The notes under the pieces are model-generated. The model did not search any database. It had not been told where the DNA came from and worked only from the letters and a program-made list of their open reading frames with translations. Below are positions 1-64,000 of a stretch of 64,000 nt of DNA, one piece after another; position 1 is the stretch's first letter; every line of letters begins with the position of its first letter. Position numbers and translations under genes: made by a program. Origin of the DNA: Achromobacter denitrificans NBRC 15125 (GTDB lineage: Bacteria; Pseudomonadota; Gammaproteobacteria; Burkholderiales; Burkholderiaceae_B); the NCBI RefSeq assembly GCF_001571365.1, contig NZ_BCTQ01000003.1:186001-250000 (forward strand), given 5' to 3'.

Positions 1-462
1 CGGGCCGGGCCCGGCCGGCGTGTAGAGCTCGCCCGACAGCGTCATGCCGCCGACCTGCTCGCGCACGGCGCGGTGCGTCACTCCGTCGGCCAGGAATTCC
101 TGCACGAGTTGCGCGCGGGCGGTCCGGCGGCCGTCGCTGGCCTCGATCTCGACGGTCAAGGGCTCGGTGCGGTCGGGCGGGAACACCACGCGCTCCATGT
201 CCTGGCAGTCCATGGACCAGACGATGCCCATGGCCGAGGGCTCGGCGTAGCTGCCGGAGACCGGGCAGTCGCGCGCCAGGTCCAGGCTGCCGTCGTGGCC
301 GGCGATGAACACGGCCTGCGAGCGCCACGGCGCGCCGCACATCTGCATGCTGGCCGTCACGGTGACGAAGGCGTAGGCGGGAAAGCCGTCCATGCGGATA
401 TCGCGCGCCACGTCGATCAGGGCGCGCTCGGGGCTGACGGTGATGCGGGGCTGTTCGGTCAT
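1..462 (-). CDS. Acyl-CoA thioester hydrolase/BAAT N-terminal domain protein (partial, 3' end outside window)
   Basis: The first 154 residues are present; the gene runs off the left edge. The sequence carries the beta-sandwich N-terminal domain of the acyl-CoA thioesterase/bile acid-CoA:amino acid N-acyltransferase family: a WRSQAVFIAGHDGSLDLARD stretch, then PVSGSYAEPSAMGIVWSM near residues 70-90, followed by the linker GGMTLSGELYTPAG that in this family leads into an alpha/beta-hydrolase domain. The catalytic nucleophile would lie outside the window. The start ATG is preceded by GAGGAG, which overlaps the stop of the upstream Bug receptor gene; only 12 bases separate the two, so they are probably co-transcribed. 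Substrate unknown; hydrolysis of an acyl-CoA is the family role. The family assignment is clear but completeness cannot be judged. Confidence 0.8.
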   Translation of the reverse strand, partial: MTEQPRITVSPERALIDVARDIRMDGFPAYAFVTVTASMQMCGAPWRSQAVFIAGHDGSLDLARDCPVSGSYAEPSAMGIVWSMDCQDMERVVFPPDRTEPLTVEIEASDGRRTARAQLVQEFLADGVTHRAVREQVGGMTLSGELYTPAGPGP

Positions 463-474
463 CGCGGCGGCTCC

Positions 475-1461
475 TCAGCTCTTCAGGTCGGTCTTGGGCA
501 CGCCGTTGGCCTTGATGACCTGCGCCCACATGGCGGATTCCTCGGCGATGACGCGGTCCAGGTCGGCCGACGAGGTGAACTCGACGGTCACGCCCTGATC
601 GGCGAACTGCTGCACCAGGCTGGGATCGCGGGTGCCTTCGCGCACCGAGTTCTCCAGGGTCTGGACCACGGCGGCCGGCATGGCCGCGGGGCCCGAGATC
701 ATCATGCGGGTATAGAGTTCGAAGCCATCGAGCCCCGCCTCTTTCATCGTGGGCACGTCGGGCAGGCTGGACAGGCGCTTGTCGGACGTGACCGCCAGCA
801 CCTGGAGCTTGCCGGACTTGATGTTGGGCAGCGCCGACGTCGGGAAGTCGAACGTGCTCTGCACGGTGCCGGCCATCAGGTCCAGCAGCGCGGGGCCGCT
901 GCCCTTGTACGGCACGTCCTGGAACTGGGTGCCCGTCTTGGACTGGAAATGCAGCAGCGCCAGGTGGTTGATCACCCCGCGCCCCGCGTGCGCGCAAGTG
1001 ATGTCGCCCGGCTTCTTCTTGGCCAGGGCGATGAATTCCTGCACGTTCTTCACGCCCAGCGCGGGGCTGACGATCAGCAGCATGGGCGACTTGCCCATCG
1101 ATCCCAGCTGCTTGAAATCCGATTGCTGGTAAGGCAGGTTGTTGTAGAGCAAGGGGTTCAGGATCATGCCGTTGGTGCCGGCGAAACCCAGGGTGTAGCC
1201 GTCCGGCTCGGCGCGCGCCACCGCCACGGTGGCGATGATGGCCTGCCCGCCCGGGCGGTTCTCCACCACCACGCTCTGCTTCAGCGTCTTGCCCATGCGC
1301 TCGGCCAGGGCGCGCGCCGCGATGTCGGTCAGCCCGCCCGGGGCAAAGCCCACCAGCAAGCGCACGGGCCGGGTCGGGAAGGTGTTCTGGGCCCAGGCCG
1401 GGCGCGAGATCAGGGGCAGCGCGGCAAGCGCGCCCAGGGCATGGCGGCGGGTGAATCGCAT
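475..1461 (-). CDS. Bug-family (TTT) periplasmic solute-binding protein
   Basis: A 328-residue extracytoplasmic receptor of the tripartite tricarboxylate transporter type. A signal peptide ends at PAWAQ near residue 25; its n-region (FTRRHALGALA) has a twin-arginine-like pair, so Sec or Tat export are both possible. Family hallmarks follow: PVRLLVGFAPGGLTDIAARA, VVENRPGGQAI and the DGYTLGFAG segment. Start chosen at the ATG giving the complete signal peptide; the longer frame adds 19 residues with no function. No TctA/TctB membrane genes are nearby, which is usual for the many orphan Bug proteins of Bordetella relatives. It precedes an acyl-CoA thioesterase gene with a 12-base gap, so its ligand may be a carboxylic acid fed to CoA metabolism (inference). 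Confidence 0.9.
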   Translation of the reverse strand: MRFTRRHALGALAALPLISRPAWAQNTFPTRPVRLLVGFAPGGLTDIAARALAERMGKTLKQSVVVENRPGGQAIIATVAVARAEPDGYTLGFAGTNGMILNPLLYNNLPYQQSDFKQLGSMGKSPMLLIVSPALGVKNVQEFIALAKKKPGDITCAHAGRGVINHLALLHFQSKTGTQFQDVPYKGSGPALLDLMAGTVQSTFDFPTSALPNIKSGKLQVLAVTSDKRLSSLPDVPTMKEAGLDGFELYTRMMISGPAAMPAAVVQTLENSVREGTRDPSLVQQFADQGVTVEFTSSADLDRVIAEESAMWAQVIKANGVPKTDLKS

Positions 1462-1578
1462 ACGGCTCTCCAGGCAAGCACTACGCCCCCGCGCGCCAAC
1501 GCCCGCGGGGAAAAGCAATGAAAGGGGAAGGTCCCGCTGGCCGCCCGCCGTGGGGCGAGCGGCCGCGGAAAACGTATG

Positions 1579-1591
1579 TTGTATGCAATAC
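1579..1591. promoter_or_regulatory. Possible GntR-type operator upstream of the Bug receptor gene
   Basis: The string TTGTATGCAATAC lies 118 bases upstream of the receptor start in an otherwise uninformative stretch. It contains GTAT-GCA-ATAC as a short inverted repeat and resembles TTGTATACAA-like sites bound by FCD-type GntR regulators. No regulator gene adjoins, so this is a weak call. Confidence 0.25.
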
Positions 1592-1690
1592 CACGGATGG
1601 GCTATCTAGGGATATCCCGAAGCGCCCTGGGCGCCATATTCCGCCAAACGGTATTTGGTATGCGATCCGGGCCGAACTGGGCAGGATCGA

Positions 1691-1810
1691 CTTGGTCCGG
1701 CTTGGCTCCGTCTGGCTCCGGCTGGCTCGGTCTGGCCCCGCCCGACCCGGCGCGGCCCGGTTCGGTTCGGCTTGACTTGGCTTGGCCCGGTCTGGCCAGG
1801 CCTGGCCGAC
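1691..1810. repeat. Degenerate pentanucleotide tandem tract (YYNGG)
   Basis: Twenty-four consecutive 5-base units stay in register from 1691 to 1810, for example CTTGG, TCCGG, CTTGG, then TTCGG, TTCGG, later CTTGG, CTTGG, CCCGG, TCTGG. Eighteen of the 24 units end in GG, and the first bases are almost always pyrimidines. The phase may extend back to about 1671 (ACTGG, GCAGG). The tract abuts the stop codon of the DUF1415 gene on the minus strand. The rest of the 1462-1690 interval shows no gene. Confidence 0.75.
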
Positions 1811-2368
1811 TCAGCCCTTGATCATGAGTTTCTTCCATCCTTCGATGCCCAGGCGGCGCATCGTATCGATGTTCTTCTCGTAGATCTCGGCGGCGTCGGG
1901 GAAGGATTCCACCGCGCGGTCGATGCTGTCTTCGCGCAGCAGGTGCAGGATGGGATACGGCGAGCGGTTCGTGTAGTTGGAGATGTCGTCCGGCTCGGTA
2001 TCCGCGAACTGGAACTGCGGGTGGAAGGTGGCCACCTGCAACTCGCCCACCAGGCGCATGCGCTTGAGCAGCCGGTCCGACAGGTCCTCGAAGTCGTTGA
2101 ACTCCAGGAAGTCGTCCAGCGCGTCGGGCAGGATCAGCAGGGTCGTGTCGATCTGCTCGGGATCGGTTTCGGCCAGCAAGGCCAACTCGTCCTGTAGATC
2201 GGTCAACACGCCTTCGGCGTCGGTGGCGTCGCTGACGGCAAAGCGGATCTGGTCCTTGACCTGCACCGCCTTGGCGAAAGGACAGAGATTCAGGCCGATG
2301 ACGGCCTGGTTCAGCCAATGCCTGGTTTCCGCGACCACATTGGCATACGCATCGGAAGTGGAAATCAT
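1811..2368 (-). CDS. DUF1415 family protein
   Basis: A complete 185-residue cytosolic protein matching the uncharacterised DUF1415 family, with the typical N-terminal segment WLNQAVIGLNLCPFAK (residues about 18-33) containing the conserved NLCPFA motif, a long acidic helical middle, and NYTNRSPYPILHLLRE near residue 133. No transmembrane or signal segment is visible. Its start codon overlaps the stop of the M20 peptidase gene by four bases (ATGA), so the two are translationally coupled. Biochemical function is unknown for the family; the coupling to a dipeptidase hints at a housekeeping role in peptide or amino-acid metabolism but proves nothing. A pentanucleotide repeat tract begins directly after its stop. 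Confidence 0.85.
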   Translation of the reverse strand: MISTSDAYANVVAETRHWLNQAVIGLNLCPFAKAVQVKDQIRFAVSDATDAEGVLTDLQDELALLAETDPEQIDTTLLILPDALDDFLEFNDFEDLSDRLLKRMRLVGELQVATFHPQFQFADTEPDDISNYTNRSPYPILHLLREDSIDRAVESFPDAAEIYEKNIDTMRRLGIEGWKKLMIKG

Positions 2369-3834
2369 ACCGGCATCGCCGCCATGGTCTGGGCCACGGC
2401 CGCGGTCAGCTTCTTGCCGTAAGGGACGTGCAGGAATTCATTGGGGCCGTGGGCGTTGGATTTCGGGCCGAGCACGCCGCAGACCATGAACTGGGCCTTG
2501 GGGAAGCCCTTCTGCAGGATGCTCATCAGCGGAATCGTGCCGCCCTGGCCGATGTAGCCGCAGGGCGCGCCGTAGTACTGCTGGGACGCGGCGTCCAGCG
2601 CGCGGGTCAGCCACTGTTCGGACGCGGGCGCGTTCCAGCCGGTGGCCGCGCCTTCGTTGGCCTTGAAGATCACCTTGGCGTTGTAGGGCGCGTCGGCTTC
2701 CAGCAGCGCCTTGATTTCCTCCGAGGCGGCCACGGCGTCCACCAGCGGGGGCAGGCGCAGCGACAGCTTGAAGGCGGTGCGCGGGCGCAGCACGTTGCCG
2801 GCGCTGGAGAGCGGCGGCAGGCCTTCGGCGCCCGTCACCGACAGCGTCGGACGCCAGGTGCGGTTCAGCAAGGCCTCTTCGGGCTCGGTCGTCATGGGCA
2901 GCACGAAGCCGCCCTCGGCGCCGCAGCTCCAGGGGAAACGGCGCCAGACCTCGTCGCCCAGGATGCGGGCGGTGGCATGCACCTGCTCGATGCGGTCGGC
3001 GGGGATGTCGCAATGCAGGCTTTGCGGCAGCAGGCGGCCGGTGCCGCTGTCTTCCAGGCGGTCCAGCAGGTGGCGCAGGATGCGGAACGACGAGGGCACG
3101 ACGCCGCTGGAGTCGCCCGAGTGCACGCCTTCGTCCAGCACCTGCACTTCCAGGGTGCCCGACACCATGCCGCGCAGCGAAGTGGTCATCCAGAGCTGGT
3201 CGTAGTTGCCCGCGCCCGAATCCAGGCAGACCACCAGCGCCACATTGCCCAGGCGGTCGCGCAGCGCGTCCACGTAGGGCAGCAGGTCGTAGCTGCCGGA
3301 CTCTTCACAGGTTTCGACGATGCCCACGCAGCGCGGGCGGGGAATGCCCTGCTTGTCCAGCGCCATGATGGCGGTCAGCGAGGCGTACACGGCGTAGCCG
3401 TCGTCCGCGCCGCCGCGGCCGTACAGCTTGCCGTCTTCGTACTTGGGCGTCCAGGGCCCCAGGCCCGCGCGCCAGCCGGAGAATTCGGGCTGCTTGTCCA
3501 GGTGACCGTACAGCAGCACGGTATCGCCGTTGTCGCTGCGGGTGGCCGGCGCGTCGAAGAAGATGACGGGCGTGCGGCCCGGCAGGCGCACCACTTCCAG
3601 CTTCAGGCCGGATACCTTCTGCGCCTCGACCCATTGCGCGGCGTCGCGCACCACGCGCTCGATGAACGCATTCTTTTCCCAATCGGCGTCGAAGGCCGGG
3701 CTTTTGGCGGGGATCGCGATGTAGTCGGTCAGCGCCGGGATGATCTCGTTGTCCCATTTGTCGTCCACGAAAGCCTGCAGGGCCTTCGGATCGAGGGTGG
3801 GCGGAAGAGCGTCTTCGGGGATGCGTGCGTTCAT
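2365..3834 (-). CDS. M20 family metallopeptidase (dipeptidase, CNDP/DUG1-like)
   Basis: A 489-residue zinc-dependent peptidase of the M20 family. Metal-site motifs are visible in order: LLYGHLDKQPEF (His and Asp of the first zinc ligand set, about residue 110), GRGGADDGYAVYA (bridging Asp), ETCEESGSYDL (catalytic and ligand Glu pair, about residue 178) and a C-terminal HGPNEFLHVPYG with the last His. The insert between these is the dimerisation domain. The start was set at MNARIPEDALPP rather than at an in-frame upstream codon because the upstream 13 residues are low quality and an AGGATC element precedes the chosen ATG. Expected to hydrolyse dipeptides in the cytosol; exact specificity cannot be read. 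The downstream DUF1415 gene overlaps by four bases. Confidence 0.9.
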   Translation of the reverse strand: MNARIPEDALPPTLDPKALQAFVDDKWDNEIIPALTDYIAIPAKSPAFDADWEKNAFIERVVRDAAQWVEAQKVSGLKLEVVRLPGRTPVIFFDAPATRSDNGDTVLLYGHLDKQPEFSGWRAGLGPWTPKYEDGKLYGRGGADDGYAVYASLTAIMALDKQGIPRPRCVGIVETCEESGSYDLLPYVDALRDRLGNVALVVCLDSGAGNYDQLWMTTSLRGMVSGTLEVQVLDEGVHSGDSSGVVPSSFRILRHLLDRLEDSGTGRLLPQSLHCDIPADRIEQVHATARILGDEVWRRFPWSCGAEGGFVLPMTTEPEEALLNRTWRPTLSVTGAEGLPPLSSAGNVLRPRTAFKLSLRLPPLVDAVAASEEIKALLEADAPYNAKVIFKANEGAATGWNAPASEQWLTRALDAASQQYYGAPCGYIGQGGTIPLMSILQKGFPKAQFMVCGVLGPKSNAHGPNEFLHVPYGKKLTAAVAQTMAAMPV

Positions 3835-3958
3835 GGCGCGGGATCCTGTAGAGGTGCGTGCGGGGATGGACAATCCGCTATTTTATGCCCGTCCGGGGCC
3901 GGCGGGCCGGACGCGTTGCGCGCCAGGCCCCTTCCGCCCGCGAAAGCCGCCGCCCGCG

Positions 3959-5248
3959 CTACTGGAAGCGCGTCAGGTGGATCAGCAGGGTCCGGTCCGG
4001 ATTGGCCTGCAGCACGGCGGTCAGGCCCTGCTCGTAGTCGGGCATGGTCAGGTCGTCGAAGACTTGCGTCTGATACTGCCCGCCGCCGTCCTTGACCGTC
4101 ATGGAGAAGGCGGCCTGCCGGTCTCCGACCTGCAATGTGGGCACGCCCACGTCGCCGCCGGTCCGCGCCGGGACGATCGCCGCCACGATGGCGCTCTTGG
4201 GCACCTCGCGGGTCGAGCACTCCGTGCTCAGCGTGGGATTGCCCAGCAGGCTGGCGACCTCCAGCTGGTCCGCGTCGTCCAGTTTCTTGGGGTCGATCAC
4301 CAGTATCGCCGTCTTGAACAGGCGGTCCGACACCGTTTTCGCGCCCGGAAAGCCGGTCTCGCCCTGCCGTTCCGCCGCCACCGCATGGCAGCCGCGCGAC
4401 GCCCGGGTGGTCAGCGAATCCAGCACCTGGCCCAGCCGCTGCGGGTTGGCCAGGTCGCTGGCGGAAATGCGCACCACGTTGCTGCACACGACCTGGTTGC
4501 GGCCGTCGTCGGCGCTGACGATCGCGTCGCTGCCCAGCGTGCTTCCCGGACGCAGCCCGCCCTGGATCCGGCCGCTCACCTGGTGCTGGGTCGGCACGGA
4601 AAACGACGACGGGGAATGGCTGCCCGGGCTGCCCGGGATCTGGATGGCGCCTTCGGCCCGCATATGCAGCACCTGCGTCTGCCGCGGGGTGGCCTGCGGC
4701 ACCTCGGGCGGCTCGGCCTTCAGCTTGCCGATCAGGTCGGCCAGCAGCTCGTTCGCCTGCTGCATCGCCACGTGGCGGTCCGCCATGACGGCCATTTCAT
4801 CCTGGACTTCGCCCAGGCAATCGCGCAGGCGGGAGGCGTCAGAGAGCGTGGGCGTATGTTGGGGCCGGACCAGGGCCAGGGCCTCGTCCAGGCGGTCGCC
4901 CACCCGCGCCAGGCGCTCGCCATGCTCCAGCTCTTCCTGCGCCAGCGCCTGCAGCACCTGCTGGCATTCGTGGACCAGCTGTTGCTGGGAGACGATTTCC
5001 CGCGCCCCCTTCGACACGGCCCCCGCGCTCGGAATAATCGCGTTCCGATCTGTGAAATCCGGCTTGAACGAGGTGGGGTATTGGGCTTCCAGGTCGTCGT
5101 GCTGCCCTTGCTTGGCGCTGTCGATCCGCTCCAGCAGCTCGGCCAGCGCGGTGTAGCGGTTGACGGTCTGGACGTGATCCTGCCTGAGGTCCTGGACTTC
5201 ACTGCTCAGGAGCGTGGCGCCTGATCGCAAAGCGGCAATGTCATTCAT
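3959..5248 (-). CDS. Uncharacterised coiled-coil protein, 429 residues
   Basis: I do not recognise this protein. The start is well supported: AAGGGGAA sits at good distance before the ATG. Residues 1-190 are rich in Leu, Glu, Gln and Asp with heptad-like spacing (EVQDLRQDHVQTVNRY, LAELLERIDSAKQGQ, later QDEMAVMADRHVAMQQANELL), predicting alpha-helical coiled coil. Residues about 190-240 form a Pro/Ser/Gly-rich linker. The C-terminal half is mixed alpha/beta with a hydrophobic strand ending in acid (TAILVIDPKKLDD) and another strand SAIVAAIVPAR, faintly like the Walker B and sensor strands of P-loop enzymes, but no Walker A is seen. There is no signal peptide or transmembrane segment. It stands alone between a peptidase gene and a chemoreceptor gene. 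A secreted effector or structural factor is possible but unsupported. Confidence 0.6.
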   Translation of the reverse strand: MNDIAALRSGATLLSSEVQDLRQDHVQTVNRYTALAELLERIDSAKQGQHDDLEAQYPTSFKPDFTDRNAIIPSAGAVSKGAREIVSQQQLVHECQQVLQALAQEELEHGERLARVGDRLDEALALVRPQHTPTLSDASRLRDCLGEVQDEMAVMADRHVAMQQANELLADLIGKLKAEPPEVPQATPRQTQVLHMRAEGAIQIPGSPGSHSPSSFSVPTQHQVSGRIQGGLRPGSTLGSDAIVSADDGRNQVVCSNVVRISASDLANPQRLGQVLDSLTTRASRGCHAVAAERQGETGFPGAKTVSDRLFKTAILVIDPKKLDDADQLEVASLLGNPTLSTECSTREVPKSAIVAAIVPARTGGDVGVPTLQVGDRQAAFSMTVKDGGGQYQTQVFDDLTMPDYEQGLTAVLQANPDRTLLIHLTRFQ

Positions 5249-5312
5249 GGAAATTCCCCTTGGCTCAGTGGGCGGGAGCGCGGAAGGTCGGCTCCACCCA
5301 ACTTGAGTAACG

Positions 5313-5345
5313 GATCCATCGCGCCGGTTCCGGTCGCGATGGATC
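5313..5345. terminator. Inverted repeat with perfect 11-base arms, possible terminator of the chemoreceptor gene
   Basis: GATCCATCGCG at 5313-5323 pairs perfectly with CGCGATGGATC at 5335-5345 around an 11-base spacer. It lies between the chemoreceptor stop and the start of the unknown 429-residue gene, both on the minus strand. No T-run follows on either strand, so a factor-independent terminator is not certain; a protein-binding palindrome is the alternative. Confidence 0.45.
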
Positions 5346-5425
5346 GGGGACGCGCCGAGGGCGCCGGGGCCCCGATGCCGCGGGAAGCGTCCGGGCGGCG
5401 CCGGATCTCCCCGCTTTTCCGCCCG

Positions 5426-7051
5426 TCAGGCGCCGATCAGCGCCGGCTCCGCGCCGCGGCCCAGGGCGGGCGCGTCGGCGTCGATCACCTGGCCGGCCTG
5501 CAGCTTGAACACCGCCACGGCTTCGCGCAGGCGCTGGGCCTGGGTTTCCAGAGAGGCCGCGGACGCGGCGGCCTGCTCGACCAGGGCCGCGTTCTGCTGC
5601 GTCACGCTGTCCATTTGCGACACGGCCTGGTTCACCTGCTGGATCCCCTGCGACTGCTCTTCGGACGCGCTGGAGATTTCGTTGATGATGTCCGTGACGC
5701 GGCGCACCGAGGTCACGATCTCCTGCATGGTGGCGCCGGCGGCCTCCACCTGGTCGGAACCGACCGATACCTTCTGCACCGAGTCGTCGATCAGGCCCTT
5801 GATTTCCTTGGCGGCGGCGGCGCTGCGCTGCGCCAGGGCGCGCACTTCGCTGGCCACGACCGCGAAGCCCTTGCCCTGCTCGCCCGCCCGCGCCGCTTCC
5901 ACGGCCGCGTTCAGCGCCAGGATGTTGGTCTGGAAGGCGATGCCGTCGATCACGCCGACGATGTCGGCGATGCGGTTGGAACTGTCGGCGATGCCGCGCA
6001 TCGTGCCGACCACGTCGCCCACCGCCCGGCCGCCGCGCGTGGCCACCTCGGAGGCGGCCATCGCCAGTTCCGACGCGCTGCGCGAGCTTTCCGCGTTGTT
6101 GCGCACGGTGGACGACAGTTCGTCCATGCTGGCGGCGGTTTCCTCCAGGGAGGCCGCCTGCTGCTCGGTGCGCGACGACAGGTCGATGTTGCCCGCCGCG
6201 ATCTCGCGCGAGCCGGTATGGATTTCTTCCACGCCCAGGCGCACGGCCGAGACGGTGCGCGCCAGGCTGTCCTGCATGCGCTTGACGGCGCCGTACAGCA
6301 CGCCGATTTCATTGTTGCCGCGCTGCTCGATGCGGTTGGTCAGGTCGCCGGCGGCGATGCGATCGAACAGCCGTCCGGCCTCGTGCAGCGGGCGGAAGAC
6401 CGAACGCGCGAACACGGCGTACAGGCCCACCACCAGCACGCCCACGACGATCAAAAGACCGGCCAGCACGGCGATCGCGCCGTTGATGCGGGTGGATGCG
6501 TCGCGCGCGACGCGCAGGCCCACGTCGTCGGCGTAGTCCACGTATTTCTGGATGGCGGCGGTGAAGGTCAGGCCCAGGGGCGTCACCTTCTCAAGATTCA
6601 GGCGGCCGGCCTCCTGGGCGTTGCCGGCGCGGATGGCGGCGATCATCGGCACGATGGCGTCGCGCTGGTAGACGTCGAACGCCGCCAGCGCGGCTTCCAG
6701 CAGCGGCTTGCCTTGCGCCGAGGTCTCGGGCGTCTGGCGCGCGGTCTGGATCAGGTCGCTGGCTTTCTTGGTATAGCCCTCCAGGCGCTGCATGCTGGCC
6801 AGGTTGTCGATGCTTTTGCCTTCCATCAGCGCGGTCTGGGCCGCCAGCAGCACCAGCCGGGCGCGCAGCAGTTCGGCGCCGGCGTTGTTCACGGCGTTGG
6901 CGCGGACCAGGTTGGTGTCCAGCAGTACTTCGATGGAACCGCGATTGGAATCGAGTTGCTGGTGGACGGCGATGCCGGTTACCAGGAAAAGCGAGAAGAA
7001 AACGACTAAAGCGGTCGTCAAGACCGCGCGGATACTTAAATTCTTGAACAT
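5426..7051 (-). CDS. Methyl-accepting chemotaxis protein (Tar/Tsr class)
   Basis: A 541-residue inner-membrane chemoreceptor. Transmembrane helix 1 is near residues 8-28 ([20 protein letters not shown]), a four-helix-bundle type periplasmic sensor domain follows to about residue 190, then helix 2 ([21 protein letters not shown]) and a HAMP domain beginning [17 protein letters not shown]. The signalling tip has the strongly conserved [20 protein letters not shown] hairpin, flanked by methylation-type helices ([20 protein letters not shown]). The C-terminus ends [11 protein letters not shown] and lacks the NWETF-type CheR-binding pentapeptide. The ATG was chosen with GGAGTG six bases upstream; a GTG three codons earlier is the alternative. 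Ligand unknown. It is monocistronic and divergent from the ECF sigma factor gene. Confidence 0.93.
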
Positions 7052-7178
7052 GGGGGGCACTCCGGGGTTGCATAAAGCTCCCCCCTATTACGGCGCCGTG
7101 CAATGAAAAGTTAAATATCTCATTGGGTTACATCGCCGTGACCGCGCCCCGCGCGGCGCCCGCTTGTCTAATAAAATT

Positions 7179-7197
7179 AACAACGATTATCATTATC
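7179..7197. promoter_or_regulatory. Fur box upstream of the ECF sigma factor gene
   Basis: Read on the minus strand the 19 bases are GATAATGATAATCGTTGTT, matching 16 of 19 positions of the classical Fur consensus GATAATGATAATCATTATC. It lies 28 bases before the sigma factor start in an AT-rich patch, the expected place for iron repression of a fecI-type gene. Its presence inside the longest open frame also argues against the upstream ATG as the start. Confidence 0.8.
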
Positions 7198-7224
7198 AGC
7201 TTTCAAGCATTGCGAGACTCCACC

Positions 7225-7731
7225 GTGACGGCGGCCAACCAGCCTGCGGCGCACCATGCCCTGAACGCCCTCTACCTCGACCACCATGGATGGCTGGCGG
7301 GCTGGCTCCGCCGCCGGCTGGGATGCGCGCACGACGCCGCCGACCTCTCGCACGATACCTACGAGCGCCTGCTGCGCTCCGGCCGGCTGCCCGAGGCCGG
7401 CCAGGCGCGCGCCTTCCTCACGCAGATCGCCAAGGGGCTGGTGGTCGACCTGTTCCGCCGCCGCTCGCTGGAGACGGCCTACCTGGAAGCGCTCGCCCAG
7501 TTGCCCGAGGCGCACATGCCCTCGGCCGAGGCGCGGGCGCTGGCGCTGGAAACCCTGATCGCCGTGGACGCCGCGCTGGACGCCCTGCCCGCCCGGGCGC
7601 GGCAGGTCTTCATCCTGTCGCGCTTCGAAGGGCTCAAATATTCCGAGATCGCGCAGCGCCTGGACGTGTCCGTCGCGCTGGTGCGCAAGCACATGCTGCG
7701 CGCCGCGCAGGCCTGCATGGCGGCGCTGTGA
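7225..7731 (+). CDS. ECF sigma factor, FecI-like (iron starvation)
   Basis: A 168-residue group IV sigma factor. Region 2 is seen as LDHHGWLAGWLRRRLGCAHDAADLSHDTYERLLRS-type sequence and region 4 as ALPARARQVFILSRFEGLKYSEIAQRLDVSVALVRKHM, the helix-turn-helix for the -35 element. A GTG start at 7225 is chosen because the next in-frame upstream ATG (7123) would place the Fur box inside the coding region. It overlaps the downstream anti-sigma gene through a GTGA junction and is followed by a TonB receptor, the standard FecI-FecR-FecA type surface-signalling arrangement. It is expected to be repressed by Fur with iron and to drive the receptor gene when a ferric siderophore is bound. Confidence 0.9.
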   Translation: MTAANQPAAHHALNALYLDHHGWLAGWLRRRLGCAHDAADLSHDTYERLLRSGRLPEAGQARAFLTQIAKGLVVDLFRRRSLETAYLEALAQLPEAHMPSAEARALALETLIAVDAALDALPARARQVFILSRFEGLKYSEIAQRLDVSVALVRKHMLRAAQACMAAL

Positions 7732-8711
7732 CGGCGATCCCTCCCGGCATCCCGGAACCCGCGCTGGCGCAAGGCCTGCACTGGCTGGTCGTCATGTGGT
7801 CCGGCGAGGTCAGCGACGAGGAACGGGCGGCCTGGCAGCGATGGCTGTCCGCCCACCCCGACCACGAACGCGCCTGGCGGCACGTGCAGCGGCTGGACTC
7901 GCGCCTGCTGGATGTGTCGCCGGTGGCGTCGGCCCGCGCGCTGGCCGCCACCGGCCGCAAGGCCGGCCGGCGCCAGGCGCTGCGGCTGATGGGCTTCGGA
8001 TTGCTGGGCGCGGGGGTGGCGGGCGCGGCCGGCCTGGCCGTTCGCCAGGCGCCCTGGTCCGGCTACCTGGCCGATTACCTGGCCGACTACCGCAGCGCCG
8101 TCGGCGAGCGGCGCCAGGTCGCGCTGGAAGACGGCACCCTGCTGACGCTCAACGGCGACAGCGCCGTGGACATCGATTACGGCCCCGATGCGCGACGCGT
8201 GGCGCTGCGCCGCGGCGAACTCTATATCGAAACCGGCCACGGCCCGCTTGCGCGGGGCCGGCCGTTCTTCGTCGCGACCGACCTGGGCAGCGTCCACGCA
8301 CTGGGCACGCGCTACACCGTGGACCGCCGCCGCGGCGAGGTGGCGGTCGCGGTGTACGAGGGCGCGGTCGAGATCCGGCCGTCGCGGGCCCGTCCGATGG
8401 TGCTGGACGCGGGCCACGCGACCTCCTTCACCGCCGCGGGCGCCACGCCCGCCCGGCCGCTGGCCGGGGCGCGGCCCGCCTGGCTGAACCGCCAGCTCGT
8501 GGCGGACCGCATGCGCCTGGCCGACTTCCTCGAACAGGTGGGGCGCCACCGCCCCGGCGTGATCCGGTGCCACGCCGGCGTGGCCGACCTGATCGTGTCC
8601 GGCGTCTATCCGCTGGGCGATACGGACCGCGTGCTGGCCTCCCTGGCCGCCGCCCTGCCCCTGCGGATCAGCCGCTACACGAACTACTGGGTGGTGGTGG
8701 AACCCCGCTGA
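7728..8711 (+). CDS. FecR-family anti-sigma/signal transducer
   Basis: A 327-residue inner-membrane protein that relays the receptor signal to the ECF sigma factor. The N-terminal cytoplasmic DUF4880 region contains HWLVVMWSGEVSDEERAAWQ and HPDHERAWRHVQRLDSRL (about residues 13-52), the sigma-binding part. One transmembrane segment follows near residues 82-103 (LMGFGLLGAGVAGAAGLAV), then the periplasmic FecR domain (AVGERRQVALEDGTLLTLNG) and a C-terminal STN-like segment (SGVYPLGDTDRVLASLAAAL). A GTG start shares bases with the sigma factor stop (GTGA), indicating translational coupling. About 114 bases separate it from the receptor gene; this spacer shows no obvious terminator. Confidence 0.9.
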   Translation: MTAIPPGIPEPALAQGLHWLVVMWSGEVSDEERAAWQRWLSAHPDHERAWRHVQRLDSRLLDVSPVASARALAATGRKAGRRQALRLMGFGLLGAGVAGAAGLAVRQAPWSGYLADYLADYRSAVGERRQVALEDGTLLTLNGDSAVDIDYGPDARRVALRRGELYIETGHGPLARGRPFFVATDLGSVHALGTRYTVDRRRGEVAVAVYEGAVEIRPSRARPMVLDAGHATSFTAAGATPARPLAGARPAWLNRQLVADRMRLADFLEQVGRHRPGVIRCHAGVADLIVSGVYPLGDTDRVLASLAAALPLRISRYTNYWVVVEPR

Positions 8712-8825
8712 GCGCAGGGCGGGCCGGCCCCTTCCGAAAAAAATCGGCCGCAACCGTAGCACTTTTCCGTTCTCGTCCGGGATACGTGAATAACCCCGCC
8801 ATTTCACTCCGACGAGAACCCCGAT

Positions 8826-11222
8826 ATGCCCTTCCGCTTTTCCCTCTCCGCGACCCGGCGCGCCGTCGCGCTGGCCCTGGCCTCGCTGGCGGCGGCCGCG
8901 CCGGTCCCGGGCGCGGCCGCCGACGCGCCGCCCGCCTCTCCACGCAGCCAGGCGGCCGCCGTCTACGACATTCCCGCCGGCACGCTGGACCAGGTGCTCA
9001 ACGCCTATGCGCAGCGAGCGGGCGTCATGATCACGATCGACGGCGCCCTGACCGCCGGCGCCACCAGCCCGGGCCTGCGCGGCGCCTACGGCGTGCGCGA
9101 GGGATTCGCCGCCATCCTGGCCGGCAGCGGCCTGGCCGCCCAGCCCCAGGGCGGCGGCTATGTCCTGCGCCGCCTGCCCGCGGGCCAGGCCGGCGTGGCG
9201 ACGCTGGAAGCCGTGACCGTGAGCGCCGCGGGCGTCGCGCCCGACAGCTTCGTGGCGCAGGAATCGCGCGCCGGCACCAAGACCGACACCCCCATCCTGG
9301 AAACGCCGCAGTCCATTTCCGTGGTGACGCGCGCCCAGATGGAGGCGCAGAATGCCCAGAGCGTGACCGAAGTCCTGCGCTACGTGCCCGGCGTGGCGGT
9401 CGAAACCTACGGCGTGGACCCCAAGGGGTTCGACTGGGTGATGATGCGCGGCTTCAACGCCCAATCCACCAGCGACTACAAGGATGGCTTGCGCCAGGCC
9501 GCCACCGGCTACACGCTGTTCCGCAGCGAACCCTATGCGCTCGAACGCATCGAGGTGCTTCGCGGCCCGTCCTCGGTGCTGTATGGCCAGGGCGACGCGG
9601 GCGGCCTGATCAACCGCGTCAGCAAGCTGCCTTCGGCCACGCCGCAGTACGAAACCGAACTGGAATACGGCAGCTTCCAGCGCAAGCAGGCCGCCGTGGA
9701 CCTCACCGGCCCCGCCAATGAAGACGGCACCCTGCTCTACCGCCTGGTGGGCGTGGCGCGCGACGCCAATACGCAATTCACCTATCCGAACGGCGACCGC
9801 ATCTCGGACGACCGGCTTTTCGTCGCCCCGTCCCTCACCTGGGCGCCTTCCGCGGCCACGCGCTTCACGTTGCAGACAGAGTTCCTGCATGACCGCTCGG
9901 GCGGCACCATCGGCACCGTCACCGTGAACGGCAAACCCACCGACATACGCAACGGCGACCCCAACTTCAACCGCTACGACCAGAAGCAGAAAACCATCGG
10001 CTATCTGTTCGAGCATCGCTTCAACGACACCGTGCAGGTGCGCCAGAACCTGCGCTACGGCACGGTAGACGCGCTGCTGGACAACGTGCTGGTGGTGGGC
10101 GTGAACCCGCAGGGGCTGACCCGCTCCGCGCGCCGGTTCGACGAAGGCATGACCGCGCTGGCGCTGGACAACCAGGTGCAGTTCAACCTGGACACCGGGC
10201 CGCTCTCGCACACGCTGCTGGCCGGCCTGGACTTCAACCGCAGCAGCGCCGACGTATCGCGCACCATGGGGCCGGCGCCCAGCCTGAATCCTTACGACCC
10301 GGTCTACGGCGTGGACGTTCCCACGCCCACGACGCCGCTGGCCAACTACCTGGAACGCACGCACCAGACCGGGCTGTACCTGCAGGACCAGATCAGGTTC
10401 GCCGACCGCTGGGTGCTCACGTTGGGCGGCCGCTACGACTGGTACAGCCAGAAAACCGAGAACCGCCTGCTGAACACGGAGACCGACCAGGACGGCACGC
10501 GCTTCAGCGGCCGGGCCGGCCTGAACTACGTAATGCCCAACGGCGTCGCGCCCTACGTCAGCTACGCACAGTCCTTCCTGCCGAACACCGGCGTGTCGGC
10601 GCCGGCCAACGGCAGCGCCCCGTTCGCGCCGTCGCGCGCGCGGCAGTGGGAGGCCGGCGTCAAGTACCAGCCGCCGGGATCGGATTCGCTGTACACGATC
10701 GCGCTGTTCGACATCAAGAAAAGCAATGTGCTGACCAACGACCTGCTGAACCCGGGCTTCCAGGTCGCCTCGGGCGAAGTGCAATCGCGCGGCGTGGAGG
10801 TCGAGGGCAAGTTCAGCCTGGCCGACGGCTGGGACTTCACCGGTTCGTACACCTACGTCAACGCGGAGATCACCAGCGCCAACAACGCCACCCAGGGCAA
10901 CCGGCCGGCGCTGGTGCCCGAGCACACCGCCTCCGGCTGGCTGAACTACACGGTGCGCCGCTCGGCCCTGGCCGGACTGAGCCTGGGCGTGGGCGCCCGC
11001 TACGTGGGCTCGACCTACGGCGACAATGCCAACACGCTGAAGATCGCGGGCCGCACGCTCATCGACGCGGGCGTGTCCTATGCCGTGGACAAGCACCTGA
11101 CCCTGTCCGTCAACGCCACCAACCTCTTCGACAAGGAATACCTGGCGACGTGCTCCGACCTCACGGATTGCTACCCCGGCAGCCGGCGCAGCGTGATCGG
11201 ACGGGTCAAGTACCGTTTCTAG
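8826..11222 (+). CDS. TonB-dependent ferric siderophore receptor with STN signalling domain
   Basis: A 798-residue outer-membrane transporter of the FpvA/FecA transducing class. Order: signal peptide to about residue 34, STN domain (VYDIPAGTLDQVLNAYAQRAGVMI, about 41-64), TonB-box-like LEAVTVSA near 127, plug domain with LETPQSISVVTRAQ and LERIEVLRGPSSVLYGQGDA, then a 22-strand-type barrel ending in GRVKYRF with a terminal Phe. The late motif VDKHLTLSVNATNLFDKEY is typical of siderophore receptors. The substrate cannot be told from sequence. It is served by the upstream sigma/anti-sigma pair, so expression should need both iron starvation and the cognate siderophore. Its TAG stop shares the palindrome CTAG with the stop of the convergent gene. 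Confidence 0.92.
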   Translation: MPFRFSLSATRRAVALALASLAAAAPVPGAAADAPPASPRSQAAAVYDIPAGTLDQVLNAYAQRAGVMITIDGALTAGATSPGLRGAYGVREGFAAILAGSGLAAQPQGGGYVLRRLPAGQAGVATLEAVTVSAAGVAPDSFVAQESRAGTKTDTPILETPQSISVVTRAQMEAQNAQSVTEVLRYVPGVAVETYGVDPKGFDWVMMRGFNAQSTSDYKDGLRQAATGYTLFRSEPYALERIEVLRGPSSVLYGQGDAGGLINRVSKLPSATPQYETELEYGSFQRKQAAVDLTGPANEDGTLLYRLVGVARDANTQFTYPNGDRISDDRLFVAPSLTWAPSAATRFTLQTEFLHDRSGGTIGTVTVNGKPTDIRNGDPNFNRYDQKQKTIGYLFEHRFNDTVQVRQNLRYGTVDALLDNVLVVGVNPQGLTRSARRFDEGMTALALDNQVQFNLDTGPLSHTLLAGLDFNRSSADVSRTMGPAPSLNPYDPVYGVDVPTPTTPLANYLERTHQTGLYLQDQIRFADRWVLTLGGRYDWYSQKTENRLLNTETDQDGTRFSGRAGLNYVMPNGVAPYVSYAQSFLPNTGVSAPANGSAPFAPSRARQWEAGVKYQPPGSDSLYTIALFDIKKSNVLTNDLLNPGFQVASGEVQSRGVEVEGKFSLADGWDFTGSYTYVNAEITSANNATQGNRPALVPEHTASGWLNYTVRRSALAGLSLGVGARYVGSTYGDNANTLKIAGRTLIDAGVSYAVDKHLTLSVNATNLFDKEYLATCSDLTDCYPGSRRSVIGRVKYRF

Positions 11223-12133
11223 GCCGGCTTCCAGCCCTCCGGCACGCGCGGCTTCTCGATCTGGGCGAAGTGGCAGATGGCGTCGGCGATGCCGGAGAAG
11301 TCGATGCCGCCGAACTGGCCCGCCCGGGCCAGGCTGAACGATTCGTGCACGGCGGCGGCCACCGGCATCGGCACCTTGGCCGCGTGCGCGGCGCTCACGA
11401 TCAGGGACATGTCCTTGTGGGCCAGGTCGATGGTGAATCCCGGCGAGGTGTCGCCGACCAGCACCTTGTTCGGGAAGTTCATCCGCAGCTGGCCGTTGGA
11501 GGCCGACGTGCCGTACAGCACCTGCAAGGTCTTGGTGATGTCCAGCCCGAAGCGCTGCGACAGCGCCAGCGCCTCGGCGTTGACCTGGCACAGCGTCACC
11601 GCGACGTAGTTGTTGACCAGCTTGGTGCGCCCGCCCGCTCCCACCGGGCCGCAGTGGTAGGTGGTGGTGCCCATGGCATCCAGCAACGGCTTGACGCGGG
11701 CGAAATCGGCGTCGCTCGCGCCCACCATGAACAGCGATTCGCCGCGGTCGGCATGCTCGGCCAGGCGGCCGACGGGCGCGTCCACCACCGTCATGCCATG
11801 GGCCAGCGCCTGTTCCTGCAGCCGGTCGGTGGCCAGCGGGTCGATGGTGCTCATGTCCATCAGCAGGCTGCCGCGGGCCGCATTGCCGAAGATGCCGCCG
11901 CTGCCCAGCGCCACCTGCTCCACTTCCTTGGACGAGGGCAGCATCGTCACGATGATGGCGCAGCGTTGCGCCACGTCGGCCACGTCCTTGCCCAGCGCCG
12001 CCCCCGCCACGGCCAGTTCTTCCATGGCCTGCTTGTTGATGTCCAGGACCACGAGGTCGAATCCCGCCTTGCGCAGGTTCAGCGCCATGGGCTTGCCCAT
12101 GCGGCCCAAACCGATAAAGCCGATCTTTTCCAT
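11219..12133 (-). CDS. NAD(P)-dependent 3-hydroxyisobutyrate dehydrogenase-family reductase
   Basis: A 304-residue beta-hydroxyacid dehydrogenase. The N-terminal Rossmann motif is IGFIGLGRMGKPMALNLRKAG, the catalytic Lys lies in GAGGRTKLVNNYVAVT (about residue 170), and the substrate loop reads DAPVGRLAEHADRGES. In ordinary 3-hydroxyisobutyrate dehydrogenases this loop is DAPVSGG; a DxPVGR version is, to my recollection, found in sulfolactaldehyde/succinic-semialdehyde reductases of the YihU type, suggesting an anionic aldehyde substrate. It is the last gene of a five-gene minus-strand set (binding protein, split ThDP decarboxylase, aldehyde dehydrogenase, this gene); AGAGGAGACAGGC precedes the ATG. 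Reduction of the aldehyde made by the decarboxylase is the likely role (inference). Its stop overlaps the receptor stop tail-to-tail. Confidence 0.85.
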   Translation of the reverse strand: MEKIGFIGLGRMGKPMALNLRKAGFDLVVLDINKQAMEELAVAGAALGKDVADVAQRCAIIVTMLPSSKEVEQVALGSGGIFGNAARGSLLMDMSTIDPLATDRLQEQALAHGMTVVDAPVGRLAEHADRGESLFMVGASDADFARVKPLLDAMGTTTYHCGPVGAGGRTKLVNNYVAVTLCQVNAEALALSQRFGLDITKTLQVLYGTSASNGQLRMNFPNKVLVGDTSPGFTIDLAHKDMSLIVSAAHAAKVPMPVAAAVHESFSLARAGQFGGIDFSGIADAICHFAQIEKPRVPEGWKPA

Positions 12134-12182
12134 GCCTGTCTCCTCTGCTGCCGGCGTTCGCGCGCCGGTCAGCCGCGGTGGT

Positions 12183-13613
12183 TCAATAGCCGATGTAGGC
12201 GGTTTTGGTGGACGTGTAGAAGTCCACGGCGTAGCGTCCCTGTTCGCGGGGCCCGAAGCTGGAGGCCTTCACGCCGCCGAAAGGCACGTGATAGTCCAGC
12301 CCGGCCGTGGGCAGGTTCACCATCGTCAGCCCGCTGCGCACGTTCAGGCGGAAATGGTTGGCCGCCTTGAGCGAGGTGGTGCAGATGCCCGACGATAGGC
12401 CGAAGGCCGTGTCGTTGGCGACTTCCAGGGCCTCGTCGTAGCCCGACACCCGGATCACCGCGGCCACCGGGCCGAAGATTTCCTCGCGGTTGATGCGCAT
12501 GTCGTTGGAACTCTGCGTGAACAGCGTCGGGCGCAGGAAATGGCCGGCGCTGGACGCGTCGGCGCGCTTGCCGCCTTCCGCCAGCGTGGCGCCCTCGCTC
12601 TGGCCCAGCTCGATGTAGCCCAGGATCTTGCGCAGCTGCGCGTCATTGATGACGGGGCCGATCTGGGTGCCCGCCGTCCGGGGGTCGCCCACGACCAGCT
12701 TGCGCATCCGTTCCGTCAGCGCCTGCACGAAGCGGTCGTGGATGCCGTCGGCCACGATCAGCCGGCTCGACGCGGTGCAGCGCTGGCCGGCGGAAAAGAA
12801 GGCGCCGTTCAAGGCGCACTCGACCGCCACGTCCAGATCTGCGTCGTCCAGCACCACCAGGGGATTCTTGCCGCCCATCTCCAGCTGCACGCGGATCATG
12901 CGCTCGGACGCGCCGGTGGCGATCTTGCGGCCGGTCGCGACGCTGCCCGTGAAGCTCACGGCGTCCACGCCGTCGAGCAGGGCCTGGCCGGCCGCCGCGC
13001 CCTCGCCGTTGACGAGGTTGGCCACGCCGGCCGGCAAGCCCGCGCGTTCCAGGATGGCGAAGAGTTCCCAGGCCGCGCCGGGCGTGTGCTCGGAAGGCTT
13101 GAGCACCACGGTGTTGCCGAAAGCCAGTGCCGGCGCCATCTTCCAGGCCGGGATCGCGATGGGGAAGTTCCAGGGCGTGATCATCGACACCACGCCCACC
13201 GGGTGCCGGCTGATCTGCACCCCGATGTCCGGACGCACGGACGGCAGGTTCTCGCCGCCGTAGCGCACCGCCTCGCCCGCGAAGAACTGGAATATCTGGC
13301 CGGCGCGCACCACTTCGCCCATGCCCTCGGCCAGCGTCTTGCCGGCCTCGCGCGACACCAGGGCGCCCAGCTCTTCCTTGCGCGCCAGGATTTCGTTGGC
13401 CGCGCGGAACAGGATATCGCTGCGCAGCTGCGTGGTGCTGCGCTCCCAGCCGGGCCCGGCGGCCCGGGCCGCCTGCACCGCCTGCCGCATCTGCGCCTCG
13501 TCGGCGCTAGCGTACAAACCGATCAGGTCCCGCGGATCCGCGGGATTGAGATTCTCCAGGGTACCGGCGCCTTCCACCCACGCGCCGCCGATGTAGTTTG
13601 CTTTCTGCGTCAC
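12183..13613 (-). CDS. NAD(P)-dependent aldehyde dehydrogenase
   Basis: A 476-residue ALDH-superfamily enzyme. It shows the N-terminal YIGGAWVEG, cofactor strand SMITPWNFPIAIPAWKMAPA, general base Glu in QLEMGGKNPLVV (about residue 251) and nucleophile Cys in FFSAGQRCTASSR (about residue 285), followed by EEIFGPVAAV. Overall it is closest by eye to alpha-ketoglutarate-semialdehyde/succinate-semialdehyde dehydrogenases, which accept aldehydes carrying a distal negative charge. Start is GTG with GGAGCAGACA before it. It lies 31 bases after the decarboxylase beta-type gene and 49 bases before the reductase gene, so the cluster can both oxidise and reduce the same aldehyde product. Substrate not determined. 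Confidence 0.9.
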   Translation of the reverse strand: MTQKANYIGGAWVEGAGTLENLNPADPRDLIGLYASADEAQMRQAVQAARAAGPGWERSTTQLRSDILFRAANEILARKEELGALVSREAGKTLAEGMGEVVRAGQIFQFFAGEAVRYGGENLPSVRPDIGVQISRHPVGVVSMITPWNFPIAIPAWKMAPALAFGNTVVLKPSEHTPGAAWELFAILERAGLPAGVANLVNGEGAAAGQALLDGVDAVSFTGSVATGRKIATGASERMIRVQLEMGGKNPLVVLDDADLDVAVECALNGAFFSAGQRCTASSRLIVADGIHDRFVQALTERMRKLVVGDPRTAGTQIGPVINDAQLRKILGYIELGQSEGATLAEGGKRADASSAGHFLRPTLFTQSSNDMRINREEIFGPVAAVIRVSGYDEALEVANDTAFGLSSGICTTSLKAANHFRLNVRSGLTMVNLPTAGLDYHVPFGGVKASSFGPREQGRYAVDFYTSTKTAYIGY

Positions 13614-13644
13614 TGTCTGCTCCTCGTATTGGGTCGCTGATTGG

Positions 13645-14241
13645 TCATGCGTGGCCGCCCTTGCCCTTACCCAGCACCGCCTCGCGGAACCGCGACCGCA
13701 GGTAGGGGCCGTCGCGCGGCGGCAGGCTGCCGGGCTCCGGCGCCGAAGACACTTTTAACACCAGGCATTGCAGGCCGGGCTGCCGCAGGCCGGGAATCCG
13801 GTCCGACAGTTCGGCCTCGCCGCGCACGGTGGCCGAGTCCGCGATGCCGCAGGCGCGCGCGACCCCGGCGATGTCCACCCCGCGCCCCGAATGCGCCGCC
13901 TGCATGCCGGTCTCGCCATAGTGCTCGTTGTCGATCACGATGATCTTCAGGTTCGCCGGCGCGCGCACCCCGATGGTGGCGAGCGCCCCCAGCCCCATCA
14001 TCATCTCGCCGTCGCCGACGAAGGCCAGCACCTGGCGGGCCGGCTGCGCCAGCGCCAGGCCGAAGGCCACCATGCAGCCCCCGCCCATCGCGCCCCACAC
14101 GTAGAAATTGCGGTCGTCGTCTCCCGCGGCCGAAGTGTCGTAGGTGGGATTGCCCAGGCTGGCCACCACCAGCGCGTCGCCGCGCTTATCCAGTATCCGG
14201 GCCACCGCCGTCCGCCGGTTCATCGTCGCTGTCGCGTTCAT
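13645..14241 (-). CDS. ThDP-binding decarboxylase subunit, ComE/sulfopyruvate decarboxylase beta-like
   Basis: A 198-residue subunit carrying the thiamine diphosphate site. The GDG-to-N motif is clear: VGDGEMMMGLGALATIG, then PANLKIIVIDNEHYGETGMQ (about residues 78-120), the pattern of sulfopyruvate and phosphonopyruvate decarboxylase C-terminal halves. It begins 13 bases after the alpha-like gene with AGGACGGGCAACGAT before the ATG, so the two halves form one enzyme. The reaction in this family is decarboxylation of a 3-substituted pyruvate (sulfonate or phosphonate) to the corresponding acetaldehyde. Which anion is used cannot be told from sequence; no phosphoenolpyruvate mutase and no sulfoacetaldehyde acetyltransferase (xsc) are in the window. 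Confidence 0.85.
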   Translation of the reverse strand: MNATATMNRRTAVARILDKRGDALVVASLGNPTYDTSAAGDDDRNFYVWGAMGGGCMVAFGLALAQPARQVLAFVGDGEMMMGLGALATIGVRAPANLKIIVIDNEHYGETGMQAAHSGRGVDIAGVARACGIADSATVRGEAELSDRIPGLRQPGLQCLVLKVSSAPEPGSLPPRDGPYLRSRFREAVLGKGKGGHA

Positions 14242-14254
14242 ATCGTTGCCCGTC

Positions 14255-14770
14255 CTACTTGCTGAAGTTCTTGATGCCCAGCACGCGCTGGGAAATCACC
14301 ACGGCGACCGCGCGGTTCGAGTTGAACGCGAGCAGGCTGGCGGCGCGGACCGTCTCCGGCACGTCCTCGCCCCGCTCCACCCGCTGCACGTAGACGCCCG
14401 CGCCCTGGAGCGCGGCCTCGGCGGACTGGCCCATGGGGCATTGCCAGGGATTGAATTCTCCCCATTCGCCGCGCATGGTGACCAGGCAGAGAAAGGGCAT
14501 GCGGCATTCCTGGATCAGCGCGAGCATATTGATGCAGTTGCCCACGCCGCTGGACTGCATCAGCAGCACGCCCTTGGCGCCGCCGAGCCAGGCGCCGCCC
14601 AGCATGGCCACGCCCTCCTCCTCCGTGGTGAGGGAAATCGCCTCCACCTCCGCATCCGCCTCGAACAGCTTGATCAGCTGGCTGTGCCCCGCGTCGGGCA
14701 CGTAGGCCATCTGCGTGATCCCGGCTTCTTTCAAGTTTCGATAGACCAACTCGGGCCAACTCTCTGCCAT
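14255..14770 (-). CDS. ThDP-binding decarboxylase subunit, ComD/sulfopyruvate decarboxylase alpha-like
   Basis: A 171-residue subunit of the pyrimidine-binding (alpha) type. Recognisable segments are AYVPDAGHSQLIKLF (residues about 22-36), the catalytic Glu region SLTTEEEGVAMLGGAWLGG (about 46-64) and VLLMQSSGVGNCINML (about 68-83). These match the N-terminal half of sulfopyruvate/phosphonopyruvate decarboxylases. GGAGGCAGGG precedes the ATG. It sits 30 bases after the binding-protein gene and 13 before its partner subunit. As a heteromer with that partner it should form a 2-oxoacid decarboxylase in the cytosol. A stand-alone acetolactate-synthase-like function is unlikely because the protein is only one domain. 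Confidence 0.85.
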   Translation of the reverse strand: MAESWPELVYRNLKEAGITQMAYVPDAGHSQLIKLFEADAEVEAISLTTEEEGVAMLGGAWLGGAKGVLLMQSSGVGNCINMLALIQECRMPFLCLVTMRGEWGEFNPWQCPMGQSAEAALQGAGVYVQRVERGEDVPETVRAASLLAFNSNRAVAVVISQRVLGIKNFSK

Positions 14771-14800
14771 GATTCCCTGCCTCCGGTATGTGGATGAAAC

Positions 14801-16012
14801 TCAGATCTGCGCTTTCAGCTCGCAGATGCCGGGCTTGGTCGGCGCGTAGGCCTCTTCGCCCGGAATGGTGGCGACCTTCTGGTAGTAATCCCATTCGCCC
14901 TTGGACGCCGAGGGCGACTTGACCTGCATCAGGTACATGTCGTGGACCATGGCGCCGTCAGCCCGGATGTACCCCTTGGTGAACATGTCGTCGATCGGCA
15001 TGGACTTCAACGCGTTCATGACCGCGCCGGACTCCGTGGTGCCGGCGCGCTCCACCGCCTTCAGGTAGGTGGTGGTGGCGGAGTAGTCGCCGGCCTGGAA
15101 GGTCGTCGGCATCTTTTTGTTGCGCGCGTAGAAGCGCTTGCTGAATTCGCGCGAGCGCTCGTCCAGGTCCCAGTACCAGCCGTCGGTGAGGTACATGCCG
15201 GCCGTGGTGTCCAGGCCCAGGCTATGGATGTCCGTGATGAAGACCATCAGGCCGGCCAGGCGCATCTTGTCGCTGACGCCGAACTCCTTGGCAGTCTTGA
15301 TCGAGTTGATCAGGTCCCCGCCCCCGTTGGCCAGCCCCAGCACCTGCGCCTTGGAGGCCTGGGCCTTCATCAGGTAGGACGAGAAGTCGGACGTATTCAA
15401 GGGGTGCCGCGTCGAGCCGGATACCGTGCCGCCGCTGGCCTGCACCACGTCCATGCTGGCTTTTTCCAGCGAATAGCCGAAGGCGTAATCGGCGGTCAGC
15501 ATGAACCAGCTCTTGCCGCCCTGCTGGACCATCGCGGCCGCCGTGCCGCGGGCCTGCGCCGACGTCGAATAGGTGTAGCGCACCGTGTAGGGCGTGCAGG
15601 CTTCTTCGGTGAGGCTGTCGGCGCCCGCGCCGGCGCTGATGAAGACTTTTTTCTTCTCGGCGGCGATCGTGCTGATGGCCAGCGAAGCCGACGAGTTGGA
15701 GCCGCCGATCACCAGGTCCACCTTGTCCTGGTCCCACCACTGGCGGGCGCGGTTCGACGCGATGTCGGCGCGGTTCTGGTGGTCGGAAGCGAGTATCTCT
15801 ATCGGCTTGCCCAGCACCTTGCCGCCGAAGTCGGCGACCGCCATGCGGATGGCGTCCAGGCCTCCCGCCCCATCGAAATCCGAGTACGGGCCGCTCATGT
15901 CGGTGACGAACGCGATCTTCACCGTGTCGCCCTGGGCCGCCGCCGCGCCCCCGCTGCATATGCCGACTACCGCCAACGCGACGGCACCTAACACTTTCGT
16001 CCTGGTTTCCAC
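14801..16012 (-). CDS. Periplasmic branched-chain-amino-acid-type ABC substrate-binding protein
   Basis: A 403-residue Peripla_BP_6 (LivK/UrtA-like) receptor. A signal peptide ends at AAAAQG near residue 27; the mature part begins TVKIAFVTDMSGPYSDFDG, and the ligand cleft has VIGGSNSSASLAISTIA and FISAGAGADSLTEEACTPY. A disulphide-capable Cys pair is present. Start is GTG, preceded by GAGGAGACAAGAC. No permease or ATPase genes accompany it, so it is an orphan receptor that must use subunits encoded elsewhere. As the first gene of the decarboxylase/dehydrogenase set it probably captures the substrate or precursor of that pathway, and the divergent LysR gene probably controls it. Confidence 0.88.
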   Translation of the reverse strand: METRTKVLGAVALAVVGICSGGAAAAQGDTVKIAFVTDMSGPYSDFDGAGGLDAIRMAVADFGGKVLGKPIEILASDHQNRADIASNRARQWWDQDKVDLVIGGSNSSASLAISTIAAEKKKVFISAGAGADSLTEEACTPYTVRYTYSTSAQARGTAAAMVQQGGKSWFMLTADYAFGYSLEKASMDVVQASGGTVSGSTRHPLNTSDFSSYLMKAQASKAQVLGLANGGGDLINSIKTAKEFGVSDKMRLAGLMVFITDIHSLGLDTTAGMYLTDGWYWDLDERSREFSKRFYARNKKMPTTFQAGDYSATTTYLKAVERAGTTESGAVMNALKSMPIDDMFTKGYIRADGAMVHDMYLMQVKSPSASKGEWDYYQKVATIPGEEAYAPTKPGICELKAQI

Positions 16013-16087
16013 GTCTTGTCTCCTCGCTGTGTCGGCCTTGCCGCAGGATCGCCAAAGCCATCTCTGTTTTTAATAATATATTCACAT

Positions 16088-16110
16088 ACGATCTATTTTG
16101 AGCATATCGT
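16088..16110. promoter_or_regulatory. Candidate LysR-type operator between divergent LysR gene and decarboxylase operon
   Basis: ACGAT at 16088-16092 and ATCGT at 16106-16110 form an inverted repeat around 13 AT-rich bases (CTATTTTGAGCAT), in the 171-base gap between the divergent start codons. LysR regulators typically bind dyads of this spacing (T-N11-A-like). No other strong dyad is seen in the gap. Confidence 0.4.
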
Positions 16111-16183
16111 TTTCCCCTAGGACGGCGTCCCGGAACGCTTCCCCCTCCCTATAATCCGGTATCGCCAACCCACGCTTCCCACT

Positions 16184-17110
16184 ATGGATTTACGCCAGAT
16201 CGAGTGCTTTCTCTGCCTCTACCGCAACGGCGGCATGACGCGCGCCGCCGCCGAGCTGGGCATCGTCCAGTCGGCCCTGAGCACGCAACTGGCCAAGCTG
16301 GAAAAGACCTTGAAGGTCCAGCTGTTCGAACGTTCCAGCCGGGGCGTAACGCCCACGGCCGCCGGGGTCGATCTCTACAAGATGCTGCTGCCGCTGTCCA
16401 AGGAGGTCGAAAGCGTGCGCCAGCGCATGCTGGATCTCAGCGGCGGCACCTCGGGCCTGATCCGCGTCGGCACGGTGCCGTCGCTGGGCGCCAGCATCGT
16501 GCCGCGCGCGCTGTCGCTCTACAGCGCCGAAAACCGGGACGTCGCCATCCGCCTGACCGAGGCCTATAGCGCCGGCCTGGTGGAACGGCTGGACGCGGGC
16601 GAGCTGGACGTGGCCATCGTCAATCTGATCCAGCCCGTGCGCAGCCTGGAAACGGCCCCGCTGGTCAGCGAGGAACTGGTGCTGGTCACCGCCTCGGACA
16701 GCCCGCTGCGCAACGTGGAATTCCAGGACCTGTCCATCGACGCGCTGATCGTGCCCTCGCAGGGCCAGGGCCTGCGCGCGATCATCGATCCGGTGTTGAA
16801 GAAGCGCGGCCCGGCCGCGCGGCCGCGCCTGGAAATGGACGCGCTCACGCCCACGCTGGAACTGGTGAAATCAGGCGCCTGGGCCACCATCCTGCCGGTC
16901 AGCGCCATCGCGCACGAACTGGACGCCGGCGCCCTGTCGGTGCGCCGGATCCATGCCGACATGCAGCGGCAACTGGTGGTGGTGAATCATCCGCGGCGCC
17001 CGCTCAGCCTGGCGGCGCAGCGCTTCGTCGCCGCGCTGGCGGCCGAGGCGCAAGACGCGGTCGCGCGCGCCCAGCGCTTCATGAAATCGCTGAAGCCCCG
17101 GAAGAAGTAG
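16184..17110 (+). CDS. LysR-family transcriptional regulator
   Basis: A 308-residue LTTR. The N-terminal winged helix-turn-helix is typical: MDLRQIECFLCLYRNGGMTR, then AAELGIVQSALSTQLAKLEK and LFERSSRGVTPTAAG (residues 1-65). The effector domain begins near residue 92 (GLIRVGTVPSLGASIVPRAL). The C-terminal tail is basic (KSLKPRKK). The gene is divergent from the binding-protein/decarboxylase/dehydrogenase set, and LTTRs usually regulate the divergent operon in response to a pathway metabolite; that link is inference from position. Confidence 0.9.
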   Translation: MDLRQIECFLCLYRNGGMTRAAAELGIVQSALSTQLAKLEKTLKVQLFERSSRGVTPTAAGVDLYKMLLPLSKEVESVRQRMLDLSGGTSGLIRVGTVPSLGASIVPRALSLYSAENRDVAIRLTEAYSAGLVERLDAGELDVAIVNLIQPVRSLETAPLVSEELVLVTASDSPLRNVEFQDLSIDALIVPSQGQGLRAIIDPVLKKRGPAARPRLEMDALTPTLELVKSGAWATILPVSAIAHELDAGALSVRRIHADMQRQLVVVNHPRRPLSLAAQRFVAALAAEAQDAVARAQRFMKSLKPRKK

Positions 17111-17267
17111 GCGGGCATCGAAAGGCCGGCCCCTCCCAAAGGGAGGAGGCTCCGGCTGGAACGACCCGCAAGTTGGCCGGGCCGCCGCGCCAGGCCTGGC
17201 CACGGCTGCGTCCGCCCCGCGCGGGAACGGCGCTTCCCGCCCGCGCCTTGAAAAAACGAAAAAGATC

Positions 17268-17287
17268 GGATTCCAAAATCGGAATCC
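17268..17287. promoter_or_regulatory. Inverted repeat in autotransporter promoter region
   Basis: GGATTCC-AAAATC-GGAATCC is a perfect 7-base dyad, 119 bases upstream of the autotransporter start and next to an AT-rich stretch (CTTCTATATAT). It could be an operator. Farther upstream, CCTCCC-AAA-GGGAGG (17132-17146) may be a weak hairpin after the LysR gene. The rest of the 17111-17406 gap shows no gene. Confidence 0.4.
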
Positions 17288-17406
17288 TTCTATATATCCG
17301 CCCCGATGCCCCGAATTAACCTGCGTTTCGCCGGCGCATGATGGGTTGCGCCAGATCGACGCCGGCGCGCCATCCATCATTACAACAACGGGATCTACGC
17401 GGAACC

Positions 17407-20400
17407 ATGAATCACATCTATCGGGTCATCTTCAACCGCCGCCTCGGCATCTGGCAGGTCGCCTCGGAGAAGACCAGGAGCCATTCCCGCTCCGGCCGCG
17501 CGCGCCAGCGGCTGGTCCGCGCGGCGCTGGCGGCCGGAGCCGCGCTCGCCGGCCCCGCGCTGTCGCAGACTTATTCCGGCGCCGACGAGGCCCATGGCCC
17601 CTTCTCGTCTGGCAGCCAGACTTTCCTGGAACAGAGCCGGCTGGAAGCCGATACCGAATTCGCGGTCGCGGGCGGCCAACAGACCTTCCGGGACGAAAGC
17701 CAGCTGAACGCCCTGTCCAGGAACGCCGTGTCGGACGGCGAGCAACACTTCTTCGACCAAGCCTCGCTGGCGGCCCGCGAGGCCGACGCCATCACGGGCG
17801 GCGAGCAGCGCTTTAACGACCAAAGCCGGCTGGAAGTCCGCGCCTCCAACGCCATCTCCGGCGGCACGCAGCACTTTCTTGGCGCCAGCGAGCTGATCGC
17901 CGGCGCCACCCGCTCCATTGTCGGCGGCGTCCAGATATTCAGCGAGAACAGCAAGCTATGGCTCAACGCCCAGGACGCCTTCGTGGCGCCCGGCTATGAC
18001 TATCCCGCTCCGCCCCCGTCCCTGTCGTTCAAGGATGACAGCACGCTCAACATCACCCACGCCCGCGCCGCCCGGATCAACACCCTGGACTTCTCCGACC
18101 GCAGCGTCCTGAACATGGATGCCGCGGAAGGCATCACCGGAACGTCCTGGCTGCACAACGCCGACTACATCCGCCCGCCAACCCTCAACTTCCGGGACAG
18201 CAGCACCTTCAACGCCAACAGCTCCCGCGGCATCGCGGGGCCCTTCAGCAACTATTGGGGAGATCCGTGGCCGGCGGCGGAGCTCAATTTCCACGGCAAC
18301 AGCGTCGCGAACGCCAACGCCGAGAACGCCTTTGGCGATGAAGTGAAACTCTCCTTCCACGACGACAGCACGCTCTATGCCAACACGAAGTCGGCCTACG
18401 TCATTTCCAAGGGCATTGACAATCAGTTCAACGATCGCAGCAGGCTCGTGCTGGCGGCCGAGGGCTCGCTGTCCGCGCCCAGGAAGGTCCAGGGAGGCAC
18501 CGTTCACGCTCGGGGGCTGTCGTTCAAGGGCAACAGCGTGCTCGACGCCAATGCGGACAGGGCGCTGGACGGAAGCCCCGGCGACGAAGCGTCGGGCTGG
18601 CTCTCGTTCTACGACGACAGCGTGATGAACATCAACGGCCGCGATGTGCTGCGCGATGACGGCTATGGTTGGAGCCTGAGATTCTTAGGTAACAGTACGC
18701 TTAACGTCAATGCCGAGCAGGCGGCGACCACAAGCGTCTTCGCCTATCTGACCCTGGGCGGCAACAGCACGTTGAACGCCAACGCCGCCAATGCGATAAG
18801 AGGCTCCCTCGCCCTATGCGGCCCGAACGGCGCAGGAGGATGCCTGGGCCAAGGCCCCCATGGCGCAACGCTCAATGCCAACACCGCGCAGGCCATCAAC
18901 GGCGGACGCCTCTACGTCTATGCCGGCCAAGTCAACGCGCAGGCGGCCGACGCCGTCAGCGCAGGCTACCTGCGCCTGGCGCAGGAAGGGGTGCTCAACG
19001 CCAACGCCGCAGGCTCGGTCAGCGGCGGCGAACTCCACCTGGGCCATCAGGGCGCGGTCCGGATCGGCGCCGAGAACGCGCTGACCGACAACGTAGCCAT
19101 CCAGTTCGGCTACCAGCCCGCCGGCAACAACACCGACTACTACACCGGCGGCTCGCTGAACCTCGACGGCCACAGCACGACGGTCGGCCGAATTCAGGAA
19201 CTTCGGCTCAGGCCCCTGCTGAACAACGACGGCCGCTACATACAGAACACCGGCGCCGCCGACGCCGTGCTGACCATCGACGGCAACAAACTGGGCGACT
19301 CCTATTTCAGCGGCGAAATCCGCGATGGCGGCGCCGGCTCGCTGCGCCTGGTCAAAACCGGCGCCAGCACGCTGACGCTGGACGGCGCCAGCGGACACAG
19401 CGGCGGCACCCTGGTGCGCCAGGGCAAGCTAGTGGTCGGCAGCGAGGCCGGCTCGGACGCGGCCTTGACGCACGACGTGACGGTGGAAAGCGGAGCCACG
19501 GTGGCCGGGCACGGGCGCCTCGGCGCCACCACCATCCTTGCCGGCGGCATACTGGCTCCCGGCGGCGCGGGCGGCGGCGGCCTGACGGTCACGGACCGCC
19601 TGACGCTGGCGTCCGGCAGCGTGCTCGACGCGGCCCTGAGCGCCCCCGGAGGCTCGGGCGCCTCGGTCGACGTGCGCGGCGACCTGATACTGGAAGGCGC
19701 GACGGTCAATGTGCGCGACGCGGGCGGCTTCGGCGCCGGCCTGTACCGCTTGTTCGACTACACTGGCACACTGGAACGCCGTGGCGACGCCCTGAAGCTG
19801 GGCGCCACGCCCGCGGGGTCCCAGGTGGCGCTCCAGTATCTGGACGGCGCGCGCCAGATCAACCTGGTCAACACCGCCGGCATGACGCTGAATTTCTGGA
19901 ACGCCAATGGCGCGGCCAGCGCCACGCAGGCGGGCGGCGGCTCGGGCGTCTGGTCCAACACGGCAGCCATCTGGACCGACGCCAATGGCTCCGTGACGAG
20001 CGTCATGCAGCCCCAACCGGGTTTCGCCATCTTCGCGGGCGACAGCGGCACGGTGACGATCAGCGGCGTGGACGGGCCGGTGCGCAGCGCCGGCCTGCAA
20101 TTCGCCAGCAGCGGCTATACGCTAGACGGCGACGCGCTCACCCTGGTGGCCGACGCCGTCCACCCCGCGCCGGTCGAAATCCGCGTGGGCGACGGCTCCG
20201 CCGCCAGCACGGGCTATACCGCCACGCTGCACAACGTCATCGCGGGCCAGGACGGCCTGCACAAGACCGGCGCCGGCACGCTGGTACTCACCGCCAACAA
20301 CACCTACCAAGGCATGACCCGGATCTCGGCGGGCACGCTGTCCGTGTCGGCCGACGGCGCCCTGGGCGCGGCGGACAACGCCCTGCACTTCAACGGCGGC

Positions 20401-22770
20401 GCGCTGGGAACCACGGCGGACATGAACATCGCACGCAACATCGTGCTGGACGGCGCCGGCGCCTTCGACACGGCGGCCGGCACCCGCCTCACGCTCAGCG
20501 GTCCCATCGGCGGCGCGGGCGGCCTGCTCAAGACCGGCGCGGGCGTCCTGTCCTTGACCCGCGCCAACAACTACCAGGGCGGCACCACGGTGCGCGCCGG
20601 CACGCTGGCCGTGGACGCCACCGGCGCGCTGGGCCAGGGCCCGGTCCGGGTCGATGGCGCCACGCTGAATTTCAACGCGGACAGCAGCGCGCAATCCCTG
20701 CGGATCATCAACCGCAATGGCGGCACGACGCAGTTCCTGGCGCAAGCCAGCGCGGGCGAGGCAAGGCTGCATAACGAAGCCGGCGGCACGCTGGTGTTCG
20801 CCGACCGCGCCAGCGCCGCCCGGGCCACGCTGGTCAACGGCGATGGCGGCCGGATTCTCCTGCGCGACCAGGCCAGCGCGGACGCCGCCGCCATTCACAA
20901 TGCCAAGGGCGGCACGCTGGACCTCAGCGGCCTGCGCGCCCCGGGCATCGCCATCGGCGCGCTGGAAAGCGCGGGCGACGTGTTGCTCGGCGGCGCCACG
21001 CTCACCCTGGGCGGCCTGGGCATGGACAATTGGATCGCGGGCGTGATCGCCGATGGCGGCGAAGCCGGCGGCGCGGGCGGCAGCCTGGTCAAGGCCGGCA
21101 CGGGCACGCTGATGCTGAGCGGCGTCAATACCTACACGGGCTCGACCACCGTCCAGCAAGGAACGCTGCTCGTATCGAGCGCGTCGCGGATTGCCGGCCC
21201 GGTATCGGTCGCCAGCGGCGCCACCCTGGGCGGCGAGGGCACGGTCGGTTCGACGACCGTGGCGGCGGGAGGCATCCTGGCCCCGGACTACATGGACCGG
21301 CAGACCGGCCAGCAGGGCACCGGCACCCTGCGCGTCGCAGGCGACCTGACCCTGGAGGCCGGCTCGACCTACCGGATCGGCACGTCCGCCCACTACGGCG
21401 ACGCCGGCCGCGTCGAGGTCACGGGCACGGCCACGTTGCTGGGCGGCTCGGTGCTGCATGCGAGCGCCGGCTTCAAGCCCAACTACGACTACACCATTCT
21501 CACGGCCGGCAACGGCGTCAATGGCACGTTCGAGAAGGTCACCTCCAACTTCGCCTATCTCGCGCCCAGCCTGGTCTATGCCCCACAGTCGGTAAAGCTG
21601 CGCTTCGAGCAGAACCAGTCCTTCGCCGCGCTGGCCCAAACGCCAAACCAGCGCGCCGTGGCCAACGCGCTGGACAGCCTGCCGGCCGACCACCCGCTGC
21701 GCGAGCGCATCCTGACCCTGCCCAACGGCGCGCCGCCGGAAGCCTTCAAGAATCTGTCCGGTGAAGCGCATGCCAGCCTCGGCGCCAGCCTGCAGAACAC
21801 CGTCGCCAGCGCGCGCGCAACGCCGCTGGCCCGCCTGCGCGGCAACCTGAGCGCGCCCCTGCTGCCGGGCGCAGCCACGGCGTCCTCCGGCATGAGCGAT
21901 GCAGGCGGCCCCGCGAGCGCCCTGCCCTCATCGTCCGCGCAACCGGTCTGGGCCGAATTCCAGGGCAGCCGGCAAACCCTGGATGGCGGCAACGGCGTGG
22001 CGGGATCGCGTCAAACCCAGTACGGGCTGTCGATGGGCGCCGATTACGCCGTGGGCTCGGGCTGGCGCCTCGGCGCGGCACTGACCTTCTCGGACGGCAA
22101 CATCAGCGCCAGCGAGCTCGCCTCCAAGACTCGCGTGAACAGCTACGGCGCGCTGGTCTATGGCGGCAAGGCCTTCGACGCCGGTTCGGGCAAGCTCAAT
22201 CTGCTGGTTGGCGGCGGCTACACCTGGCATGACCTGGGCTCCGAACGCTCCATCCACGTTGCAGGCCTGAACGAAAAGCTCAAGGCGGACTACGGCGCCA
22301 GCACGGCCCAGCTGTTCGCCGAACTGGGCTATGCCATGCCGCTGGACGGCGCCACGCTGGAGCCGTTCGCCGGCATCGCCTGGAGCGACACGCGCACTCG
22401 CGGCTTCTCCGAGTCTGGCGGCTCCGCCGCGCTCAGCGGCAAACGCAAGCGCGACGATCTGGCCAATACCAGCCTGGGGTTGCGCGCGCAGGCTCCCGTC
22501 TCTCTGGGAACGGCGGAAGGAACCGTGCGCGCCAGCGTCGGCTGGCGTCATGCGCTGGGCAGCGTGCAGACGCGCAGCACTTTGGCCTTCGACGGCGGGC
22601 AGCCCTTCACCGTGGCGGGCACGCCCATTGCGCGCAACGCAGCCTTGCTGGAACTGGGCGGCGAGGCATCGATCTCGCGCAACGCCTCGCTGGGGCTGGG
22701 CTATTCGGGCCAGCTGTCCAGCGGCGCGCGCGAGCATACCGGCACGGTGAACATGCGCTGGCGGTTCTGA
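17407..22770 (+). CDS. Type Va autotransporter with ESPR signal and repeat-rich passenger
   Basis: A 1787-residue secreted/outer-membrane protein. The start at 17407 gives the ESPR-type extended signal peptide MNHIYRVIFNRRLGIWQVAS followed by a basic stretch and a hydrophobic core ending at GPALSQT (about residue 58); a longer frame from 17338 would disrupt this. The passenger opens with six exact-length 21-residue repeats and more irregular copies, passes through beta-helix repeats of the autotransporter-associated type (GGLLKTGAGVLSLT, NNYQGGTTVRAGTLAV, GSLVKAGTGTLMLSGVNTY), then the SGEAHASLGASLQN linker (about residue 1460). The last 260 or so residues are the translocator barrel, ending NMRWRF with terminal Phe. 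No protease or lipase catalytic motif is visible in the passenger, so adhesion or surface structure is the likely role. Confidence 0.9.
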   Translation: MNHIYRVIFNRRLGIWQVASEKTRSHSRSGRARQRLVRAALAAGAALAGPALSQTYSGADEAHGPFSSGSQTFLEQSRLEADTEFAVAGGQQTFRDESQLNALSRNAVSDGEQHFFDQASLAAREADAITGGEQRFNDQSRLEVRASNAISGGTQHFLGASELIAGATRSIVGGVQIFSENSKLWLNAQDAFVAPGYDYPAPPPSLSFKDDSTLNITHARAARINTLDFSDRSVLNMDAAEGITGTSWLHNADYIRPPTLNFRDSSTFNANSSRGIAGPFSNYWGDPWPAAELNFHGNSVANANAENAFGDEVKLSFHDDSTLYANTKSAYVISKGIDNQFNDRSRLVLAAEGSLSAPRKVQGGTVHARGLSFKGNSVLDANADRALDGSPGDEASGWLSFYDDSVMNINGRDVLRDDGYGWSLRFLGNSTLNVNAEQAATTSVFAYLTLGGNSTLNANAANAIRGSLALCGPNGAGGCLGQGPHGATLNANTAQAINGGRLYVYAGQVNAQAADAVSAGYLRLAQEGVLNANAAGSVSGGELHLGHQGAVRIGAENALTDNVAIQFGYQPAGNNTDYYTGGSLNLDGHSTTVGRIQELRLRPLLNNDGRYIQNTGAADAVLTIDGNKLGDSYFSGEIRDGGAGSLRLVKTGASTLTLDGASGHSGGTLVRQGKLVVGSEAGSDAALTHDVTVESGATVAGHGRLGATTILAGGILAPGGAGGGGLTVTDRLTLASGSVLDAALSAPGGSGASVDVRGDLILEGATVNVRDAGGFGAGLYRLFDYTGTLERRGDALKLGATPAGSQVALQYLDGARQINLVNTAGMTLNFWNANGAASATQAGGGSGVWSNTAAIWTDANGSVTSVMQPQPGFAIFAGDSGTVTISGVDGPVRSAGLQFASSGYTLDGDALTLVADAVHPAPVEIRVGDGSAASTGYTATLHNVIAGQDGLHKTGAGTLVLTANNTYQGMTRISAGTLSVSADGALGAADNALHFNGGALGTTADMNIARNIVLDGAGAFDTAAGTRLTLSGPIGGAGGLLKTGAGVLSLTRANNYQGGTTVRAGTLAVDATGALGQGPVRVDGATLNFNADSSAQSLRIINRNGGTTQFLAQASAGEARLHNEAGGTLVFADRASAARATLVNGDGGRILLRDQASADAAAIHNAKGGTLDLSGLRAPGIAIGALESAGDVLLGGATLTLGGLGMDNWIAGVIADGGEAGGAGGSLVKAGTGTLMLSGVNTYTGSTTVQQGTLLVSSASRIAGPVSVASGATLGGEGTVGSTTVAAGGILAPDYMDRQTGQQGTGTLRVAGDLTLEAGSTYRIGTSAHYGDAGRVEVTGTATLLGGSVLHASAGFKPNYDYTILTAGNGVNGTFEKVTSNFAYLAPSLVYAPQSVKLRFEQNQSFAALAQTPNQRAVANALDSLPADHPLRERILTLPNGAPPEAFKNLSGEAHASLGASLQNTVASARATPLARLRGNLSAPLLPGAATASSGMSDAGGPASALPSSSAQPVWAEFQGSRQTLDGGNGVAGSRQTQYGLSMGADYAVGSGWRLGAALTFSDGNISASELASKTRVNSYGALVYGGKAFDAGSGKLNLLVGGGYTWHDLGSERSIHVAGLNEKLKADYGASTAQLFAELGYAMPLDGATLEPFAGIAWSDTRTRGFSESGGSAALSGKRKRDDLANTSLGLRAQAPVSLGTAEGTVRASVGWRHALGSVQTRSTLAFDGGQPFTVAGTPIARNAALLELGGEASISRNASLGLGYSGQLSSGAREHTGTVNMRWRF
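17614..17991 (+). repeat. Six tandem 63-base (21-residue) repeats at the start of the autotransporter passenger
   Basis: The units SQTFLEQSRLEADTEFAVAGG, read as positions 1-21, are followed without gap by five further 21-residue units: QQTFRDESQLNALSRNAVSDG-like, EQHFFDQ.., EQRFNDQ.., TQHFLGA.. and VQIFSEN... Shared positions are Q2, F4, S8, L10, a small residue near 17 and GG at the end. DNA identity between units is only moderate, so they are old repeats kept by selection on protein. Looser versions with the core F.D.S.LN.NA..A continue to about residue 500. Confidence 0.8.
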
Positions 22771-22808
22771 ACGCGCGGCGCAGCGCTCACGCCAGCTCCC
22801 AGAAAGAA

Positions 22809-22843
22809 CGATCCCCACTCAGCGTATCGCTTCGTGGGGATCG
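22809..22843. terminator. Hairpin between convergent autotransporter and purL genes
   Basis: CGATCCCCAC (22809-22818) and GTGGGGATCG (22834-22843) form a perfect 10-base stem with a 15-base loop, 39 bases after the autotransporter stop and 80 bases beyond the purL stop. The position suits a bidirectional terminator, although no T-run follows on either side. Confidence 0.5.
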
Positions 22844-22922
22844 GATGCGACCCATTCACTAACGCCCCCGGCAACCCTGGCAACGATATCCAGGACGCCG
22901 GGGCGCTTGCCCTTGTCCGCCC

Positions 22923-25900
22923 TTACTTCAGCCAGACTCGGGCGTTGCGGAAGATGCGCATCCAGGGGCTGAACGCGCCGCCCTTGTCCGCATTGCCCCA
23001 CTTCTCGGGCGCCCACGACATCATCACGTTGCGGGTCACGCGTTCCGGGTGCGGCATCATCACGGTGAAGCGGCCGTCGGCGGTGGTGACCGAGGTCAGG
23101 CCGCCGGGGCTGCCGTTCGGGTTGAACGGGTAGGCTTCGGTGGGCTGGCCGGCGTTGTCGATATAGCGGACGGCCGCCAGCACGCGGGCGGCGTCGCCCT
23201 GCTGCGAGAAGTCCGCATAGCCTTCGCCGTGGGCCACGGCGACCGGCACGCGGGCGCCTTCCATGCCGGCGAAGAAGATCGACGGCGACTTGGCCACTTC
23301 GACCATGGACAGGCGCGCCTCGTACTTCTCGGACTGGTTGCGCGTGAAGCGCGGCCAGAATTCGGCGCCCGGGATCATCGGCGCCAGCGCGGCCATCATC
23401 TGGCAGCCGTTGCACACGCCCAGCGCGAAAGTGTCGGGGCGCGCGAAGTATGCCGCGAACTGGTCCGACAGCTTGCTGTTGAAGCGGATGGTGCGCGCCC
23501 AGCCTTCGCCGGCGCCCAGCACGTCGCCGTAGCTGAAGCCGCCCACGGCCACCAGGCCCTGCACTTGCGCCAGGTCCAGGCGGCCGGACAGCAGGTCGGT
23601 CATGTGCACGTCGATGGCTTCGAAGCCGGCGGTGTCGAAGGCCCAGCCCATTTCAACCTGGCTGTTGCAGCCCTGCTCGCGCAGGATGGCCACGCGCGGA
23701 CGCTTGCCGGTATTGATGAAAGGCGCGGCCACGTCTTCCTGCGGGTCGAAGGCCACGGTCGGGCTCATGCCCGGATCCTTGGCGTCGTTCCAGACGTCCA
23801 GCTCGGCCTGGGCGCAGGCCGGGTTGTCGCGGCGGGCCATGATGCGGTAGGACACTTCGCTCCAGGCGCGGCCGAGATCGGCGCGCGGCTGGCCCCAGAC
23901 CTTCTTGCCGTCGCGGTAGAACTCCACTTCGTCCGCGCCGTTCAGGCCGCCGATGACGTGCGAGTGGGCCGACAGGCCCGCGCCGCGCAGCACCTGCATG
24001 ACGGCGTCGCGCTGCGATGCCGGCACCTGGATCACGGCGCCCGCCTCTTCCGAGAAGAGAGCCTTGAGCGTCAGTTCTTCGCGCTGCACCTTCACCTGAT
24101 CCGGGCGGATCTTGTAATCGCCCCAATCCGCCGATTGCGGATCGAAAGTCAGCATGTCCAGGTTCACCGAGATGCCGGTGCGGCCGGCGAAGGCCATTTC
24201 GGTCAGCGTGGCGAACAGGCCGCCGTCGGAACGGTCGTGGTAGGCCAGGATGGTGCCGGCCTCGGCCAGGGTGCGGATGGTGACGAAGAACGCGCGCAGG
24301 TCTTGCGGGGCGTCGATGTCCGGCACGGTTTCGCCGACCTGGTTGTAGGCCTGCGCCAGGATCGAGCCGCCCATGCGATGGCGGCCGCGGCCCAGGTCGA
24401 TCAGGATCAGGACGCTGTCGCCGGCGTCGGTGCGCAGCTGCGGGGTCAGGCTGGCGCGCACGTCGGCCACCGGCGCGAAGGCCGTGACGATCAGCGACAC
24501 CGGCGCCACCACCTGGCGCTGCTCGCCGTCCTGTTCCCAGGACGTCTTCATGGACAGGGAGTCCTTGCCGACCGGGATCGACAGGCCGGTGGCCTGGCAC
24601 AGTTCGCTCACGGCGGAAACCGTGTCGTACAGCGCGGCGTCCTGGCCGTCCACGCCGCAGGCGGCCATCCAGTTGGCCGACAGCTTGATGTCTTCCAGGC
24701 GCGCCACGTCGGCGGCGGCCAGGTTGGTCAGGGCCTCGGCCACGGCCATGCGGCCCGAGGCCGGGGCATCCAGCATGGCGATGGGCGTGCGTTCGCCCAT
24801 CGACATCGCTTCGCCGCGGAAGCCCTCGTAGTCGGCCAGGGTGACGGCGCAATCCGCCACCGGCACCTGCCACGGGCCCACCATCTGGTCGCGGCTGGAC
24901 AGCCCGCCCACGGTGCGGTCGCCGATGGTGATGAGGAAGGATTTGTTGGCCACGGTGGGGTGGCGCAGCACGCGGTAGGCGGCTTCGGTCAGGTCGATGC
25001 CGGCCAGGTCCAGCGGCTCGGACACGCCGGGCAGGCGGCGGACGTCGCGCGTCATGCGCGGCGGCTTGCCCAGGATCACGTCGATCGGCACGTCCACGGG
25101 ACGCACTTCGGCCTCGCCTTGCGGGCGGATGGCGTCCAGGCCGGGCAGGCCTTCGCCGTCCACCACGCGCAGCTGGCGCTCCTCGGTGGCCACGCCCACC
25201 ACCGCGTACGGGCAGCGTTCGCGGCGCGCGATGGCGTCGAAGCGTTCCAGGTCTTGCGGCAGGATCGACAGGACGTAGCGCTCCTGCGATTCATTGCTCC
25301 AGATTTCGGCGGGCGACAGGCCCGACTCTTCCAGCGGCACGCGCTTCAGGTCGAAGATGGCGCCGCGGCCCGCGTCGTTGACGAGTTCCGGGAAGGCATT
25401 GGACAGGCCGCCCGCGCCCACGTCGTGGATGGCGATGATGGGGTTGTTCTCGGCCTGCTGCCAGCAGCGGTCGATGACTTCCTGGGCGCGGCGTTCCAGT
25501 TCGGGGTTGCCGCGCTGGACCGAGTCGAAGTCGAGTTCGGCGGAGTTGCTGCCCATGCTGATGCTGGATGCCGCGCCGCCGCCCATGCCGATGCGAAAGC
25601 CCGGGCCGCCCAGCTGGATCAGCAGCGCGCCGGGGGGAATGACGTCCTTGTGCGTCAGGCCGGCGTCGATGCTGCCCAGGCCGCCCGCGATCATGATGGG
25701 CTTGTGGTAGCCCCAGCGCGTGCCGCCGGCGGTCTGCTCGAAGGAACGGAAATAGCCCAGCAGGTTGGGCCGGCCGAATTCGTTGTTGAACGCGGCGCCG
25801 CCGATGGGGCCGTCGATCATGATGGACAGCGGCGAGGCGATGCGGTCGGGCAGGCCGTGGTGGTCGGCTTCCCAGGGCTGCATGGCATCGTCGAAACGCA

Positions 25901-26972
25901 GGTGCGACACGGTGAAGCCCGTCAGGCCCGCCTTGGGCTTGGAGCCGCGGCCGGTGGCGCCCTCGTCGCGGATCTCGCCGCCGGCGCCGGTGGAGGCGCC
26001 GGGGAACGGCGCGATCGCGGTCGGGTGGTTGTGCGTTTCCACCTTCATCAGCGTGTGCACGGTGGTGTCGCGGCGGATGTAGCGCGCGCCCTCGGCGCCC
26101 TCGCCCGCCAGGCCGGGCACGCCGGCCTGGAAGCGCTGCGCGGGGCCGCCTTCCATGATGGCGGCGTTGTCGGAATACGCCACGACGGTGCCGGCCGGCT
26201 GCGCGTTGTGGGTGGCGCGGATCATGCCGAACAGCGTGTTGGGCTGTTCCTGGCCGTCGATCACCCACTGGGCATTGAAGATCTTGTGGCGGCAGTGTTC
26301 GCTGTTGGCCTGCGCGAACATCATCAGTTCGACGTCGGTGGGGTCGCGCCCCAGGTCGCCGAAGGACTTGGCCAGGTATTCGATTTCGTCGTCCGAGAGG
26401 GCCAGGCCCAGCGTGACGTTGGCCTCGACCAGCGCCTGGGCGCCGCGCGCCTGGACGTCCACGGTGCGCATCGGCTTGCCCGCCAGGGGCTGGAACAGCG
26501 CCTGGCCGTCGAAGCCGGCGTCCACCACGGTTTCGGTCATGCGGTCGTGCAGGCAGTCGGCCGCGCGCGCCAGCATGGCGTCGTCGAAGGACTTGGCGCC
26601 CAGCAGGCCGCGTTCCGGGGTGATCACGTAGCGCACGCCGCGCTCGATGCGGTGCACGGCGGACAGGCCGCAGTTATGGGCGATGTCGGTGGCCTTGCTG
26701 GCCCACGGGGAGATCGTGCCCAGGCGCGGGATCACCAGCAGCGCCAGGCTCTTGGCGGGCGCATCGCCCGTGGCCGGCGTGCCGTAGTCCAGCAGCTGGC
26801 TCAACTGGCTTTGCTGCTCGGCCGTCAGGGCGGCGTCGGTGCTGACGAAGTGCTCGTAGCGGGCGGATATGTCGGCCACCGGCAGGCCGGCTTCCTTCAA
26901 CTGCGCCAGGAGGCGTTCGCGACGAAAGGAGGACAGGACGGAGGAACCAGGCAGATGCTGAACTAGGGACAC
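22923..26972 (-). CDS. purL: Phosphoribosylformylglycinamidine synthase (FGAM synthase, single-chain)
   Basis: A 1349-residue large-type PurL that makes FGAM from FGAR, glutamine and ATP in purine synthesis. The N-terminal PurS-like part is followed by the two synthetase halves ([67 protein letters not shown]) and a C-terminal class I glutaminase with nucleophile Cys in [15 protein letters not shown] and the His/Glu pair in [11 protein letters not shown]. Length and order fit proteobacterial PurL. The GTG at 26972 ([11 protein letters not shown]) is preferred because family members start at this point; a TTG 11 codons upstream is the only alternative. Monocistronic, divergent from a TRAP transporter set. 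The 26973-27334 gap holds no gene that I can support. Confidence 0.96.
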
Positions 26973-27334
26973 GATGCGGGCGCCGTATAAAGAGAGGAGG
27001 AGCAAAACGTGATTTTACCCGTTTAGGGGGTTTTCCCGGAGCTGCCCTTCGATCCGCCCGCGAATGCTCGATTTCGGCTGTTGTTACAAAAGAATTCCGA
27101 GCTTTCGGGATGCCGATATTGCATAGCAGCATTCCACCCTGCTCTTTTAGGATTCGGCGTTTTCATGCCGGACCGGCGGTGCCGGCGGCACATTTATGGT
27201 GCATCGCACCATGTTGCAGCCATCCCGCACCGCGGGAAAACACGAACTATCGCTCCCACGGCGCGACGGTAGGATGCAGCGACCCCATAAATAAAAATGC
27301 ATAGCGCCTACCCGCGCGCTGGCCGTCGCCTCAC

Positions 27335-27892
27335 ATGTCCCGCCCCGAAGCCCCCGCCGAGCCCGTCGAACCGATCATCCCCGCAGAAACCGATCCCGCC
27401 GTAAAAGTGCCGCTGGCCATCGAGGACTGGCTGGCCGTGATCCTGCTGGCCACCCTGGCCATCATTACCTTCCTGAACGTGCTGGTGCGCTATTTCACCG
27501 ACCAGTCGTTCGCGTGGACGGAAGAGATCTCGGTGTTCCTGCTGATCGTCCTGACCATGGCGGGCGGCAGCGTCGCCTTCGTGCGCAACCACCACATCCG
27601 CATCGAGATCCTGGCCGACAACGGCTCGCCGCGCCGCCAGCGCATCATGGCGCTGATCTCCAACGGCTGCGTCCTGGCGTTCTTCCTGCTGCTGACCGTG
27701 CTGTCGGTCAAGCTGGTGGCCGACGAATACATCTACGAAGAGACCTCCCCCGCCATCGGCGTGCCGACCTGGTGGTATTCGATCTGGCTGCCGGTCATGG
27801 CCGCGGCGATTTCGCTGCGCACCCTCGGCATCCTGCGCCGCATCGCGCGCGCGCCGCTGGCCGCCGACACGGCCCGGGGGGAACAGCCATGA
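27335..27892 (+). CDS. TRAP transporter small permease subunit (DctQ type)
   Basis: A 185-residue four-helix membrane protein. Helices are visible near residues 28-50 (EDWLAVILLATLAIITFLNVL), 62-84, 105-128 and 148-166, with the family signature LNVLVRYFTDQSFAWTEEIS and the loop FVRNHHIRIEIL. It pairs with the large permease encoded by the next gene, whose ATG overlaps its stop (ATGA). The first gene of a Q-M-P operon ending at a strong terminator. Substrates of TRAP systems are usually organic acids; none can be named here. Confidence 0.92.
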   Translation: MSRPEAPAEPVEPIIPAETDPAVKVPLAIEDWLAVILLATLAIITFLNVLVRYFTDQSFAWTEEISVFLLIVLTMAGGSVAFVRNHHIRIEILADNGSPRRQRIMALISNGCVLAFFLLLTVLSVKLVADEYIYEETSPAIGVPTWWYSIWLPVMAAAISLRTLGILRRIARAPLAADTARGEQP

Positions 27893-29187
27893 TCGCGGCC
27901 ATCCTCTTTACCGTCTTCATCGTGCTGATGCTGATCGGCGTGCCGGTCGGCGTGGCGCTGGGCCTGGGCGGCACGGTGGCGATCGTGCTGTCCAACCTGG
28001 ACACGCCCTGGTATGGCCTGTTGACGGTGCCGCAGAACTTCTACGCCGGCCTGGCGAAATACCCGCTGCTGGCCATCCCGATGTTCGTCCTGGTGGGCTC
28101 GATCTTCGACCGCTCCGGCGTGGCCAAGCGGCTGGTGGACTTCGCCATCGCCATCGTCGGGCGCGGCCCGGGCATGCTGCCGCTGGTGTCCATCGCGGTG
28201 GCCATGTTCCTGGGCGGGATCTCCGGCTCCGGCCCGGCCTGCGCGGCGGCGGTGGGCGCGGTGATGATCACCGCCATGTCGCGCGCCGGCTATCCCGGCT
28301 CGTTCTCGGCCGCCGTCGTGGCGGCCGGCGCCGCCACGGACATCCTGATCCCGCCGTCGGTCGCCTTCATCATCTATTCGGTGCTGGTGCCCGGCGCCTC
28401 GGTGCCCGCCCTGTTCGCCGCCGGCATGGTGCCCGGCATCCTGGCCGGCCTGGCGCTCATCATCCCGGCCGTGTGGCTGGCCCGCAAGCACAAGATGGGC
28501 GGCCTGGAAGCCCACCTGCCGCGCCCGCCCTTCTGGGCCAGCCTGCGCGAAGCCTCGTGGGGCCTGGCCGCGCCGGTCCTGATCCTGGGCGGGATGCGCA
28601 TGGGCTGGTTCACGCCCACGGAAGCGGCCGTGGTCGCGGTGTTCTACGGCCTGTTCGTCGGCATGTTCATCCACCGCAGCATCAAGCTGCGCGACCTGTT
28701 CACCATCTTGCGCGAGGCCGCCGAACTGTCCGCCGTGATCATGCTGGTGGTGACGCTGGCCGGCATCTTCGCCTGGGCGCTGTCCACGCTCAGCGTGATC
28801 GATCCGATCACGCACGCCATCGTCAACTCGGGCCTGGGCGAATGGGGCGTGCTGGCGCTCTTGATCCTGCTGCTGATGACCGTGGGCATGTTCCTGGACG
28901 GCATCTCCATCTTCCTGATCTTCGTGCCGCTGCTCATGCCCATCGCCAACGCCTATGGCTGGGATCCGGTGTGGTTCGGCGTGATCCTCACCCTGAAGGT
29001 GGCGCTGGGCCAGTTCACCCCGCCGCTGGCGGTGAACCTGATGGTGTCCTGCCGCATCGCCCGCGTGCCCATGGAATCCACGGTGCGCTGGGTGGTGTGG
29101 CTGCTGGGCGCGATGTTCCTGGTGCTGGTCGCGGTGCTGGTGTTCCCGCAGCTGGCGCTGTGGCTGCCGCACAAGCTGGGTTATTGA
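27889..29187 (+). CDS. TRAP transporter large permease subunit (DctM type)
   Basis: A 432-residue membrane protein with about 12 hydrophobic helices. It carries the DctM hallmarks: MLIGVPVGVALGLGG near the N-terminus, LAKYPLLAIPMFVLVGSIFD (about residues 53-72), GGISGSGPACAAAVGAVMI (about 104-122) and the DILIPPSVAFIIYSVL loop, with a second copy of the substrate-site pattern near the C-terminus (FTPPLAVNLMVSCRIA). It forms the proton- or sodium-coupled channel with the small subunit. Start overlaps the upstream stop, giving translational coupling. The solute receptor gene follows 62 bases later. Confidence 0.94.
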   Translation: MIAAILFTVFIVLMLIGVPVGVALGLGGTVAIVLSNLDTPWYGLLTVPQNFYAGLAKYPLLAIPMFVLVGSIFDRSGVAKRLVDFAIAIVGRGPGMLPLVSIAVAMFLGGISGSGPACAAAVGAVMITAMSRAGYPGSFSAAVVAAGAATDILIPPSVAFIIYSVLVPGASVPALFAAGMVPGILAGLALIIPAVWLARKHKMGGLEAHLPRPPFWASLREASWGLAAPVLILGGMRMGWFTPTEAAVVAVFYGLFVGMFIHRSIKLRDLFTILREAAELSAVIMLVVTLAGIFAWALSTLSVIDPITHAIVNSGLGEWGVLALLILLLMTVGMFLDGISIFLIFVPLLMPIANAYGWDPVWFGVILTLKVALGQFTPPLAVNLMVSCRIARVPMESTVRWVVWLLGAMFLVLVAVLVFPQLALWLPHKLGY

Positions 29188-29249
29188 GCAGGCGTTACGA
29201 GTACGCATTACACAACAACAGACAGACTTGCAAAGAGAGGAGACGCAAC

Positions 29250-30278
29250 ATGAAATTCCGCAACTTGATCGGCGCCGCCCTGTGCGCCGCGGCGGTGGTG
29301 GGCATGGCGCCCGCCCACGCGCAGAACTACAAGCCCGAGTACAAGCTGTCGATCGTCGTCGGCACCACCTTCCCGTGGGGCCAGGGCGCGGAAATCTGGT
29401 CCAACCTGGTCCGTGAGCGCACCCAGGGCCGCATCAACATCAAGGTGTATCCCGGCACCTCGCTGGTGCAGGGCGACCAGACCCGCGAATTCACCGCCAT
29501 CCGCCAGGGCGTGATCGACATGGCCGTGGGCTCCACCATCAACTGGTCGCCGCAGGTCAAGCAGCTGAACCTGTTCTCCCTGCCCTTCCTGATGCCCGAC
29601 TACGCCGCCATCGACGCGCTGGTGCAAGGCGACGTGGGCCGCGAAATGTTCAAGCTCATCGAAAAGGCGGGCGTCGTGCCGCTGGCCTGGGGCGAGAACG
29701 GCTACCGCCAGCTGAGCAACTCCAAGCACCAGATCAAGAAGCCCGAGGACATGAAGGGCATGAAGCTGCGCGTGGTGGGTTCGCCGCTCTACATCGACAC
29801 CTTCACCGCGCTGGGCGCCAACCCCACGCAGATGAGCTGGGCCGACGCGCAGCCCGCGCTGGCCAGCGGCGCCGTGGACGGCCAGGAAAATCCCCTGTCC
29901 ATCTACACCGGCTCCAAACTCTACACCGTGGGCCAGAAGAACCTGACCCTGTGGAACTACGTGGCCGACCCGCTGATCTTCGTGGTCAACCGCGAGGTCT
30001 GGAATTCCTGGTCCGAAAAGGACCGCGACATCGTGCGCCAGGCCGCGCTGGACGCCGCCAAGCAGCAGATCGTGATCGCCCGCAAGGGCGTGACGCCCGA
30101 GGATCCTTCGCTGCTGAAGGAGATCGAGGGCCACGGCGTCACCGTGACCTCGCTGTCCGCGGCCGACCACGAAGCCTTCGTGAAGATCACGAAGCCCGTC
30201 TATGACAAGTGGAAGAAGCAGATCGGCGAAGACCTGGTGAGCCTGGCCGAGAAGTCGATCGCCAACCGCAAGAAGTAA
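29250..30278 (+). CDS. TRAP transporter periplasmic solute receptor (DctP/TAXI-like DctP family)
   Basis: A 342-residue periplasmic receptor. Signal peptide ends at PAHAQ (about residue 24); the mature chain begins NYKPEYKLSIVVGTTFPWGQG. The ligand-anchoring Arg region characteristic of DctP proteins is in MKGMKLRVVGSPLYIDTF (about residue 171) and the AVDGQENPLSIY segment follows (about residue 209). AGAGAGGAGACGCAAC gives a strong ribosome site, fitting the excess of receptor over permease. The gene ends 98 bases before a factor-independent terminator. The receptor has no close marker that would give its ligand. Confidence 0.93.
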   Translation: MKFRNLIGAALCAAAVVGMAPAHAQNYKPEYKLSIVVGTTFPWGQGAEIWSNLVRERTQGRINIKVYPGTSLVQGDQTREFTAIRQGVIDMAVGSTINWSPQVKQLNLFSLPFLMPDYAAIDALVQGDVGREMFKLIEKAGVVPLAWGENGYRQLSNSKHQIKKPEDMKGMKLRVVGSPLYIDTFTALGANPTQMSWADAQPALASGAVDGQENPLSIYTGSKLYTVGQKNLTLWNYVADPLIFVVNREVWNSWSEKDRDIVRQAALDAAKQQIVIARKGVTPEDPSLLKEIEGHGVTVTSLSAADHEAFVKITKPVYDKWKKQIGEDLVSLAEKSIANRKK

Positions 30279-30376
30279 ATCCGCGACACGCGGACCCGCA
30301 AGAACACTGCAAGCCCCAGGGGAACCGGCGGCGCAAGCCGCCAACCGAGGCAGGGACATCAGATCCCGCCCGCCAA

Positions 30377-30412
30377 CGGGCGCCGGCCACAAGCTGGCGC
30401 CCGTATTTTTTT
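30377..30412 (+). terminator. Factor-independent terminator of the TRAP operon
   Basis: CGGGCGCCGGC and GCTGGCGCCCG form an 11-base stem (one G-U pair) with a CACAA loop at 30377-30403, followed by TATTTTTTT. This is the clearest terminator in the window and closes the plus-strand TRAP genes before the convergent greB. Confidence 0.88.
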
Positions 30413-30448
30413 GGGCGCGCCGCGAGCGTCCGGGCGCCCCCCGCCCGG

Positions 30449-31000
30449 CTACTCCGGATACGCGACTTCCAGGATGTCCAGCTCCTCGATCCCGCCCGGC
30501 GTGCGCAGGACCACGGTATCGCCTTCCCTGGCCTTGATCAGGGCGCGCGCCACCGGGGAAATCCAGCTGATCTTGCCGGCCAGGGGCTCGGCCTCGTCGA
30601 CGCCCACGATGGTCACGCGGTGTTCCTCGCCGGCCTTGTCGGAATACAGCACCGTGGCGCCGAAGAACACCTGGTCGCGATTGGGCTGGGCGGCGGGGTC
30701 GACGACCTCGGCGATGTCCAGCCGCTTGGTCAGGAAGCGCATGCGGCGGTCGATTTCGCGCAGGCGCTTCTTGCCGTAGAGATAGTCGCCGTTCTCGGAA
30801 CGGTCGCCGTTGGACGCGGCCCAGGACACCACCTGCACGACGGCCGGGCGCTCCACGTTCATCAGCTGCGTCAGCTCGCCGCGCAGGCGTTCGTAGCCGC
30901 CGGGCGTCATGTAGTTCTTGGTTCCCGCCGGCAGCGCCTGGGCCTGCGGCAGGTCGTCGTCGTCCTCGTGATCGGACTCTTTAACAAAAGCTTTGTTCAT
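30449..31000 (-). CDS. greB: Transcription elongation factor GreB
   Basis: A 183-residue Gre factor that rescues backtracked RNA polymerase by stimulating transcript cleavage. After a short acidic N-terminal extension (ESDHEDDDDLPQ) comes the coiled-coil domain with the conserved tip region SNGDRSENGDYLYGKKRLREID (acidic residues at the tip), then the FKBP-like domain (VFFGATVLYSDKAGEEHRVTIVG) and EGDTVVLRTPGGIEELDILEV. The YLYGKKRLREIDRR pattern and basic surface favour GreB over GreA. It is monocistronic, with the PHP phosphatase gene 71 bases upstream on the same strand. Confidence 0.94.
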   Translation of the reverse strand: MNKAFVKESDHEDDDDLPQAQALPAGTKNYMTPGGYERLRGELTQLMNVERPAVVQVVSWAASNGDRSENGDYLYGKKRLREIDRRMRFLTKRLDIAEVVDPAAQPNRDQVFFGATVLYSDKAGEEHRVTIVGVDEAEPLAGKISWISPVARALIKAREGDTVVLRTPGGIEELDILEVAYPE

Positions 31001-31071
31001 GGCGGTTGCGCCGCTCGGGCGCGGTCATAGTCGATAGCTTGGAAGGCAAGGCGGCGGCGCCGCCGCCCGCG

Positions 31072-31917
31072 TCAGAACCAGTCGTGCCAGACCGGCTTAA
31101 GATCGGAGGGCAGCGCCGGCAGGCGGCCCAGGTCCATCCGGCTTTCCTTCGGGCTGTGGAAGTCGGACCCGCGCGACGCCAGGAACCCGTAGCGGCGCGC
31201 CACGTCGGCATACTGGCGCGCTTCCTCGGCCGTATGGCTGCCGGTGTTGACCTCGATGCCCACGCCGCCCAGCTGCAGGAATTCGTCGAACAGCGCGGCG
31301 AACTGCAAGGGCGTGTACTTGTAGCGGCCCGGATGCGCGATGACGGCCAGCCCGCCCGCGCCGCGTATCCAGCCCACCGCCTCCGCCAGCGTGGCCCATT
31401 GCATGGGCACGTGGCCGGGGCGGTCGTCGCCCAGATGCTTGTTGAAGACGGTCTGCACGTCGGGGCAGTACCCGGCCTCGACCAGGTAGCGCGCGAAGTG
31501 CGTGCGGCTGATGAGCTCCGGGTTGCCGGCGAACGGCAGCGCGCCTTCGTAGGCGCCCGGCATGCCCATGTCCGCCAGGCGCTCTCCGATGCGCTTGGCG
31601 CGTTCGGCGCGGCCGGCGCGGGTTTTGCGCAGCCCTTCGATCAGGACGGTGTTTTCGGGATCGAAACGCAGCCCCACGATATGCACCGTCAGGCCCGCCC
31701 ACGTGACCGAGATCTCGACGCCGGTGGCGAAATCCATGCCGACCTCGCGCGCCGCGCTGGCGGCTTCCGCCAGGCCGCCGACTTCATCGTGGTCGGTCAG
31801 CGCCCAGACGTCCACGCCGTTGGCGCGCGCGCGCTGCGCCACATCGCGCGGCGCGAGCGCGCCGTCCGAGACGGTGGAATGGCAATGCAGGTCGATATTC
31901 AGGGTACGCGCGTTCAT
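31072..31917 (-). CDS. rnm: PHP-domain 3',5'-nucleoside bisphosphate phosphatase/RNase AM (YciV type)
   Basis: A 281-residue PHP-superfamily metal hydrolase. The first metal motif is IDLHCHSTVSDGALAP (residues about 6-21), then VWALTDHDEVGG (about 38-49), a conserved Glu in GVEISVTWAGLTVHIVG, and C-terminal VIAHPGRYKYT and SRGSDFHSPKES. This arrangement matches the YciV family, which releases 5' nucleotides from RNA 5' ends and 3',5'-bisphosphates. The start was set at MNARTLNIDLH because 28 upstream in-frame residues are not family-like. It lies just upstream of greB on the same strand, a plausible small RNA-metabolism unit. Confidence 0.88.
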   Translation of the reverse strand: MNARTLNIDLHCHSTVSDGALAPRDVAQRARANGVDVWALTDHDEVGGLAEAASAAREVGMDFATGVEISVTWAGLTVHIVGLRFDPENTVLIEGLRKTRAGRAERAKRIGERLADMGMPGAYEGALPFAGNPELISRTHFARYLVEAGYCPDVQTVFNKHLGDDRPGHVPMQWATLAEAVGWIRGAGGLAVIAHPGRYKYTPLQFAALFDEFLQLGGVGIEVNTGSHTAEEARQYADVARRYGFLASRGSDFHSPKESRMDLGRLPALPSDLKPVWHDWF

Positions 31918-32026
31918 GGGCCTATTGTAGAGAAGGCCCGCCGACGTGGATAGCGCCCTGTCCGTCCCTGGTTTGGCGGGGTGACGCCAGGGCCTGTGCA
32001 AAGGCTCGATTTGGTATGAACGGGCC

Positions 32027-32962
32027 CTAAGCCAGCAGGAAGGCCGCCACCGGCTCCACCTGCTCGTCGGCGATCAGGGTGGGCGCGTGGCCCACGCCGC
32101 GCACCTCGTGCGCCTGGGCGCGCGGGTTGCGCGCCAACATCTCCTCGACCGTGGCGCGCGTCAGCAGGTCCGACCGTTCGCCGCGCACGATCAGCACCGG
32201 GCAGGCCACGGTGTCATAGGCGCGCCACAGGATCTGCTCGCCGGCGGCCAGTTCCTCGGGCGTCTGCGCGGCCAGGGCCTGCGACAACGCCAGGTCATAG
32301 TGCTTGACCCATTTGCCGCCCTGCTCCGGGTAGAGATAGCGGGCCAGGTCGGCCCATTGCGCGTCCGTGTGCGGGCCGAAGGTCTCCGAATTGGCGCGCA
32401 TCGTCGCCACGGCCTCTTCGAACGATGCGAATTCGCCGGGCTCGCCCACGTACTGGCCGATGCGGGCCAGCGCGCCGGTTTCCAGCCGCGGGCCGACGTC
32501 GTTGAGCACCAGCTTGTCCAGGCGCACGCCTTCGCCGGGCGGCAGCATGCCCGCATGCGGCCGCAAGGCCAGCATGGCCTGGGCGAACACCGCCGCGCCG
32601 GAGAGCGCCAGCCCGATCAGCCCGCCCATGGAGGTGCCCAGCCACGCCAGTCGCGCCGGCCGCAGCCGGGCGATCAGGGTCACCATGTCGGACACGTATT
32701 GCGGCACCGTGTAGAACGCCGGATTGGACAGCCAGTCCGAGCGGCCCCGGCCCACCACGTCGGGGCAGACCACGCGGTAGCGGCCGGCCAGGCGGCGGGC
32801 CAGCGTGTCGAAATCCCGGCCGCTGCGGGTCAGGCCGTGCACGCAGACCAGCACCTGGTCGTTGGCGGGATCGCCCCATTCCCAATAGGCCATGCGATGC
32901 AGGCCCGCCGGGCTGGCGCAAGTGACAAATTCCAAACGGGGTTCCAGGCTGGCGTCCACCAT
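32027..32962 (-). CDS. Alpha/beta-fold hydrolase
   Basis: A 311-residue serine hydrolase. The oxyanion segment LVCVHGLTRSGRDFDTLA (about residue 40), the nucleophile elbow WLGTSMGGLIG (Ser about residue 111), an acidic residue in PVLIVRGERSDLL and the His in EVRGVGHAPTLIADEQ complete the triad. There is no signal peptide. The family contains esterases, C-C hydrolases and haloperoxidases, so substrate cannot be given. It stands alone, transcribed divergently from cfa across a 337-base gap. Confidence 0.85.
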   Translation of the reverse strand: MVDASLEPRLEFVTCASPAGLHRMAYWEWGDPANDQVLVCVHGLTRSGRDFDTLARRLAGRYRVVCPDVVGRGRSDWLSNPAFYTVPQYVSDMVTLIARLRPARLAWLGTSMGGLIGLALSGAAVFAQAMLALRPHAGMLPPGEGVRLDKLVLNDVGPRLETGALARIGQYVGEPGEFASFEEAVATMRANSETFGPHTDAQWADLARYLYPEQGGKWVKHYDLALSQALAAQTPEELAAGEQILWRAYDTVACPVLIVRGERSDLLTRATVEEMLARNPRAQAHEVRGVGHAPTLIADEQVEPVAAFLLA

Positions 32963-33203
32963 CGATACACTCCACGAATCCGTGCGCGCCGATACGGCGG
33001 CGCGCTAGGCCGGTATCTTATAGGACGGCGACGGGGCGCGTAGTGTAATCGCGCCGGGCGTGCCGGCGCATGACAGCCGCTCGGACAGCGGCATCCGGGC
33101 CACGGTCCTGGACTATCGGCGCGGTCGTCGCTACGATCATCCCATCCGGATCGACGCCCCGCCCGCCGGGCGGCCAGGGAATTGCGGTTGCCTATCGGCG
33201 CGA

Positions 33204-33221
33204 TCCAATCATTAAATTGGA
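33204..33221. promoter_or_regulatory. Short palindromic site upstream of cfa
   Basis: TCCAAT-CATTAA-ATTGGA is a perfect 6-base dyad, 79 bases before the cfa start in the 337-base gap shared with the divergent hydrolase gene. It is AT-rich compared with its surroundings and could be an operator or part of a promoter. Nothing else is seen in the gap. Confidence 0.35.
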
Positions 33222-33299
33222 GTTGCCCGGCCTTTCGCGCCACAGTTCAGAGTCTCAGCATTGCCAGATCAGTCTTCCCAAAATTGATATGGAGTCCGT

Positions 33300-34481
33300 A
33301 TGCAGCAAAGCAGTCCCGCCACCCCGCTAGCCACCGACGATCGCGCGGTCGCCCTCCCTCCCCCCGAAGCCCCCAAAGTGTTGCAGGACGTCCTGGCCCG
33401 AGCCGACGTCCAGATCAACGGCACGCGCCCCTGGGACATCCATGTGCACGACAAGCACATGTACGACCGCGTCTTCGCGAGCTGGTCGCTGGGCCTGGGC
33501 GAGTCCTACATGGATGGGGAATGGGACTGCGACGAGCTCGACGAACTGTTCACCCGCCTGTTGCGCGCCGACATGGGGTCGGCGGCGCTGGGCCTGGCGC
33601 GCGTCAAGCTGATCGCCGAGCACCTGCGCCACAAGCTGTTCAACCTCCAGTCCAAGCACCGCGCCTTCGAGGTCGGCAAGCAGCACTATGACGCCGGCAA
33701 CGACGTGTTCGAAGCCATGCTGGACAGCCGCATGATCTATTCCTGCGCCTACTGGGAAAACGCCGGCACGCTGGAGGAAGCGCAACTGGCCAAGCTGGAC
33801 ATGATTTGCCGCAAGCTGCAGCTCAAGCCGGGCGAAACCCTGCTGGACATCGGCTGCGGCTGGGGCGGGCTGGCCAAGTTCGCGGCCGAGCGCTATGGCG
33901 TCAAGGTCACCGGCGTGACCGTCTCCAAGGAACAGCTGGCGCTGGCGCAGGAACGCGTGAAGGGCCTGCCCGTGGAACTGCTGCTGCAGGATTACCGCGA
34001 CCTCCAGGGCAGCTTCGACAAGGTGGTGTCGGTGGGCATGTTCGAACACGTGGGCCCCAAGAACTACGACACCTACTTCAGCCACGTGCAGCGCCTGATG
34101 GCGCCGGACGGCGCATTCCTGCTGCACACCATCGGCATCGCGTCCACCAGCCAGAGCACCGACCCCTGGATCGACCGCTACGTCTTCCCCAACGGCAAGC
34201 TGCCCTCGGCGCGCGAGATCGCGACGGCCGTGGAAGGCCGCTTCATCATCGAGGACTGGCACAACTTCGGCGCCGACTACGACCGCACGCTGATGGCGTG
34301 GTGGGAGAACTTCGAGCGCGCCTGGCCCGAGCTCGAACCGCGCTACGGCACGCGCTTCTACCGCATGTGGAAATACTATCTGATGTGCTGCGCGGGCTTC
34401 TTCCGGTCGCGCGAGGGCCAGCTCTGGCAGGTGATGCTGACCCATCCGCAACGCCGGGACACGTACCGCTCGCTGCGCTGA
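33300..34481 (+). CDS. cfa: Cyclopropane-fatty-acyl-phospholipid synthase
   Basis: A 393-residue SAM-dependent enzyme that adds a methylene bridge to unsaturated acyl chains of membrane phospholipids. The lipid-binding N-terminal domain (VLARADVQINGTRPWDIHVH, LGLGESYMDGEWDCDELDELF) is followed by HYDAGNDVFEAMLDSRMIYSCAYW and the SAM site LLDIGCGWGGLAKFAAERYG (about residues 181-200); the catalytic Cys region MCCAGFFRSREGQLWQVML is close to the C-terminus. Start has GGAG 6 bases upstream. It is a single gene, usually stationary-phase or acid induced in proteobacteria, though no sigma-S promoter could be assigned here. Confidence 0.95.
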   Translation: MQQSSPATPLATDDRAVALPPPEAPKVLQDVLARADVQINGTRPWDIHVHDKHMYDRVFASWSLGLGESYMDGEWDCDELDELFTRLLRADMGSAALGLARVKLIAEHLRHKLFNLQSKHRAFEVGKQHYDAGNDVFEAMLDSRMIYSCAYWENAGTLEEAQLAKLDMICRKLQLKPGETLLDIGCGWGGLAKFAAERYGVKVTGVTVSKEQLALAQERVKGLPVELLLQDYRDLQGSFDKVVSVGMFEHVGPKNYDTYFSHVQRLMAPDGAFLLHTIGIASTSQSTDPWIDRYVFPNGKLPSAREIATAVEGRFIIEDWHNFGADYDRTLMAWWENFERAWPELEPRYGTRFYRMWKYYLMCCAGFFRSREGQLWQVMLTHPQRRDTYRSLR

Positions 34482-34500
34482 GCGCGGCGGCGCCCCGCGG

Positions 34501-34538
34501 ATCCGGGCGTCCGCCGCCGATGGGCGGCCCGCCCGGAT
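34501..34538. terminator. Bidirectional hairpin between convergent cfa and GMC oxidoreductase genes
   Basis: ATCCGGGCG (34501-34509) pairs with CGCCCGGAT (34530-34538), and the loop itself can pair through CCGCC/GGCGG. It occupies the 68-base gap between the two convergent stops. No T-run follows, so termination strength is uncertain. Confidence 0.5.
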
Positions 34539-34549
34539 GACTCCACGCC

Positions 34550-36166
34550 TTACGCGCCTGCCGCCGCGTCCTCGCGCATCATCTCCGCCGCGCGCTCCGC
34601 GATCATGATGGTCGGGGAATTGGTGTTGCCCGAGGTGATCAGCGGCATGACCGAAGCGTCGGCGATGCGCAGTCCTTCCAGGCCGTGCACCCGCAGCCGC
34701 GCGTCCACCACCGCGCCGCCGTCGGCATCGCGTCCCATGGCGCAGGTGCCCACCGGATGGAAGATGGTGGTGCCGATCTTGCCGGCCGCCTCGCGCAGCT
34801 CGGCTTCCGTCTGGAAGGCCGGCCCGGGCAGCCATTCCTGCGGCCGGTAGCGCGCCAGCGCGGGCGCCGCGGCGATCCGGCGCACCAGGCGGATGGAGTC
34901 CGCCGCCACGCGCAGGTCTTCCTCGGTGCTGAGATAGTTGGGCGCGATGACGGGCGCCAGGCCCGCGCCCGGCGAGCCCTGCACGTGCACGCTGCCGCGC
35001 GAGGTGGGCCGCAGGTTGCACACGCTGGCGGTGAAGGCATCGAAGCCGTGCAGGGGTTCGCCGAAGGCGCCCAGCGACAGCGGCTGGACGTGGAACTCCA
35101 CGTTGGCGCGCGCCTGGCCGGGGTCCGACTTGGCGAACGCGCCCAGTTGCGACGGCGCCATGCTCATCGGCCCGCTGCGATTGACCAGGTATTCGAGGCC
35201 GATGCCGGCCTTGCCCCACCAGGTCGAGGCGATGCGGTTGAGCGTCTTGACGCCGCTTACCTTGAGGATGACCCGCAGTTGCAGATGGTCCTGCAGGTTC
35301 TCGCCCACGCCGGGCAAGGCGTGGCGCAGCGCGATGCCGCTTTCGCGCAGCCGGGCCGGTTCGCCCACGCCCGACAGTTCCAGCAATTGCGGCGTGTTCA
35401 CGGCCCCGGCGGACAGCACCACCTCGCGGCTCGCCCGCACGCCGACGCTGGCGCCGCCGCGCCGCAGCTGCACGCCCACGCAGCGCTTGCCTTCGAAGAG
35501 CAGATGTTCGGCCTGCACGCCGGTTTCCACGCGCAGGTTGGCGCGCTTGCGCGCCGGCCGCAGGAAGGCCTTGGACGTGTTCCAGCGCCAGCCGCGGCGC
35601 TGGTTCACTTCGAAATAGCCGCTGCCGAAGTTGTCGCCCCGGTTGAAATCCTGCACGCGCGGAATGCCCTCCTGCTCCGCCGCGGCGGCGAAGGCTTCCA
35701 GGATGTCCCAGCGCAGCCGTTGCGGCTCCACCCGCCATTCGCCGCCGGCGCCGTGGCAGTCGTCGCCCCCGCGGTGGTGATCTTCGCTGCGCTTGAACAC
35801 CGGCAGCACCTGGTCCCACCCCCAGGCCGGATCCCCCGACAGGGCGGCCCAGTCCTCGTAGTCCTGGCGCTGGCCGCGCATATAGATCATGCCGTTGATC
35901 GACGAGCAGCCGCCCAGCACCCGGCCGCGCGGATAGATCAGGGAGCGGCCGCCCAGGCCGGGCTCGGCCGCGGTGCGGTACATCCAGTCCGTGCGCGGGT
36001 TGCCGATGCAGTGCAGGTACCCCACGGGGATGTGGATCCAGTGGTAGTTGTCGCGCCCGCCGGCCTCCAGCAGCAGCACCCGCAACGCCGGATCCTGGCT
36101 CAACCGGTTGGCCAGCACGCAGCCGGCCGACCCCGCGCCCACGATGATGTAGTCGTACGTCTCCAT
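34550..36166 (-). CDS. GMC-family FAD oxidoreductase (choline dehydrogenase-like)
   Basis: A 538-residue glucose-methanol-choline oxidoreductase. The FAD Rossmann motif DYIIVGAGSAGCVLANRLS is at residues 4-22, LLEAGGRD follows, the first GMC signature is GGCSSINGMIYMRGQRQDYE (about residues 85-104), and the catalytic His region is FHPVGTCAMG (about 470) with NTNSPTIMIAERAAEMM at the end. Substrate in this family ranges over alcohols such as choline, polyethylene glycol and aryl alcohols; there is no betaine aldehyde dehydrogenase nearby, so choline is not supported. A LysR gene is divergent across 190 bases and likely controls it. Confidence 0.9.
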   Translation of the reverse strand: METYDYIIVGAGSAGCVLANRLSQDPALRVLLLEAGGRDNYHWIHIPVGYLHCIGNPRTDWMYRTAAEPGLGGRSLIYPRGRVLGGCSSINGMIYMRGQRQDYEDWAALSGDPAWGWDQVLPVFKRSEDHHRGGDDCHGAGGEWRVEPQRLRWDILEAFAAAAEQEGIPRVQDFNRGDNFGSGYFEVNQRRGWRWNTSKAFLRPARKRANLRVETGVQAEHLLFEGKRCVGVQLRRGGASVGVRASREVVLSAGAVNTPQLLELSGVGEPARLRESGIALRHALPGVGENLQDHLQLRVILKVSGVKTLNRIASTWWGKAGIGLEYLVNRSGPMSMAPSQLGAFAKSDPGQARANVEFHVQPLSLGAFGEPLHGFDAFTASVCNLRPTSRGSVHVQGSPGAGLAPVIAPNYLSTEEDLRVAADSIRLVRRIAAAPALARYRPQEWLPGPAFQTEAELREAAGKIGTTIFHPVGTCAMGRDADGGAVVDARLRVHGLEGLRIADASVMPLITSGNTNSPTIMIAERAAEMMREDAAAGA

Positions 36167-36356
36167 AAGCTCTTCTTATCTGCTTGCCGGGGCAATGCGT
36201 CCGCCGGCGGGGTGAGCCGACCCGGCTGCGGCACAGGGCGCGCGCCGGGCATCTGCCGTGACTCTGGCGCAGGCCCGCGCAACTGTCCAATGATTTGTTG
36301 AAAAACACCTTATAAGCAACTCTAATAATGCCCAGCGCCCTTCTCCTGGACTGCCC

Positions 36357-37244
36357 ATGGACCTGAAGCACATCCGCACTTTTGCCGCCGTCGCCCGCGA
36401 AGGCAACCTCACGCGCGCGGCCGAGCATCTCCACCTGACCCAGCCCGCGCTGAGCCTGCAGCTGAAGAACTTCCAGGAAGCCCTGGACCTGACGCTGTTT
36501 TCGCGCACCGCCCAGGGCCTGGCCCCCAATGCCGACGGCCGGGCGCTGCTGCCGTCGGCGCAGCGGATCCTGGATGCCCTGGAGGATTTCCAGCGCGCCA
36601 TCGGCGCCCTGCGCGATACCGTCCAGGGCGAACTGCGCATCGGCACGATTCTCGACCCCGAATTCCTGCGGCTGGGCGCCACCCTGCAATACCTGGTGGA
36701 GCACTATCCCAAGATCCGGCCCACGCTGCGCCATGGCATGTCGGGGTCGGTGGGACGGCAGGTCCGCTCGGGCGAACTGGACGCGGGCTTCTTCCTGGGC
36801 CCGCAAGCCGGCAACGGCGGCTCGCCCGGGGTGGAGGCGCTGCCCCTGGCCTCGTTCGCGTACTGCGTGGTCGCCCCCAAGGGCTGGGGCGCCCAGGTGG
36901 CCGGCCGGGGCTGGGCCGAGATCGCCGCCCTGCCCTGGATCTGGACCCCGCCGGATTCCGTGCACCACCGCCTGCTGTCGGACCGGTTCGCCGCGCTGGG
37001 CATCGCGCCCAACGCGGTGGCCGAAGTGGACCAGGAGTCGTCCATGCTGGACCTGGTGCGTTCCGGCGTCGGGCTGTCGCTGGCGCGCGACTCCATCGCG
37101 CTGCGCGAATCGCAGGCCAACGGCCTGCTGCTGGTGAAGGGCCTGTCGATCCAGGCCGAGCTGTCCTTCATCACCCAGGCGGCCCGGCGCGAGGATCCGC
37201 TGGTGGCCGCCGCCTTCTCCGCCGTGCGGGCCGCCTTCGGCTGA
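36357..37244 (+). CDS. LysR-family transcriptional regulator
   Basis: A 295-residue LTTR with a clear N-terminal helix-turn-helix (MDLKHIRTFAAVAREGNLTR, AAEHLHLTQPALSLQLKNFQE; residues 1-45) and effector domain from about residue 90 (GELRIGTILDPEFLRLGATL). The gene is divergent from the GMC oxidoreductase gene, its probable target; the next gene downstream (nirB) has its own sigma-54 promoter, so co-regulation with nitrite reduction is not implied. Ligand unknown. Confidence 0.9.
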   Translation: MDLKHIRTFAAVAREGNLTRAAEHLHLTQPALSLQLKNFQEALDLTLFSRTAQGLAPNADGRALLPSAQRILDALEDFQRAIGALRDTVQGELRIGTILDPEFLRLGATLQYLVEHYPKIRPTLRHGMSGSVGRQVRSGELDAGFFLGPQAGNGGSPGVEALPLASFAYCVVAPKGWGAQVAGRGWAEIAALPWIWTPPDSVHHRLLSDRFAALGIAPNAVAEVDQESSMLDLVRSGVGLSLARDSIALRESQANGLLLVKGLSIQAELSFITQAARREDPLVAAAFSAVRAAFG

Positions 37245-37264
37245 ACGCCCGCGCCGTGCTGCAC

Positions 37265-37313
37265 TGCGCCAAACAGGTGCGGCGCGCACAGGACTATGCA
37301 CCGGCTTGATGCG
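37265..37313 (+). promoter_or_regulatory. Two NtrC-like enhancer sites upstream of nirB
   Basis: TGCGCCAAACAGGTGCG (37265-37281) and TGCACCGGCTTGATGCG (37297-37313) each match 10 of the 12 defined bases of the NtrC pattern TGCACY-N5-GGTGCA. They are 32 bases apart, about three helical turns, and centre roughly 180 and 145 bases before the predicted start of transcription, a normal enhancer distance for a sigma-54 promoter. Confidence 0.65.
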
Positions 37314-37423
37314 GCGGCCCTTCCCGCCGCGGCCGCCCCGCGGCCTTCGTCCGCCCGCTTCCGCTCACTCTTCGCCCCGCGCTCCCCGGCATTCCGCCTC
37401 AAGGCGGGCCCAGGCCGCATTCC

Positions 37424-37440
37424 TGGCACGGACTTTGCTT
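37424..37440 (+). promoter_or_regulatory. Sigma-54 (RpoN) promoter of the nirB operon
   Basis: TGGCACGGACTTTGCTT fits the -24/-12 consensus TGGCACG-N4-TTGCW without mismatch; GG and GC are exactly 12 bases apart. Transcription is predicted to start near 37450, giving a leader of about 119 bases before the nirB ATG. Confidence 0.85.
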
Positions 37441-37451
37441 GATGTCTGGCA

Positions 37452-37534
37452 TGCGGGCCGCAAGGCCGGCAAGACAACTTGAGCAATACCGGCAAAGGCG
37501 CCCCGACCGCAAGGTCCAGGGCGCTTTTCGTCTT
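37452..37534 (+). promoter_or_regulatory. nirB leader with tandem hairpins, probable NasR-type antitermination element
   Basis: Hairpin 1 (37452-37471) has stem TGC/GCA plus GGCC/GGCC capped by GCAA. Hairpin 2 (37498-37524) has outer stem GCGCCC/GGGCGC and inner stem GACC/GGTC, again capped by GCAA, and is followed by TTTTCGTCTT, so it looks like a factor-independent terminator inside the leader. Both hairpins share the apical string CCGCAAGG. A NIT-ANTAR (NasR-like) gene lies at the end of the same operon; this family works by binding a two-hairpin leader and preventing termination. The loop sequence does not match the A1/G4 hexaloop described for other ANTAR targets, so the binding detail is uncertain. 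Confidence 0.65.
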
Positions 37535-37568
37535 CTGAAACCTGAATATCCAAGCCCGGGGATATCCC

Positions 37569-40118
37569 ATGAACGTATCGGCCACATCCGACTCCCTGCA
37601 GACCCTCGTCGTCATCGGCAACGGCATGGTGGGCCACCATTGCGTCGAGCAGCTGGTTGCCCTCGGCGCCCTGGAGCGCTACCGCATCCATGTGTACGGC
37701 CAGGAAAGCCGCCGCGCCTATGACCGCGTGCACCTGTCCGAATACCTGAACGGACGCGACGCCGACTCGATGGCGCTGGGCGACGCGGCGCTCTACGAGC
37801 GGGACGGCGTGATGCTGCACCTGGACGCCGCCGTCCTGGAGATCGACCGGCACCGCCGCGAGATCGTCACCCCGCTGGGCCGCCAGGCCTATGACAAGCT
37901 GGTCCTGGCCACCGGATCCTATCCTTTCGTGCCGCCGATCGCGGGCGCGGAAGGAACGTCGCGGCTCGTGTATCGCACGCTGGACGACCTGGACCTGATC
38001 CGCGAGGCCGCCCGCGGCGCCCGCCGCGGCGTGGTGGTCGGCGGCGGGCTGCTGGGCCTGGAGGCGGCCAACGCGCTGAAGTCGCTGGACCTGGAGGCGC
38101 ACGTAGTGGAATTCGCGCCGCGCCTGATGCCGGTGCAGCTGGACGAAGCCGGCGGCGCCGCGTTGCGCGCCCGCATCGAATCGCTGGGGGTGGGCGTGCA
38201 CCTGTCGCGCGCCACGCAGGACATCCGGCCCGGCACGCAATACCGCTACCGCATGCGCTTCGCCGAAGGCGCCGCGCTGGAAACCGACCTGATCGTGTTC
38301 TCGGCCGGCATCCGGCCGCAAGTGACGCTGGCCCGCAAGGCCGGGCTGACGCTGGCCGAGCGCGGCGGCGTGGCCGTGGACGATTACTGCCGCAGCAGCG
38401 ACGAGCACATCTACGCCATCGGCGAATGCGCGGCCTGGAACGGCAGCGTGTTCGGCCTGGTGGCGCCCGGCTACCAGATGGCGCGCATCGCGGCGGCGGC
38501 GCTGTGCGGCCAGGCGCCCCAACCCTTCGCCGGCGCCGACCTGTCCACCAAGCTCAAGCTGCTGGGCGTGGACGTCGGCTCCATCGGCGACGCGCACGGC
38601 GCGACGCCCGGCGCGCGCAGCTATCGCTACATCGACGAAGCCGGCGCCGGCTACCGCCGCCTGGTGGTGTCGGCCGACGGCAAGCGCGTGCTGGGCGCCG
38701 TCCTGGTCGGCGACAACAGCTACTACGACACACTGCTGCAATACGTGCAGAACGGCATCGCGCCCCCCGCCGATCCCGCCAGCCTGATCCTGCCCCAGGG
38801 GCAGGCCGCCCCGCTGCTGGGCGTGGATGCGCTACCCGCCTCGGCCACCGTCTGTTCCTGCCACAACGTCAGCAAGGGCGCCATCCGCGACGCCATCGGC
38901 GGCGGCTGCGCGGACCTGGCCGCCGTCAAGAGCTGCACCCGCGCGGCCTCGGGCTGCGGCGGCTGCGCCGGCCTGCTCAAGCAGGTGGTGGAGCACGAAC
39001 TGGCCGCCCGCGGGATCGCGGTCGACAAGAGCCTGTGCGAGCACTTCGCCTACACCCGCCAGGAGCTGTACGCCATCGTGCGCGTCGGCAACATCGAGAC
39101 CTTCGACGAGTTGCTGGCCAGCCACGGCCGGGGCCAGCTGGGCTGCGACATCTGCAAGCCGGCCGTGGGCTCCATCCTCGCGTCCTGCTGGAACCGCCCC
39201 ATCCAGGATCCCGCCCTGGTGCCGCTGCAGGACACCAACGACACCTTCATGGCCAATATGCAGAAGAACGGCACCTATTCGGTGGTGCCGCGCATTCCCG
39301 CCGGCGAAATCACCCCCGACGGGCTGATCGCCATCGGCGCCGTCGCCAAGAAGTACGGCCTGTACACCAAGATCACGGGCGGCCAGCGCATCGACCTGTT
39401 CGGCGCGCAACTGCACGAACTGCCCGGCATCTGGGGCGAACTGATCGCCGCGGGCTTCGAGACCGGCCACGCCTACGGCAAATCCACGCGCACGGTGAAA
39501 TCCTGCGTGGGCAGCACCTGGTGCCGCTACGGCGTGCAGGACAGCGTCCGCATGGCGCTGGACATCGAGCACCGCTACAAGGGCCTGCGCTCGCCGCACA
39601 AGCTGAAGTTCGCCGTCTCCGGCTGCACCCGCGAATGCGCGGAAGCGCAGAGCAAGGACATCGGCGTGATCGCCACCGAGAACGGCTGGAACCTGTACGT
39701 CTGCGGCAACGGCGGCATGCGGCCGCGCCATGCCGAACTGTTCGCCACTGACCTGGACGACGCCACGCTGATCCGCGTCATCGACCGCCTGCTGATGTTC
39801 TACATCCGCACCGCCGACAAGCTGCAGCGCACCTCCGTGTGGCGCGAGTCGCTGGAGGGCGGGCTGGACTACCTGAAGCAGGTGGTGCTGGAAGACAGCC
39901 TGGGCCTGTGCGCCGAACTGGAGGCCCAGATGCAGCTGGTGGTGGACCGCTACGAATGCGAGTGGGCCAACGCGCTGAACGATCCGGAAAAGCTCAAGCG
40001 CTTCCGCACCTTCGTCAACGACCGCGGCCCCGACCCCGACATCCAGTTCGTGCAGGAACGCGGCCAGCCCCGGCCCGCGCCCGCCCGCGTCATTCCCATT
40101 GCCGAGGAGATTGCCTGA
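37569..40118 (+). CDS. nirB: Assimilatory nitrite reductase [NAD(P)H], large subunit
   Basis: An 849-residue flavo-iron-sulfur-siroheme enzyme that reduces nitrite to ammonium in the cytosol. Domains in order: FAD/NAD(P)H oxidoreductase starting LVVIGNGMVGHHCVEQL (residues about 10-320) with a second Rossmann VVVGGGLLGLEAANAL; a BFD-like [2Fe-2S] domain with four Cys in TVCSCHNVSKGAI and CTRAASGCGGCAG (about 427-465); sulfite/nitrite reductase ferredoxin-like half; and the siroheme-[4Fe-4S] site SCVGSTWCRYGVQDS and SGCTRECAEAQSKD (Cys about 646 to 690). Its stop overlaps the nirD start (TGATG). Transcribed from the sigma-54 promoter and leader described upstream. The cofactor siroheme is supplied with help from the cobA gene of the same cluster. 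Confidence 0.96.
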   Translation: MNVSATSDSLQTLVVIGNGMVGHHCVEQLVALGALERYRIHVYGQESRRAYDRVHLSEYLNGRDADSMALGDAALYERDGVMLHLDAAVLEIDRHRREIVTPLGRQAYDKLVLATGSYPFVPPIAGAEGTSRLVYRTLDDLDLIREAARGARRGVVVGGGLLGLEAANALKSLDLEAHVVEFAPRLMPVQLDEAGGAALRARIESLGVGVHLSRATQDIRPGTQYRYRMRFAEGAALETDLIVFSAGIRPQVTLARKAGLTLAERGGVAVDDYCRSSDEHIYAIGECAAWNGSVFGLVAPGYQMARIAAAALCGQAPQPFAGADLSTKLKLLGVDVGSIGDAHGATPGARSYRYIDEAGAGYRRLVVSADGKRVLGAVLVGDNSYYDTLLQYVQNGIAPPADPASLILPQGQAAPLLGVDALPASATVCSCHNVSKGAIRDAIGGGCADLAAVKSCTRAASGCGGCAGLLKQVVEHELAARGIAVDKSLCEHFAYTRQELYAIVRVGNIETFDELLASHGRGQLGCDICKPAVGSILASCWNRPIQDPALVPLQDTNDTFMANMQKNGTYSVVPRIPAGEITPDGLIAIGAVAKKYGLYTKITGGQRIDLFGAQLHELPGIWGELIAAGFETGHAYGKSTRTVKSCVGSTWCRYGVQDSVRMALDIEHRYKGLRSPHKLKFAVSGCTRECAEAQSKDIGVIATENGWNLYVCGNGGMRPRHAELFATDLDDATLIRVIDRLLMFYIRTADKLQRTSVWRESLEGGLDYLKQVVLEDSLGLCAELEAQMQLVVDRYECEWANALNDPEKLKRFRTFVNDRGPDPDIQFVQERGQPRPAPARVIPIAEEIA

Positions 40119-40468
40119 TGGACACCCTTGCCCACCCCACCAAAGCCTGGCGGCCCGTCTGCCGCCGCCAGGACCTGGTCCCCAACTCCGGCGTGGTGGC
40201 GCTGGTCGACGGGGTGCAGATCGCGCTGTTCTACGTGCCGCAAGCCGCGGACGGCGACGTCTACGCCGTCGAGAACCGCGACCCGCGCTCCGGCGCCAAC
40301 GTCATCGGCCGCGGCATCGTCGGCCACCTGGGCGGCGAGCTGGTGGTCGCCTCGCCGCTCTACAAGCAGCACTTCCGCCTGGCGGACGGAAGCTGCGTGC
40401 AGTACCCCGACCAACCGCTGCGCGCCTGGCGCGCGCGGCTCAACGCCGACGCGGTGGAAATCCGCTGA
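40118..40468 (+). CDS. nirD: Assimilatory nitrite reductase, small subunit (Rieske-like)
   Basis: A 116-residue NirD protein with the Rieske-like fold (RPVCRRQDLVPNSGVVALVDG, FYVPQAADGDVYAVENRDPRSGANVIGRG). The Cys/His ligands of a true Rieske cluster are missing, as is normal for NirD. Its ATG overlaps the nirB stop. It associates with NirB and is required for NADH-dependent nitrite reduction in enteric bacteria. The start at 40118 is the only one giving the conserved N-terminus. Confidence 0.94.
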   Translation: MDTLAHPTKAWRPVCRRQDLVPNSGVVALVDGVQIALFYVPQAADGDVYAVENRDPRSGANVIGRGIVGHLGGELVVASPLYKQHFRLADGSCVQYPDQPLRAWRARLNADAVEIR

Positions 40469-40515
40469 GGCCCAGGCCCCCCAGTTCCCGATCCCTCCAG
40501 AAACAGGAAGCCATC

Positions 40516-41328
40516 ATGTCCTACATTGTCCCTGCCGAATTCGTCACCAAGATGGTGGATGCCGGCGAATCCAAGATCTACATGGCCACCCGCGACGCGC
40601 TCATCCGCGCCTACATGGCCGGCGCCATCCTGGCGCTCTCGGCGGTATTCGCCGTCACCGTCTCCGTGCAGACCGGCACGCCCATCCTGGGCGCGGCGCT
40701 GTTCCCGGTCGGCTTCTGCATTCTCTACCTGATGGGGTTCGACCTGCTGACCGGCGTGTTCGTCCTCACGCCGCTGGCCCTCATGGACCGCCGCCCCGGC
40801 GTGACGCTCAAGGGCGTGCTGCGGCATTGGGGCGTGATCTTCGTGGGCAATTTCCTGGGCGCGCTGACGGTGGCCTTCCTGATGGCCATCGTGTTCACCT
40901 ACGGGTTCTCGACGCCGCCCAGCAAGGTCGGCGAGGTCATTTCCCACATCGGCGAGAACCGCACCCTGGGCTACAAGGAATACGGCGCGGGCGGCATGCT
41001 GACGATCTTCGTGCGCGGCGTGCTGTGCAACTGGATGGTGTCGCTGGGCGTCGTCGGCGCCATGATCTCCACCACGGTCAGCGGCAAGGTGATCGCCATG
41101 TGGATGCCCATCATGCTGTTCTTCGCCATGGGATTCGAGCACTCCGTGGTGAACATGTTCCTGTTCCCCTCGGCGCTGATCCTGGGCGGCAACTTCTCGA
41201 TCATGGACTACATGGTCTGGAACGAGATCCCCGTGGTGCTGGGCAACCTGATCGGCGGCCTGTCGCTGACCGGCCTGACCCTCTACACCACCCACATGAA
41301 GACCGCGCCCAAGCGCAGCTTCAACTGA
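40516..41328 (+). CDS. nirC: Formate/nitrite transporter family channel (NirC type)
   Basis: A 270-residue FNT-family membrane protein with six hydrophobic helices (for example ALIRAYMAGAILALSAVFAVTV and LYLMGFDLLTGVFVLTPLALM). The family pore signature is FVRGVLCNWMVSLGVVGAMI (about residues 166-185), and MGFEHSVVNMFLFP supplies the central pore His (about residue 206). Its place after nirBD indicates nitrite uptake. AGGAAG lies before the ATG. A NarK-type nitrate importer is not present in the window, so nitrite rather than nitrate entry is the direct inference. Confidence 0.9.
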   Translation: MSYIVPAEFVTKMVDAGESKIYMATRDALIRAYMAGAILALSAVFAVTVSVQTGTPILGAALFPVGFCILYLMGFDLLTGVFVLTPLALMDRRPGVTLKGVLRHWGVIFVGNFLGALTVAFLMAIVFTYGFSTPPSKVGEVISHIGENRTLGYKEYGAGGMLTIFVRGVLCNWMVSLGVVGAMISTTVSGKVIAMWMPIMLFFAMGFEHSVVNMFLFPSALILGGNFSIMDYMVWNEIPVVLGNLIGGLSLTGLTLYTTHMKTAPKRSFN

Positions 41329-41350
41329 AGCACCGCGGGAGCAGCCAGCC

Positions 41351-43096
41351 ATGGACGCGCGCGCCGGCGGCGAACCCGCCACCCTCAGGGTGGCGGCGGG
41401 CCAGCACACGGAACCGGGAAGAAAGGCCGTCAACCAGGACTTCCACGGCCTGTGCCTGCCCGGCGAGCCGCTCCTGGGCGCCAAGGGCATCGCCGTCGCG
41501 CTGGCCGACGGCATCGGCAGCAGCAACGTCAGCCACATCGCCAGCGAGACCGCGGTCGCGAGCTTCCTGGAAGACTATTACTGCACGCCCGAGACCTGGT
41601 CGGTGAGAAAGTCGGCGCAGAAGGTGCTGGGCGCGGCCAATGCCTGGCTGCATGCCCAGACCCGCCAGCGCCACGACCCGGACCGCGACCGCGGCTACGT
41701 CTGCGCCATGACGGTCATGGTGCTGAAGTCCACCACCGCCCACATCCTGCACGTCGGCGACGCCCGCATCTACCGCCTGCGCAATGGCGCGGTGGAACAG
41801 CTGACCGAAGACCACCGCGTCTGGATCGCGCGCGGCAAGAGCTGCCTGGGCCGGGCGCTGGGGCTGGCGCCGCACCTGGAGATCGACTACCACACCCAGC
41901 CCCTGGAAGCGGGCGACGTGTTCCTGCTGGCAACCGACGGCGTGCACGAGCACGTCGGCGCGCAGGACATGGCGGACGCCGTCGCCGCCCACCCCCACGC
42001 CCTGGACGACGCCGCCCGCGCGCTCGCGCGGCTGGCCCTGGAACGGGGCAGCGAGGACAACCTCACGATACAGATCGTGCGCGTCGACGCCCTGCCCTCG
42101 CGCCAGGCCGGCGAAATCGCCCGCTATAGCCGCGACCTGCCCTGCCCGCCGCTGCTGGCCGCGGGCCAGGAATTCGAGGGCTTCCTCATCCTCGACGAGC
42201 TGCATGCCAGCAGCCGCAGCCACGTCTACCTGGCCCGCGACCTCGCCGGCGGCGGACAGGCCGTCATCAAGATCCCCTCGCTCGACCTGCGGCACGACCC
42301 GGCCTACCTGGAACGGCTGCTGACCGAAGAGTGGATCGCCCGGCGCATCGACAGCCGCCACGTGGCGCGGGCCTGGCCGCGCGCGGGCCGGCGCGGCTAC
42401 CTGTACACCGTCAGCGAGTACGTCCCCGGCCAGACCCTGGCGCAATGGATGGCGGCCCATCCCCGGCCGGCGCTGGAACCCGCGATCGCGATCATCGAAC
42501 AGATCGCCCGCGGCCTGCAGGCCTTCCACCGCCTGGACCTCGTGCACCAGGACCTGCGGCCGGAGAACGTCATCATCACGGCGGACGGCACCGCCAAAAT
42601 CATCGACCTGGGGTCCGCCACGGCCGCCGGCATGGAAGAACTCGCCCATGCCGACGACGGCGCGCCGCCCATGCTGGGCACCGCCCAGTACGCCGCGCCC
42701 GAGTACTTCCTGGGCGAGGCCGGCACGCCGCGGTCGGACCTCTATTCGCTGGCCGCGATGCTCTACCAGATGCTGTCGGGCCGGCTGCCCTACGGCGCCG
42801 ACGTGGCCCGCGCCCGCAGCCGCGCCGCGCAGCTGCGGCTGAACTATGTCTCGGTCCTGGACCGGGAGCGCGAGATCCCGGCCTGGGTCGACAACGTGCT
42901 CAGCCGCGCCCTGCATCCGGATCCGCGGGCCCGCACGCCCGAGCTGTCCGAATTCACCCACGCGCTGCGCCATCCCGCCGAAGCCGCCCGCGGGAGCGAA
43001 CGCCTGCCCTTGCTGGAACGCAACCCCGTGGCCTTCTGGAAAGGGCTGAGCCTGCTCCTGGCCATCGTGATCGCGGTCCTATCCTTCAAACCCTGA
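41351..43096 (+). CDS. Bifunctional PP2C-type protein phosphatase/Ser-Thr protein kinase, membrane anchored
   Basis: A 581-residue fusion of a reverser and a writer of protein phosphorylation. Residues about 12-245 form a PP2C domain: KAVNQDFHG, VALADGIGSSNVSHIASETA, LHVGDARIYRLRNG, FLLATDGVHEHV and SEDNLTIQIV supply the metal-binding Asp residues. Residues about 275-545 form a kinase: the Lys is in QAVIKIPS, the catalytic loop is HQDLRPENVII (HQD in place of HRD), and the metal loop is DLGSA (DLG in place of DFG), then APEYFLGEAGTPRSDLYSLA. The glycine-rich loop is poor. A single C-terminal transmembrane helix (GLSLLLAIVIAVLSF) anchors it with both domains in the cytosol. It follows the nitrite channel by 22 bases, so the channel or nitrite reductase is a plausible target (inference). 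Confidence 0.9.
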   Translation: MDARAGGEPATLRVAAGQHTEPGRKAVNQDFHGLCLPGEPLLGAKGIAVALADGIGSSNVSHIASETAVASFLEDYYCTPETWSVRKSAQKVLGAANAWLHAQTRQRHDPDRDRGYVCAMTVMVLKSTTAHILHVGDARIYRLRNGAVEQLTEDHRVWIARGKSCLGRALGLAPHLEIDYHTQPLEAGDVFLLATDGVHEHVGAQDMADAVAAHPHALDDAARALARLALERGSEDNLTIQIVRVDALPSRQAGEIARYSRDLPCPPLLAAGQEFEGFLILDELHASSRSHVYLARDLAGGGQAVIKIPSLDLRHDPAYLERLLTEEWIARRIDSRHVARAWPRAGRRGYLYTVSEYVPGQTLAQWMAAHPRPALEPAIAIIEQIARGLQAFHRLDLVHQDLRPENVIITADGTAKIIDLGSATAAGMEELAHADDGAPPMLGTAQYAAPEYFLGEAGTPRSDLYSLAAMLYQMLSGRLPYGADVARARSRAAQLRLNYVSVLDREREIPAWVDNVLSRALHPDPRARTPELSEFTHALRHPAEAARGSERLPLLERNPVAFWKGLSLLLAIVIAVLSFKP

Positions 43097-43116
43097 ACCG
43101 ATATGGAATGCCTGCC

Positions 43117-43884
43117 ATGAACCCTACTGTGTGGCTGATCGGCGCGGGTCCGGGAGACCCGGAGCTGCTGACCCTCAAGGCGGTCAAGGCGCTGGCCCGG
43201 GCCGACGTGGTCCTGGTCGACGACCTGGTCGATCCGCAAGTCCTGCAATACTGCCCCCAGGCCCGCATCGTGCGCGTGGGCAAGCGCGGCGGCTGCCGCT
43301 CCACGCCGCAGGACTTCATCCAGCGCCTGATGCTGCGCTATGCCCGCCAGGGGCTGCGCGTGGCGCGCCTGAAAGGCGGCGACCCCTGCATCTTCGGCCG
43401 CGGCGGCGAAGAAGCGCAGTGGCTCAGCGACCGCGGCGTGGCCTGTGAAATCGTCAACGGCATCACCGCCGGGCTGGCCGCGGCAAGCGCCAGCGGCATC
43501 CCGCTGACGCAGCGCGGCCTGGCCCAGGGCGTTACACTGATCACCGCCCATTCCCAGGACGGCAGCACGCCGGACTGGTCCGGGCTGGCGCGCAGCGGCA
43601 CGACGCTGGTGGTCTACATGGGAGTGGCGAAGGTGAACGACATGAGCAGCCAGCTGCTGGCGGCCGGCATGGCCGCCGACACTCCCGTCGCGATGATCGA
43701 GCGCGCCTCCCTGCCCGGCCAGCGCCTGTGCCCGTCCACGCTGGTCGACATGGCGCGGGACGCGGAGGCCTTCCAGCTTCGCAGCCCCGCCGTTCTCGTG
43801 ATCGGCCAGGTCGCCGCGTGCCGCGTGCTCGGCATCGCCGACGCGCCCGCCGAGGCGGCCCCGCCGCTGCGCCGGCTGGCCTGA
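43117..43884 (+). CDS. cobA: Uroporphyrinogen-III C-methyltransferase (SUMT)
   Basis: A 255-residue SAM-dependent enzyme making precorrin-2, the precursor of siroheme. Signature motifs: VWLIGAGPGDPELLTLKAV (residues 5-23), DVVLVDDLVDPQVL, RLKGGDPCIFGRGGEEAQWL (about 84-103) and EIVNGITAGLAAASASGIPLTQRG. It is the stand-alone SUMT rather than the CysG fusion, so ferrochelatase/dehydrogenase must come from elsewhere. Being inside the nirBD cluster it ensures siroheme for NirB. An in-frame ATG three codons earlier is an alternative start. Confidence 0.94.
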   Translation: MNPTVWLIGAGPGDPELLTLKAVKALARADVVLVDDLVDPQVLQYCPQARIVRVGKRGGCRSTPQDFIQRLMLRYARQGLRVARLKGGDPCIFGRGGEEAQWLSDRGVACEIVNGITAGLAAASASGIPLTQRGLAQGVTLITAHSQDGSTPDWSGLARSGTTLVVYMGVAKVNDMSSQLLAAGMAADTPVAMIERASLPGQRLCPSTLVDMARDAEAFQLRSPAVLVIGQVAACRVLGIADAPAEAAPPLRRLA

Positions 43885-43905
43885 CTTCCCGCGCAAGGGC
43901 ACGCC

Positions 43906-45168
43906 ATGGCCGAACGCCACATGCCGCCTCCGCTGCGCTTCCTGCTGGCCGCGCGCCGCAGCGAGCTCCATGGCCTGGAAGCCCTGGCCGGCACCTGTGA
44001 ACTGGTGCTGAAGATCAGCGCGCTGGTGCATGCGCTGCAAAAGGAACGCGGCTATTCCAACCTGACGCTGTGCGGCGACGACGAGCGCCTGCTGCCCGCG
44101 CTGGCCGGTCTGAGCGACGAGGCCGGCGCCGTCGAGGGCGACGCGCGCGCTTTCCTGGACGGGCTGGAGACCGGCGCCGCGGCGGGCGCCGGCCGTGCCC
44201 GCCTGCTCAATTGCATCGCCTATGCCCTGTTCCGGCTGGACGAACTGCCACGCCTTCGCCGTCAGGTGCGCGACCGGCGCGTGCCGGCGCACGAGGCCGA
44301 CTCGCGTTTCACGCTGGTGATCGCCAGCCTGCTTGCCGTGGTCGTCGAAGCCGCCGACTCCGCGCTCGACGCCGGCGTCACCCGCAACCTGGTGGCGCTG
44401 CTGAACTTCATGCAGGGCAAGGAACTGAGCGGCCAGGAACGCGCCTGCGGCGTCATGGGTTTTACGGCCGGCTGGTTCAGCGACGAGCAGAAAGCCCGCA
44501 TGCTGGGCCTGGCCGCCAACCAGGCGCGCAGCTTCGACAGCTTCGCGCAATACGCTCAGGACGCGCCCCTGCAATGCTGGGAGCAGGCCCGCCAGCACGA
44601 CCCGCAGGTCCAGCGCATGCGCGACATGGCGCAGCGCACCTCGGACACGCAGCGCGTCGACGGCAGCCTGGCCGGCCTGTGGTTCGACCTCTGCACCGCG
44701 CGCATCGACGCCATGCGCGACATGGAAACCCGGCTGGCCCATGACCTGGCGCAGCACTGCGCCCGGCGCATCGCCGAAACCCGCCAGGAACTGGACGACC
44801 GCCGCCTGCTGCTCAGCCGCTACGCCGACCACGCCAGCGGCCGCGCGCCCAGCCTGGTCTTCAGCGTGCAGAGCCGGATCCTGGACGCGCCCCCCCAGGA
44901 CGGCGTGGGCAAGGAACTGGAGCGTTCGATCCTGGACATGATGCGCGAGCAGGCTCTGCGCATGCAGCGCGCCGACGACGCCCTGAGCAGCGTGCGCGGC
45001 GCGCTGGACGAAAGCAAGCGCATCGACCGCGCCAAGCTGCTGCTGATCAGCCGCTACGGCCTCGCCGAGCCTGCCGCGCACGAGCGGCTGCAACGTGCCG
45101 CGATGGACGGCGGACTGTCGCTGGCGGAAGCCGCGCGGCGGATCGTCGAACAGCTGGGCGAGGGCTGA
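43906..45168 (+). CDS. nasR: Nitrate/nitrite-responsive NIT-ANTAR antitermination regulator (NasR-like)
   Basis: A 420-residue cytosolic regulator. The NIT sensor domain covers about residues 25-280; ALVHALQKERGYSNLTLCG (about 38-56) and AVVVEAADSALDAGVTRNLVALLNFMQGKELSGQERACG have the recurring Gln/Lys/Arg pattern of the family. The C-terminal ANTAR domain (about 360-418) is clear: ALDESKRIDRAKLLLISRYG followed by AHERLQRAAMDGGLSLAEAA. This is the NasR architecture of Klebsiella, where nitrate or nitrite binding lets the protein read through a leader terminator. The leader with a terminator-like hairpin ahead of nirB is its obvious target. It is the last gene of the nir cluster, 21 bases after cobA. 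Confidence 0.85.
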   Translation: MAERHMPPPLRFLLAARRSELHGLEALAGTCELVLKISALVHALQKERGYSNLTLCGDDERLLPALAGLSDEAGAVEGDARAFLDGLETGAAAGAGRARLLNCIAYALFRLDELPRLRRQVRDRRVPAHEADSRFTLVIASLLAVVVEAADSALDAGVTRNLVALLNFMQGKELSGQERACGVMGFTAGWFSDEQKARMLGLAANQARSFDSFAQYAQDAPLQCWEQARQHDPQVQRMRDMAQRTSDTQRVDGSLAGLWFDLCTARIDAMRDMETRLAHDLAQHCARRIAETRQELDDRRLLLSRYADHASGRAPSLVFSVQSRILDAPPQDGVGKELERSILDMMREQALRMQRADDALSSVRGALDESKRIDRAKLLLISRYGLAEPAAHERLQRAAMDGGLSLAEAARRIVEQLGEG

Positions 45169-45184
45169 GCGCCCGCCCGGCGCC

Positions 45185-47251
45185 TCAACCCAGCCCGATG
45201 CGCCGGGCGCCATCCCGGAACAGGGCCTCGGCCTCCGGGCTGAGGTGGAACGCCGCCAGGAAATCCTCGATGCGATAGGACGGCACCGTCTTGCGGATCG
45301 AGGCCAAGAGCTCGGATGCCTCCTGGACCCTCCCGATCATGGCAAGGCAGCAGGCGGCGATCGCCAGGATATGCACATGGGCGTTGACGCGGGCCGCCGC
45401 CTGCACGGCCCAGTCGGCGGCTTCGTCGAGCCGGCCCAGGCGAACCAGCGCGATCGCGCGGACGGCCAGCATGCCGAACAGCAGCGGGTCGAAGGGACTC
45501 AGCCGGCGCGAATGGTCGGACGAGCCGATCGCCGCCTCGGCGTCGCCCGACTGGCAGTTGACGAACCCGAGCGTGTAATGCGCCAGCGCGAAGTTCGGGC
45601 TCAGGTCCACCGCGCGCTGCAATTCGGTCAGCGATTGGTCCTGGCGGCCGCGCAGCCACAGCGCCCGGCCCATGGCCCAGTGCGCGGCCGGATCGCGATC
45701 ATCCGCGGCCAGGCCCCGCCCCGCGGCGTCGTGCGCCTGCTCGATCGCCGGCTCCCGCTCGTCCCAGCGCTGGAAGGCGTTCTGCCAGTGGGTGAAGGAC
45801 AGGCCGGCATAGGCCCGCGAAAACGTCGGATCGAGCCGCACCGCCATCTCGAAAAAATGCCGCGCCCGCTGGTTGTCCTCGCGGTTGAACCGATACATAT
45901 GCCACAGGCCGCGGTGATGGGCCTGCCACGCGTCCAGCGAATTCGGCGGCCGCAGGATGGCCAGCTTGCACTCGGCGGCTTCGACCTCGCTCTCGATGGA
46001 GGCGACGATCCGATCGCCGATCTCGTCCAGCGCGAGAAAGGCGTCGTCCAACTTGTGGTCGAAGACGTCCGCCCACACGATGCGCGCGGTGCGCGATTCG
46101 ACCAGTTCGACGGACACGGCGAGGCGCTTGTCCTGGCGGCGCAGCGTGCCGCTGACGACGTAGTCCACGTTCAGCGTCCGGCCGGCCTCTTCCGGGCCCA
46201 CGCTGCGCTGGTCGAGCGCGAACACGGTGCCCTGCGCGATGACGAACAGGCTGCGCAGCTTCGCCAGCCGCGTGATGATGTCGTAGGCCAGGCCGTCCGC
46301 CAGCCCGCCGCGCACGCCGCGCTGCGCGGCCCCGTCGACGAACGGCATCACCGCGATCGACGCGCGGCCGGCCCGGCCCGGCGCGCCGTCGGGCGATCCC
46401 GGCCGTGGCGCCGCTTCCTCGGCCGGCGTCCCCGGACCGGCCGGGCCGGCCGCGCCAGCCACGCCGCCCGCCCGGCGGGCCTTCGCCTCCCGCCACGCCT
46501 CGCGCAGCGGCCGCCAGTCCAGCCCTTCGGCCTCGAAGGCCCGCACCGCCGCGGCCAGATGCTCCTGGCCTTCGCGCCATTGACCGCGATGCGCCAGCGC
46601 ATCCAGCATCAGCTCATGCGCGTGCCGGTCGAACGGGGCCAGCTGCAGCCACTTGTCCAGGCAGGCGAAACTTTCCCCGGAGCCGGCCGCAAGCCGTGCC
46701 GCCAGGTGTTCCAGCACCGCGACCTGGCAGGCCCTCAGGCGCCGCCGCTGCGCCGTCAGCCAGTTGTTGAAGAACGGGTTGCGGTCGATCTCCAGCCCTT
46801 CCAGGAAGTCGCCCGTGAACAGGGCGGCGAGCGCGCGCAGCCGCTGCGCATCCAGCGTGTCGATGCCGTGCTGCATCGCCCGCTCGATCTCGATGACGTC
46901 GACGCGGCAATCGCCCAAGGCCAGCCGCACCGTGTCCTGCGCCGTCTCTATCCTGCGCCGGCCGGGCTCGTCGAGCAGGGCCCTGGCCTTGCTCAGGCAC
47001 CAGCGCAGCTCGCCGCGGGGATCGTTCGGGACGTCCCACAGCAATTCGCAGAGATGGGCGCGCATGACCGCCCGCGGCGCGAGCGCCAGGTAGGCGATGA
47101 GCGCCCGCAGCTTGCGCGAAGGCGGCAGCGCCACGGCGGCGCCCGCCCGGCGGATCGTCAGCGGCCCCAGCATGCGCAGTTCGACGACCGCCTCGGGGAC
47201 GGAGCGGTCCGGCTCGGCGGATTCCACGCCGGCTACCACGCTCGCCTCCAT
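45185..47251 (-). CDS. BTAD/TolB/TPR-containing transcriptional regulator
   Basis: A 688-residue SARP-like multidomain protein. Residues about 22-110 resemble an OmpR-type DNA-binding wing (LRMLGPLTIRRAGAAVALPP, KLRALIAYLALAPRAVMRAH, LLWDVPNDPRGELRWCLSKARALL), and residues about 115-265 are the helical bacterial transcriptional activator domain (FTGDFLEGLEIDRNPFFNNWL). After an Ala/Pro/Gly linker comes a TolB-N/FlgO-like alpha/beta segment (SIAVMPFVDGAAQ, GGLADGLAYDIITRLAKL, NVDYVVSGTLRRQDKRLAVSVEL), then TPR-type helical repeats to the end. There is no nucleotide cyclase or STAND ATPase module. It is divergent from a methyltransferase gene across 86 bases and convergent with nasR. Target genes unknown. 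Confidence 0.8.
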   Translation of the reverse strand: MEASVVAGVESAEPDRSVPEAVVELRMLGPLTIRRAGAAVALPPSRKLRALIAYLALAPRAVMRAHLCELLWDVPNDPRGELRWCLSKARALLDEPGRRRIETAQDTVRLALGDCRVDVIEIERAMQHGIDTLDAQRLRALAALFTGDFLEGLEIDRNPFFNNWLTAQRRRLRACQVAVLEHLAARLAAGSGESFACLDKWLQLAPFDRHAHELMLDALAHRGQWREGQEHLAAAVRAFEAEGLDWRPLREAWREAKARRAGGVAGAAGPAGPGTPAEEAAPRPGSPDGAPGRAGRASIAVMPFVDGAAQRGVRGGLADGLAYDIITRLAKLRSLFVIAQGTVFALDQRSVGPEEAGRTLNVDYVVSGTLRRQDKRLAVSVELVESRTARIVWADVFDHKLDDAFLALDEIGDRIVASIESEVEAAECKLAILRPPNSLDAWQAHHRGLWHMYRFNREDNQRARHFFEMAVRLDPTFSRAYAGLSFTHWQNAFQRWDEREPAIEQAHDAAGRGLAADDRDPAAHWAMGRALWLRGRQDQSLTELQRAVDLSPNFALAHYTLGFVNCQSGDAEAAIGSSDHSRRLSPFDPLLFGMLAVRAIALVRLGRLDEAADWAVQAAARVNAHVHILAIAACCLAMIGRVQEASELLASIRKTVPSYRIEDFLAAFHLSPEAEALFRDGARRIGLG

Positions 47252-47337
47252 GGCGGGTGCCTATCGTGGATTCCGGGGAGCACGGCGCGCGCATGCCCGC
47301 GCGGCGCCGGTTGCGATACCCCGAATGGAGACAAACC

Positions 47338-48189
47338 ATGCCCATATCCACCCTCGCCAGCAGCCCGGCGCGCGAATCCGCGCCGCAGCCCGACCTGGCC
47401 GCCCTGAAGGCCCGCCAACAGGGCACCTGGTCTTCCGGAGACTACGCCGTCGTCGGCACGACACTGCAGATCGTGGGCGAACAGTTGTGCGAATCCCTCG
47501 ATGTCCGCGCCGGGCAGAAGGTGCTCGACGTCGCCGCCGGCAACGGCAATGCCTCGCTGGCCGCCGCGCGCCGCTGGTGCGACGTCGTCTCGACCGACTA
47601 CGTGCCCGCGCTGCTCGGGCGCGCCCGCGAGCGCGCCGCCGCGGAGCGGCTGAAGGTCGAGTTCCAGGAAGCCGACGCCGAAGCGCTGCCGTTCCCGGAC
47701 GGCGGCTTCGACGCCGTCGTCTCGACCTTCGGGGTAATGTTCACGCCCGACCAGGACAAGGCGGCCGCCGAACTGATGCGCGTGTGCCGGCCGGGCGGCA
47801 AGATCGGCCTGGCCAACTGGACGCCGGACGGCTTCATCGGCCACGTGTTCAAGACCATCGGCAAGCACCTGCCGCCGCCCGCCGGGATCAAGTCGCCCGC
47901 GCTGTGGGGCACACGGGCGCGCATCGAGGAGATGTTCGGGGCGCACGCGTCTTCGATCAAGACCGAATCGCGCGATTTCGTGTTCCGCTATCGCTCTCCC
48001 GAGCACTGGCTGGAGGTCTTCAAGACCTACTACGGCCCGCTGCTCAAGGCGTTCGGCGCGCTGGAGCCGGCGGCGCAGGCGGCGCTGACCGGCGATCTGA
48101 TGGCGCAGATCGAACGGTTCAACCGCTCTGGCGATGCCGCGATGGTGGTGCCCAGCGAGTATCTCGAAATCGTGGTCACCCGCCGGTAA
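47338..48189 (+). CDS. Class I SAM-dependent methyltransferase
   Basis: A 283-residue methyltransferase of the UbiE/Methyltransf_11 type. The SAM site is KVLDVAAGNGNASLAAARRW (about residues 53-72), followed by VSTDYVPALLGRARERA and FQEADAEALPFPDGGFDAVVSTFGVMFTPD. The C-terminal half has the insert typical of small-molecule methyltransferases. ATG at 47338 with GGAGA upstream is preferred over a frame start 27 codons earlier. The divergent BTAD-TPR regulator may control it. Substrate unknown. Confidence 0.85.
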   Translation: MPISTLASSPARESAPQPDLAALKARQQGTWSSGDYAVVGTTLQIVGEQLCESLDVRAGQKVLDVAAGNGNASLAAARRWCDVVSTDYVPALLGRARERAAAERLKVEFQEADAEALPFPDGGFDAVVSTFGVMFTPDQDKAAAELMRVCRPGGKIGLANWTPDGFIGHVFKTIGKHLPPPAGIKSPALWGTRARIEEMFGAHASSIKTESRDFVFRYRSPEHWLEVFKTYYGPLLKAFGALEPAAQAALTGDLMAQIERFNRSGDAAMVVPSEYLEIVVTRR

Positions 48190-48440
48190 CCGGGCCGAGA
48201 TCCAAGCCCTCCGCGGGCCCGGGCCATCCAGGCGGAAGGCAGGCAGGAAGTGATCCATGGCGCGACGCCCCCGCGGTCGCCCGGTGCTCGGCCCGGACGG
48301 CCGCTGTTACGCAACCCTAGGAAGGAACAGGCAGCGGCCCGCCGGCCAGTGCCCGGATGGGACAGCGCCCATACGCGAAATCATACGCCCGTGCCCATGC
48401 ACCGGTGCGGGCTCCCTATCCCGCGGGCGCCCTGCTGGAA

Positions 48441-49502
48441 TCACGGCAGGTTTTCGCGGAAGATCACCTGGCTGCGGGCGAGCTCCACCCCGTTCATGGG
48501 GCTGCGCTTGTCGCGCAGATTGCAGAAAATGCGCACGCAGCTCATCAGCGCCTCCATCGGGCTTTGCGTGATGACCGCGTCCATGGTGCCGTCGATCAGC
48601 AGCGAGCGCGTGTCGGGCGTCAGGCCGTGGCCGATGAACACCACCCGGTGCTGCAGGCCCGCCTCTTTCAACGCCCGCGCCACGCCGTCCGACGCGCCGC
48701 CGATGTTGTAGATGCCGGCCAGTTGCGGATACTGCTCCAGCAATTGGCGCGTCTGTTCGTAGTTCCTCTGCGCGTCGTCGTAGCCTTCCCGCAAGTCCAC
48801 CACCTGCATCGCCTGGAACTGTTCCGCGTACAGCTGCAAAAAGCCGCCCTCGCGCTCTTCGTGCGCCCGGTAATGGCGCGACCCGGCGATCAGCGCCACG
48901 TGCGCCGCGCGCGAACCGATGAAGCGCGCGATCAGATACCCCGCGGTGCGGCCGGCGGCGCGGTTGTCCAGGCCCACGTAGGCCGCGCGCGCGCTGTTGG
49001 CGATGTCGGAAATCAGCGTCACCGTCGGCACGCCCCGCTGCGCGAGCGCGTCGACCGCTTCGCGCACCGTCGGATGTTCCAGCGCCATGAACGCGATGCC
49101 GTCCGCCCGCTTGCCGTGCTTGGCCAGCGCCTCGGCCAGCGCGTCGGGGTTGAAGCTCTCGACGTAATCGACCTGGCACTTGGCGTTGAGCGGCGCGAAG
49201 TGTTCCTGCGCATAGCTGACGGTATCGCCCAGCATGCGCAGGTAGCGGTTGCTGCCGCGCGGCAGCAGAAACACCAGGCGCATCGGCTCCGGCGCGGCGG
49301 CGAAACGGATGTCCTGCTCGGGCAGGTAATCCAGTTCGAGGGCGGCCTTGAAGACTTTCTGCGCGGTGCTGGCCCGCACCCCGGGACGGCGGTTCAGCAC
49401 GCGGTCGGCGGTGGCGGTGGAAACGCCCGCGCGCGCCGCCACGTCCGCCAGGCGCGCCAGCTTGCGTTCGGAAGGAGTTCGATTCACATCAAAAACCATC
49501 AT
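48441..49502 (-). CDS. LacI-family transcriptional regulator
   Basis: A 353-residue repressor with an N-terminal helix-turn-helix (ARLADVAARAGVSTATADRVLN, residues about 14-35; hinge helix HxxxRPGVRASTAQKVFKAA) and a periplasmic-binding-protein type effector domain (LVFLLPRGSNRYLRML, AYVGLDNRAAGRTAGYLIARF, IYNIGGASDGVARAL). The start is placed at MMVFDVNRTPSE because the HTH in LacI proteins begins within the first 20 or so residues; a longer frame to 49616 exists. It is divergent from the TRAP receptor gene and reads as the local controller of the TRAP/RuBisCO-like/kinase set. Effector probably the transported sugar acid or a derivative. Confidence 0.88.
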   Translation of the reverse strand: MMVFDVNRTPSERKLARLADVAARAGVSTATADRVLNRRPGVRASTAQKVFKAALELDYLPEQDIRFAAAPEPMRLVFLLPRGSNRYLRMLGDTVSYAQEHFAPLNAKCQVDYVESFNPDALAEALAKHGKRADGIAFMALEHPTVREAVDALAQRGVPTVTLISDIANSARAAYVGLDNRAAGRTAGYLIARFIGSRAAHVALIAGSRHYRAHEEREGGFLQLYAEQFQAMQVVDLREGYDDAQRNYEQTRQLLEQYPQLAGIYNIGGASDGVARALKEAGLQHRVVFIGHGLTPDTRSLLIDGTMDAVITQSPMEALMSCVRIFCNLRDKRSPMNGVELARSQVIFRENLP

Positions 49503-49592
49503 GAAAGAAGTTTGACGATGATAGCGCCTCTTCACTATTGTCCAGTCTGCCGCATGGGATTGGCGCTTTTGTGGCACATCAAAAGACATCAT
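49485..49592. promoter_or_regulatory. Paired 18-base sites, probable LacI-family operators
   Basis: CACATCAAAAACCATCAT (49485-49502) and CACATCAAAAGACATCAT (49575-49592) match at 16 of 18 positions and lie exactly 90 bases apart in the same orientation, in the gap between the LacI gene and the TRAP receptor gene. The first overlaps the regulator's own start codon, consistent with autorepression, the second lies 23 bases before the receptor ATG. Confidence 0.6.
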
Positions 49593-49614
49593 AACCACGA
49601 TTATGGAGACAACC

Positions 49615-50634
49615 ATGAAGCTGCTGACACGCCGCAGTGCCCTGCGCCGCCTTGGCGCGGTTCCCGCCCTAGCCTTCGCCAGCGGCTTCCCGCTGATCGC
49701 CCGCGCGGCCGACTACACGCTCAAGTACGGCAACAACCTGCCCGTCACCCATCCGCTGAACATCCGCGCCGAGGAAGCCGCGCAGCGCATCCTCAAGGAA
49801 AGCAACGGCCGCGTCGACATCAAGATCTTCCCCAACAACCAGCTGGGCGGGGACACGGACATGCTGGCCCAGGTGCGCTCGGGCGGCATCGATTTCTTCA
49901 CGCCCTCGGCGCTGGTGATCGCGACGCTGGTGCCGGTCGCGGCCATCAATGCCGTCGGCTTCGCCTTCAAGGACTACAACCAGGTGTGGAGCGCCATGGA
50001 CGGCGCGCTGGGCGCGCACGTGCGCGCCGCGATCGCGCAGCGCCGCCTCTACGCCTTCGAGAAAATGTGGGACAACGGCTTTCGCCAGACCACCAGCAGC
50101 AAGGCGCCCGTCAAGACGGCGGCCGACATGGAAGGCCTGAAGATCCGCGTGCCGGTGAGCTCGCTGCCCATCTCCATGTTCAAGGGCCTGGGCGCGGCGC
50201 CGGCCAGCCTGCAGTTCAGCGAGGTCTATTCGTCGCTCCAGACCAAGGTCGTGGACGCGCAGGAAAATCCGCTGCCCATCATCCAGGTGGCCAAGCTGTA
50301 CGAAGTGCAGAAATACTGCTCGCTCACCAACCACATCTGGGACGGCTACTGGTTCATCGCCAACGGCCGCATGTGGGAGGGCCTGCCGGAAGACCTGAAG
50401 ACGGTGGTGGCCCGCGGCATCAACGAGGCCGGCCTGGCGCAGCGCGAAGACATCAAGAAGCTCAACGCCTCGGTCCAGTCGGACCTGGAGGGCAAGGGCC
50501 TGCTCTTCAACCAGCCCTCGGCCGACAGCTTCCGCGAGCAGTTGCGCGGCGCCGGCTTCTACAAGGAATGGCAGGGCCGCTTCGGCAACGAGGCCTGGAC
50601 CCTGCTGGAGCAGGCCGTCGGCAAGCTGGCCTGA
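49615..50634 (+). CDS. TRAP transporter periplasmic solute receptor (DctP type)
   Basis: A 339-residue receptor. The signal peptide MKLLTRRSALRRLGAVPALA ends at IARAAD near residue 36 and has a twin-arginine-like pair. Mature features: YTLKYGNNLPVTHPLNIRAEE, MEGLKIRVPVSSLPISMFKGLG with the ligand-binding Arg (about residue 180), and KVVDAQENPLPIIQVAKLYE. GGAGACAACC precedes the chosen ATG. It is the first gene of a plus-strand operon with a fused permease, VOC, RuBisCO-like and kinase genes. DctP relatives with this MKG-R signature bind carboxylates, so an acid sugar or other organic acid is likely. Confidence 0.93.
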   Translation: MKLLTRRSALRRLGAVPALAFASGFPLIARAADYTLKYGNNLPVTHPLNIRAEEAAQRILKESNGRVDIKIFPNNQLGGDTDMLAQVRSGGIDFFTPSALVIATLVPVAAINAVGFAFKDYNQVWSAMDGALGAHVRAAIAQRRLYAFEKMWDNGFRQTTSSKAPVKTAADMEGLKIRVPVSSLPISMFKGLGAAPASLQFSEVYSSLQTKVVDAQENPLPIIQVAKLYEVQKYCSLTNHIWDGYWFIANGRMWEGLPEDLKTVVARGINEAGLAQREDIKKLNASVQSDLEGKGLLFNQPSADSFREQLRGAGFYKEWQGRFGNEAWTLLEQAVGKLA

Positions 50635-50643
50635 GGTCGCGCC

Positions 50644-52524
50644 ATGTCCTCCCTGTCCGCTCCGCACGCCGCGCCGCCCCTGCTGCCGGCCCACCCCTTG
50701 CGCCGGGCCGCCGGCGCGCTAGACGGGCTGCTGGGCTGCGTGGTCGAACACGCGGCCGCGGCCATCGTGCTGGTCGAGATCGCGGTGCTGTTCGCCGGCG
50801 TGGTGGCGCGCTACGCGTTCCACAGCCCCCTGGTCTGGTCCGACGAGCTCGCCTCCATCCTGTTCCTGTGGCTGTCCATGCTGGGCGCGGTCGTCGCGCT
50901 GCGCCGCGGCGAGCACATGCGCATGACGGCGCTGGTCAACAACGTGAGCCCCGCGCGCCGCGCGCAGCTGGAAACGGCGGCCCTGGCCGCCTCGCTCGCG
51001 TTCCTGGCGCTCATCCTGCTGCCGGCCGTCGAGTACGCGCATGAAGAGCATTTCATCATCACGCCCGCGCTGGAACTGAGCAACGCCTGGCGCGCCTCCG
51101 CCATCCCCGTCGGCATGGGGTTGATGGCCGTCGTGGCCCTGCTGCGGCTGGCGCGCACCCAGACCCTGCCCCAGATGCTGGCGGCGCTGGCGGGCGCCGC
51201 GGCCGTGGTGGCGCTCTTCTGGCTGGCGCAGCCGCTCTTCTCCACGCTGGGCAAGCTGAACCTGCTGATCTTCTTCGTCGGCATCGTGGCGGCCACGGTC
51301 TTCGCCGGCGTGCCCATCGCGTTCTCGTTCGCGCTGGCCACGTTCTCGTACCTGGTGCTGACCACCAATACCCCCATGGTGGTGATGGTGGGCCGGCTGG
51401 ACGAAGGCATGTCGCACCTGATGCTGCTGGCCGTGCCCCTCTTCATCTTCCTGGGCTCGCTCATCGAGATGACGGGCATGGCGCGCGCCATGATCCAGTT
51501 CCTGGCCAGCCTGCTGGGCCACGTGCGCGGCGGACTGTCCTACGTGCTGATCGGCGCCATGTACCTGGTGTCCGGCATTTCCGGGTCCAAGATCGCCGAC
51601 ATGGCGGCCATCGCGCCGGTGCTGTTCCCCGAGATGAAAAAGCGCGGCGCCAAGCCGGGCGACCTGGTGGCGTTGCTGTCGGCCACCGGCGCGCAGACCG
51701 AAACCATCCCGCCGTCCATCGTGCTGATCACCATCGGTTCGGTGACGGGCGTGTCCATCGCCGCCCTCTTCACCGGCGGCCTGCTGCCGGCCGTGGTGCT
51801 GGGCCTGGCGCTGTGCTCGGTGGTGTGGTGGCGCTACCGCAAGGAAGACCTGAGCCTGGCCCAGCGCTTCACGGCCAAGGAGATCGGCCGCTACTTCGTC
51901 ATCGCGCTCCCCGCCGTGGCCCTGCCCTTCGTGATCCGCGCCGCGGTCGTCGAAGGCGTGGCGACGGCCACCGAAGTCTCCACCATCGGCATCGTGTATT
52001 CGGCCGTCGTGGGCCTGCTGATCTACCGGCGCTTCGACTGGGCGCGGCTCAAGCCCATGCTGATCGAGACAGCCTCGCTGTCGGGCGCCATCATGCTGAT
52101 CGTGGGCTGCGCCACGGCCATGGCCTGGGCGCTGACGCAATCGGGATTCTCGGGCGACCTGGCCCGGATGATGGGCGGCATGCCTGGCGGGGCCTACGGG
52201 TTCCTGGCGGTCTCCATCGTGGCCTTCATCATCCTGGGCAGCGTGCTGGAAGGCATCCCCGCCATCGTGCTGTTCGGCCCGCTGCTGTTCCCGATCGCCG
52301 TCCAGGCCGGCGTGCACGAAGTCCATTACGCCATGGTCGTGATCTTCGCGATGGGCATCGGCCTGTTCGCGCCGCCCTTCGGCGTGGGCTACTACGGCGC
52401 CTGCGCCATCAGCCGCGTCGACCCCAACGAAGGGATCGGCCCGATCTGGGGCTATGTGGCCGCGCTGCTGGTCGGCTTGATCGTCGTCGCCGCCTTCCCC
52501 TGGTTCTCCATCGGTTTCCTGTGA
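50644..52524 (+). CDS. TRAP transporter fused permease (DctQ-DctM fusion)
   Basis: A 626-residue membrane protein combining the small and large permease subunits. Residues about 30-170 are DctQ-like: AIVLVEIAVLFAGVVARYAF, LVWSDELASILFLWLSMLGA, RRGEHMRMTALV. Residues about 205-620 are DctM-like: NLLIFFVGIVAATVFAGVPI, LAVPLFIFLGSLIEMTGMAR, YLVSGISGSKIADMAAIAP and ETIPPSIVLITIGSVTGVS. The fusion differs from the separate Q and M genes near 27.3 kb, so the two TRAP systems are not recent duplicates. It starts 9 bases after the receptor stop. A 22-base palindrome follows its stop. Confidence 0.93.
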   Translation: MSSLSAPHAAPPLLPAHPLRRAAGALDGLLGCVVEHAAAAIVLVEIAVLFAGVVARYAFHSPLVWSDELASILFLWLSMLGAVVALRRGEHMRMTALVNNVSPARRAQLETAALAASLAFLALILLPAVEYAHEEHFIITPALELSNAWRASAIPVGMGLMAVVALLRLARTQTLPQMLAALAGAAAVVALFWLAQPLFSTLGKLNLLIFFVGIVAATVFAGVPIAFSFALATFSYLVLTTNTPMVVMVGRLDEGMSHLMLLAVPLFIFLGSLIEMTGMARAMIQFLASLLGHVRGGLSYVLIGAMYLVSGISGSKIADMAAIAPVLFPEMKKRGAKPGDLVALLSATGAQTETIPPSIVLITIGSVTGVSIAALFTGGLLPAVVLGLALCSVVWWRYRKEDLSLAQRFTAKEIGRYFVIALPAVALPFVIRAAVVEGVATATEVSTIGIVYSAVVGLLIYRRFDWARLKPMLIETASLSGAIMLIVGCATAMAWALTQSGFSGDLARMMGGMPGGAYGFLAVSIVAFIILGSVLEGIPAIVLFGPLLFPIAVQAGVHEVHYAMVVIFAMGIGLFAPPFGVGYYGACAISRVDPNEGIGPIWGYVAALLVGLIVVAAFPWFSIGFL

Positions 52525-52528
52525 GGCC

Positions 52529-52550
52529 CGCGGCCCGGATCCGGGCCGCG
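52529..52550. repeat. Perfect 22-base palindrome after the TRAP permease gene
   Basis: The arms CGCGGCCC and GGGCCGCG flank GGATCC, all perfectly symmetrical, four bases after the permease stop and 42 bases before the VOC gene. With no T-run it is more likely an RNA-stabilising or partial attenuating hairpin between transport and enzyme genes than a full terminator. Confidence 0.6.
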
Positions 52551-52592
52551 CGCTCCCCGCACTCTCCAACCCTACTCCTGCAAAGATCCATC

Positions 52593-53132
52593 ATGAGTCG
52601 TTTCCTGGGCGAAATCCGCCAACTCGGTTATGTAGTGCGCGACATCGAAGCCGCCATGGACTACTGGAGCACCACGCTGGGCGTGGGCCCCTGGTACTAC
52701 AACCCGCGCGTGCCCATCGTGAACTACCAGTACGACGGCGCCAGCCACGAGCCCCACAACTCGGTGGCCCTGGCCAATTCCGGCTTCGTGCAGGTCGAGC
52801 TGATCCAGACGCGCAACGACGTGCCCTCCATGTACCGCGACTTCCTGCAAGCCGGACGCACCGGCCTGCAGCACGTGGCCTACTGGACCCAGGACTACGA
52901 CGCCGACCTGGAACGCCTGCTGGCGCAGGGCTTCAAGCCCAAGATGAGCGGCGAAGTGGGCGAAAAGGGCCGCTTCATCTACTTCGACACCGAATACCAC
53001 CCCGGCACCGTGATCGAACTGTCCGAAGTGGCCGGTCCCAAGGGCCGCCTGTTCGACCTGATCCGCGACAGCGCCAGCGGCTGGGACGGCAAGGACCCCG
53101 TCCGCCCCTTCCCCGACCTGAGCAAGCTCTGA
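52593..53132 (+). CDS. VOC-superfamily (glyoxalase/dioxygenase fold) protein
   Basis: A 179-residue vicinal-oxygen-chelate fold protein. The first betaalphabetabetabeta unit begins IRQLGYVVRDIEAAMDYWST, and the second starts LQHVAYWTQDYDADLERLLA; ligand candidates are His in QHVAYW and Glu in PGTVIELSEVAG. In RuBisCO-like pathways such a small metal enzyme could be an isomerase or epimerase, and many relatives are annotated only as glyoxalase/bleomycin resistance. It sits between the transporter and the RuBisCO-like gene (33 bases upstream of the latter). The reaction is unknown. Confidence 0.8.
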   Translation: MSRFLGEIRQLGYVVRDIEAAMDYWSTTLGVGPWYYNPRVPIVNYQYDGASHEPHNSVALANSGFVQVELIQTRNDVPSMYRDFLQAGRTGLQHVAYWTQDYDADLERLLAQGFKPKMSGEVGEKGRFIYFDTEYHPGTVIELSEVAGPKGRLFDLIRDSASGWDGKDPVRPFPDLSKL

Positions 53133-53164
53133 CGCGCCCCTTTCCCACGCAGCCATCCGCCACC

Positions 53165-54442
53165 ATGAATTCCCAATCGTTTAGCGCCACCTACCTGATC
53201 GAAACCCCGATGGATCCCGCGCAGGTCGCGGAAGTCATGGCCGGCGAGCAATCCTGCGGCACCTTCACCCGGGTGCAGGGCGAAACCGATGAGCTGCGGG
53301 CCCGCGCCCGCGCGCGGATCGAATCGATCGAAACGCTGGAAACCGTCGCCGCGCCCAGCCTGCCCAACGCCTGGCTGGCGCGCCAGCCGGGCGGCATGCC
53401 CGCCTCGTACCGGCGCGCCCGCGTGCGCATCGCCTTCCCCGTCGCCAACGTCGGCGCCAACCTGCCCACGCTGGCGGCCACGGTGGGCGGAAACCTGTAC
53501 GACCTGGGCGAGACCACCGGCCTGCGCCTGGAAAGCCTGGAGCTGCCCGCGAACTACCGCGCCCAGTTCGACCTGCCCCGGGCCGCCATCGCCGGCACCC
53601 GCGAGCTGACGGGCGTGGCGAGCGGCCCGCTGGTCGGCACCATCATCAAGCCCAACGTCGGCTTGTCGCCCGAACAGACGGCGCATCTGGTCGCCCAGTT
53701 GTGCGCGGCCGGCGTCGACTTCATCAAGGACGACGAGGTCAGCGCCAACCCGGCCCATGCGCCGCTGGCGCAACGCGTGGCCGCCGTGATGGCGGTCGTG
53801 CGCGCCCACCGCGAGCGCACCGGCCGCCAGGTCATGGTGGCGTTCAACATCAGCGACGAGACCGACGCCATGCGCCGCCATGCCGAGCTGATCGAGCGCG
53901 AGGAAGGCACCTGCGTGATGGCCAGCCTGAACCACTGCGGCTTCTCCGCCATCCAGACCCTGCGCCGCAGCACCCCGCTGGCGCTGCACGGCCACCGCAA
54001 CGGCTACGGCGCGCTCTCGCGCCATCCGCTGCTGGGCATGGGCTTCCAGGCCTACCAGACGCTGTGGCGCCTGGCCGGCGTGGACCACATGCACGTGCAC
54101 GGCCTGCAAGGCAAATTCTCGCAGGACGACCGCGAAGTGATCGATTCGGCACGCGACTGCCTGGCGCCGCTCACGCCCGGCATCGACGACGCCGTCATGC
54201 CCGCCTTCTCGTCCGGCCAATGGGCCGGCACCGTGCCCGCCACCTGGCGCGCGGTGCGCAGCGACGACCTGATGTTCATGTCCGGCGGCGGCATCCTGGC
54301 CCATCCGGACGGCCCGGCCGCCGGCGTGCTGAGCATCCGCCAGGCCTGGCAGGCCATGCGCGACGGTCAGTCGCTGGAAGACTTCGCGCGCCAGGCGCCC
54401 GAACTGCAACGCGCCATCGACTTCTTCGGCAGCCGCGCATGA
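53165..54442 (+). CDS. RuBisCO-like protein (form IV), possible 3-oxo-isoapionate-4-phosphate-type enzyme
   Basis: A 425-residue RuBisCO-superfamily TIM-barrel protein. Visible catalytic positions: Lys in GTIIKPNVGLSP (about residue 162, the Lys175 equivalent), the carbamylated Lys and acidic Mg ligands in GVDFIKDDEV (Lys about 188), HGHRNGYGAL (about 275) and the phosphate loop GGGILAHPDGPAAG. The loop-6 Lys of true RuBisCO is absent; the region reads SSGQWAGTVP, so carboxylation of ribulose bisphosphate is not expected. The next gene, overlapping by ATGA, encodes a DUF1537 acid-sugar kinase. In D-apionate pathways the OiaK kinase and RuBisCO-like OiaX or OiaT act in sequence on 3-oxo-isoapionate; the same reaction is a reasonable hypothesis here, not a proven one. 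Confidence 0.88.
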   Translation: MNSQSFSATYLIETPMDPAQVAEVMAGEQSCGTFTRVQGETDELRARARARIESIETLETVAAPSLPNAWLARQPGGMPASYRRARVRIAFPVANVGANLPTLAATVGGNLYDLGETTGLRLESLELPANYRAQFDLPRAAIAGTRELTGVASGPLVGTIIKPNVGLSPEQTAHLVAQLCAAGVDFIKDDEVSANPAHAPLAQRVAAVMAVVRAHRERTGRQVMVAFNISDETDAMRRHAELIEREEGTCVMASLNHCGFSAIQTLRRSTPLALHGHRNGYGALSRHPLLGMGFQAYQTLWRLAGVDHMHVHGLQGKFSQDDREVIDSARDCLAPLTPGIDDAVMPAFSSGQWAGTVPATWRAVRSDDLMFMSGGGILAHPDGPAAGVLSIRQAWQAMRDGQSLEDFARQAPELQRAIDFFGSRA

Positions 54443-55788
54443 ACGACGCCGAACGCCGCCCCGCCGCGCCGCGGGTGGCCTGGTACGGCGACGATTTCAC
54501 CGGCGCCACCGACACGCTGGCCGAGGTGTCCCGCGCGGGACTGCGCAGCCTGCTGTTCCTGGGCGTGCCCACGTCGGAGCAGCTGCGCCGCGCCGGCGCG
54601 CTGGACGCCATCGGCATCGCGGGCGCGGCGCGCGGCATGGCGCCCACGGAGATGCAGGCGGAACTGGCCGGCGTGGGCCGCTTCCTGGCCGGCACCGGCA
54701 TCCGAGTGCTGCACTACAAGTGCTGCTCCACCTTCGACAGCGCGCCCCACGTGGGCAGCATCGGCGCCGCCGTGCGCGAACTGCGCCGCCACATGCCCAA
54801 TCCCTTCGTGCCCATCGTGGGCGGGCAGCCCAGCATCGGGCGCTATTGCAGCTTCGCCCAGCTGTTCGCGCGCGCCGGCACGGCTCCCGAGATCCACCGC
54901 ATCGACCGCCATCCGGTCATGAGCGCCCATCCCGTCACGCCCATGCACGAGGCGGACCTCCGCCTGCACCTCGGCGCGCAAGGCCTGGCGGACGTCCGCT
55001 CGGTGCCGCATACGGATTACCCGCGCCTGCGCCAGGCCGCCGATGCGCCCCTGCTGGAAGCGTGGATCGACCGAATCCTCGACACCACCGACGGCCCCGC
55101 GCTGCTGGACCTGGTCGACGATGAACAGCTTGCCGTGATCGGGCGCCTGATCTGGCGCGCCGCCTCCTGTCTGCCGCTGCTGGCCCTGGGCCCGAGCAGT
55201 GTGCAGCAGGCGCTGGCCCGCGCCATGCCGGGTCCGCGCACGAATCTCGGCGCCGCGCCCCTGCCGGCGGCCGCCGGTCCCGTGCTGGTGATGGCAGGCA
55301 GCCTGTCGCCCGTCACCGCGCGGCAGATCGCCGCCTGCCAACGGTACGCCCGGCAGCCGCTGAGCGTCGCGCGAATGCTCTCGGAACCCGGCTACGCGGC
55401 CGAACAGGCGCGGCAGGCCGTGGCCCAGCTGACCCAGGGCAAGAACGTGCTGGTGCATACCGACAGGCCCGCGCAAGCGCCCGGCACGCAGCACACCGCG
55501 GCCACGGCCCGCGCCACGGCGCAGCTCGCGGCCGCCATCGTGCAGGGCGCCGGCCAGGCCGGCGCCCGGCTCGGCCGGGTCGGCATCGCCGGCGGCGACA
55601 CCTCCAGCCAGGCCACGCTGGCGCTCGGCCTGTGGGGCCTGGCCTTCCGCTGCGTGCTCGCGCCCGGCGTCACCGTCAGCGTCGCCCGCAGCGACGACCC
55701 GCTCATCGACGGCATGGAACTGATGCTCAAGGGCGGCCAGATGGGCGGCGACTTCCTCTTCGACGACCTGGCGCTGGGCTGGGGCTGA
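54439..55788 (+). CDS. Four-carbon acid sugar kinase family protein (DUF1537)
   Basis: A 449-residue ATP-dependent sugar-acid kinase. The N-terminal DUF1537 motif RVAWYGDDFTGATDTLAEVS is at residues 12-31, substrate-side Lys and Cys are in HYKCCSTFDSAPHVGSIG (about residues 93-110), and the C-terminal nucleotide-binding domain shows VGIAGGDTSSQATLALG and LMLKGGQMGGDFLFDDL near residues 375-445. DUF1537 kinases phosphorylate 3-oxo-tetronates and, as OiaK, 3-oxo-isoapionate. Coupling to the RuBisCO-like gene by a four-base overlap points to the latter type of substrate (inference). It is the last gene of the LacI-regulated operon. Confidence 0.88.
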   Translation: MNDAERRPAAPRVAWYGDDFTGATDTLAEVSRAGLRSLLFLGVPTSEQLRRAGALDAIGIAGAARGMAPTEMQAELAGVGRFLAGTGIRVLHYKCCSTFDSAPHVGSIGAAVRELRRHMPNPFVPIVGGQPSIGRYCSFAQLFARAGTAPEIHRIDRHPVMSAHPVTPMHEADLRLHLGAQGLADVRSVPHTDYPRLRQAADAPLLEAWIDRILDTTDGPALLDLVDDEQLAVIGRLIWRAASCLPLLALGPSSVQQALARAMPGPRTNLGAAPLPAAAGPVLVMAGSLSPVTARQIAACQRYARQPLSVARMLSEPGYAAEQARQAVAQLTQGKNVLVHTDRPAQAPGTQHTAATARATAQLAAAIVQGAGQAGARLGRVGIAGGDTSSQATLALGLWGLAFRCVLAPGVTVSVARSDDPLIDGMELMLKGGQMGGDFLFDDLALGWG

Positions 55789-56000
55789 AGGCTGCGCGAC
55801 AGGCCCCCGGGGCCGCCTCGCCCCGCCCGCCGGCCGACCCGCGATCGGCCCGGATTTGATATCCGTCAGGATGGCCCGGCCGCTTTGACCGATAATGGTC
55901 AGGCGGGCGGCCGGAAAACCGCCCGCCTCTCCGGCCCTATCGAGCTAACCATGCTTATCGAGCGGCGCCCCGCGCGCCGCCATGGAAAGGTGGCAGACAG

Positions 56001-57746
56001 ATGAGCAAGCGTCGCGCAACACCCCCACCCGACAAGACCGCCCAGGCCCTGGACACGGCGGCCAAGGCGGCGCTGGCGCGCTGGACGGCCTCTTTGTCGC
56101 CCGCCGCCGGCCTGCTGGCCTGGACGGACTGGGCCGCCCACCTCGCCAACGCCCCCGGCAAGCGCCTCGCCCTGACCGAATTGGCGCTGCACCAGGCCGG
56201 CCTGCTGGGGCAATACCTGCTGGCCCGCCTCGTCGCGGGCGACGCGGCCTCCGCCGCTCCCCCCGCGGACCGGCGCTTCGCCGATCCCGCTTGGGGCCGC
56301 TGGCCCTTCAACCTCTACCGCCAGCAATTCGAGCTGGCGCAGCAATGGTGGGAAGCCGCCACCAGCGACGTGCCCGGCGTGGATCCGCACCATGCCCAGG
56401 TGGCGGCCTTCGCCGCGCGGCAATGGCTGGACGTGCTGTCGCCGGGCAACGCGATGCTGACCAATCCCGTGGTCATCCGCCAGACCTGGCAGGAAGGCGG
56501 CGCCAATCTCGTGCGCGGGGCGCGCAACGCCGCCGAGGACGCGATGCGCGAACTGGGCGGCCAGCCGCCGGCGGGCGCCGAGCATTTCCGCCCGGGCAAG
56601 GAAGTCGCCGTCACGCCGGGCAAGGTGGTGTTCCGCAACCGCCTGATCGAATTGCTGCAATACGAGCCCGCGACCGGCGCCGTCCACCCCGAGCCCGTCC
56701 TGGTGGTGCCGGCCTGGATCATGAAGTACTACATCCTGGATCTCTCGCCGCACAACTCGCTCATCCGCTACCTGGTCGGCCAGGGCTACACGGTGTTCTG
56801 CGTCTCATGGAAGAACCCCGACGCGTCCTACCGCGACCTGGGCATGGACGACTATCTGGAGCTGGGCATCGCCGCCGCGCTGGACGCGGTGGAGACGATC
56901 CTGCCGCGCCGCCGCGTGCATGCCACCGGCTATTGCCTGGGCGGCACGCTGCTGGCCATCGCCGCGGCCGCCATGGCGCGCGACGGCGACCACCGGCTCG
57001 CCAGCCTGTCGCTCTTCACCGCCCAGACGGACTTCAGCGAACCCGGCGAGCTGGGCCTGTTCATCGACGAAAGCCAGGTCAGCATGCTGGAAGCGCAAAT
57101 GGCGCGCACCGGCTACCTGCGCGCCGGCCAGATGGCGGGCGCGTTCCAGATGCTGCGCTCCTACGACCTGTTGTGGTCGCGCATGGTCAACGATTACCTG
57201 CTGGGGCAGCGCCGCCCCATGTCCGACCTGATGGCCTGGAACGCCGACGCCACGCGCATGCCCGCGCGCATGCACGGGCAGTATCTGCGCCGCCTATTCC
57301 TGGACAACGACCTCGCCCAGAACCGCTACGAAGTCGGCGGCCGGCCCGTCATGCTCGGCGACCTGCGCCTGCCCATTTTCTCGGTCAGCACCGAGACCGA
57401 CCACGTCGCGCCCTGGCGCTCGGTCTACAAGCTGCATTACCTCAGTCCGGCGCCCCTGACCTTCGTGCTGACCACCGGCGGCCACAACGCCGGCATCGTG
57501 AGCGAGCCCGGCCACCCGCGCCGCGCCTACCGCATCCTGTGCCGCGCGGCGAACCACGCCAGCCTCACCGCCGACGACTGGCTGGCCGAAGTTCCGCAGC
57601 AGGAAGGCTCGTGGTGGCCCGCCTGGGTGGAATGGCTGGACAGCCATTCCGGCCCCGCCGACGTCAAGCCGCCCGCCATGGGCGCGCCGCGCCGCAATCT
57701 CCCGGTGCTGGGCCCCGCTCCCGGCACCTACGTGTTGGAGAAATAG
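56001..57746 (+). CDS. phaC: Poly(3-hydroxyalkanoate) synthase, class I type
   Basis: A 581-residue PHA synthase. The conserved N-terminal PhaC domain holds DPAWGRWPFNLYRQQF (about residue 92) and TNPVVIRQTWQEGGANLVRG (about 154). The catalytic Cys lies in the lipase-box-like ATGYCLGGTLLAIA (about residue 312), with Asp in STETDHVAPWRSVYKLHYL (about 467) and His in TTGGHNAGIV (about 497). This makes granule polymer from 3-hydroxyacyl-CoA. A phasin-like gene and phaB follow; beta-ketothiolase (phaA) is not in the window. The 55789-56000 gap upstream is GC-rich and shows no distinct promoter. Confidence 0.93.
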   Translation: MSKRRATPPPDKTAQALDTAAKAALARWTASLSPAAGLLAWTDWAAHLANAPGKRLALTELALHQAGLLGQYLLARLVAGDAASAAPPADRRFADPAWGRWPFNLYRQQFELAQQWWEAATSDVPGVDPHHAQVAAFAARQWLDVLSPGNAMLTNPVVIRQTWQEGGANLVRGARNAAEDAMRELGGQPPAGAEHFRPGKEVAVTPGKVVFRNRLIELLQYEPATGAVHPEPVLVVPAWIMKYYILDLSPHNSLIRYLVGQGYTVFCVSWKNPDASYRDLGMDDYLELGIAAALDAVETILPRRRVHATGYCLGGTLLAIAAAAMARDGDHRLASLSLFTAQTDFSEPGELGLFIDESQVSMLEAQMARTGYLRAGQMAGAFQMLRSYDLLWSRMVNDYLLGQRRPMSDLMAWNADATRMPARMHGQYLRRLFLDNDLAQNRYEVGGRPVMLGDLRLPIFSVSTETDHVAPWRSVYKLHYLSPAPLTFVLTTGGHNAGIVSEPGHPRRAYRILCRAANHASLTADDWLAEVPQQEGSWWPAWVEWLDSHSGPADVKPPAMGAPRRNLPVLGPAPGTYVLEK

Positions 57747-57799
57747 CAGCCCGCCTGCAAGCAGGCCCTCCTTTTCACGCAACATTGCAAGGAAGGATC

Positions 57800-58276
57800 A
57801 TGAAACAAACCACAGCGATTCCCAAGAGTCCCCCCGCCGACCCGGGCTCCCTGCTGGGCGCCAATCTCGCCTATTGCCAGCGCCTGACGTCGCTGGCCCA
57901 GGAAAGCCAGGCCCGCTGGGCCCAGTTGGGGCAGCAGATCTGGGGCGAACAGGCCACGCTCTGGCAGAGCGCGTTCGCGCCGCTGCCGGAAACCCCCAGC
58001 TGGAAAAGTCTGGCGCCCGCCCTCGGCGAGGCCGCGCGGCGCCAATGGCAGGCGCGCCTGACCACCGCCGAGGCCGTCATGCATGCCGCCCTGTCGGAAC
58101 AGGCCACGCTCGCCGTGGGGCTGGCCGAAGCCGCGAACACCTGGTGCCGCGACAGCGCCTGCGCCTGCAACGGCCTGACCACCCATCCCGCCGCGAACGC
58201 CTGGACGGCCGCGGCCGAACAGATGGCCGCGACGGCCCGGTCGCTGCAAGCCCGGGGAGACCGGCATGGAAGCTAA
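57800..58276 (+). CDS. Small phasin-like protein between phaC and phaB
   Basis: A 158-residue protein, Ala- and Gln-rich and mostly helical (LLGANLAYCQRLTSLAQESQ, ARRQWQARLTTAEAVMHAA, AANAWTAAAEQMAATARSLQ). No signal peptide or domain is recognised. The repeated amphipathic helices and location between phaC and phaB fit a PHA granule-associated protein, but sequence similarity to known phasins is weak. GGAAGG precedes the ATG by five bases. Its last 11 bases overlap the phaB start, so the genes are coupled. Unusual for a phasin are several Cys residues (CRDSACACNG), which could bind a metal or form a disulphide. Confidence 0.65.
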   Translation: MKQTTAIPKSPPADPGSLLGANLAYCQRLTSLAQESQARWAQLGQQIWGEQATLWQSAFAPLPETPSWKSLAPALGEAARRQWQARLTTAEAVMHAALSEQATLAVGLAEAANTWCRDSACACNGLTTHPAANAWTAAAEQMAATARSLQARGDRHGS

Positions 58277-59006
58277 ACGCACCGCGCTGGTCACCGGCGG
58301 AGCGGGCGCGCTGGGCCAGGCCATGGCCCACGCGCTGCACGACGCCGGCCACAAAGTCATCCTGACCTGCCACCGCCGCAACGCGTCGATAGAAGCCTGG
58401 CTGGACACGCAGCGCGCCGACGGGCGCGAGTTCCTGGCGTATCCGGTGGACGTGGCCGACCACGAGTCCTGCCGGCAATTGGCCGCCACCCTGGCCGCCG
58501 ACGGGCACGCGATCGACATCCTGGTGAACAACGCCGGCGTCACGCGCGACGCCAGCCTCCGGAAGATGCCATTCGACGACTGGAACACCGTGCTGCGCAC
58601 CAACCTGGATTCCATGTTCAACATGACCCAGCCCTTGCTGGATGGCATGGTGGAGCGCGGCTGGGGCCGCATCGTCAACATCTCTTCGGTCAACGGCTTC
58701 AAGGGCGCGTTCGGCCAGACCAACTACGCGGCGGCCAAGGCCGGCATCCACGGGTTCACCAAGTCGCTCGCGCTGGAGGTCGCGCGCAAGGGCGTCACCG
58801 TCAACACGGTGTCGCCCGGCTACCTGGACTCGCCCATGGTGGCGGCCGTCGCGCCCGACGTGCTGCGCGACAAGGTCCTGCCGCAGATCCCCGTCGGCCG
58901 CCTGGGCAGGCCGGAGGAGATCGCCGCCCTCGTCGTGTTCATCTGCAGCGAGCTGGCGGGCTTCATGACCGGCAGCAACGTGGCCATGAACGGCGGCCAG
59001 TATTGA
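58266..59006 (+). CDS. phaB: Acetoacetyl-CoA reductase (SDR family)
   Basis: A 246-residue short-chain dehydrogenase. NADPH-binding ALVTGGAGALGQAMAHAL (residues 6-23), NNAGVTRDASLRKM (about 87-100), catalytic Ser in NISSVNGFKGAFGQTNYAAAKAG with Tyr and Lys in YxxxK (about 150-154). The NNAGVTRD signature and PHA neighbours support reduction of acetoacetyl-CoA to (R)-3-hydroxybutyryl-CoA. It overlaps the phasin-like gene by 11 bases and ends 16 bases before the convergent peptidase gene stop. Confidence 0.9.
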   Translation: MEAKRTALVTGGAGALGQAMAHALHDAGHKVILTCHRRNASIEAWLDTQRADGREFLAYPVDVADHESCRQLAATLAADGHAIDILVNNAGVTRDASLRKMPFDDWNTVLRTNLDSMFNMTQPLLDGMVERGWGRIVNISSVNGFKGAFGQTNYAAAKAGIHGFTKSLALEVARKGVTVNTVSPGYLDSPMVAAVAPDVLRDKVLPQIPVGRLGRPEEIAALVVFICSELAGFMTGSNVAMNGGQY

Positions 59007-59022
59007 GCGTAGCGGCGCGCGC

Positions 59023-60300
59023 CTACCTCGACGCCAGCGCGTCGAGCTGCGCGTCGCTCATCCGCAACGCGGCGTCCGCCAGGGCGCAGGTGACCGCCAC
59101 GGCCTGGCGCAGTTCGGCTTCCTCGATGATGCCGGGCACGTCGCCCGCCGACAGAATGTTGTTGACCCGCGATGCCGGCTTGCCGAAGCCGGCCAGCAGG
59201 CGCAGGGCCGGGATCCCGTGACGCGCGAAGTTGGCGTGGTCGGAATTCGGCATCAAGGGCAGCCAGGTATCCACCGGTACGCCGCTGGCGGCGGCCGCCG
59301 CCCCCACCACCGGCGCCAGCGCTGGAAAATCGCTGATCAGCGCGGTCAGGGCGGTATCGCCGGCCACCGTGTCGAGATTGATGTCGAACTTGATGCGCGC
59401 CCGCTGCTCGGGCGCGAGGTCCGCCAGGTAGCGCGCCGAACCGGTCAAGGCCCATTCCTCGGCGCAGAAAAAACACAGCCGCAGGCTGGGCGTGTCCGGT
59501 CCGACGCGCGCCGACAGGGCCCGGAAGGCGGCCAAGGCCGTCGCCACGCCGGTGCCGTTGTCCAGCGCGCTCACGCCCAGGTCGTGCCCGTCCATGTGGG
59601 CGCTGATGACGATGACGCCGTCGCGCCCGCCGGCGATCTCGGCGATGCCGACGCTGGCGCGCGCTTCATCGATCTCGACGCCCCGCACCCGCATGCGCAC
59701 CCGCGCCGTCCCGGCCGCGCAGGCCGCCGCCAGCGCGGCGCCGCCTTCGTGGTCGATGTACGCGGCGGGGATGCCGGCGCCGCCCCGCGCCCTGCCCGAC
59801 GACCCGGACAGCACGCCCTGGCCCGGCACGTTGTTGGCGATGAGGAACGCCGCCGCGCCCGCCTCCACGGCCATGTCGTATTTGCGGCGCCGATGCACGT
59901 GATCGCCGGTGAACGGATATTCGTGGCGCACCAGCACGGCGCGGCCGCGCGCGGCCTCGCCCAGCCGCGCGAAGTCTTCCGGCCGGCCGCGGCCCGCGTC
60001 CACCACGTCCAGCTCCAGCCCCTCGGCGGGCGTGGATGCCGAACGCAGCAAGGGGCGGCAGGCCAGCGCCTGGCGTTCCGCGCCCAGCAGTTCCAGGCCG
60101 GCCTCGTCGCAACGCCAGCCGTCGTAGGGCACGGACAGCACCTGGACGGCGGGCGTCACCCGGCCGGCGCGCTCCAGCGCCCATGCCATGGCGGCATCGT
60201 CCTGCCCGCTGCCGGACATCCGTCCGCCGAAGCCGCAGACCGTTTCGAAATCACTCATCAGCGCCGCGTCGTGGGCGGCGGCATGAAGCCAGGGTTCCAT
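59023..60300 (-). CDS. M28 family zinc metallopeptidase with PA domain
   Basis: A 425-residue aminopeptidase-type hydrolase. A protease-associated (PA) insert (GRAVLVRHEYPF, AVEAGAAAFLIANNVPGQGV, about residues 120-160) precedes the catalytic domain. Co-catalytic zinc ligands are in VISAHMDGHD (His, Asp), ALDNGTGVAT (Asp), CFFCAEEWALTGS (Glu pair), DINLDTVAGD (Asp) and NSDHANFARHGIPA (His). No signal peptide is visible, so it is probably cytosolic. It lies 87 bases after a Bug receptor gene on the same strand, suggesting that the receptor's ligand is an amide or peptide-like compound cleaved here (inference). Confidence 0.88.
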   Translation of the reverse strand: MEPWLHAAAHDAALMSDFETVCGFGGRMSGSGQDDAAMAWALERAGRVTPAVQVLSVPYDGWRCDEAGLELLGAERQALACRPLLRSASTPAEGLELDVVDAGRGRPEDFARLGEAARGRAVLVRHEYPFTGDHVHRRRKYDMAVEAGAAAFLIANNVPGQGVLSGSSGRARGGAGIPAAYIDHEGGAALAAACAAGTARVRMRVRGVEIDEARASVGIAEIAGGRDGVIVISAHMDGHDLGVSALDNGTGVATALAAFRALSARVGPDTPSLRLCFFCAEEWALTGSARYLADLAPEQRARIKFDINLDTVAGDTALTALISDFPALAPVVGAAAAASGVPVDTWLPLMPNSDHANFARHGIPALRLLAGFGKPASRVNNILSAGDVPGIIEEAELRQAVAVTCALADAALRMSDAQLDALASR

Positions 60301-60387
60301 CGTTGATATCTCGTGTTCCGGCGCCGGCGTTCGGGGGAACGGCGGCGGCCGCGTTGAGGGAAGCCGGCGAACGCCGGCGGCCGCGCC

Positions 60388-61377
60388 CTACTCGAACTTG
60401 ATGCCGGCGCGCTTGACCACGTCCTGCCAGCGGTCGAAGTCCGTATTCAGCAAGCGGGTCAGCGCCTCGGCGCTCGCGTCGGGCGGCGCGGCCACGCCGA
60501 CGCTGCCCAGCCGCTGCTTGACCGGCGCCGACTGCATCACCGTCTTCATCGCGCCTTCCAGCTTGTCCAGCACCGGCTTGGGCGTGCCCGCCGGCGCCAT
60601 CAGGCCCCACCAGCTTTGCACCGTCAGCCTGGGCAGGCCCAGCTCCTCGAAAGTCGGCACATCCGGCGTGGCCGCCTCGCGCGTCGGCGAAGACACCGCG
60701 ATCGGCGCGATCTTGCCGCCCTGGTAGAGCGCCGCGGCCGTGGGCATGGTGGTGAAGCTCACCTGGATCTGGCCGCCGGCCAGGTCGTTGACGGAGGCCG
60801 ACGCGCCCTTGTAGGGAATGTGCACCAGCTTGACGTCCGTGTTCAGCATGAACAATTCGGCCATCAGGTGCGTCAGCGACCCGTTGCCGCCGGAACCGAT
60901 GGAAATGGACGCGGGCTTGTCCTTGGCGGCCGCGATCAGCGCCGGCACGGTCTTGCCTTCGAAGCGGGGATTGACGAACAGGTACATGGGCGAGAGGCCC
61001 AGCAGCGAGATCGGCGCGAAGTCTTTCCGGGCGTCGTATTTGACGCGGTCGCCATACAGGGCGGGCACGATGGTGAACGGCACGTCGGCCAGCAGCAGTG
61101 TGTAGCCGTCGGCCGCTTCGCCCGCCACGTAGGCAGTGCCGATCATCGAGCCCGCGCCCGCCCGGTTCTCCACCACGACGGGCTGGCCCAGCGCCGCGCT
61201 CAGCTGATCGCTGATGCCGCGCGCGATCACGTCCGAACTGCCGCCCGTGGCGTACGGCACGATCACCCGGACCGGCTTATCGGGATACTCGGCCCGCGCC
61301 GGCGCGCCGGCAAAGAGCGCGGCGACGGCCAGCGCGGGCAGGAGACGGGCAATGCACGAAAACTTGGACGTGTTCAT
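60388..61377 (-). CDS. Bug-family (TTT) periplasmic solute-binding protein
   Basis: A 329-residue extracytoplasmic receptor. Signal peptide to about residue 29 (PALAVAALFAGAPARAE), then YPDKPVRVIVPYATGGSSDVIA, VVENRAGAGSMIG, DGYTLLLADVPFTIVP and HIPYKGASASVNDLAGGQIQ, all Bug hallmarks. ATG at 61377 is preferred over a TTG four codons earlier. No TctA/TctB genes adjoin; the LysR gene lies 120 bases upstream and the M28 peptidase gene 87 bases downstream, all on the same strand. Confidence 0.92.
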   Translation of the reverse strand: MNTSKFSCIARLLPALAVAALFAGAPARAEYPDKPVRVIVPYATGGSSDVIARGISDQLSAALGQPVVVENRAGAGSMIGTAYVAGEAADGYTLLLADVPFTIVPALYGDRVKYDARKDFAPISLLGLSPMYLFVNPRFEGKTVPALIAAAKDKPASISIGSGGNGSLTHLMAELFMLNTDVKLVHIPYKGASASVNDLAGGQIQVSFTTMPTAAALYQGGKIAPIAVSSPTREAATPDVPTFEELGLPRLTVQSWWGLMAPAGTPKPVLDKLEGAMKTVMQSAPVKQRLGSVGVAAPPDASAEALTRLLNTDFDRWQDVVKRAGIKFE

Positions 61378-61497
61378 GGTGTGGGTCAAACCGGTAGGTC
61401 TCTAGGGTTCGGCCATTCTGGGGGCTGGCGGCCCGCCCGCGCAAAGGACGTATGCGCATGGGGCATTCCACAGTGGAATACCGCAAGCGTCGCCCAT

Positions 61498-62418
61498 TCA
61501 GCGCGCCAGGTACGCCCCCACCTGGGCATTGAATGCCGCGGCCCGCTCCACCACCCAATCGCAGAACGCGTCGGCATAGGCGCCGCCCACGTTGGGCCGG
61601 GGCTGCATCAGGTAATAGCCGTAACGGCCCTCGACCGATTCGCCCAGGGGCCGCACCAGCTGGCCCGATTCCAATTGCGACAGCACCATGCAGACCGGCA
61701 CGATGGCCGCGCCCAGCCCATGCAGGACGGCGGGCAGCAGCACGGAAAACCCTTCGTATTCGGGCGCGGTGGCCGGCGCGCCGGCCCAGAGCGGCGCCAC
61801 GTCGGCGCGCCATTCGTCCCAGCTGTAGCCGCGCTGCGCGCGCTTCAGCAAAGGCACCCCGTCCAGGTCCTCGACGGCGCGCACCGGATGGCGCGCCAGC
61901 AAGGCGGGCGCGGCCACCAGCGTCATCTCGCGGCCGCACAGGTATTGCGCCGACATGCCGGCCACGTGCCCGGTGTGCAGCTGGATCTCGGCGTCGAAAC
62001 GCTCGGCCTGGTCGCGGCCGTACAAAAGGCGCGGCCTGACGTTGACCCGCACCTCCGGATGCAGGGCGAAGAACTCGGCCAATCCGGGGATCAGGCAGAA
62101 CTGCGCGAAGGATGGCGACACCGCCACGTTCAGCGCCACCCGCGACATGGGATGCGCCACCAGTGCGTCGGCTTCGTCGATCAGGCGCACGGCGGCGCTG
62201 ATCCGCTCCAGGTAGAGCGCGCCCGCGTGCGTCAGCCGAAGCCCGTTGGGCAAGCGCTTGAAAAGCGCCGTGCCCAGGCGATCCTCCAGCGCGCCGATAT
62301 GCTTGCTCACCGCGCTCTGGGTCAGGTGCAGCGCTTCCGCGCTGCGGCTGAAATTGAGGCTGCGCGCCGCCGACAGAAAAATCCGCAGCGTCGCGAGCGA
62401 GTTGCGCGAGCCCTTCAT
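61498..62418 (-). CDS. LysR-family transcriptional regulator
   Basis: A 306-residue LTTR of the GcvA type by eye. The helix-turn-helix is RNSLATLRIFLSAARSLNFS and AEALHLTQSAVSKHIGALED (residues 4-45); the effector domain contains VALNVAVSPSFAQFCLIPGL and HPEVRVNVRPRLL. Start at MKGSRNSLATLR is 7 bases after the GntR gene stop, so the two regulators are one transcript. It may control the following Bug receptor and peptidase. Confidence 0.88.
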   Translation of the reverse strand: MKGSRNSLATLRIFLSAARSLNFSRSAEALHLTQSAVSKHIGALEDRLGTALFKRLPNGLRLTHAGALYLERISAAVRLIDEADALVAHPMSRVALNVAVSPSFAQFCLIPGLAEFFALHPEVRVNVRPRLLYGRDQAERFDAEIQLHTGHVAGMSAQYLCGREMTLVAAPALLARHPVRAVEDLDGVPLLKRAQRGYSWDEWRADVAPLWAGAPATAPEYEGFSVLLPAVLHGLGAAIVPVCMVLSQLESGQLVRPLGESVEGRYGYYLMQPRPNVGGAYADAFCDWVVERAAAFNAQVGAYLAR

Positions 62419-62425
62419 AGCGCCA

Positions 62426-63148
62426 TCAATCCAGCATTTCGAAGAACGGCGCCATGCGTTCCCGCGACCGCAGGATATGGTCGCGCATGGCGGCCTGCGC
62501 GCCGTCGGCATCGCGCCGCTCCAGCGCCTGCACGATGCGCGCGTGCTCGGTCACGGCCTCTTCCGTGACCCGCGAATGGAAGCGCAGCCGGAACAGATGC
62601 GTGTGCGCGTAGAGCCGCGCCAGCGCTTCAGCCAGCAGCTCGTTGCCGCTCTGCTCGGCGATCCAGGAATGGAATTGCGCGTCCAGCACGGCGAACTTGC
62701 CGTAGGCCACGCGCGCGTCGTCGGCGCTCGGCGCGCTCATCGCGGCCGACAGCGCGGCCAGCTCCTGGCGCGACGCGTCCGTCATGCGCTGCGCCGCCAG
62801 GCCGGCGCCGAACGGCTCCAGCTGCAGGCGCAGATCGTACATCTGTTCGAACCGGCGGCGCGAAGGCATGGGCGCGGCGCTGTAGCCCACGTGGTGCGTC
62901 TTCACGACCAGCCCTTCCGTTTCCAGCCGGATCAGCGCGGCCCGGATCGGCGTTTGCGACACGCCCAGTTCCCGCACCAGCGCATCCACCGCGATGCGCA
63001 TGCCGGGCGCGATCTTCAAGGAGATCAGCTGGGACAGCAGCGTTTCATAGACCTCGTCGCCCAACGAGCGCACGCGCTCGCCCAGGCGCTGCCCGCCGGC
63101 CGGCGCGGTCGAGGTAGCGGCGCCGGCGCCGAGGGAGAGTGTCGTCAT
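62426..63148 (-). CDS. GntR-family regulator with FCD effector domain
   Basis: A 240-residue FadR-subfamily regulator. The winged helix has YETLLSQLISLKIAPGMRIA and VRELGVSQTPIRAALIRLET (about residues 33-80), followed by an all-helical FCD domain with DLRLQLEPFGAGLAAQRM and metal-site His residues in DAQFHSWIAEQSGN and EHARIVQALERRDADGA. AGGGGAAACAACC precedes the ATG. It is divergent from an Ldh2-type dehydrogenase gene and the first gene of a GntR-LysR-Bug-peptidase transcript. Confidence 0.9.
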   Translation of the reverse strand: MTTLSLGAGAATSTAPAGGQRLGERVRSLGDEVYETLLSQLISLKIAPGMRIAVDALVRELGVSQTPIRAALIRLETEGLVVKTHHVGYSAAPMPSRRRFEQMYDLRLQLEPFGAGLAAQRMTDASRQELAALSAAMSAPSADDARVAYGKFAVLDAQFHSWIAEQSGNELLAEALARLYAHTHLFRLRFHSRVTEEAVTEHARIVQALERRDADGAQAAMRDHILRSRERMAPFFEMLD

Positions 63149-63212
63149 GGTTGTTTCCCCTAGGTTTGCCAACAAGGTGTTGACGTCCAATTTGTTACGA
63201 GGTTAGCATAAA

Positions 63213-63240
63213 TCAGATCGTATTTCAGATCCGATCGGAT
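63213..63240. promoter_or_regulatory. Candidate GntR operator in divergent promoter region
   Basis: ATCCGATCGGAT (63229-63240) is a perfect 12-base palindrome, and TCAGATC occurs twice 12 bases apart (63213-63219 and 63225-63231) in an AT-richer patch between the GntR gene and the dehydrogenase gene. The position, just 20 bases before the dehydrogenase ATG, suits repression. Confidence 0.5.
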
Positions 63241-63259
63241 TTAACAACACAACGAGACT

Positions 63260-64000
63260 ATGACGACAACGATAAAAATGGGGGAGGCATGGGAGGTCTG
63301 CATGCGCGCGCTGGAACAGGCAGGCACCCCCGCCGGCCATGCCGCGACGCAGACCAACCTGCTGCTTGAAGCCGAACTGCGGGGCCGCGCCTCGCATGGG
63401 CTGCTGCGGCTGCCGCGCATCATCGAACGCATCCACAACGGCGTGGCCAACCCGACCACTCGCGGCGTCGCCACCTGGCGCTCGCCCGCCTTCCTCGACG
63501 TGGACGGCGAGCGCGGCCTCGGCCCCGTCGTCGCCCTGGCGGCGCTGGACCGGATCCGCGAACGCGCCCGCGAGACCGGCATCGCCGTCGCGGCGGTCGG
63601 CAACAACAACCACATCGGCATGCTCGCCCTGTACGCCGAGCAAGTCGCCCGCGACGGCCAGATCCTGCTGGCGCTGTCCACCAGCGAGGCCCTGGTCCAT
63701 CCCTGGGGCGGGCGCCGCGCGCTGATCGGCACCAACCCCATCGCCATCGGCGTCCCCACCGAGGACGAACCCTTCGTGCTGGACATGGCCACCAGCCAGG
63801 TCGCCATGGGCAAGATCCACGATTACGCCAACCATGGCCGCGCGCTGGAGCCGGGCTGGGCGCTCGACGGCGACGGCAACCCCACCACGGACGCCGCCGC
63901 CGCCAAGGCCGGCGCGCTGGCGCCCTTCGGCGAGGCCAAGGGCTACGCGCTGGGCCTGGCGTTCGAATTGCTTGTCGCCAGCCTGACGGCCTCCGCGCTG
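63260..64000 (+). CDS. Ldh2/malate-lactate-type NAD(P)H dehydrogenase (partial, 3' end outside window)
   Basis: The first 247 residues of a Ldh_2 family oxidoreductase (malate, ureidoglycolate, sulfolactate or 2,3-diketogulonate reductase type). Family signatures are RGRASHGLLRLPRIIERI (residues about 43-60), GNNNHIGMLALYAEQVA, GTNPIAIGVPTEDEPFVLDMAT, KIHDYANHGRALEPGWALD and FGEAKGYALGLAFELL at the right edge. The frame is open to the last base. It is divergent from the GntR regulator, which probably controls it. Which 2-hydroxyacid is used cannot be told; proximity to a peptidase and a Bug receptor suggests a catabolic role. Confidence 0.88.
   Translation, partial: MTTTIKMGEAWEVCMRALEQAGTPAGHAATQTNLLLEAELRGRASHGLLRLPRIIERIHNGVANPTTRGVATWRSPAFLDVDGERGLGPVVALAALDRIRERARETGIAVAAVGNNNHIGMLALYAEQVARDGQILLALSTSEALVHPWGGRRALIGTNPIAIGVPTEDEPFVLDMATSQVAMGKIHDYANHGRALEPGWALDGDGNPTTDAAAAKAGALAPFGEAKGYALGLAFELLVASLTASAL

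Follow-up and report, generated by a model that had tools for sequence, protein, structure and literature searches.

Organisation of the operon

The window, i.e., the whole stretch of 64,000 nucleotides that was analysed, carries a module of six genes encoding a LacI-family regulator, a TRAP receptor, a fused TRAP permease, a VOC protein, a RuBisCO-like protein (RLP) and a DUF1537 kinase (Table 1). The genes, their order and their coordinates, as given in the initial annotation, are borne out by gene calls and Pfam, and so is the overlap of the kinase and RLP genes, which share 4 bases. For LacI, the listed start at 49616 probably overextends the gene at its 5′ end. The operon in the window has no PdxA gene.

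Table 1. Features of the operon (positions in the window).
Feature	Position	Strand	Basis
LacI-family regulator, sugar-binding sensor domain	48441..49487 (GTG) or 48441..49502 (ATG)	-	Pfam LacI 48 bits, Peripla_BP_4 133 bits
Operator-like repeat CATCAAAAACCATCA, copy 1	49487..49501	.	core motif upstream of LacI orthologues
Operator-like repeat CATCAAAAGACATCA, copy 2	49577..49591	.	end 24 bases before dctP
TRAP solute receptor DctP	49615..50634	+	PF03480 244 bits
Fused TRAP permease DctQ-DctM (DctQM)	50644..52524	+	PF04290 and PF06808
VOC-superfamily protein, putative metal-dependent isomerase	52593..53132	+	Q10, E69, H94, E142
RuBisCO-like protein (RLP), uncharacterised clade	53165..54442	+	PF00016 228 bits
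DUF1537-type acid-sugar kinase (SBD_N + NBD_C)	54439..55788	+	PF07005, PF17042

Conservation of the gene set

The best 80 of at least 555 relatives of the window RLP served as RLP-baited loci. The VOC gene lies directly 5′ of the RLP gene, on the same strand, in all 80 and less than 200 bp away in 77; a kinase is present in 78 and a LacI orthologue in 77, with all five misses on contigs of 4.8–11.4 kb. Such conservation of the gene set is well beyond chance. Gene labels in the flanks of loci were assigned by tblastn, and those of the ABC importer and some other genes in the 80-locus survey come from reading the sequence without a family scan.

A second set of 36 VOC-baited loci combines 8 matches above 310 bits, 12 at E 1e-80 and 15 and 4 at 1e-75, minus three repeats, and apparently overlaps the first, at least two genomes being in both (L048, L058). 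The first VOC search, which gave the 8 matches and was run at a looser limit than the others, also returned 19 weaker ones, excluded from the 36, with flanks viewed for 13. The RLP adjoins the VOC in 8/8 matches above 310 bits in the phylum sample, and an RLP match is also found on 18 of 19 plasmid records bearing a VOC of at least 67% identity; VOC relatives of 50–55% identity occur in unrelated gene settings. The operon is common in Achromobacter and related bacteria, with the VOC marker in 38 of 43 Achromobacter genomes and the RLP clade found in Burkholderiales and Alphaproteobacteria. No paper on a VOC/RLP/kinase operon was found in a search of the open literature.

Regulator and receptor

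Of 98 upstream regions of LacI orthologues, 80 contain the repeat core CATCAAAA/TTTTGATG (mean after shuffling 1.0/98), and 29 of the 98 contain it at least twice; these regions are related sequences, and the conservation of the repeat partly reflects descent. What the regions have in common is a direct repeat; a palindrome search upstream of LacI in 21 loci gave nothing common to most.

The closest solved relative of DctP by sequence is PDB 4OAN (447 bits), placed just outside the module's DctP clade in a quick tree without bootstrap. We take 4OAN to have been modelled with 2-acetolactate, a dideoxy analogue of 3-oxo-isoapionate (2-hydroxymethyl-2,4-dihydroxy-3-oxobutanoate). The portion of PMC5812351 drawn on here includes 2-acetolactate among new TRAP ligands, and 4OAN is unnamed in that portion; a search of the open literature gave no paper mentioning 4OAN.

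The RuBisCO-like protein

Two activities of RLPs frame the comparison: OiaT is a 3-oxo-isoapionate-4-phosphate transcarboxylase/hydrolase, and OiaX a 3-oxo-isoapionate-4-phosphate decarboxylase. The active site was read from an alignment of 13 RLPs and 3 genome-derived RuBisCOs, using spinach RuBisCO residue numbers mapped by motif. The KDDE motif is kept in the window RLP, as the initial annotation had it (K188, D190, E191), but its statement that the loop-6 lysine is lacking was mistaken: K317 corresponds to Lys-334, and all 16 aligned rows have this lysine. Equivalents of E60, T65, N123, K175, H294, R295, H327, S379, G381, G403 and G404 are also kept, and differences occur at those of T173, K177, W66, L335 and G380. 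The loop-6 sequence is HGLxGK or similar in module RLPs and NGLxNK in the RLPs of apionate loci.

One alternative, which we consider improbable, is that the RLP is a plain OiaX-like decarboxylase yielding erythrulose phosphate, the VOC protein handling a product or side product or being an oxygenase rather than an isomerase of the imported acid. The best NCBIfam model for the window RLP is indeed that of OiaX (NF042437, 425.8 bits), though no OiaT model was matched in the scan. However, this score is below the cut-off of 700, and the changes in the two OiaX rows compared (E60D, N123G, H327Q, S379C/G) are missing from the window RLP, which has E28, N110 and H310. On these residues, which do not favour decarboxylation of the OiaX type, we rejected an OiaX-type active site; the active site resembles that of the OiaT-type RLPs of apionate loci, which retain the catalytic residues altered in the OiaX rows. 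Methionine salvage, named at the outset as the placement that would speak against the whole reading, was checked and rejected: the RLP is not the enolase MtnW, with 123.1 bits to TIGR03332 against a cut-off of 513.6.

In a tree of 38 rows representing 37 different proteins (the window entered twice, as WINDOW and L102), module RLPs form a separate clade (support 100/100) outside that of RLPs from ApnO-bearing loci; the sister relation between the module clade and the apionate-locus clade is weak (89/59). Among solved structures, the one nearest to the window RLP in sequence is PDB 3NWR (“A rubisco-like protein”), presumably from Burkholderia fungorum (664 bits, residues 4–425), and the record name returned states no function. 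The searches made found no assigned function for the module's RLP clade.

The kinase

The window kinase also stands in a clade of its own (100/100). It scores 281.7 bits against the OiaK model NF042436, below the cut-off of 700, which is a strict one, because three kinases of apionate loci also miss it (417–473 bits). Since kinase and RLP fall into clades of their own and the kinase is far from OiaK, both may have another substrate.

The VOC protein

Glyoxalase-I/epimerase-type VOC proteins have a metal site of four ligands (Q/H, E/Q, H, E). In a 31-row alignment, E69, H94 and E142 are kept in every row and Q10 in all 23 rows that reach its position, making these conserved residues putative metal ligands. 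The nearest fold to the VOC model is 3GM5, a putative methylmalonyl-CoA epimerase; below it, epimerases and dioxygenases rank equal, with hydroxymandelate synthase and HPPD at 11.3. An isomerase can therefore not be read from the fold alone, and the tie favours the decarboxylase alternative. Methylmalonyl-CoA epimerase itself was rejected, the fold being alike but the score against TIGR03081 only 23.9 bits (cut-off 114.95). Among the best 120 of 5902 VOC homologue matches, no characterised relative is named.

Exchange of downstream enzymes behind the VOC gene

Across the 36 VOC-baited loci the VOC is constant while the downstream enzymes vary: 26 have the module RLP and kinase, three an OiaT-type pair, three a combination of OiaK-like kinase, PdxA and aldolase, and four none that we recognised. 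At L176, L233 and L234, the VOC is paired with an RLP and kinase of apionate-locus lineages. The RLP and kinase of L176 group with those of ApnO-bearing loci and its VOC and DctP lie inside the module clades; from this placement, the VOC product should be what an apionate-type kinase and RLP accept. The VOC and DctP trees and the swap-locus tree are quick ones without bootstrap; in the last, ten rows are labelled “APN”, but the sequence retrieved around the locus contains an ApnO-like gene only for L118, L121, L160, L161, L162 and L220, and none for L157, L158, L159 and L163.

At L150 and L209–L211, the VOC occurs with an OiaK-like kinase, PdxA and a DeoC-family aldolase. The L150-type PdxA passes the general PdxA model and fails that of D-threonate 4-phosphate dehydrogenase. 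Elsewhere the L150-type kinase adjoins an RLP: 398 genomes gave 17 matches at E 1e-90, in 16 genomes, and all 17 have an RLP beside them. In both the VOC and DctP trees, the sister of L150 is an Azospirillum locus that carries an RLP. This back end might decarboxylate its substrate to erythrulose 1-phosphate, which would then be cleaved to DHAP and formaldehyde. That an aldolase and a dehydrogenase family able to lead to decarboxylation replace the RLP here is a further point for an OiaX-like decarboxylase in the module. Retention of the VOC where the RLP is gone, on the other hand, counts against it, because a VOC that persists in loci without an RLP is independent of the RLP product.

Among the swap loci, the orthologous LacI-TRAP-VOC front is kept only in L176 and L150. 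The TRAP systems of L233 and L234 are different ones (27–31% identity), the VOCs of L233, L234 and L209–L211 lie outside the module's VOC clade, and no LacI match was found at L209–L211. Taken as sequence evidence, the back-end changes point to 3-oxo-isoapionate or something similar as the putative kinase substrate.

Relation to D-apionate and hamamelonate-type routes

In the D-apionate pathway, 3-oxo-isoapionate is normally made by the NAD-dependent oxidoisomerase ApnO, which we take to be the PGDH_C-domain protein. It is very improbable that the operon serves an ordinary D-apionate pathway with lactonase and oxidoisomerase encoded elsewhere in the genome. In favour are the relatedness of kinase and RLP to OiaK and OiaT/OiaX and the few VOC genomes that carry ApnO elsewhere: in 18 searched, it was found in G299 and G382, with a weak match in G357, and in the swap genome G847 it shares a contig with the VOC locus, at a distance of about 34 kb. 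Yet ApsD-, ApnL- or ApnO-like genes are present in none of the 80 RLP-baited loci, and one ApnO-like query has no match in the whole window genome, although it matches the apionate-locus genomes G091, G167, G299 and G627; we rejected distant apionate genes on this genome-wide result. The same query finds nothing in the other two of the three swap genomes (G217, G723). The absence of the oxidoisomerase noted in the initial annotation thus extends to the genome for this query, and that of the lactonase holds within the 80 loci. Ancylobacter oerskovii carries both the module and a full apionate locus, so the inputs of the two should differ.

The same logic could apply to another 2-C-branched acid, of greater length or different configuration, such as a keto acid of the hamamelonate type (2-C-hydroxymethyl pentonate), on which the RLP would act as an oxygenase or transcarboxylase. 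We consider this reading unlikely, although the separate clades of RLP and kinase agree with it. The stretch SGQWAG is likewise common to the module RLP and the SDR- or hydrolase-linked RLPs of L117, L119 and L122, but not to apionate-locus RLPs. As described in the part of PMC8914248 used here, an Ochrobactrum RLP performs the final step of D-hamamelose breakdown, giving 3-phosphoglycerate and glycolate; the part of PMC10176493 used also cites an RLP of this pathway, the source cited for it being Kim 2018. The module, compared by description only, resembles that pathway in having an RLP at the end of a branched-sugar route, and we would guess that L117, L119 and L122, which combine an RLP and a kinase with dehydrogenases, may be of the D-hamamelose kind. 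Against a hamamelonate-type acid, the swap loci employ an apionate-type RLP and kinase, an apionate-type lactonase is found in none of the 80 loci, and only 12 have a dehydrogenase gene between those of LacI and the receptor.

Proposed route

Our leading reading, held tentatively at close to an even chance, is that the operon serves uptake and breakdown of a branched keto sugar acid, C5 or much like it, through a VOC isomerase, the kinase and the RLP, with the substrate, the VOC reaction, the position phosphorylated, the RLP products and indeed all activities predicted from sequence. The LacI protein would sense the solute or a product and release the promoter, and the TRAP system would import an already oxidised branched acid. 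The VOC protein, as a glyoxalase-I/epimerase-type metal enzyme, would isomerise it without a redox step to 3-oxo-isoapionate or a near analogue, so that two enzymes of D-apionate breakdown, the lactonase and the NAD-dependent oxidoisomerase, would be bypassed. The kinase would then phosphorylate the terminal hydroxyl, and the RLP would cleave the resulting beta-keto acid phosphate; an OiaT-like cleavage into 3-phosphoglycerate and glycolate is the most likely. Speaking for this reading are the constant pairing of VOC and RLP, the exchanged back ends, the ApnO query without a match in the window genome, G217 and G723, the catalytic residues shared with apionate-locus RLPs, the VOC fold with its putative metal ligands, and the similarity of the receptor to 4OAN. 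Weighing against it are the separate kinase and RLP clades, the different loop 6, the uneven front ends of the swap loci, ApnO elsewhere in a few VOC genomes, the co-occurrence of module and apionate locus in A. oerskovii, the four VOC-baited loci with no recognised back end, VOC relatives in unrelated settings, the tie of folds, and the position of 4OAN outside the DctP clade. It is possible, though somewhat doubtful, that LacI-TRAP-VOC is an undescribed entry route by which an oxidised branched acid other than D-apionate reaches the 3-oxo-isoapionate node, a VOC isomerase replacing the NAD-dependent oxidoisomerase, with at least three interchangeable back ends (module RLP and kinase; OiaT-type RLP and kinase; OiaK-like kinase, PdxA and DeoC-family aldolase).

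The single catabolic route of dedicated uptake, VOC, kinase and RLP, related to the OiaK/RLP apionate branch, that was claimed for this locus is supported and probable. Given the back-end changes, the claim of a new pathway and substrate probably survives for the acid taken up and the VOC reaction and not for the whole pathway; the module is probably a variation on the known branch. A specific, testable role is hereby proposed for an RLP clade to which our searches assign none. If true, it would mean a new reaction for the VOC superfamily, wider functions of RuBisCO-like proteins, and a branched acid that soil- and plant-associated bacteria encounter so frequently that a dedicated operon is retained.

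Comparison with known systems

With the D-apionate OiaK/OiaT system the module shares a kinase-RLP pair in which RuBisCO catalytic residues are kept, and in three loci the pair behind the VOC is itself of the apionate type; it differs in having a VOC, in the separate RLP and kinase clades, and in the lack of apionate genes within the 80 loci. OiaX belongs to the same RLP superclade, and the window RLP is 45% identical to Paracoccus OiaX, but the two part in model score and at the E60, N123 and H327 equivalents altered in the OiaX rows. The D-threonate pathway combines a kinase with a PdxA-type dehydrogenase, a pairing seen in the back end of L150 and L209–L211 and not in the window operon; the L150 kinase, in contrast to that pathway's, scores 473 bits against the OiaK model and 64 against the D-threonate kinase model.

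Results

The six-gene operon of the window, which clusters genes for a LacI-type regulator, a TRAP receptor, a fused permease, a VOC-superfamily protein (VOC, a putative metal-dependent isomerase), a RuBisCO-like protein (RLP) and a DUF1537-type kinase, is real, conserved and self-contained, and is most likely catabolic. The reported overlap of the RLP and kinase genes holds and spans four bases. The surrounding 6.7 Mb genome contains one RuBisCO-family locus (whole genome, E 0.001), both PF00016 matches being pieces of a single open frame; judged by RLP, its closest relatives among the matches listed are Achromobacter species. Scored for the VOC marker, 38 of 43 genomes of that genus carry it. 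The three polyhydroxyalkanoate genes 3′ of the operon, whose synthase-like member scores under the NCBIfam class I cut-off, recur in this arrangement only in locus L001 among the gene strings inspected, and were therefore excluded from the unit.

Features of the window, with positions and strands
Feature	Position	Strand
LacI-type regulator		minus
TRAP receptor		plus
Fused TRAP permease		plus
VOC		plus
RLP		plus
DUF1537-type kinase		plus
CATCAAAAnnCATCA repeat, one copy	49487-49501	
CATCAAAAnnCATCA repeat, other copy	49577-49591	
PHA synthase-like gene, Pfam-unmatched small protein, short-chain dehydrogenase; directly downstream of operon	56001-59006	same as operon
Cluster of 3-hydroxyisobutyrate-type dehydrogenase, aldehyde dehydrogenase, periplasmic binding protein; also thiamine-diphosphate enzyme domain adjoining short unmatched gene	11219-16012	
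Autotransporter, 1787 aa; ESPR signal, PATR repeats, beta-domain	17407-22770	
Second TRAP transporter-like set, three genes (judged from length and sequence)	27335-30278	

A scan of species genomes baited with the RLP gave at least 555 relatives, and among the best 80 loci the VOC lies 5′ of the RLP on the same strand in every case, within 200 bases in 77. Kinase (78) and LacI (77) are nearly as constant, and the five misses all fall on contigs of 4.8-11.4 kb. Transporter type is variable: a TRAP receptor is matched in 64 of these 80, and in 12 sequence inspection points to a probable ABC importer of the polar-amino-acid type, sited between the LacI and VOC genes; a short-chain dehydrogenase sits between LacI and receptor in 12. 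Apionate reference genes match none of the 80.

In a maximum-likelihood tree of 71 RLP rows, the 38 VOC-associated rows, which represent 37 different proteins, all fall into one clade (100/100), and the VOC-association label changes once, against a shuffled mean of 23.8. OiaX rows form a separate clade. RLPs from apionate-gene loci make up a third group of 14 rows, nearest to the VOC-associated clade with weak support (89/59). Membership of the window RLP in OiaX was rejected on that separate clade and on differing active-site residues, and membership in the OiaT-like clade on the VOC-associated rows' own clade; checked against methionine salvage, it is not MtnW either.

We take the 14-row group as putatively OiaT-like because several of its loci hold ApsD-, ApnL- and ApnO-like genes (demonstrated for part of the group), because Ancylobacter oerskovii, a Xanthobacter relative, has a full apionate-type locus, and because homologues of the Ancylobacter RLP bear the name 3-oxoisoapionate-4-phosphate transcarboxylase/hydrolase (7 of 120 listed, one naming source; another source gives it to 1 of 120 listed homologues of the window RLP). 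These gene names are our reading of the loci: the ApsD-like protein matches GFO_IDH_MocA, the ApnL-like gene has no Pfam match, and the PGDH_C-domain protein is presumably ApnO. PMC6302742 attributes decarboxylation and transcarboxylation/hydrolysis of 3-oxo-isoapionate 4-phosphate to one RLP each from Agrobacterium and Xanthobacter, which we read as respective.

The initial annotation held that the loop-6 Lys was missing; when 13 RLPs are aligned with 3 genome-derived RuBisCOs, however, K317 takes the Lys-334 position, where all 16 rows have lysine. In the window RLP the two metal-binding acids and the carbamate lysine are likewise retained, as are equivalents of E60, T65, N123, K175, H294, R295, H327, S379, G381, G403 and G404 (motif-mapped spinach RuBisCO numbers). 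Both OiaX rows are changed at E60 (D), N123 (G), H327 (Q) and S379 (C or G). Loop 6 of the window RLP is unlike that of apionate-locus RLPs.

Baiting with the VOC (8 phylum matches above 310 bits, 12 of 198 and 15 of 219 genomes in the families of genomes G217 and G382, and 4 of 240 in the class of the latter) yielded 36 typed loci, three repeats counted once. The RLP and kinase are of the VOC clade in 26; in three (L176, L233, L234) the VOC adjoins an RLP and kinase of apionate-locus lineages; three (L209-L211), with neither RLP nor LacI match, combine VOC and related TRAP with a kinase resembling OiaK, a member of the PdxA family and an aldolase of the DeoC/LacD family; and four (L208, L235-L237) have no recognised back end. 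Among 19 plasmid records with a VOC of at least 67% identity, 18 also contain an RLP match, and in the other, L150 of Azospirillum thermophilum, LacI, TRAP and VOC adjoin the kinase-PdxA-aldolase set. A DeoR regulator is part of L150 (1-8543) and L209-L211, all lacking an RLP match.

Discussion

Constant VOC and changing back ends make the function of the VOC-associated RLP clade directly testable. L176 is the strongest swap: its VOC and receptor nest in the module's own clades (quick trees), its RLP (row L095) shares a starred subclade of five rows with L093 and L094, both from ApnO-bearing loci, and its kinase groups with those of ApnO-bearing L160 and L220 (90/90) within a 9-row clade (100/99), apart from the 34 VOC-module kinases (100/100). 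L150 is sister to the RLP-bearing Azospirillum locus L113 in VOC and DctP quick trees. L233 and L234, whose RLP and kinase fall with the apionate-type group in quick trees, are weaker, since each has another kind of TRAP system (27-31% identity) and their VOCs, like those of L209-L211, lie outside the module's VOC clade. The PdxA-locus kinase type gave 17 matches in 16 of 398 genomes (E 1e-90), all directly adjoining an RLP; therefore, the kinases behind the VOC belong to the RLP-partner family at every typed back end. L150 and L209-L211 possibly represent a second route from the same intermediate to DHAP.

The direct repeat CATCAAAAnnCATCA lies upstream of the LacI or receptor gene. Of 98 upstream regions, 80 contain its core (mean after shuffling, 1.0), an enrichment that partly reflects descent among related sequences. 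L176 and L150 share the core with the window, which suggests that they respond to the same kind of signal.

By sequence, the closest solved relative of the window receptor is 4OAN (447 bits; up to about 66% identity to module receptors), which we take to be modelled with 2-acetolactate; this compound is 3-oxo-isoapionate minus its two primary hydroxyls. A quick tree places 4OAN directly beside the module DctP clade rather than within it, close to receptors of the RLP-kinase loci L157 and L166. A passage of the review PMC5812351 counts 2-acetolactate among new TRAP ligands; 4OAN is not named there. Kinship and ligand would thus support the substrate class, short of proof.

The operon is a related, variant form of the OiaK/RLP apionate branch; we found no description of a VOC-RLP-kinase operon in the open-access library searched. 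Activities of VOC, kinase and RLP are predictions from sequence. Because window kinase and RLP each fall in a separate clade and the RLP has a different loop 6, their substrate may be related to yet distinct from that of apionate loci; that Ancylobacter carries both the VOC module and the apionate system also suggests that the inputs of the two differ. For the RLP, whose products are the least certain step, the active site leads us to favour OiaT-like cleavage; an oxygenase or decarboxylase reaction is also possible.

The RLP-kinase loci L166, L157 and L159 hold one or two short-chain dehydrogenases and window-related TRAP parts, the VOC being unmatched; they possibly oxidise a reduced branched acid instead. 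VOC relatives of 50-60% identity occur in other gene settings (L131-L139, L148, L149, L235-L237), some near short-chain dehydrogenases.
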